Origin: Mesaphorura yosii
Taxonomy: Eukaryota > Arthropoda > Collembola > Poduromorpha > Tullbergiidae
NCBI GenBank assembly: GCA_009869945.1
Contig: WIXG01000601.1
Span: 1 to 33,566 of the forward strand
Direction: 5' to 3'
DNA length: 33,566 nucleotides
A program made the position numbers and the translations under genes. How positions within the stretch are numbered: position 1 is the first letter of the stretch; each line of letters begins with the position of its first letter. Of this stretch, positions 1 through 33,566 are shown piece by piece. The notes under the pieces were generated by a model. It saw only the letters and a program-made list of their open reading frames with translations. It did no database searches and had not been told where the DNA came from.

Positions 1-566
1 ATGCACATTTTTGATCGTTTTTTTTAGTCATTCTTGTTTCGAATTGTTTGATCATAATAAAGGTAATGTGTTAGGCATAAAGAGCGTTGACCAACAGTTA
101 AAAGCCTCAATTTTCAAACTTCCCTATATTGGGGCAGTGTGGATTTTGCAGACCAAAATCGATGTAATACGTGCCAGGGGAACTAGTAGGACAAGAAAAG
201 TGCTGTGGTGACACAGGGTTCAATTATCACCTCAAGTACTACCCTTGTAAGTTAAGTTGATTGATTCAATTAGCACACAAGACGCAGAGAGCAGGTTCGA
301 CCTGTGAAGTGATGAAATAAAAAATTATGAGCACATTGAGGAACGAAGACGCTGAGGCAATGCGAGGCTCGCGAAATGCATTTGCAATGCAACGCAATAC
401 AATTTCGCAATGTCAAGGCGAAAGAACAAAGGAACTCGAAGCACACGAGGATGTTATTTCTCAATCTAATCTCTCCCTTTTATTTCAGACTCTCTTTAAA
501 TAAAATGCAATAACCTGGCGTGTATTGCATCTACTTGGCTGGACGCGGCTCGACTCTGGTTTGTAC
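1..566. other. 3' flank of the cuticular gene; no other gene seen
   Basis: This stretch holds the 3' untranslated region of the minus-strand cuticular gene (stop at 567) and a poly(A) signal near 479. I see no convincing coding frame, tRNA or repeat in positions 1-470; the short open frames there have no family features. Confidence 0.5.
479..484 (-). terminator. poly(A) signal AATAAA of the cuticular gene
   Basis: The plus strand reads TTTATT, which is AATAAA on the minus strand. It lies about 83 nt beyond the stop codon of the minus-strand cuticular gene, a usual distance for cleavage and polyadenylation. Confidence 0.5.
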
Positions 567-1513
567 TTAAAAGTGAGCTCCGTAGCCCGAGCTGTAGCGT
601 CCACCCTTGGCGAAGGCGACTGGGGCTGGACCAGCGTACGCGGCGACTGCGACGGGGGCAGCAACAACGGCTGGAGCGGCTACGGCGACTGGGGCGGCGG
701 CGTAGACGCGCTTGCCAGCGTAGACGGCTGGAGCCTCGGACTTGGACTCTGAGAAGGAGGCGCGGTGCTCGTGCGTCTCGCCTTCCGAGTTTCTGGTCTG
801 GTGCTCCTCAGTAACCTACGAACGAAGTGAAGAAGGTTAAGAACCGAATTATTCTGAAATTGAAGTCGTTCTTTACGCACCTTGACTGCCTGGCGCTCCT
901 CCTGGTGGTAGATTGGCTGGATGACGTGCTCACGGTGCACGTTGTTCAAGTGAACGTGGTGCTTCTGGAGGTGCAGGTTGTGCAAGTGGATCTTGTGCAG
1001 ATTGTGCTCACGGAGGATGTTTTCGTGGTGATGGTGGTTGTGAATGACCTTCTCGTGTTGGTTGTGATTGTGGATGATCTTCTTGGCGGCAGTGGAGTGG
1101 GTCTGGAAGGTCTTGACTTCGTGGGATGGAATGACCTTCTGAGTGTGGTAGTGGTACTCGCGGACCTGAGTTGGGCCGACGGAGTGAGTGGAGCGACCGT
1201 GGATGACTTCCTCTGGTGCAGCGTACACTGCGGGTGCGGCGTAGACTGGAGCAGCAGCGTAAACTGGGGCTGGAGCAGCGTAGACTGGGGCGGCTGGGGC
1301 TGCGTACACCGGAGCGGCGGCGGCTGGGGGTCCGTAGACTGCGGCTGGAGGTCCGTACTCTGCTGGAGGCTCGGCCATCACAGCGGATGCCTACGAAAAG
1401 CAATCAGGTTTTGAGTCATAATCAATCGTTCAACAGCCAGTCACGGATCCAAGCAAGACAACAAGAGGAATTCATTCACTTACCAGAAGAACGACAAAGG
1501 CGAAGCTCTTCAT
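567..1513 (-). CDS. secreted cuticular-type protein with VYAAP repeats and a His-rich core
   Basis: Three exons read on the minus strand: 1513-1484, 1390-881 and 815-567. Introns are 93 and 65 bp (donors GTAAGT and GTGCGT, acceptors CGTAG). They join in frame to 262 residues. The start is chosen because it gives a clean signal peptide (MKSFAFVVLLASAVMA) split by intron 1, as is common in arthropod cuticle genes. The mature protein begins with Ala/Pro/Tyr repeats of the VYAAP type (about residues 37-70), continues with a His-rich segment (about 117-165, 18 His in 49 residues, many HxH and HxxH), and ends with a second Ala/Pro/Val tail closing in GYGAHF. There is no Rebers-Riddiford chitin-binding consensus, so it belongs with low-complexity cuticular proteins. 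A role in the extracellular cuticle is inferred from composition; metal binding or cross-linking through the His segment is a guess. Gene structure is well supported. Confidence 0.85.
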
Positions 1514-1589
1514 AATTGTGACTTTATAATTAAGGCGATATCTCGATTAAGGGCTGCTCAGTCAGTGCAGATCAGATCACAGATCACAA

Positions 1590-1622
1590 CTGCAAGTTCA
1601 ATGCCGGTAATGCGTTTTTATA
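1590..1622 (-). promoter_or_regulatory. TATA box and initiator of the cuticular gene
   Basis: On the minus strand TATAAAAA occupies 1622-1615. An initiator-like GCAGTTG follows with its A at 1591, 31 nt downstream of the first T. That spacing is right for a TATA/Inr core promoter and would give a 5' untranslated region of about 78 nt before the ATG at 1513. Confidence 0.55.
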
Positions 1623-3791
1623 TGTACGCCGGTTCTCTCACTGGCTAGGCTGGGGTAGTGGCCAGTGATGGGGCGCCAAGCCCATGCCACGCCAAACCAC
1701 TCCACTACACTGCACATGGTGACCAGGTAGACCAACCTCGGGATACTTTATCTGCTAACTGCATAAGCACGTTGTGTTGCAGCGACGACTGAGTACGTGA
1801 GAGAGAGGATGAGATAACGAGATGCTGCTCAGAATCTGCAAAAAATGCCAAAAATTACTTAATTTATTGCCGATTTGTACATGCAACATGCGTACGAGAT
1901 TTACACAATTAATGAGCAGACTGATCCATTAAACTAGAAACAGAACACAAGGCACAAAAGACAAAGCAAAAGCATGCAAGAGCGCAGTGTATCAGTGCAG
2001 CAATTGGCAATTGGATCAAAATCAGAACACTAAACACGAAGAACAAGAACTCGATACGAGTCGCATTCGGAGGGATAGGACAGGTTGTTATTGCTGCAAC
2101 TGCAATTTGGCGTTTCGCATTTCGTATTTGGGTAAGTTCACAGCAACGTGTTAGTGTTACAATTCATCACGAAAATGGTTCACGTGTCAAGTCGAGCCTG
2201 CAACAAGCAACAATGCCGCTGCAGCGGTAGGGCAAATTATTACAGTTCTGAGACCAGAGTGGAATTAGTTAATTAGACATTGCGTAATCGTCGCCTGAAG
2301 TGTCCCGCACTCTGAAAAGCGAGAAGATGATGAGAGGCCGAGAAGATGAAGCAACCAAGATCAGGTTTACTGACACAAACATTCATAACAAACTGGTTTC
2401 GTCATGCCGTGCCTTTGCCTGACTGCCCGACCGCCGTAAATAAGAATTAGCAGATGCAGATGAATTCGCATTTCACACATGCGATCGTCGAACGAACGCG
2501 AAACTGAACGCTGATCGCGTGTCGTGGCATGGCACTTTTACTTTCAACCAACTACCTGATTTGCTTGCCAGCTCAGCGTACGAGTTTGCTCAATTTGGTC
2601 GATTTTGTTTTACTGATTGTTATGTGATTACTTGCAATTCATTAATTCTGTGAATTCATGAATTCATTGCAGTAATAGGCAGAGTAATTGTCACGTCGTG
2701 TCGTGGTCCCTTTGCTGATCGCTCGTGTCGTCCTGTGAAATAAATGGTGCAATAAATGATTCACTACCTGCTTATGCCTGCCTATTTTCAGGCTAATGGC
2801 ACAATGGCAGCGATGAGCGCTTCGAATTAGCAGTAACATCACGCGTTGGCGGCTTTGGTGGGTCTAAATTAAGAATTCTGCACGTGTTTGGGTCATTCGA
2901 TACAATTCCACGAGATTTTCAAGAAAAAACAACTCCATATTGATTAATTGCCATTTGCGCAAAGGTGAAGAGTCAAAGTGCCAAGGGCGATCCAATTGAG
3001 AGCTTAATTAGAGAAAGCACAGCTTAATTAGGCAGACCCTCAGCGTTCAGCGTGCATGAGTTCGTGTGCACGTTCACGTTCAACCTTCATCGAAGCCAAG
3101 GACGCCAAGGCTCTTTGAACGCCTGCCTGGCCTCGCTTCATAAACCTAAAATCGATCAATGCATTTCGCAATTGGGCCGTATTGGCTTCTTCTTTCCCAA
3201 TTTGTAAATTGTAAACACGTAACCCAAATAATATTTATTGATCTTAATCACCGTAATTTAGTGGATTGCGATTTCATCACCGATGTGCGAAGTGGCTGGG
3301 CTGTGTGTTCTACAAAACGGCCTCACTTTCTTTATTTACACGTCCTCTGCTCTCTGCTCGCCGTGGCTTACCAGCTGCCAACTCGGTCAGCTTCGCCTCG
3401 CCTCGTCGTGCCGTGTTACGGATTAATTGCTTAATTGGTCGAACGAGAGCAAGTCGAGTTGGTCAGTTGGAGGCTGATCCTGTCATCTTAAAAGGGTCAG
3501 ATGTCAATCAAGCGAGTTGGAGATTGGACGAGTTGGTGACAGTGACAACTGACAGGCCAGCTGTGCGCTCCATTGCATTGAATTGCATCGTGCCTGGCAA
3601 TGTGACAATATTTGAGTCTTCACCGAAGTCGTGAAGTCTATGAAGGCTAGCCAGCTTCCGTAATTCTCACTGAAGGGTGCGGGTGTATTAATTGATATGC
3701 TGTAAAGTTAATTCGTTTCTTTAACAAAGCTTGCTCTTGCGATTTCTGCGTTTGTTTAGTAATTATTCCGATTTTTGGGGCTAACTTAGGA
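1623..3791. other. intergenic DNA without a recognised gene
   Basis: About 2.2 kb between the cuticular promoter and the first receptor fragment. Open frames on both strands are short, without family motifs or matching splice signals. AT-rich tracts rich in AATTA and CATTCA words are frequent, but no tandem repeat or transposon end was seen. The first few hundred bases probably hold control elements of the cuticular gene. Confidence 0.4.
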
Positions 3792-3797
3792 TTTATT
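3792..3797 (-). terminator. poly(A) signal behind the receptor fragment
   Basis: TTTATT on the plus strand gives AATAAA on the minus strand, about 40 nt beyond the stop of the receptor fragment ending at 3836. Confidence 0.35.
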
Positions 3798-3835
3798 TCT
3801 CAATGCATAAACTCGTCATCTAAACAAACGTATGC

Positions 3836-4440
3836 CTAAAAGTTAAGGAGTAGAAAGATGGAGGAATCGGCCATGAATCCAAGCTGGTTGAGCGTGAGTT
3901 GACGATCCACGTAGTATAAGGAACTGACCTGACTTCGGAGCGTCCTGAATGATCGCAGAACGGTCATCTGCGTCCTGTCGCCTGTAAGCTTGCTCAACGT
4001 TTGCAGAAACTCAACCGACTTTTTGTTGGCGTTCGACAAAACGTACACGGCCACGACGCCGGTTCCGATGCAGATGGCTGCCAGAGCAGGTAGGAAAAGC
4101 AGCTCCGGACTGTCGAGCATCTGTCTGCTCGTCCTCACAGTCGCGTACAGAGCAGCGGGACCGAGTAGCTCGAGACTCGTCTTCAGGAGCGGGACGAAGA
4201 GACGACAGTATGATTCGTTGAAGAGGCCAGTCAGAATCACCAGCTGCCGGCAGACAAGAAGCGTGGTGTACGAGGTCTGTCTTTCTGCCTTGGCCAGCAC
4301 ATTGGTTTTGTCCAACGAAGTCTCACCGTCATGCAGTACGCGTACCCGATGAAGACAATGATTTCATCACGCGATTTCGCCGCGATTGTCGCGACGTGTT
4401 GATGCGTTTTGCTTATAAACTCTTGAATTGCGATGAGTTC
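3836..4440 (-). pseudogene. chemoreceptor-like seven-helix gene, C-terminal fragment with frameshift
   Basis: The last 150 or so residues match the intact receptor at 9540-10685: a loop motif around GLFNES, a conserved helix (LLKTSLELLGPAALY), the RTSRQML loop, the VYVLSNANKKSVEFL helix border and the closing SLYYVDRQLTLNQL...FLLLNF. A plausible acceptor (TTGTGTTCCAG) opens the exon at 4440. Upstream of it there are only about 200 bp before the next fragment, so the N-terminal half is missing. Near 4320-4335 the reading frame changes by one base (from ...YAYCMT to ...ETSLDKTN) with no room for an intron, although the sequence there happens to look like a donor (GTGAGA). Best read as a truncated pseudogene. 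Confidence 0.7.
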
Positions 4441-4652
4441 CTGGAACACAATTTAATTAACTTGTGAATTGAATCGATTAATTTTCAGAGAGTGTACGTT
4501 TGACCACGTCAAGCAAATTTCGCTTCAGAAATTGAGAAAACATAATTGCTTTTTTAATTAAAGCAGACGTGAATCAAGCAAAAGAGAGCATGAGCATTAT
4601 CTATGAACACAGATATTTCCATCGATAATTGTACTCGGTAATTCAATCCAAA

Positions 4653-5446
4653 TTAGTAGTTAAGAAGCAACAAGATGCTTGCATCAGCCATAAGTGAATT
4701 TCGTTCACAGTCAGCTGCCGGTCCACAAAGTACAGACTGCCAGCCCGGTTCCGCAGCGGACTCAAAGATTTATTGAGAATGGTTCGCTGAGATCGGGTGT
4801 CGATGATCCTCTCCAAATCTTTCAAGAAGGCGACCGACGTCTCGTACGCGTCCGTCAACGCGTAGACTCCCGTGACCACGAAAGTGAACAAGACGAAGGC
4901 GAGAGCCGGGAAGAAGAAGAGCCCCGAATCGGAGAGCATGCGCCCACTCATCCTCACCGTTAAGTACAGGGCGACCGGGCCAACAATTTCGTTGACGGTC
5001 ACGCATCATGAACACGGTGAACATGACTCGGCCAAGTGATTCGTTGTACAGGATGGTCAGAACTTTCAGGGGTCGATAAGCAAGACCGAGTCGAACTCGA
5101 GGAGTGTCCCATGAGCCATGGTCATGGATCTCAGTCATTTCAGCCAAACATGGAGTGTCATGCAGTACAAATAGGTGAGATACATGATTATTTCGCACTG
5201 CGTTCCCGGTTTGCTGATGGTGTACGTGGCGTACACGCAGCTGACGCCGAAGGTAAAGATATTTTGACTCGCAGGGGGCAGCCAGGGCTCCAGGTGGAAC
5301 CGGGCTCCTCGTGTATACACGCACAGGCAGGCGGAGCCCAGGACAACGATGTGGTCTGCAAAAATCACCAACCGAAGAAACCACGGCGCAAGTCTCCATC
5401 GGAACCCCACGACGGTCTCCTCGCCGTGCTCGTTCAATGCCAAGAG
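4653..5446 (-). pseudogene. chemoreceptor-like seven-helix gene, N-truncated with frameshifts
   Basis: This copy covers the second half or more of the receptor family. From 5446 (after an acceptor-like TTTTCAG) it reads LLALNEHGEE, then a helix, GARFHLEPWLPPASQNIFTF and EIIMYLTYLYCMT. It changes frame near 5150 to RPLKVLTILYNES, again near 5000 into VGPVALYLTVRMSGRMLS...GSLYFVDRQLTVNEI, and a third time near 4695 to reach the family ending (ASILLLLNY, stop TAA at 4653). Each break is a one-base change inside a conserved motif. No N-terminal exon with the family start motif is visible between 5446 and the MACPF-Hog gene. It is closely similar to the fragment at 3836-4440, so the two probably arose by tandem duplication. 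Confidence 0.7.
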
Positions 5447-5796
5447 CTGAAAACCGAATGCCAATCCGTTAGGGGAGAAAGAATCAGAATCAGAACAGTC
5501 ATGTCGTACAGGAGAGTATGGGAGGAAAATTCAGATTTTTGCTCATAATTCCGGTGTAAGAAAAGCTACGGCCATACTTCCGAATCATTTTTACTGGATT
5601 TTTAGTGGTCTACAAAATGGTATCCTTGAATATTGGATTTGACGTGTGGCCCAATTTCGTGGACTCTATTATAAGATCCTTTAACAACAATTTAACAAGC
5701 AGCTGCTATCTTAACCAATCTAAGCATGTTTTCATGTCTTAAAGTGATTGGTTTACACAATTGAAATGATATCATGTAGCCATACAATGAAAGAAA
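5447..5796. other. spacer between receptor fragment and MACPF-Hog gene
   Basis: About 350 bp holding the 3' untranslated region of the minus-strand MACPF-Hog gene. I found no canonical AATAAA in the expected minus-strand position and no remnant of a receptor N-terminal exon. Confidence 0.35.
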
Positions 5797-8609
5797 TTAT
5801 TTTAACATGCTACGAACACGCTGTAGTCCCATGGCATAGGCATGTACGCCTTCTTCGTTGTCATCATTTACCTGCTCACCCTTCTTGGTCCATAGTCGTC
5901 GCATTGTGTACCAAAGTTTGAGTGGTGCCATGGCAGCATCAGCCAATTGAAAGGAATGTACGTCAGCATAGCTTGTAACCAAGAATCCTTCAGCCAAGAA
6001 TGTTCCAGTAGTCGTCAAAGGACAATATACTCCCACATCTTTCTCAATCGTGATATTAGTAACCAGGCGCCTGCTAATTTGTCCGTTATCATCCATAAAA
6101 GCCATTGCGTCGCCCACTTGAATTAACTTTGCCAACACAGCCTGAAGCTGAGTAGAATTTTCTTGAGAAATCATCAGTAAGTGCTCTCTGGTCGCCTTCA
6201 AAATTCTTCCATTGTCGAATGTAAAGCAAATAAATTCCGCTACTTTAGCGGTCTCGGTATGCAATGATGTAAGAAACGTCGTTGGCGCACTCTTCTTGCC
6301 ACAACTCTTCATTGTAATCAAGCGATCTCCTGGCTTCAGCTCCGAAATCAACTTTGTCGATGTCGCGTGACCACTCTTATCAAAGAGGCGAACCATTGTT
6401 GTTGGCGGAAAGCAATCTTTTCCCGCCGGGATTTGTGCATCTTGCTGTCCCTGCCTGCCAATCTCGTCTCGTTTATTTTTAATCTTTCGTGCTAGTTTCT
6501 GCTCCAAAAACTCCTCTGTAGCTATTCTAAGCTCGCCACATTGTGTACATTGAGGAAGATTGTAATAAGGATATAGCGAGAAATTCGTCAGTTCTGTTGG
6601 ATTGTCCTGAACTGACTTAATCCAGTTTTGATATACTGCTGGAGTGAGATCCTCCAAAGATCGAATCAACGTCTGTGGTGGTGACCCTCCTCCAAACGTG
6701 ATGCTCATGTCGGATATTCCAACAGACTGTAACTTGCCAGCTGTACTCGACCTTTGAAATGAGAAACCGGCTGACAGTGCTTTGAAGTGAGCATCAAGAC
6801 CAATCTGTAAATCTGAGATTGAATTGGAATTGTAGCAGCTTTTTTGAATAGTGCAATCAATTTGAATGTATCCCCCAAAATGTAACTTGCTGATGAAATG
6901 TGTTCCAAACTTGCTGAAGAATTCGTTGTATTTCTCTTCATTGCCCCTGTACACTGATGGAAGTGATTGGAGAATGGCTGTGAATCCAGTCGAGATGTAC
7001 TGTTCAGGCTCATCTACTCGAAGGAGAGCAAACTTGACGTCATGCACCAAAGACATTTGAACGTCTTGCACTTGTGTCTGTGACTCAAAACCCCAACGAC
7101 GTCCTATGCCACAGTTTAAGCCTGAAGATACGTTCAAATTTACCCCAAGGTCAATTCCATACTGTGTCTTCCTGGCTGCTTGATATGATTCCTGTGTCTC
7201 ATACCACAGTCTGCGGAATTCCGTTTTGTTCTCCGTGTAGCATTTTAAGAAGCTGGGCATAAGATATTTCGAGTTTCTGATTTGAAGTGTGTTCAGCTCC
7301 GATGAGCTCAAGACAAAATGACTCTTTGAAGTTTCAGTCACTGGACAATATGCATACCCCAGCGATTGAAACTCGTAAATTGGTACCACTTCCAACGGCG
7401 AAATGTGCAAATGCTTTTCAAGTAATTTTGCTGCCTGGTTGACATGCATGTCTAGGCCCTCATCGACTGGCTGATGCACAGCAGTTGCTGCTAATGCAGA
7501 CTTGTCAGGGCAACTTGATTGGAAATACCATGAAGTGAGTAAAAGACCTGTCATTCAATATTAGAATCAAACGACCGTGTCAATTGAATCGGGAGGTTCA
7601 ATCACAGTACTAACCAAGTTTGTCGTCTGACGCTTTAAAAATGTTGAAGATTGCTTCGATTAAAGTGCAATGTGACAAGCTCCCGTCTGGCAGTTCATAG
7701 AAATCCGCACCTGGAGGCTTCTCCAATCCGTAGTCCTCGGGCTCATTCTCGACAAAAACAACTTGAACCTGTAAATTAAACGACAGATTTTGGTGCAAAA
7801 TCTCGTCAACTCGTCTTTAAATTGCACATGCAAGTATTAAGATATGGTATGCTTACATTTCTTACGCCAACAAATTCCCGAACTGAATTCTTCAGAATCC
7901 TCGTGATGGTGTTAATTTTTTCTTGATATTTGCCCTTCTTTTTCGGTAGCATGCAAGCGTGGGTACCAACAGCTATCAAATTGATGTGCTTGACATCAAC
8001 TAAATTTGTGTCTCTAAGTATCTTCAATGACTTGCTCAGTACAGAGTCTGGGCCTTCCAACCTCTGTTCACTTACGTTAAACATGAGCAGAACCAAGTTG
8101 GGATAGACTTTGGCTGAAGCAAAGGCGTGCACAATCGATGGAATGTTCCGTTTTTTGAGACCCGGATATGTGTTTCGAAAGTTTAACAGTTTGACCAGAT
8201 TTGGATGGTTCCTTGAGCTATCAGTGTCCAAAAATCCAGGCGAGTCGACGAGTACCAATGGCGCTTTGATTGCCGGGCTGACGGATGTAACTGTCAACTT
8301 TTTTGTGCACAAGTGAACGTCGTTTGTTCCAGATTGACGATCGGAGACCTGGCACAGGTTCGGATCTTCAAACAGTCCGTTGATCGTTGTTGATTTTCCA
8401 ACACCAGATTGTCCTGCAAGTACAATGAGAACCTCCGACGTTGGTCTACCGTGGTTGACAGCCGGAACAGAATAGTGGAGAACGTGTTTTGTGTCCGGCG
8501 TCGCACTTGCAAAGTTCGTTTTCCCTGTTAGAAGATTGATTACGGTTTCTACAGAGATGTCCAATCCTAAACGTTCCATCACGTTCTCAATCGTTGCTGG
8601 TAATTCCAT
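5797..8609 (-). CDS. GTPase-MACPF-Hog modular protein
   Basis: Three exons (8609-7857, 7768-7615, 7547-5797) join in frame to 885 residues. The start ATG at 8609 has a good context (GACAATGG). Module 1 is a P-loop GTPase: Walker A GQSGVGKST at 66-74, likely G2 Thr95, G3 DSPG at 122-125, and a weak G4 (THAC, 216-219). Module 2 is a MACPF domain, about 360-640, with the signature Y-x6-FGTHF at 509-520 and the glycine turn FGGGS near 587. Module 3 is a Hedgehog-type Hog domain, 681-885: nucleophile position Cys681 (CFPP), GD at 709-710, TxxH at 755-758, GVYCPLTTTGT at 808, TSYA at 827, then the Hedgehog-specific tail (APLKLW and GVHAYAMGLQ). No signal peptide or clear membrane helix is seen, so the protein probably starts in the cytosol. 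Known MACPF proteins form oligomeric pores in immunity, venom or development; the role here is unknown. Domain calls are strong, function is open. Confidence 0.9.
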
Positions 8610-8720
8610 TGTCTTGTGGCTTGAGTGTGTTCGTTGCTGTACGGGTTAAATTAAGTGTGTGTTGGCCCGGAGTGAAATTGAGACTGAGTTTGAATGCAAT
8701 TAGAAGGCTGACTTTTATTC
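8610..8720 (-). promoter_or_regulatory. core promoter and 5' UTR of the MACPF-Hog gene
   Basis: On the minus strand an ATAAAAG element (about 8718-8712) is followed by a perfect arthropod initiator TCAGTC with its A at 8685. The spacing is about 32 nt. This would leave a 5' untranslated region of about 76 nt before the ATG at 8609. Confidence 0.5.
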
Positions 8721-9539
8721 TTTTTCAACACCAATCTAGAAATGCTACATGAAACATAGCTCAGTTGAGTGGCGCCGCTGCTCAGTCCATGAGGAACAAG
8801 ATAGTTCCTAAAAATGAATCAAGATAAGAGGAGGATTTGTTGACTCAAGTGCGGCACAGTCTTATCAGTAGCTGATAGCTCAGCCTAATCCGTACTTCAT
8901 ATTGCTGTACAGAATACCGGCAGATGAGTCAAGAGATGCTGATTAATCCCAGTTACAGAGGCCTCTTAATCTTCTTTGGGTCAATGTGTCTTTTGCTTAT
9001 CTATTACTCGGTTCTAGTGAAGGCCTTGAAGTGGTTGAGTTGTAGCAGGAGGCAATTCAAAAGGACAAAATGAGACAAGTTTTTATTTTTCTTATGTGGT
9101 TAAGTATTTCGAGTTACAAGGAGGAAAACTGAACAAAGTTGTAAAACAAATGCACCTGCACCTGTATTTTTCGTATTACATTTCTGTGAATTCACATCAT
9201 TTTACTGTGAACACGCAGGACAAGGACAGAAGCACGTTTCAAGGTCAATGCTGTTTCTGTTCGATTTGCTAAGACTGGATCATGTCCATATCCATACGAA
9301 TGCGGATCGGAAGATTTTATCAAGCCGGCTTTGAGGCTCATTCAGCATACGGTGAATTTTATTATGCAAATGACACTGAGTAGCAAGTTCATAATTTCGA
9401 GGTGTAAGAAGTGGTCCAAAAATGTGGAATTATTTGTCTAGAAACCAGGTGTTTTCATGTGAAGCTTAATTTTCTGTCTACTTGCGCGCTCAAAGTCACT
9501 GTTAGACCGCTCTTCAAAGAAACTTGTCTAGATAGAGTT
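8721..9539. other. intergenic spacer with 3' end of the receptor gene
   Basis: About 820 bp upstream of the MACPF-Hog promoter and downstream of the intact receptor gene. A minus-strand AATAAA at 9358-9363, 177 nt after the receptor stop, is a likely poly(A) signal; another lies at 9080-9085. No further coding sequence was recognised. Confidence 0.4.
9358..9363 (-). terminator. poly(A) signal of the intact receptor gene
   Basis: TTTATT on the plus strand is AATAAA on the minus strand, 177 nt beyond the stop codon at 9540. Confidence 0.35.
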
Positions 9540-10685
9540 TTAATAATAGTTGATCATCAAGAAAATCGATGAATCCATCAGAATCCGGAGCTCGTTCAAC
9601 ACCAGGTTACGGTCCATGAAGTAGAACGATCCGACTTTATTTCTTAATTCTATGCATGATTTCAGGGGCACTGTCCGCTGTTTTCTGTCCACCGCCACTG
9701 CGTTCAAGGCGTGCAAGAACTCTACCGACAGTTTGTTGGTCTCTGAGAGCACGTAGACAGTGCCCACTCCAAAAACAAAGCAGACAGAAGCGAGAATAGG
9801 AAAAATTGTCAGCGTTGGATCCGAGAGCATTCTGTCACCGACTCTGAAACTCATGCACAACGTCGTGGGCCCAATGATTTCGGTAAACGTCTTTGTTAGT
9901 GGAATGGGGAACTTCCCCAGCGACATGTTGAAGAGGGTGTTGATTAGGGCCAACGATCGATACGACAGAATCAAGTTGTTGAAGAGCTTTACTCTGATTT
10001 CTTGCTGGTCTGCCGCCCGCGCCGTTGCCGTCAACTGCTCCAAGCAAGAATTTGTGTGCACGGAGTACGCGTGCCCAATCACAAGCAACGCACTCGCCAG
10101 ATTTACCGCTTTGTAAATTGTGTACAAAGAAACCAGCATGCTGACTGCGAAAGTGGCGATGCTCTGCTTGTCCTTTGCCAGCAGCATGGAGTCGAGATGG
10201 TAGCGTGAGCCTCGTGTGGCCGCCAGCAGAATGAAGGCGACCATAATCGTTATCTGACCAGCCCACAAGCAGATTTGAATAGCGTGTATGGTAAGCTTTC
10301 GTTTAGTTGATAACTCTGCGTTGTCCGACCAGACGCGCTGAGCTTGAGTTTTGGCTTGCAGTTGATTCGCTAGCGCCATGAGTTCGTTGTGCCAGCCACC
10401 GCCAATGCTTATGATGGTTACGTACGTGGCGGCCATTGTCACACAGCAGTGGATCATGACTTCCAGAAGCGGCGGACGTGGGCCTTGCGAACAGAATGCG
10501 CCAACCAAGAACGCCAGGTGAAGTGTATGAACTACATTCACGACGACGTAGCTCACGAGTCTTCGTGTCGACTTGAATCTCGTCAAACGTCTTGGTTTCT
10601 GGTCCCAGTCAAACGGAAACAGTAAGCACTTTGTAGATAGAAGCAGGAATTTTTCCAAGAACTGAAATTCGAGCCTTGACAGCAT
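9540..10685 (-). CDS. seven-helix chemoreceptor-like protein (gustatory-receptor-like), intact
   Basis: One uninterrupted exon of 381 residues. The open frame runs further upstream but without an ATG. The ATG at 10685 (context CAAAATG) begins the MLSRLEFQFLEK motif that also opens the other full-length copies, so it is taken as the start. Hydrophobic segments lie at about residues 45-64, 75-95, 132-156, 173-205 (perhaps two), 259-281, 292-313 and 368-380, seven in all. The ending GSFYFMDRNLVLNELRILMDSSIFLMINYY region resembles the last-helix region of arthropod gustatory receptors (G-F-F-x-V/L-D-R-x-L), but the usual TYhhhhhQF signature is replaced. Such receptors are ligand-gated cation channels in the plasma membrane of sensory neurons; the ligand here is unknown. 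Unlike the copy at 14375-15598 it has no intron. Family assignment is by eye, hence moderate confidence. Confidence 0.7.
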   Translation of the reverse strand: MLSRLEFQFLEKFLLLSTKCLLFPFDWDQKPRRLTRFKSTRRLVSYVVVNVVHTLHLAFLVGAFCSQGPRPPLLEVMIHCCVTMAATYVTIISIGGGWHNELMALANQLQAKTQAQRVWSDNAELSTKRKLTIHAIQICLWAGQITIMVAFILLAATRGSRYHLDSMLLAKDKQSIATFAVSMLVSLYTIYKAVNLASALLVIGHAYSVHTNSCLEQLTATARAADQQEIRVKLFNNLILSYRSLALINTLFNMSLGKFPIPLTKTFTEIIGPTTLCMSFRVGDRMLSDPTLTIFPILASVCFVFGVGTVYVLSETNKLSVEFLHALNAVAVDRKQRTVPLKSCIELRNKVGSFYFMDRNLVLNELRILMDSSIFLMINYY

Positions 10686-11100
10686 TTTGGTGAGACGCTC
10701 GGGACTCTTGACTCCGAAGTGTCTGAGAAATACGAGGAGCGCCGAGACAGTGGCTAGCAAAGCCTGTTTTATTTTACGCCTTGCATATTTTCATCATTTC
10801 GATTGAGTTGAGTAATTAGATTGATGCAAATGTTTGTAAATTCGTTCGAGCTGTCAAATGAAATATTGAATATTGCGTAACATGTGGGTCCTGTAGAAAA
10901 TAAACACAAATAGAATTCTTAATTTTATTTCACACATTCTCATTCGTGATTTTCAAAATTGACATTAGAAATGAGTCAAAAATAATTAAAAACTTAAATT
11001 GACAATTCATGTCCAGGCATTTCTCAGTAATCATTGATTGCAAAATGCCCAGACGACTATGATTTCTACAAACAGCTTCAGAGAAAACTTGATGAATATC
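10686..11100. other. spacer between receptor copies
   Basis: About 415 bp, AT-rich. It should hold the promoter of the intact receptor gene and the 3' flank of the next pseudogene copy. No clear TATA/Inr pair or gene was identified. Confidence 0.3.
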
Positions 11101-12217
11101 CTAGAAACTTATCAACAGGAACGTCAATATGTCCAGCATGAACTTGAGCTGAGTCAGGGCATGATTTTGATCCATAAAATAGAGCGAGCCACCCTGGGCC
11201 CGCAACGGCGGACATGAGACCATGATCGCCGGCAGCAACTTTCCTTCTTCGATCTCACATCCAGACACGGAACTCTTCTTGTACTGGCGGCATGGATTAA
11301 GACGACTGACTTCTCGTACGAATGGGACAACACCAGCGTTGCAAGTACCTTAAACGAAAATACTGAGAAAGCAGCAACAGGCAAAATCAGTAAGTGTGGA
11401 TTCGTCAATAGATTTCGATTTGTCCGAACCGTCACGAACAACAGAGTCCGTGCGAGGATTTCTGTAGTTGTTTTCAAAAGCGGGAAAACGACACTGTCGA
11501 AAGTTCGGTTGAAGAGTGTATTAAGAAGTAAGAGCCTCCTGTAGGTGTGGTTTCCATTGAGTGGGCAAGTTGTTTCAAGAGCAAATGCGTAGCCACACAG
11601 TACACGTACCAAATCGGCACCAGATTTAGGGCGAGCTCCGTGGCTCGAGCGATGGTGAATCATTCCAGCAGCCAGGCGGGTATGAATGTCCACGTATTTT
11701 GCCATTCGTACGGAAGGAGCGTGTCCAAATAAAAATTGGCTCCGGCTGCCTGGAGGAGAAACAGGCCTACAGCCGCCCACCTAATTCTAGGTACAGCGCA
11801 AATGAACCGCAATGCTCTGACTGCGCGTCTGCTTGCCATCCCACTCACTTTTGGAATACAGGCGACCTTGTTCAGTTGATTCATCAGTATGGCCAGCTCT
11901 TCGTCACAGCTCCCACATCCGAAAAGTTAGCCGGACACTTGTGCCGCGACAAGAAGAACGTGGACAATCACTTCTAAAATTGAAGGATCGGGCGTCTGCG
12001 TTTGGCCTGTCTGAAATGCTCGGACGATCAAGAAGTCCATGTAACATACTTCGAATGCCGTGACGGCTTTCCGAAGCCTACTTTTACGCCAGGACGTCGT
12101 TATCGATAGTGTCTTCTTGTCTTGTGAGATTTGTTCTCATTCAAAGACGAAAGCCGCCGATCCGGTGGAAGAATCGAGCGCATTTTCAAAGCGCTTGAGT
12201 TCTAAGGCTGTGAACAT
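11101..12217 (-). pseudogene. chemoreceptor-like gene, full length but with stops and frameshifts
   Basis: The copy can be followed from the family start (ATG at 12217, MFTALELKRFENAL) to the family end (FLLISF, TAG at 11101), so it is essentially complete. It carries three premature stops: TGA at 12137-12139 where relatives have Trp in FEW, TAA at 11927-11929, and TGA at 11660-11662 where relatives have Trp in LEW. There are also at least two one-base frame changes, near 11545-11560 (before the NTLFNRTF motif) and near 11215-11260. There is no intron at the site used by the copy at 14375-15598. Recognisable pieces include NQLNKVACIPK, LDTLLPYEWQNTWTF, RTNRNLLTNPHLLILP and SLYFMDQNHALTQLKFMLD. 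Clearly dead as a protein-coding gene. Confidence 0.8.
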
Positions 12218-12603
12218 CTTTTAATAGACGAAAGGTCGGTCAGGCGGGTTCGAATTCGGGCTCATACTGCTTTTAAACTGGAAGAGCGATGTGAGACGTA
12301 AACACTTACAGATAAAGCAATTTCGCAGCATTAAAGTTAAATGCCTAATTAAAATTCTCTGCGTTTGCGTCAGCAAACAGCCCCGTATTTTTCCAATTTG
12401 GGCCTACGTGACAATGGAGTAAATATTTATGGGTTCAAGTTTCAAACAAACTTGACAGGGTGGATAATCATCGACGATTTCACCATATTTTTTTAATTTA
12501 AAAATTGTATAATGGCGAGCAGAGCACAACTTGAAAAATTTTAGATTTTCAGATATAAAATTTAATTCTTGGAACTCCTAATTAACAATTGCTCCTGGTC
12601 TGC
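12218..12603. other. spacer between two receptor pseudogenes
   Basis: About 385 bp. It contains a GGTTCGAATTCGGG string near 12248 that resembles a tRNA B box, but no cloverleaf can be drawn around it. Nothing else was recognised. Confidence 0.3.
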
Positions 12604-13760
12604 CTAGAAATTTATGAGCAGAAACATCAAAACGTCAAACATAAAATTAAGCTGCGTCAAAACATGCGACTGATCGATGAAATAAATGGAGCCGACTTGG
12701 GTTCGCAGTGGCAGGCAAGACGCCACGGTCGCCGAAAGTAGCTTCGAATGTTTGACGTCACCAAAGCTAGAAGAAATGGAACTTGCTTTGTCTTGTACTT
12801 GATCGATTGCAAGAAGGTGACTGATTTCTCGTAGGAGTGCGACAGCACCTGAGTTGAAAGAACTGCAAATGTAATTGCAGCAGCTGCCGCCATGGGCAAA
12901 ACCAGCAAGTGCGGATGAGTCAACAGGTTTTGATCCGTTCGAATCGCCATGAATAGGGAAGCTGGTCCTGTGATTTCTGTGACGGTTTTGATAAGGAGAA
13001 GAAGGACGCTGCCGAAAGTTCGGTTGAAAAGCGTGCTCAGTAACAACATGGTCCTGTAGGTACGGATTGCTGCGTATGGCCTGCCGCTCCGTAATTGATG
13101 TGTGCTCTGCTTCAGGAGAAAGTTCGTCATCAAACAATGCACGTATCCGACCGAAAGTAGGCAGATCGCATATTCCGTGGCACGTGGTATTGTGCACCAT
13201 TCGAGGATCCAGACTGGGAAGAAAGTCCACATATTTTGCCATGCAGGCGGAAAGGCCGTGTTCAGATGGAACTTGGACCCGGCTGTCAGGAAGAGAAAAC
13301 GCGCTATCGCTAAGCACGTGATTTGAGTTACGATGCAAAAAAAACTGTAGTGCCCGGATCGCAAGATTTCTGGCGTTCCTCCTCGTTCTCCTGGGGAGTA
13401 ACGCCAACTTCTTCAGTTGGTTCACTAACGTTACTAACTCTTCTTCACAGCATCCACAGCTGATTGCTACAGAGAATACTTGCGAGATAATCAGCAGAAG
13501 CTGGACTACGACTTCTACGATTGGCCGGGTTCAGTTGTCCCGCATGCTTGCATTTGCATTGAACGAACTATTAAAAAGGCAAGGTAGCAGACTTGGAGAG
13601 CCGTGACGCCCTCCCTCCACGTTCGTTTACGTCGGGAGGTTGTCACTGACAATTGCTTCTTTTTCTCTGAAGTCCATATCCATTCGAAACCGAATAATAA
13701 CGCTCTCGTGGAAGAATAAATCGCCTTCTCAAAGTATTTTAATTCTAAGGACGTCAACAT
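12604..13760 (-). pseudogene. chemoreceptor-like gene, full length with three frameshifts
   Basis: The family start is at 13760 (MLTSLELKYFEKAIYSSTRA with the FGFEW motif) and the end is at 12604 (MFLLINF, TAG). No premature stop lies in the intended frame, but three one-base frame changes interrupt it. The first is near 13520-13530, just before PIVEVVVQLLL. The second is in a run of eight T (minus strand) near 13337-13344, between RALQFF and CIVTQITCLAI. The third is near 12750-12780, before SCLPLRTQVGSIYFID. Between them the family motifs are well kept: GSKFHLNTAFPPAWQNMWTF, WILEWCTIPRATE, STLFNRTFGS and RTDQNLLTHPHLLVLP. The good preservation and a break in a homopolymer leave open that part of the damage is assembly error; as it stands it is a pseudogene. 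Confidence 0.7.
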
Positions 13761-14374
13761 CTTTGGTGTTTCCTGTTCCCGAGTCAAATCGAAGCTGCGA
13801 GCTGCGTTGCAGGCTGGCTAAGCTAGCTAAGAGTCAAACTGACTGTTTTATGTTTTTGTTGTGGGAATCGAAACTCGAAAAGTTGAGGACAAAAATGGTC
13901 ACCGAGTTAAAATTAAGTGCCTACTTAAAATTGGTTTAGTCTTACCAGCCTGTTCTTAGTCGACGATCATGAAAATTAAGTGTGATGTTTGCTTTACCGT
14001 GGCCTTACCACGCCGAAGAAAATTACGGCTCAAAAGTTTCGATGTCGTCTCAAGAATCCCATACAAATTGTAATTCTAACGGCACAGGCACAGAGCAGAC
14101 AGGTATTTTTCTCCTCTTCTTCAAAATGAAAACTGGATATGCAGATAGGCAATAATTGGCACGTCAGAAATTGAAAAATGTGTAGTATATACTTGTATAT
14201 TGTTTTATTGCGTTTCCGAAGCTTATAGCTTAACGTTAGTTCTTAATTAAGTCTAAATATGCATCGACAATTCAGTTAGTAACTAGATTATTGTTTGCTA
14301 ACATACTCCAATCGATTCTAATTGACTCTGACAACGCATTACGGACGACTATTGAACATACTATGGATAGTTAC
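13761..14374. other. spacer between receptor copies
   Basis: About 610 bp holding the 3' flank of the intact receptor at 14375 (minus-strand AATAAA at 14204-14209) and the 5' flank of the pseudogene at 12604-13760. No further gene was recognised. Confidence 0.35.
14204..14209 (-). terminator. poly(A) signal of the receptor gene at 14375
   Basis: TTTATT on the plus strand is AATAAA on the minus strand, 166 nt beyond the stop codon at 14375. Confidence 0.35.
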
Positions 14375-15598
14375 TTAGAAATTGATCAACAAGAACATCA
14401 GCGCGTCAATCATGACCTTCGTCTCCGTCAACATGAAAGGTCGATCCACAAAGTAGAGTGCACCGACCTTTGCCTTCAAAACCATGCACGATGATTTCTG
14501 TGCTTGAAGAAGCTTAGGCATGATTCCAGCTCCATCCATACAATGGAAAGACCTCAAGAACTTGATGGATTGCTCATGCGTTTCCGACAAAACGGCTGCT
14601 GAGGATAATGCAAAGAGAAAGCACCCAACACCCAAAGCAGGGAGGATCAACAGTTGAGGGTTCGTCAGGACACTTCGGCCCAGGCGAATTGCCATGAACA
14701 GCGATGCCGGTCCGACTATTTCGACATCCGTTTTGAGGAGTGGATAGAACAGGCTACCGAATGTGCTGTTGAACATCGAGTTGAGAACCAGCAGGCCGCG
14801 GTACGTTCGAATTGCGCGCCAGGGGTCGGTATGGACTTGACTTAATACTTCATTGAGCATTGAGCCAGATATCAACCAGAAGATGAATCCGAGATCAACA
14901 ATAATCAACGAGTAGACTACCGATCTGAACATGACAATTGTTTCCAGGGTCCACGCAGCCAGAAATGTCCACCAGGTGCTCCAGGGATGAGGAAGGACGG
15001 AGTTTAGGTGAAATTTCGACCCGTTGGTTACAAGCATCATCAGGCTCATGCATGGCCACGCCGAGGCGCCAACGACTAAGATGAAGCGGATCATTCGAAC
15101 TGCTCGGCGTCGGCGCTCAGTTACCCCCAGCGACTGTCTTGCTGAGGCTGATTTTTCTGCTGACGCGGTGCAAGTGGAACAATATATACAAGAACGAACT
15201 GGCCAATAGGACTGAATAAGAATCTTACCCCCCTTCTCGGCTACTGCAGTGATGTACAGTTGATTCAGTAGTCCCACGAGTTCCTCCTCACATCCTCCAA
15301 TGAAGACCCTGATTACAGAAGAAAATCCGATCGAGTTGGTGACGAGAAAATGAGCAGCGACTTCCATGACTGGCAAATTAGCCTCGGATTCTCCACGAAA
15401 TATTTGCACCACCAGAAACGTTAGAAGGCTCCATCCAATGAACGTGATGCTATGCTTGAGACAGGTTTTGTACCAAGTTGTACAGATTGACAACCGTCTC
15501 TTCTTGCTCTTGCTCCTCCATTCAAATCCGAACGAAAAAGGGCCGGTAGATAAACGAATCGCCTTTTCCAGATACGCAAGTTCAGTCTTTGTAAGCAT
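14375..15598 (-). CDS. seven-helix chemoreceptor-like protein, intact, with one small intron
   Basis: Same family as the gene at 9540-10685. The start at 15598 is chosen because MLTKTELAYLEKAIRLSTG matches the starts of the other copies; the frame is open to an earlier ATG at 15814, which would add 72 residues without family likeness. A stretch near 15228-15157 has a good donor (GTAAGA) and acceptor (GTCAGCAG). It is 72 nt long, a multiple of three and free of stops, so the frame is open with or without it. Removing it gives 383 residues and aligns well with the 381-residue paralogue, so it is most likely an intron. Conserved points: FGFEW near the start, GSKFHLNSVLPHPWSTWWTF, NSMFNSTFGSLFYPLLKT, RLGRSVLTNPQLLILP and the closing GALYFVDRPFMLTE...FLLINF. 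Presumed plasma-membrane chemoreceptor; ligand unknown. Confidence 0.7.
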   Translation of the reverse strand: MLTKTELAYLEKAIRLSTGPFSFGFEWRSKSKKRRLSICTTWYKTCLKHSITFIGWSLLTFLVVQIFRGESEANLPVMEVAAHFLVTNSIGFSSVIRVFIGGCEEELVGLLNQLYITAVAEKGGKILIQSYWPVRSCIYCSTCTASAEKSASARQSLGVTERRRRAVRMIRFILVVGASAWPCMSLMMLVTNGSKFHLNSVLPHPWSTWWTFLAAWTLETIVMFRSVVYSLIIVDLGFIFWLISGSMLNEVLSQVHTDPWRAIRTYRGLLVLNSMFNSTFGSLFYPLLKTDVEIVGPASLFMAIRLGRSVLTNPQLLILPALGVGCFLFALSSAAVLSETHEQSIKFLRSFHCMDGAGIMPKLLQAQKSSCMVLKAKVGALYFVDRPFMLTETKVMIDALMFLLINF

Positions 15599-16674
15599 CT
15601 TGGAATTCAGGAGAGAGTCTATCTGAGGTCTTTCTCCGCGAGTTCTGCGGTGTCGACTAAGAACATGACGTGACAGAAACGCTTTGTCGTACGCTGCATT
15701 ACATTTGACCCAAAAGTTTTGTACTTTGGAGTGCCCTTGAAGCGTGGAATTTTTAATTGACATAATTGAAATTGTAGCCGGAACTTTTCGACGTGTGTAT
15801 TGCACTTTGTACATAAAAGACGTCGGTCCTCTGATTTAACTCACTGTCCACGTCTAAAATCAAGGCGTAGCTAATTACAGGTTAGCGAAAAGTGTCAATC
15901 ATTTCACGAAAAGAAGAGAACATTGAAGATTTCAAGCCATTCCGAACTTTGCCCGGTTGCGAAATAGAATAATCAATAAGTTGTCACGTCCTGTCCAGAG
16001 TCCAGTGAGGCTTTCGGCCTTGAGAGTACCTGCCTCGAAGAATTTTAATGTTGTTCGACTTCGACGTACGAGACCAGATCAGTTCAGAAGTAATTGAAGG
16101 TCGATATACCGCAAGTGCCAATTTCTTTCAATCAAGCCAGTGCGTGGACTGGGCACGGCTGGAATTCTAATTATTGTATCATCATGGCCCATGCTCATAA
16201 TTGAATCGAGACTTCAGCCAGCTCTCTTAATATTCGTAGCAACAGCAACTGGAAAATGCACCCAGCCCAACTCAGCCACACTCCAACTCGAACTCAAACC
16301 ACATCCTAATTTCTTGTATCAATTAGTTTAACCGCATTCTTCCAGCACGTAAATTTCCAGCACGCAGCGCAGTTGGCGTTTACGTTGTCAAAGCCTTGCC
16401 TGCCTTGCTAACAAGAATTCGGTGGCCAGGCCATACGTCGTAGCCACAGACATGCATGGTCCTGATGCTTAGTCATTCTTCCTTACCCACAGATTATTGT
16501 CTATTGTACGATTGTGCCAGATGTTTAGACGAGAAACCAGAAATAAATATCCAAGTGTTCAATTGTGTAATCAGCAGGTAGCGTAGTTGATTATTTTATT
16601 GTATACAGCTCTTTTCACCAATTTTGTATTGCAATTGTTGTGAACAATGTCCGTAATTGCAAGATAATGTCAAC
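15599..16674. other. divergent intergenic region
   Basis: About 1.1 kb between the minus-strand receptor gene and the plus-strand four-helix gene, the point where gene orientation switches. It should contain both promoters. I could not pick a convincing TATA/Inr pair; AT-rich stretches occur at 16560-16660. No other coding sequence is supported. Confidence 0.35.
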
Positions 16675-17336
16675 ATGGCGAGACAAAGTCCGCTAGGACC
16701 GTACATTCCAGCACTCGTGCTGGCACTGGCCGTTCTTAATTTGGTAAGTAAATCTGCAGCCTACAGGAGTGTTCAGTGTTGGGACGGATTTTAGAATGAC
16801 AAATTCGACTTTTAAAACAGGCTGTGACATCGCTCTCGATTTTCGTCGACGGCATCACGCTATGGGATCTTCGGGTGCAGACAATCGACGAAGACACGGC
16901 AAAATGGAACGCACGAGCCGTGTCCGGAATGATTCTCGTCGCATTTCACCTCTCCTTGTGCCTGATCCAAATGTATTACGGGACTAAATTATTTGAAGCG
17001 GTCAGAGAGGTACTTGAAAATCAAAAAAATGTAAACTCTTAAGTGCAGAAGGATCAATCAATAAGATTTTCCATGTTTTCCGGGTTGTGTTCTTTGCAGC
17101 GTGACCACATCAAATGCCGAAACTGGTTTTTCATTTCGATCAACATTTACTGCATGGAATTCCTGCTCTTCATCCTCATCACGATTCTCGCCCCGAATGT
17201 AGCCCCATTCGTAGCCTTTACGACACTGGCCCTCATTTATAAATTGGTCCAGCTCTGGCCCGTCGACGGATTCGTTCAGAACCTGCAGTCATACAGCGAG
17301 CCGTTGCTTGGAGAAGGGGCCGAGTTCCACATCTGA
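16675..17336 (+). CDS. small four-helix membrane protein of unknown family
   Basis: Three exons: 16675-16743, 16821-17009 and 17100-17336. Introns are 77 and 90 bp (GTAAGT...AACAG and GTACTT...TGCAG), all in phase 0. The product has 164 residues. The start has a good context (CAACATGG). Four hydrophobic segments are visible: about 8-32 (PYIPALVLALAVLNL running over intron 1 into AVTSLSIFV), 54-76 (SGMILVAFHLSLCLIQMYY), 98-118 (FFISINIYCMEFLLFILITIL) and 120-138 (VAPFVAFTTLALIYKLV). A short polar loop rich in Asp/Glu lies after helix 1, and the C-terminal tail is acidic (EPLLGEGAEFHI). There is no Cys pattern of tetraspanins and no claudin motif. I do not recognise the family; an integral membrane role is all that can be said. 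The gene model itself is well supported by clean junctions. Confidence 0.75.
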
Positions 17337-20300
17337 GAAATGGACACCCACAAAGCCACTATGTGATCAACATCAACTCTACGCAGAGTGCGCCGTTGAA
17401 AGAATTTCAAATCGTTGATCTCACAAGAGTTTTAATATCAGGTTGACCGTTGCGATTCTTCCAAATTGAAATGGGCTGGTTTTTGTGTGCGTGCATGCTA
17501 GCAGTTAAACTGTGAAATACTTCTGTATGTCTGAAATATTCAGTGATTAATTAAAGATTGTGCTGAGATTGAGCCCAAAATCCTTGTGATGCATTTTACA
17601 TTGGAAAAGAAAATATGAATGAGCGAGGCAGCGTGAGAATTTTTATTCAACCAAATTGCACAATTTGACAACAGCGCATAATTCGGAATACTTCGTCAAT
17701 GAGTCTCATTAATAAATGCACTGGCTGAAGCTTTCATTTTAGCTCGAGTAGCACATGTCCATTAAACGAGCTTGAGTGTACATAAAACAGGCAGAAGAGC
17801 CAGACGGAGATAAAGCGCTGGAATTCACTGCCCTTGAGCCGGAGGAGCAACAGTGGGCACGAACCTCGGCTTGCCTAAGCCCTTGCACGACTTTAATTCG
17901 TGATTCCGACGTTGTTATGATGAAAATTATGATGCTGATGTTGTTCACAGTCAAAGTTCATCGAAATGGGAATAATACCGCTGCTGTCTGTCGCTGTCGT
18001 CGTTGCATTGATAACGCAGCAACAAAGTTCCATTTCATGAGCCGCTCTAAGCCTTAAGCCTGAGCCTGCTCGAAACGAAAGGAGAGCAACATCAACGGCT
18101 GAAATACTCGAAATCAGCATTTCTGTAGAGTAGAGATCTTGAGCAGAGTTCGCTTCGTGTATTAGCATTAAAATGTTTTTGTGACGATCTCTTCTGGGGT
18201 CTGGACTGCAGTGCTGCCAGTTGCCATTGCCAGTGGCCAACTTCAACTCTCGACACGCGTACCGCGTACACAACGACTCGTTACATGTTCTGCTGCTAAA
18301 TTGTAGTTGTAATTATTACTCGGACGACCGCCACTTCCCAGACGACTCGATTCTCGATTCCATTTCCATCATTATCATTTCCAATCTGTTTTAAATTCCA
18401 AACAGAAATTCAAAGCAGCAGCAGCGGAGCGCAGCCGAGCCGAGGCTCAGTTGAGAGATAACGGACAGACGCAGCACATTAACGTAAATTCAGTATTTGA
18501 TATTTGCATAACTGAAATTATGCCAGTACTTTGCTAACGGCTAGACAGTCTAACGAAGTTACGTTCAAGAAATAGAAAGTTGTCCCGACACGATTCTCTT
18601 CTTCTCTCGTTGTTCGTCGTCGTTGTTTCTGGCTTCTTAACGAAATTCCCGCACATTATCTTAATTACAATTACCGACTCACAACTCACTGTTCACTGTC
18701 ACGTACATTAACGACGTACGTAAAGTCAACGTGTAGCGTAATGGACTTGGGTGTAGATCCAAAATGGTAGTCCAGACTGACTCTGCCGTGTACTGGGCAC
18801 TTGCACTTTGTCATCCCCTGTGCGGTCGGCACGCTGTGACAATTGGCACTTGGCACACCAAGCTCCATGGCATGGCGCTGCTGCTGCTGCCCACGACCCG
18901 AGGCTCAGCCGGTCAGAGTCAAAGGCAATTCACAGTCCATTCCGCTCCGCGGCCACAGACTGAGGCTCAAGCTCAGAGTCAAAAGTCAAAATCTCAAAAT
19001 TAAGCCTTTGCGATTTCCAATTGCATAGGTAAATCATTTATTCATTATTTACTCTTATTTTCCTCGCCCTCCACCGCTTGATCCTCCGTTCCTTACAATT
19101 TCTGCCTCTTCATCTGTATAAAATCCGTCCCGTCCTGTTTCTGGCTTGTTCCGCCATTTTCATCAGCATTTTGGGACTTTTGGGGTAATTTAGCGTGGCT
19201 TGCCAGCGTCGAGACGCCTGAAACGCGTTTCATGCTGGCTGAACAAAGAAACGTCCGCTTGCTTTTTTGTTTGGCGCTGATTGGCCTTCCTCCCCGTCAA
19301 CGGCCTCGTAAACAAGTTGGTGGTGGACTCGTCCATTTCCCTTCTTCTGTGCTTGTTTTGCACACGAACCCTTTTTCCCCGTATTCACTTCATACTTTAT
19401 GCTTAGTCAAGCCATCGCATAGCAGAGCACAGCCACAGCCCATAGCATAGCCCTATAGTCTACCGTACCATACCATACCATAGCAAGTACAGAGTAGGAG
19501 TACATGTTCGCATTCGCAGTCGTCGTCCTCCTTTCGTCCGTCTCCATTTTCATTTTCATGTTACGACACGACGTTTCAGTGCAGCGAGAAGACTGAGCAA
19601 TTGAGCATTGAGAATCGAATCGCGATTCGCGAATGATTTAGTTTCGTTAATTTGTAATTGATAATGTGAATGTTAACTCTGATCTTCAACTAATTAAGTC
19701 GAAGTCGACCGCACCGGCTCCCCGCCCGCAGATCATGTTCTGAACTGAATCACGGCAAGATTGCGATCAAAGTATTGCACTTTAAGCCATACTTAACGCC
19801 AATTTGCAGAAATTGCGAATTTTGTCATTCTTAATTGCCTATTTAGCTACTCCGTTAGCTAAACACGAAACACGATAAAAGTAAGTCAATTAATCGTATT
19901 TTGAAAGATTTTTGTCTCCAGCGTGTGCAGGAAAGTGGCAGTGGGTCCGAGCCAAGCCCAGCAGTGCCATTGTATTCTTGTATTGTGTGTATGTACGATT
20001 CCATATGCACAGTGGCGTGGTACGGAATGGTACAGTGCGCGATGATGAGTCAGCTCTCGTCCGAGCCGAGAATTCCGATTTCCTTGTTCTTTCTACACCG
20101 TTCGCGTAATTCTTTCCCTTCGTCTTAACTCGTTAACCCGTTTTTAACTGGGCTGGTAACTGATTAACGTAAACGTGTGTGGCCCCACGATCCCAGTTTA
20201 GGTAATGTTAACTATGTTGTATGCCTGTTAACCATGTCTCTTTAGGTATCACTTTCTATTCTGGGTATTGGTATTGGTATTTATCTTGGTAACTTGACAC

Positions 20301-21176
20301 GGCACGGCACACGTACGCCACGCGATTCATTATCATTACTGCATTTCGGTTGCAAATTGCATCGTTCCTCAGTCTGCTCCAGTTTCACGAGCCAATGGAT
20401 TCAATGTTCTTAATCAGTGATTTATGTTCAATCAATGCTGATCATGTTCGCAGTTGGTGATCGAAACATGTGACTTAGTTCTTCAGCCAACCAGTTTTAT
20501 ACAATGTGAATGTGTGCTTCAGTTAAGAACGACGACGAGGCGACCATCCATCATGTTATCAACAATGAATATGATAACGCTAGAACGCGACGACTCCAAG
20601 TATCCCAGTCGTCTGGAACCAGCGTCAGCCATGAATGCTGACTTGTTTTACTTAACGTAGACGCAGCCAGAACCCGAATCAATACCAAACCAAGTTTTCA
20701 TGTTTAAAGTTAACAATGCCCTGAACATTTTATCAGCATGTGAACCATGGACATGTGTGTACAAAACCAGAACTTGCCATGCATTGGTTACTGCGCTATA
20801 TCAGCAAATCCAGGCCAATCGTAGGCTAGCGAGTTGAAAGCGAGCTGGGGCGGATTGAGATCTGCTTCAGACTTAATAATAACATTGGCAAGTTAAAAAA
20901 CTACCATGTAACCAAGTGTTATGGTACTGCTCGGAGAGGCTCGGACTCAGCCCACACATACGCAGTTGGTTGCGCAGTGTTGCCAAATTGTCAACTTTTT
21001 ATCCCCAACCTCTTACTCTTAGCTCTACGCTTTGTCTCACTTGAGCCCCCACAAAGCTAAAGTCACAAATGATGAAGATGAAAATGCGTTCGCAGTTCGC
21101 TCCCATTTAATGATGATGAAGACCTCCGTCTTATAATGATGTTAACTCGCCTCTTTTATTTTGCTCTTAATTTCAG
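17337..21176. other. long upstream region and 5' intron of the ZC3H4-like gene
   Basis: 3.8 kb without a supported coding frame. An ATTAAA at 17550-17555 may serve the four-helix gene. The ATG exon of the ZC3H4-like gene starts with a splice acceptor (TTAATTTCAG, AG at 21175-21176), so at least one non-coding exon must lie here. One candidate is the area from an initiator-like TTCAGT at 19575 to a donor-like AAAAGTAAGTC at 19880, which would make a first intron of about 1.3 kb. Short tandem tracts occur, for example ACCAT units near 19465-19485. No tRNA or transposon was recognised. Confidence 0.4.
19575..19634 (+). promoter_or_regulatory. candidate promoter element of the ZC3H4-like gene
   Basis: An initiator-like TTCAGT at 19575-19580 is followed by two overlapping perfect palindromes, AATCGCGATT (19618-19627) and ATTCGCGAAT (19625-19634). 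A good splice donor lies 250 nt further on. The assignment rests on position and motifs only. Confidence 0.2.
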
Positions 21177-21188
21177 AACTGATACACA

Positions 21189-24100
21189 ATGAGCACGCAC
21201 AGTAATGATGACCAAGACGAGGATATGATGACAATCCAAGAACAGCAAGAAGAATCGCCGAGCTCACCGCCACCGGGCCCCGCGTCTAGAGCAAGTCCTC
21301 CAGCGTCCCCTCCACCCGAATCGCCTGTAAGCCCTCCAGCGTCTCCGCCCCCAGCGACTGCCTCAAATCTGCCGTTGTCTCCCCCGTCTGAGTCTTCTGT
21401 GAGTCCTCCATCCTCTCCTCCTGCTCCATTGGCTCAAGCATCAGCGTCAGACGTTGCCATTGCCCTTGCTGACAATAATGAGCCACTGCCGCTTGATGAC
21501 CGAGGGTCAGAGCCAGAGCCACATGAAACCCCTGTTGAGAGTAATGACGATGCCGTGCAAATGACAGTGATGACTATGACGAAGAATCTTGAAAATGTCA
21601 ATGTTCCTAATGCCGATGATCATGCTGATGAGACATCATCAGGTAATGTAAATGAGCATGCTGACAATTTGAACACCACGCTTGAGACTGAGGCTCAGAG
21701 TCCTGCTAAACATAAGAATATTGACCAAGACCAAGAAGTGGCTCATGAGCCCATGCATGCTGAAAATGAGCCTGCCGGCGATGAGGAAGATAAAACAGTT
21801 CCCGAAATTCCCGATCAAGTGCCAATGCAAACAGCTTCACAATCTCAGAATGAGAGTGAGGAGACTGAAATGAAAGATGACGATGAAGGCGAGGTGGCTG
21901 AGGAAGCTGACGAAAGTCAGCCCATGGCTGTGGAAGACGTGAATTCTTCGACGACTAGAGAGACCACTGCTACGACGAAAGAAATCGACGAAGATCTTGA
22001 AGACGGCGAGTTGGAAGATGAGGAAGATGACGAGCCTGTGATAATAAAGGTTCAACCGACTCCCGAAGTAACCATTCTTGGGAGCAGCAAGAGCTCACGG
22101 CATTCATCAAAAGATAAGGACAAGGAAAAAGACAAGGAGAAGGACAAGGAGAAAGATCGACACAGCAGCAGCAAACGGAGGGGCAGTGCCGACAAGGAGA
22201 AGGAAAAAGACAAGAAGCGAAGTCACCACCACCACAGCAGCCATGTCGAAGATGCAAAGCCGAAGAAGAGCAAATTGGATCCTGCGGTGATGGCGTCCGA
22301 AGACGACGAAGAGTGCTACTTGTTTGTGCGAGGTGGATCACCGTCTCATGCTGGCGAGAACAATTACGCACAAGGCCAAGGAGGATATCCGGATGAACAC
22401 ATGCAAAACTACAACTCTGGTGTCGTCGGTCGACCGCCGGCAGGACTCTTCGATGTGGGTATGGAAGACGATACTGCTACATCACCACCAGGACCGGAAG
22501 GACGAGGCAAGCACATGAACGACGGAGGCCACGGAAGAGGCGGTGGAAGACGGCAAAGATCACCGCCAGGAAGCAGGTAAAATAATCATCACTGGCTTTA
22601 CTCCATAATTTGGGTTTCGACTTGAGTTTAATTTTATTAATTTTGGGTTTTCCAGAAGAAGACGCGAAGAAAACATGGGTCGTGATCGGCCATCACAGCG
22701 TGGAGGCCAGGCCAAATCTGGCAGGGGCAAAGAACCCCCGTCTCTTGGTGATAAGATGATGCATGCTGCTGGTAAACAAGAGCAAATCTGTTCCTACTAC
22801 ATGCAAGGCAAATGTCAAAAGTCTCATGAAGAGTGTTCCTTCTCACATAACGCAGTTCCGCCTCGCAAAATGGAGCTTTGTAAATTTTGGATGATGGAGT
22901 GTTGTGCCAAGAAAGAAAAGTGCTTATACCTTCATAACGACTTCCCCTGTAAATTTTATCATACTGGTCTTATTTGCAAGGCTGGTGAAAAGTGTAAATT
23001 CAGCCACAAGCCGTTGAACGAAGTCACGAAGGCCGTGCTTCTGAAGGTAAGCGTCAGTAAGATATTACTTTGACCTTCTGCACTGACGGAGACGGAGTAC
23101 TAATTTTGTTCTTGCCCTTTCCTTTCTTGCAGCACATTGAAACCGCACCGAAGGAGATTCTTGGCGATTTCCCAAGACTGAACCGAGGAGGAGCCTTGAC
23201 ACTGATAAACAAAATGGAGGCTAAAGTCCAGGGTAAATTAAAGAGAGAAAAGAGGGAGAAAGAGAAAGCAAAACAGAAAGAACAGGACGGTACGACATGC
23301 ACATGTTTCCTAATCTCTGACAATTTTCAACCCAATGCATCCCAAATCCAACTGATGGAAGCTTTGAATGCATGTCTTTAAAAGCCCCTTGCCATATCGT
23401 TGTCAAAATCAGAATTACTAGAAGCCAACTCGAGGCTTATTCTTTGGTTGAGCTCATATGTCCTGTAGTGAATTTGTTTTGCTTTCTCTTTTTCTTTTAT
23501 CATTCATTACTCATTACTAGCTGATGAGGCCAGAATTTCACCAATGAATAGAGGCTTTATGGCTTTGATTCCCTCTGCAGAAAAAGAATTTGCTGATAAT
23601 CCTCGACGGTCAAGATGGGAGCAGCCGACGAGTGACGACAATGAGAAACTCCAGGAGCTCATGAAGGAAGCTGGAATCGAGGGTTTTTACAAGGAGACAC
23701 TGGATGGAATGGCGGATGAACAAGAGCCTCCACAAAGGCACCCGCACCAAAATCGAGATCGTGACCGTCATCAAGATCGCCGTCATGTCCCAGGCCATGG
23801 ACATAACGATTATAACGACTATCAAAACAACGCACAGAATCACCTTCAGCAGCAGCCGCCACCAAGGCTTCCTCTTTTGCATCCACCACCCCCAATCAAC
23901 ACATCCACGATGCCTCCTCCAAGCCGATTCCAACCCCATCACATTGTTCACAATCCTGCCCTTGCCAGTGTGCTCGCCAATTTGAACATTCCTTCGTCTA
24001 CGATCGACACTGCAGGACAGCAACAGCAGCAGCCAGCGAAAATCAGCCCGGATCTGTCGATGATCAATGAAGCTTTGCTGAGCACTCCACCTCCTCCGTT

Positions 24101-25653
24101 GGCTGCCAGCTTAGCCGCTGCAAAATTAAATATCAAACAAGAAGCTGAAGAAAAGGAAACTGCTCAAACTGCTGCAGAGGCAAAGGAACCAATTTTAACC
24201 GAACCTCCGGAGCATTTGCCACCAAAACAAAGGGAATTGTTCCTGAGAATTCAACAGCAACAGTTGAAACATGAAAACAAGGTAAGGCTTGGCTAAACTT
24301 TATTGTTCGTCATACATGCTATTACTTTTGGATTCATCATAATCATTCTCATTTTCTTCTACAGCAGAAATCACCAGTCGAGGAAGAGGAAGTTGATGAT
24401 CGCGGCTGGTATTCGTCGGACGAGGAAGAAGAAAAGCAAAAGGAACCTGCTAAGAAAGACCTTGACTTCTCTTCCGTGCTTTCAGCGATTCGACAAACGG
24501 CTGCTGCCTCGTCCGCTCCAGTCAAATCAGAGACTTCCCCACAGCGGCAAGACACCAAGGGCTTCTCAGCTGGCGATGTTGACCTCAGAAGCTTAAACAA
24601 CGCTTCGAGCAGCAGCACACAAAGGCCATCACAACCACATGGACCATTTGGAGACACAGATTTCCGCATGCCATCACACCGCCCTGAATTTAAGGATATC
24701 GATTTGAGACTGAGTAACAGTGCGGCTCCGAGCGCCTCTAAAGGTATCTCAGATTCACCGCCGCCAGTGCTTTTCAAGTCACTTCCTGGTGGACCAGCGA
24801 AGGAAATTGACGCCAGCCTGAAATCACATCCGCCAATGGAATGGAAAGTTTATTTGGTCGAAAAAATGGGGAAGCCAGACTATTCCTATGTCAGGCACAC
24901 ATTCCAGTCTAGTCAAATGGTGTTAGATCCACGACTGGGGCCCAGAACAAACACCGGCACATCCGCTAGCTCAGGCCCGGATCTGACAGGCCCGGCTTCA
25001 CCTCCACAACATCAGACACCTCAGTTACTGGCGCCACCGGCAACAATTCCTGGAGGTGATCTTATCGTGGATCCAAGAGTCAATCGACGGAATCAGCAGG
25101 CTCAAAATCAAAATCAAAATTCAGGATTTGTGCCAGGGCAAGGATTACTTGGAGAAGCTCCCCGATTCCCGAGGTAAATTTTGTTCGATCTTTAAGGCGT
25201 TTAAAGTAATCAGTGTTATGATTGGTCTTTAAAATGTTTTTCAATCTTTCTTGCAGGGATCCGCGTGCCTCGGCTGCAGGAGCGCTTCCTACTCAACCGC
25301 CCAATTGGCCAACAAATATTCCTCCTCCCGATATGGCATCACAGGCTGCGTTAGCTGCACAATTCCTTGCAGCTCAACAGCTTGGCTTGCCTCTGTTCCC
25401 GTTTCCTGGTGCGGCTGGAGCTGCCGCTAATCCGTTCGCACAGGATTTTGCTAATCTCGCTGCTGCTGCCGGACAACAACAGCAGCAGCAGAATCATCGC
25501 CCTCCAATGTTTGGCAACATGAATCAAGGAAGTGGCGGAGGACACGGACATGGTCGTGGCCGAGGTGGAGGTGCTTCATCGTGGGAAAGATATGGTCAAA
25601 GTGGAAATCAACATCACCAGCACCATGCGGGACTGAGCAGCCCACCCTTATGA
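21189..25653 (+). CDS. ZC3H4: ZC3H4 / Suppressor of sable orthologue (CCCH zinc-finger protein)
   Basis: Six coding exons (21189-22576, 22656-23046, 23133-23289, 23521-24281, 24365-25173, 25257-25653) join in frame to 1300 residues. The N-terminus has a Ser/Pro-rich tract (about 24-80), long acidic stretches and a Lys/Asp/Glu-rich charged tract near 305-345. Three CCCH fingers follow: about 508-527 (C-x7-C-x6-C-x3-H), 538-556 (C-x7-C-x5-C-x3-H) and 561-580 (C-x8-C-x5-C-x3-H), with the family-typical LYLHN...PCKFYHTG link. Downstream are repeated D-x-D-[LF]-R motifs and DPR motifs (DPRLGP, DPRVNR, RDPRAS) typical of ZC3H4/ZC3H6/Su(s), then Gln/Ala-rich and Gly/His-rich tails. In flies and mammals these nuclear proteins work with WDR82 to stop transcription of unproductive or aberrant RNAs. 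Which vertebrate paralogue (ZC3H4, ZC3H6, ZC3H8) is closest cannot be fixed by eye; arthropods usually carry one. Confidence 0.92.
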
Positions 25654-26428
25654 TTAAGCGAGAAAGTTAGTGATAAGAGTGACCCAACATAATTTATTAT
25701 GAATTTAATTATTATTCAGGAATTTTGACGATGCATTTTAATTTTAATTGAATCATTACAGTACCTTAGCTATAGCTTAGCCTAAAATAGTATTGCCAAT
25801 TGCCTTATGATAAAAAGGCACCGAGACGACGATTGCTTGTTGCTCCATATTAAATTAAAATTGTATTATTTTAGTTAAATGGCTAATGCTATTAATAAGA
25901 ATTTGTTTATTCAGAGTTGATGCATTAAAATCATTGCAGATTTTATTACGAACGCAATAAAAACTTGATAACAATTTTCCTTCGTACATTTCCCTGATTG
26001 ATATTCTGATTGAATTCAATAGCAGGCGAATTTTACAAAAGATGACAAAGAACTGAGCAAAGGCAAATCGCACGGAGAGATGCGGATCATTAACTTACAA
26101 GAGCGCAGCGTGGCAAAGTCACGATTCATTCAAAGTGGCTGACCTTGATTTTCTCGTAAGTGAAAGCGTCCACAAACGAACACAATACACTTTCAACTTA
26201 ATCTGACACAATAAGTTAGAGTAGTGTGTGGCGGCCAAAGTGTAGTGATAATAATTTATTTAGCTAGAATTTTAATTATGAACTATGTGACGTTTATTTT
26301 ACGATGGTGGTGGTATAATTTTAATTATGAGAAAAAATGGGCTAACCGGCAACACAAATCTGCATCCACATCGAACTGCCGGGCACTTTGATAGTTCAGA
26401 AGTTTAGACGAGCATCTGTCTTCCGTAG
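25654..26428 (+). other. 3' UTR of the ZC3H4-like gene and 5' region of supervillin
   Basis: AT-rich DNA with a plus-strand AATAAA at 25956-25961 as the likely poly(A) signal of the ZC3H4-like gene. A strong donor (CTCGTAAGT, GT at 26156) and an acceptor (CTGTCTTCCGTAG, AG at 26427-26428) just before the supervillin ATG suggest a 273-bp intron in its 5' untranslated region, with transcription starting near 26100. The two genes lie head to tail within 780 bp. Confidence 0.4.
25956..25961 (+). terminator. poly(A) signal of the ZC3H4-like gene
   Basis: AATAAA 303 nt beyond the stop codon at 25653, in AT-rich sequence. Confidence 0.4.
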
Positions 26429-26432
26429 CCTG

Positions 26433-29400
26433 ATGGAGAGCTATGAGAACGCCGACGCCGCGACAGGCTGTAATAATGGAGTACATTTGGAACCCGCCGA
26501 ACAACCTCCGCGCCCGAAGCCGAGGCAGACCATCATTCTAAACGCAGCAATGGCAAGTCCATCGCCATTGCCGTCACCTCGAGCTCGGAGCAGAAACTCG
26601 CCTCCAACAGACGAATCGGTTGTCAAGAAGCCGGCAATTCCAGATATTTTACACAGCCCGCCATTATGCATTCCAGTCGCAAGCGATGAACAGGAAGCCA
26701 CCACGGCAGCACCAACACCATCCTCTATCCTGAAGAAAAGGACAAATTCGTTCGGATTTGCCGGCCCTTCCGTGTCATTCGAGGTGGATGAATCCATGAC
26801 AAGAACCAAAAGCACTGACAGCAACTTGAGTTGTGAATCCGAGACGGGGTATTGGTCCATCGGTAGCGCTGGCGCTGGTAGCAGTGGAATCCTAAAAGAA
26901 AAGAGGCCCATCCTGAAAATCAGAAGAATGTCTCTGGGGAACACTGAATCCGAATCCGACTCGCGTCCGAATGAACTCCAATCCATTCTCAAACGAAAGC
27001 ACTCGCTGGATAGTTCGACACTGCTCCGTGACACGAGTTCTAGTCCGTCCTCCTTATCTCTGTCCTCGTCTTTTAGTCCTGAACCTAAGCCAATCCTGAA
27101 AAATGTGTCAAGTTCCGAAGATCTGGGCGATGAGTCCCACTCGCCGCCAAGATCTATTCTTAAGAAAGCGACCAATGACGGTGCCAATGCAACAACGCAA
27201 ACAAAGACTGATGACAATGTGAGACCAATTTTGAAGAGGCCAATGTCCAAAGGGTCACGAAGCGAAGATGACGACGAAGACTTTCAAGCTCACTCTTATT
27301 CTCATTCCGCTACTTCTACTAGTGCTAGTAAAGGCATTCTGAAGAGAACTCTAGAGGAAGAGATCACAGCAGGCGTGAGCGTGGCCGAGAGAAAGTCAAT
27401 GTTATTGCAATTGGACAACGTGAAAATGAGAACTGCCCCAATGAAAAAAGATCCTGACAAGCTAATTGAGGACGAGTGCTCAATCCTTCACTCAAATGCC
27501 GTTCCTTCCGTAAAGTCGAGGCGATTGCAGCTATTAAATTCAATGCTTGGAGTCGGAGTCGTCGATGGCGAGCTGCTATCATACAAGGACGAGAGAAAGG
27601 ATATTGACTTGAGTCCAGAAAACGATATTCCAAAGCCGATTCCAATTCCAAAAGACGAAACCAATAATTCCTCCCATTCCGAGCCAAACTCCGTTAACAC
27701 TGATGAGACTGATACCGCTGCTGCTGCTTTAATTGGCTCAGCTGAAAGGTAGAAAATCAATATCTTATGCAGTGAAGTGAAATTCTTCCATTGATTCTAT
27801 TCCACTGCATTTACAGGCAGAGGAACACTGAAGCGTGTGATAGTTTCAGCAAGAACCCCGATCACATGCGTGACGATGATAAGCTCAAATCTGGGGCAGC
27901 ACTAATTCGAGAAAGAATTGCAGCTCTCAAAGCAGAAGCTGAAGTCAGTTGGTTAAAGCGAGTTCCAGAGAAAGAAATTCCTGACCTTGAAATTCTTCCG
28001 GTGAAAACTGAGGAGCCTGAGCTTCAGGATAAGGAGAACGAATCAGAAATTGAAAGGCGGCGGAAGGTACAAGTCTAAAATAATTTCCCCTACCATAGTG
28101 GACGTGTAGCATGTAATAATACAATTTGTTTTGTATTTTTGCAGGATGTCAAAAGCAATTTAATTGTGAACCGCCTCAGATTGCTTGAGAAATCGCAAGA
28201 AGGATGGAAAAAACGAGTATCTGAAATAGATGCGGCAAGCTTTACCGTTCAAGGAAGGCTTGAAATGGCTGGAAAGGTGACCAAATCACAGAGACCAGAG
28301 GAAAATATCAACAAACTTCCAGCCAGGACGAAATTGGAGACAATTCAGCCAGCACTGACTCAAACGAATGACAGTGAAGATTCCAGTCTCCACACGAAAG
28401 ACACAAACGAGTCTGGTGATGTTCGTATGAAAGCTGTTGGGCCTGTTAGTCACACATCTTCCTTTGATGATGATGAGATCGAGGACACGGTACACGAACA
28501 ACAGTTCGAGCAGTTCTTCGCCAGTGCCTGCAGTTTGATGTCAAAGTCGGACGATCATGAAATTGAAGAATCCTCTTTTGATTCTATGGTTGGCAACAGA
28601 GAACAAATGTTGGGATTCCGGCAGCGCGTCCGTGTCAACAGAAAGAATCTGAGCAAGAACCCCGTCAAGATTCTGGCAGCAAGATTGTCACCGGATGATG
28701 ATTTGACTGGAACCGCATCGATCTCTGAAGCTGGTGAAGGCGAAAGCAATGATAAACAAAAACGTAAGTGGAACTACGTACAGGCTTTGCCCAAGAGCTG
28801 TAAGTTCAACTTCTTTATTCCTTCCTGTTATTTGAATTTTTCTCAACTTATACAGCGGCGTCTCTCAAGTCTAACTTGTCGCCTGAAGCGCTCGCAGGAT
28901 TGGCTAGCAAAGAAGACTATTCCGCAATTAAACTGAAGCGGCCCGTCATTTCAACGAAGGGATACCCCCATCCGATGCTTATCATGATCAAGGGCAAGCG
29001 GTTTGTGCAGACTAAATTAGTGTGTCCGGCAGTAAGCAGCCTGAACAACGGAGACTGCTTCATTTTGGTCACCGGTGCAGATGAAGTGCGTAAATATTAA
29101 GAAAGAAATGCTTCTTTCTATCCTGCCTGTTGAGGTCGTTAACTAACTTGTACACTGCTCTTTAAAAGGTTTATCAATACATTGGCGAATACTCCAATCG
29201 CATGGAGAGATCGAAGTCTGCAGAAGTGGTGGCAGCTATCAAACGCAAGAAAGATCTCGGATGCGGACCGAACGCCGTGTTTTACACAATTGAGCAGCCA
29301 TGCGGGACGAATGAATCTCATTACGAGAAATTTATTTCCGCTCTTGGAGGAGGTGTCCCTGATCTCGCAGAAGATAAACTCGGAGATGAATACGATGAAG

Positions 29401-31844
29401 AGTACGAATCAGAAGCCATTGGAGCTAACCGAATTTTTCAGGTCGATTTAAAAAATCAGCGCCTGACACCGATGCCTGGACAGCCCGGCTGGGCGACACA
29501 GCCAAAGTATTCTCTGTTTGCCAACGACCTCTCAGTCTTCGTGTTTGACTTCGGCTCGGAGCTATATGCCTGGTCAGGCTCACGGGCTAAGCCTGAAGTC
29601 AAGAAGTTGGGCACGAAGCTCGCACGAGAAATGTTTGAGGCACCTGAAAGCAAACGTCCATCATGGTGCTGGTTTAAGAAGGTTGTTCAATTCATGGAGC
29701 CCATTCTATTTCGTGAAAAGTTCTTCGACTGGCCCGATGACGGTGAAGGACGGCTCAAGTATAACCACATGCAGAGCAGAGAAAAGGGACTGGACACTTC
29801 CGACTACAGCTTCAATTTCGAACCTTGTGATCCTGAAAAAATGCTCAACGCCTGGAACGCCTTAGAAGACGCTGGACTGGTGTTGGAATGCTTTAATGTC
29901 GGGAGGGGAAAGGAAGTTCGTGACGAAGTGGTACTTGCAATTTCTTTAATGTCGAATCTTTCCTGAAATATTATTTCATTGCAATTGCATATTGCACTGC
30001 AGGAGCGCCGGACATATGTAATTACTACTTTGGACGTTGTCTTCTGCCAAATCTCCGATTTCTCTACGGGCAAACCACCACCAATCTGCCATTTCTACGC
30101 GACCGAGACGTACGTGATAAGATGGTCTTACTACGTGACCCATACCAGTCGTGATCTCAAAGGTGGAGTGTCAAAGCATGCAGGCACAAGAGTCGGGCGA
30201 GACCGCATCGCCTACTTTTTCTGGCATGGTGCCGAGTCCAAAATTACGGAGAAAGGCGTGTCGGCACTCATGACTGTTGAGCTGGATGAAGAGAAAGGTC
30301 CTCAGGTAAATGTCAACGACGATTCGAAGATTCTGCCCCCGTAAATCGTAATCGTAAATTATACGTATTAATTGTATTCCAGATTCGGGTTGACCAAGGA
30401 GCGGAGCCTCCAGCATTTCTTGCGCTATTCAAGGGCCTTATGTTTACCCACTCTGGATCGCCAGAAGAATGCAAGAAACGAGGTAAGCTTGTTGTAACAT
30501 TTTCAGACTTTCTTTCTGTTGACTAGTGTACTAGGTGTGAAAACAAAAAATCTAGAAAGGAGGCTTTTTGTGACGATGGGTGGATTGGAGGACGAAGGTC
30601 ATTTTGTTGAAGTTGAGGCAGAACCGTCATCGTTTAGAAGGCGGAGCTCATTTCTTTACATAACAGGAAGCCGTATCTTTCTTTGGCATGGGTGCGCGTC
30701 TAGTTCAATATCTCGAAAGGTAAAAATCATGAATGATTAGTCATATCACGCCTCTTCTGCTGGCGAATCTGCTCGTGATTAAAGATTCAAACACTCTGTT
30801 CAAAGATTGCCTCGAAGGCGGCCGAGCAAATGACAAGATTCAGGAATGAGCTCTCATCAAATGAAGAGCGGGAAAGTATTGTGCTCGAGGAAGGCGAAGA
30901 AACTGAAGAATTCCTGGAATACCTTGGAATTACTGATGCCTGTGAATGGAGAAAGTCGTACGGCTCAACGATAAATGCGAGCTCTCAACCTGCAACACCC
31001 ACGATGTTTTTCCGCTTCACAAGCATCAAAGGGTCCTTCGAAGCTGTTCCTTTATCAAGTGCACGATACAGTGCCTCAATTTATGATGCTTTTCCAATTT
31101 TGCAAGAAGAATTGCTCAGCTTTTCTCAGCAGCCAGGTTGGTGCAAATTAGATTTTTATTGAAAGTGTTACTGTGACCGAAGCTTGAACTTGAAATGATT
31201 TTTTCAGCCTTATTTCTGATCAGCACAAATGAAAAGACGTGGCTTTGGCAAGGCAGAGTTCACGAAGATGAGGACGAGAACTTGACTACGGGTTCGCAGA
31301 AGTTTCGTTGGGCTGCGGAGAGAAAAGCTGCACTGGAATCCGCGATCTCATTTTCTGAACGTCGGCAACAAGGAGGATTCCTTATTCTAGATGGCCACGA
31401 ACCACCTGAATTTCGAAGTCTTTTTCCGTACTGGAAGTCACAGGAATGCATAGAGGGAGGACCAGACAAGGACATGGCTTGCATCAGTCTTCTCGAGGCA
31501 ATTCAGCCATACAGAAGGCGAACGTACAGTTTGGAAGAACTTCAGGCGAAGCCAGATGGAGTCGATGTTCTCAAGCTTGAAACCTACTTGAGTGATATGG
31601 AGTTTGTGGTAAGTCGTTCGTAACTATAATAGTTTCATGAAAATAACTAAGATAACGTGGGCAGTTTGTGACACCCAAACCTGAAAATCGATTTTTCGGC
31701 AAGAATTCGAATTCAATTTAGTAGCATTGATAATGGTTGAATTTTATATTTGCACAGACCTTGCTGAAATTGAACCGGAAGGAATTTGAAACACTTCAGC
31801 CGTGGAAGAAAATGGAATTGAAGAAGCAAGTTGGACTCTTCTAG
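26433..31844 (+). CDS. Svil: supervillin orthologue (gelsolin repeats and villin headpiece)
   Basis: Eleven coding exons: 26433-27748, 27817-28066, 28145-28799, 28856-29085, 29169-29930, 30003-30305, 30383-30482, 30535-30719, 30806-31136, 31208-31608, 31758-31844. They join in frame to 1539 residues; introns are 52-149 bp. The first 520 residues are disordered, Ser-rich and carry eight [SGP]ILK motifs (98-304). Residues 523-760 hold the conserved supervillin block (RLRLLEKSQEGWKKR, RVNRKNLSKNPVKILAAR, LASKEDYSAIKLKR). Gelsolin-like repeats follow from about 760 to 1400: IKGKRFVQTKLV and LNNGDCFIL, then FVFDFGSELYAWSG, IAYFFWHGAESKITEKG, IFLWHG, and TWLWQG. The end is a villin headpiece (about 1478-1539) with LQPWKKMELKKQVGLF. 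Supervillin links F-actin and myosin II to membranes and works in podosomes, cytokinesis and muscle. The ATG at 26433 is the first in the open frame; the frame continues upstream without ATG. Orthology is firm. Confidence 0.93.
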
Positions 31845-31850
31845 AATAAA
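31845..31850 (+). terminator. poly(A) signal directly after the supervillin stop
   Basis: AATAAA begins at the base after the TAG stop (31842-31844). If used, the 3' untranslated region would be only about 20-40 nt. A later signal cannot be excluded. Confidence 0.4.
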
Positions 31851-33566
31851 TTCAGAATTACTTTCGTTCAAGTTGTGACCCGCATTTAGAAAAAGGACGA
31901 TTGTAATGATCGTCAACAACACACCAAACTGCTCTTGGTATTTGTGATCGGTGATAATAATACACGAACACAACCGTGTCTGAGAAGACACGGTAGTACC
32001 TTGTCTGAATATTATAACCTCAGTCAGTAACCTTTGTCTGAATATCAACTTGACGATGGAACTCCTGTATTCGACACTGCCTACGTCGACTGTAACAAGT
32101 TGTGATTAATTTGGAAAAAGACTTGCAACTCGACTGAGTTGGTCTCTATTTATTGAGGTCTCAGGCTGAAAAATCAAAGAGCATTAGGACCGCAGTTTTA
32201 AAGTAAAGGCCAAGTTCACTTTTATGATGAACCCAAGATCTTCGTGTGGGAACGGATCTTGACTCAGCTTCTCATCCTGAAAGCAACCAAATCCTACTTG
32301 ACATTCAACAGGAAACTGAGACATAAAAATACGAACGTGCAATTTTTACAATTTTAGCATAAAGTCATAAATCAGCTTAAATTACACTTCATCCATCGGA
32401 GTCTGGGATCTCGAGGTTGCGCCCGATTCCATGCTCCAACCTATACATAAAAGGAGTGTACTTTCACTAACTCCTGATTAATACTTGTGTAGCATGGGTA
32501 TTGTTCTGATAACTTTGCCAATTCAAGCGAACTGCTTTTATTGTCATGAATCCTGGTGTGAACTTTCAGTTTGTACATGACAATGCAATGAGGTGAAAAC
32601 CAGTAACTGGTGTAATGCGAATACAATCTGGAGGTTTATTTTCAGTGCCCGAGGCTTTTATTACTTATTGAACTTTACAGAACGAAAGACGAAAGAAGAC
32701 TGCCCCTGAAATTAAAAATACAAGTTATTAATATTTACACAATTTGTTGTGCCCGTGCTCCTTCTTTTTGCTTTTTGGTGTTGGGACCCGACTCTGTCTC
32801 CGTAATCAAAAGGTCTCGTCTCTGCGTCATAAAAATATAATGGGTCATAAAATTCGCTGGGCCGGGCCGAAAAGGGTAAAAGGCAACTCAACTTATTCCT
32901 GAGTTTACAAAGTCTCGTATTTCTGGCTTAGGCAAGCAGTGTGCAACCACTGTTATGATTTACAACAAGTGTCGTATTCCTGCCTGAGACAAAAGCAGCC
33001 TCTGATCGTGATTTGATCATGACATTATTAAGTTGCATTTCCTAATTGAGATATTTTGAATGCAATGGTAGGAGGACAGAGAACCGACGGAACCGGTTTC
33101 TGGTGAGCCAACCGCTAGTTGCGTAACGGCTAAATCTATTCCACTTTAATACAAAACTACAAGGCTGGCCATTTGCCAATTCCTATTGTTCGGATGGTCG
33201 GCTCGATAGAAAGGTAGCCAGATTCGTTAAATCAAGGGGACTTTTATTTCCAGAGTAACTGGAAGAAATAATTATTAGTAGACTAAGTGATCTGCTATTC
33301 CTGATCTGTTCTGTAAGCTGCCTTTATTGTACAGACTTTCTGATCTAATGGCTAATTCCTCGGTCCATGATAGAAATGCTTGTCATGAAGATAAATAATA
33401 AACAGAATACCAGGATTCGGTATAAATTGGACAATACCGTACTGGATTTATTTAGCAAGAGAGGAAGAAGAACTCTACAGGCCAAATGTCAATCACTAAC
33501 TAACTTTATAGCTCGAGACAGTACAAAAAACTCACATGAACCATACAACGTACACATGACATGACA
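31851..33566. other. intergenic DNA at the right edge
   Basis: About 1.7 kb, AT-rich, with many short open frames but none with motifs, splice context or length to support a gene. Several TTTATT words (minus-strand AATAAA, for example near 32637 and 33242) could be the 3' end of a minus-strand gene beyond the window. No repeat or tRNA was recognised. Confidence 0.35.

Follow-up and report, generated by a model that had tools for sequence, protein, structure and literature searches.

Does a single gene of Mesaphorura yosii join a GTPase-like domain, a MACPF domain and a Hedgehog-type Hog domain in one protein and, if so, what might such a protein do? The question arises from a gene predicted from the genomic sequence of contig WIXG01000601.1, of which a stretch of 33,566 nt (the window) was analysed. 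The gene runs from 8609 to 5797 on the minus strand (Table 1). A sequence-only reading had proposed three exons whose junctions close in frame, and our reconstruction agrees: both introns are of the GT-AG type, and the joined exons of 2658 nt give 885 codons plus a stop. The places that it had assigned to the P-loop, the MACPF signature and the first Hog residue were confirmed as well. It had also called for a domain search, and Pfam recovers all three domains above their cut-offs: Hint with 118.6 bits (cut-off 29.7, E 3.7e-34, residues 679-884), MACPF with 67.1 bits (cut-off 21.5, E 3.2e-18) and the P-loop GTPase domain MMR_HSR1 with 31 bits (cut-off 21.9, E 3.1e-07, residues 62-178). NCBIfam yielded only generic GTPase matches below cut-off for exon 1, and no match for the other three stretches searched. 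The full-length AF2 model, built from 3 alignment rows, was too poor for use (pLDDT 33).

Table 1. Features of the window gene, of its flanks and of related loci in the same genome. Plain coordinates refer to the window; those with an L prefix refer to other loci.
Feature	Location	Strand	Description
Exon 1	7857..8609	-	753 nt, residues 1-251, bulk of GTPase-like domain
Intron 1	7769..7856	-	GT-AG, phase 0; predicted protein P0001 starts at same junction
Exon 2	7615..7768	-	154 nt, end of GTPase; conserved blocks VFVENEPEDY and DFYELPDG
Intron 2	7548..7614	-	GT-AG, phase 1
Exon 3	5797..7547	-	MACPF and Hog domains in a single ORF, stop codon included
P-loop GQSGVGKST	8388..8414	-	Residues 66-74
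G3 motif DSPG	8235..8246	-	Residues 122-125
MACPF domain	6514..7023	-	Pfam match, residues 478-647
Start of MACPF signature, YNEFFSKFGTHF	6895..6930	-	Residues 509-520, followed by x6-GG
Hog domain	5800..6414	-	Residues 681-885
Predicted scissile pair D680-C681	6412..6417	-	Putative cleavage site
H732	6259..6261	-	At place of Hedgehog general-base Asp (D46/D303), by alignment
TxxH motif, T755-H758	6181..6192	-	By alignment and motif position
H-A-Y, residues 871-873	5836..5844	-	Counterpart of HWY hinge, sterol recognition region
Weakly cuticle-like protein	680-1387	-	Below cut-off; flanks locus
CCCH zinc-finger ORF	22609-23073	+	Flanks locus
Gelsolin-repeat ORF	29166-29966	+	Flanks locus
C9 gene (L029)	L029:5668-5898, 5971-6099, 6173-7676, 7754-9069	+	Four exons, 1059 aa
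GTPase-MACPF neighbour of C9 gene	L029:2067-4271	-	735-aa ORF with MACPF match
Protein with two MACPF matches	L030:1842-5660	+	Further relative
GTPase-like pieces on two contigs	L037:4214-4975, L038:3335-3934	-	Further relatives
Apparently stand-alone Hog, C364	L003:1486-2106	-	207 aa, starts M[SV]CCCCFPPSAKV
Apparently stand-alone Hog, C191	L004:1486-2133	+	216 aa, starts M[SV]CCCCFPPSAKV

The domain combination might be an artefact in which the gene model or the assembly fused neighbouring genes, and the fact that the model was drawn from sequence alone speaks for this. Yet the MACPF and Hog domains share one uninterrupted ORF of 585 codons in exon 3, so that the junction between them is independent of splicing. 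Moreover, a search for the same architecture, as the sequence-only reading had advised, revealed a second gene on contig C672 of the same genome (G000; 93 Mb, 1127 contigs). This paralog has six exons and 967 aa, is 30% identical to the window protein, and shows the same domain order with different introns. Its exon 5 covers the GTPase from its second half onwards and stops shortly within the MACPF match, at a point corresponding to about residue 485 of the window protein; the remaining MACPF and the Hog are encoded by exon 6. We chose the acceptor site of its exon 3 ourselves, and the N-terminus of the C672 protein is uncertain. The same exon (L024:2249-2533) holds a tandem repeat coding for GAFGSSPV/GASGLSPV directly before the GTPase.

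The joins recur in database proteins. P0001 (ENA, 649 aa) is a MACPF-Hog protein whose alignment, with 41-43% identity, takes in 72% of the window protein; its match (E 1.9e-152) was obtained with the window protein alone as the query, and the later search profiles included P0001 and hence are no independent test of it. P0002, a Folsomia candida protein named 'GTPase IMAP family member 7', is a GTPase-MACPF protein; its alignment covers 66% of the window protein at 40% identity (E 8.8e-158, from a profile built without P0002). Its start, MKLP, agrees with the MELP of exon 1 and thereby supports the start of the window gene. As annotated, P0002 ends inside the MACPF domain and has no Hog, and this annotation may be a truncated model. 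The GTPase and MACPF domains are also joined in one ORF of the C9 gene discussed below. The C672 paralog with its other introns, the MACPF-Hog join of P0001 and the GTPase-MACPF join of P0002 thus argue against a mis-joined model; together with the single MACPF-Hog ORF and the C9 ORF they led us to reject a splicing or assembly artefact, which we regard as highly improbable. The earlier claim that one protein carries all three domains therefore holds.

Identity to the window protein differs among the domains: 50% (P0002) and 38% (C672) in the GTPase, 42% (P0001), 34% (P0002) and 27% (C672) in the MACPF region, and 44% (P0001) and 34% (C672) in the Hog. P0001 and P0002 were the strong relatives in three protein searches, each of which scored about 8000 candidates (7993, 7994 and 7999); the HINT matches to P0003 and P0004 were weak (E 3.7e-4 and E 2.7e-3). 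The search that found P0002 missed P0001, an expected match, so further relatives may have been overlooked. For prokaryotic and viral relatives, two peptide patterns each were run on genome and viral contigs; they matched 72 and 109 stretches, among which tblastn identified no relatives.

The surroundings of the gene are as expected for an animal chromosome, with flanking zinc-finger, gelsolin-repeat and cuticle-like ORFs (Table 1). The window also contains a tandem array of related ORFs at 3836-15835 on the minus strand; the seven compared share stretches of 28-52% identity, and several are broken. By eye the ORFs of this array look like chemoreceptors, and the two tested had no Pfam match at E 0.01.

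Profile and motifs point to a P-loop GTPase-like, AIG1/septin-like domain at the N-terminus of the window protein. Both the P-loop and the DxxG motif (DSPG) are present. The guanine-specificity motif of GTPases is N/TKxD; the G4 motif of the window protein is non-canonical, reading VGTHA at 214-218 with no N/TKxD, and hence GTP binding is not assured. The closest solved chain by sequence is Septin-9 (E 1.9e-4), while GIMAP4 is found at E 0.3. The AIG1 profile stays below its cut-off of 27 bits in the window protein (17.8), P0002 (25.9) and the C9 protein (24.3).

The MACPF domain has an intact GTHF-x6-GG core, which it shares with MACPF/perforin proteins such as perforin-1 (3NSJ), C8 alpha and protein C9, whose solved chains are weakly matched by sequence. 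In contrast to these proteins, the window protein has no visible secretion signal and bears an N-terminal GTPase and a C-terminal Hog. Its signature has F at the position where the MACPF consensus has Y, and some MACPF proteins are non-lytic. Both points would suit an explanation in which the GTPase-MACPF part is a non-lytic scaffold, comparable to some developmental MACPFs, that the Hog only places at the membrane. The intact core argues against this. We consider such a scaffold possible but somewhat unlikely, and it would be compatible with the other readings discussed here.

What the Hog domain does depends on its active site. In Hedgehog, the thioester is formed via Cys1 and TxxH, and cholesterol is activated by an Asp, numbered D46 in Hint domains and D303 in the fly protein, according to the available text of PMC8529194 and PMC9163320. 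The window Hog has C681 as Cys1 and T755-H758 as TxxH, and the presence of both makes self-cleavage plausible. The place of the Asp is taken by a His, H732. C681, T755, H758 and H732 are identical in all three MACPF-linked Hogs (window, C672, P0001). As aligned, His occupies the general-base position in six of the seven Hogs compared (window, C672, P0001, C364, C191, P0004), and only C213 has the Asp. This count includes P0004 and excludes P0003, a bacterial protein with several HINT modules; the P0002 residues that fall into Hog alignment columns were left out, being an alignment artefact that stems from the short P0002 tail.

Across the genome, the Hint profile gave six matches in five places, namely the window, C672, C364, C191 and C213, the last of which holds two. 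Judged from its Hog part, which retains the general-base Asp as well as the HWY motif, C213 looks like a true Hedgehog. The Hogs of C364 and C191 apparently stand alone. They are 50% identical to each other and have His at the general-base position, SxxH for TxxH, and five residues before Cys1.

We know of the exchange of the general-base Asp for His otherwise only as a laboratory mutant, D303H of fly Hedgehog, the original study of which is reportedly that of Zhao et al. in 2019. This engineered protein kept its structure and activity, and its activity increased >200-fold with coprostanol and >300-fold with epicoprostanol (available text of PMC9163320). Since D303H is active in fly Hedgehog, the His speaks for a window Hog that is active, and permissive in the sterol it transfers, and against an inactive one.

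Other positions depart further from Hedgehog. The -1 residue is not Gly but D in the window protein (D680), C in C672 and S in P0001; the Cys of SCYA is kept in C672, and Ser stands in its place in the window protein (S828) and P0001. As the general-base Asp, the scissile Gly and the SCYA Cys are replaced in the window Hog by His, Asp and Ser, respectively, plain Hedgehog chemistry should not be assumed. Of the two sterol-region motifs described in the available text of PMC7906309, HPR and HWY, the former reads D-P-K in the window protein and N-P-K in P0001, and is H-P-R in C672 only, as mapped by eye. The three MACPF-linked Hogs all retain P844 and H871-x-Y873 of the sterol region, again as mapped by eye.

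An alternative explanation might be that the Hog cuts between D680 and C681 without attaching a lipid, and so serves as a built-in clock or a zymogen release of the GTPase-MACPF part. Such a hydrolytic release would be in line with the presence of Cys1 and TxxH, with the Asp at -1, which in inteins favours N-terminal cleavage, and with the replacement of the HPR His by Asp in the window protein. However, P844 and H-x-Y would be needless for pure hydrolysis and are nevertheless kept in the three MACPF-linked Hogs, and fly Hedgehog with D303H still transfers sterol. We consider release by hydrolysis unlikely. Alternatively, the Hog might not cleave at all, but form a tail through which the MACPF domain senses sterol or is inhibited. 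The lack of the scissile Gly and the SCYA Cys in the window protein would fit, as would the two apparently stand-alone Hogs, which with SxxH and only five residues before Cys1 indicate that Hogs with almost nothing to cut persist in this genome. Conversely, C681, T755, H758 and H732 are identical in the three proteins despite overall identities to the window protein of only 30% and 41-43%, and a non-cleaving Hog seems distinctly unlikely to us.

By sequence and by fold, the top PDB matches of the window Hog are Hedgehog autoprocessing domains (1AT0 and the D46H form 6TYY), with which it shares Cys1, TxxH and, as far as mapping by eye shows, part of the sterol-region motifs, and from which it differs in the three substitutions named above. 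A Hog-only AF2 model of low confidence (3 rows, pLDDT 49, pTM 0.45) served the fold search only; with it, Foldseek ranked 6TYY first (E 5.8e-9) and 1AT0 second, followed by inteins. None of the nine Pfam matches of the window protein up to E 1 is a Hedge domain. Unlike a splicing intein, the protein has no C-extein after the Hint, as the match reaches residue 884 of 885.

Hydropathy, a crude test, shows no signal-peptide-like stretch at the N-termini of the four GTPase proteins. Their best 12-residue mean within the first 45 residues is 1.40 (window), 0.69 (C672), 0.73 (P0002) and -0.11 (C9), and the same measure gives a signal-peptide-like 2.52 for a MACPF protein on C636. Two observations count against a cytosolic location: none of the other three proteins reaches the window value, and in the C672 model the 19 residues at 40-58, which span the uncertain junction that we chose, average 1.67.

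Our best explanation builds on the architecture, its conservation and the active-site residues, and is offered tentatively, as something a little short of probable: a GTPase-MACPF protein acting in defence in the cytosol, with a Hog that would cut between D680 and C681 and put a sterol on the C-terminus of the product. The Hog would thus be a C-terminal, self-dispensing lipidation tail on a cytosolic GTPase-like and MACPF protein. C681, aided by T755 and H758, would attack the preceding peptide bond to form a thioester, and H732, at the position of the Hedgehog Asp, would activate a sterol bound by the sterol-recognition-like C-terminus. This would yield two products, the GTPase-MACPF protein of 76 kDa with its ester at D680 and a Hog fragment of 23 kDa. 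The sterol would anchor the pore-former at membranes, and GTP-dependent assembly would permit oligomerisation of the MACPF domain. The role would probably be cell-autonomous defence.

A second type of HINT tail may occur in the same genome. The C9 gene encodes GTPase and MACPF in one ORF (Pfam MMR_HSR1 28.1 bits, MACPF 65.8 bits), and an alignment of 606 columns (probability 99.5%) shows its protein to be collinear with the window family, although more distant than C672. After the MACPF domain it reads SSCLRAGTLILMGDG. Pfam Hom_end_hint scores 15.7 bits at this tail, below its cut-off of 32.1. The last exon has only two matches among solved chains up to E 10, Prp8 (E 0.86; 6MWY, which we take to be the Prp8 intein) and PI-SceI (E 1.1), both at the Cys1 block, and hhalign aligns the tail with bacterial HINT modules over 76 columns at a probability of 60%. 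Each of these lines is weak alone, but taken together they indicate that the C9 protein probably ends in an intein-like HINT. If so, the genome contains GTPase-MACPF-HINT proteins with two kinds of HINT. The neighbour of the C9 gene has a GTPase-like part that is 48% identical to C9 (query residues 6-130), and Pfam finds no Hint in its 735-aa ORF. This and the further relatives at L029, L030, L037 and L038 suggest a gene family.

The sequence-only reading had regarded this domain order as undescribed. That view needs to be narrowed, because fusions of a GTPase with a Hint or Hog domain have been published. GmGIN1 of Glomus mosseae combines an AIG1-type GTPase with a bona fide Hog and was reported without a signal peptide (available text of PMC2362128), and AIG1-Hint proteins are largely expanded in Glomeromycotina (available text of PMC8778642). 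These proteins (MEROPS C46) resemble the window protein in having an AIG1-type GTPase followed by Hog/Hint, but no MACPF is described in them, and the window GTPase is below the AIG1 cut-off. Among animals, amphioxus has a CARD-AIG1-HINT protein, the combination being said to occur elsewhere only in a few multicellular fungi (available text of PMC12373286), and snails have AIG1-Hint proteins, with the signal peptide absent from all AIG genes (available text of PMC7053062). They likewise pair an AIG1 GTPase with a C-terminal Hint, but have a CARD or nothing where the window protein has a MACPF; this comparison is one of domain order. P0002 shares the GTPase-MACPF part, but its annotated form lacks the Hog. 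The full GTPase-MACPF-Hog order was not found in the open-licence papers searched, for which reason its absence is weak evidence, and the available text of PMC12373286 describes no GTPase-MACPF-Hint protein. Given the GTPase-Hog precedents, only the intervening MACPF is new.

The classic example of a cholesterol-esterified protein is Hedgehog, and prenylation anchors immune GTPases elsewhere, much as we propose for lipidation by HINT tails. The combination of GTPase, MACPF and Hog could represent a pore-former able to attach itself to membranes. As a broader proposal, which we place on the unlikely side, self-sterolated, GTPase-gated intracellular pore-formers might constitute a class. In such a class the HINT tails, Hog in two genes and probably intein-like in a third, would be built-in lipidation or release modules, and the natural His would be the working form in non-Hedgehog Hogs, broadening the range of attached alcohols. 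If true, a pore-domain protein with a Hedgehog module and a natural form of the general-base exchange would carry sterol ligation beyond morphogens into membrane attack, and would suggest why GTPases of the immune type bear Hint/Hog tails in fungi, snails and lancelets.
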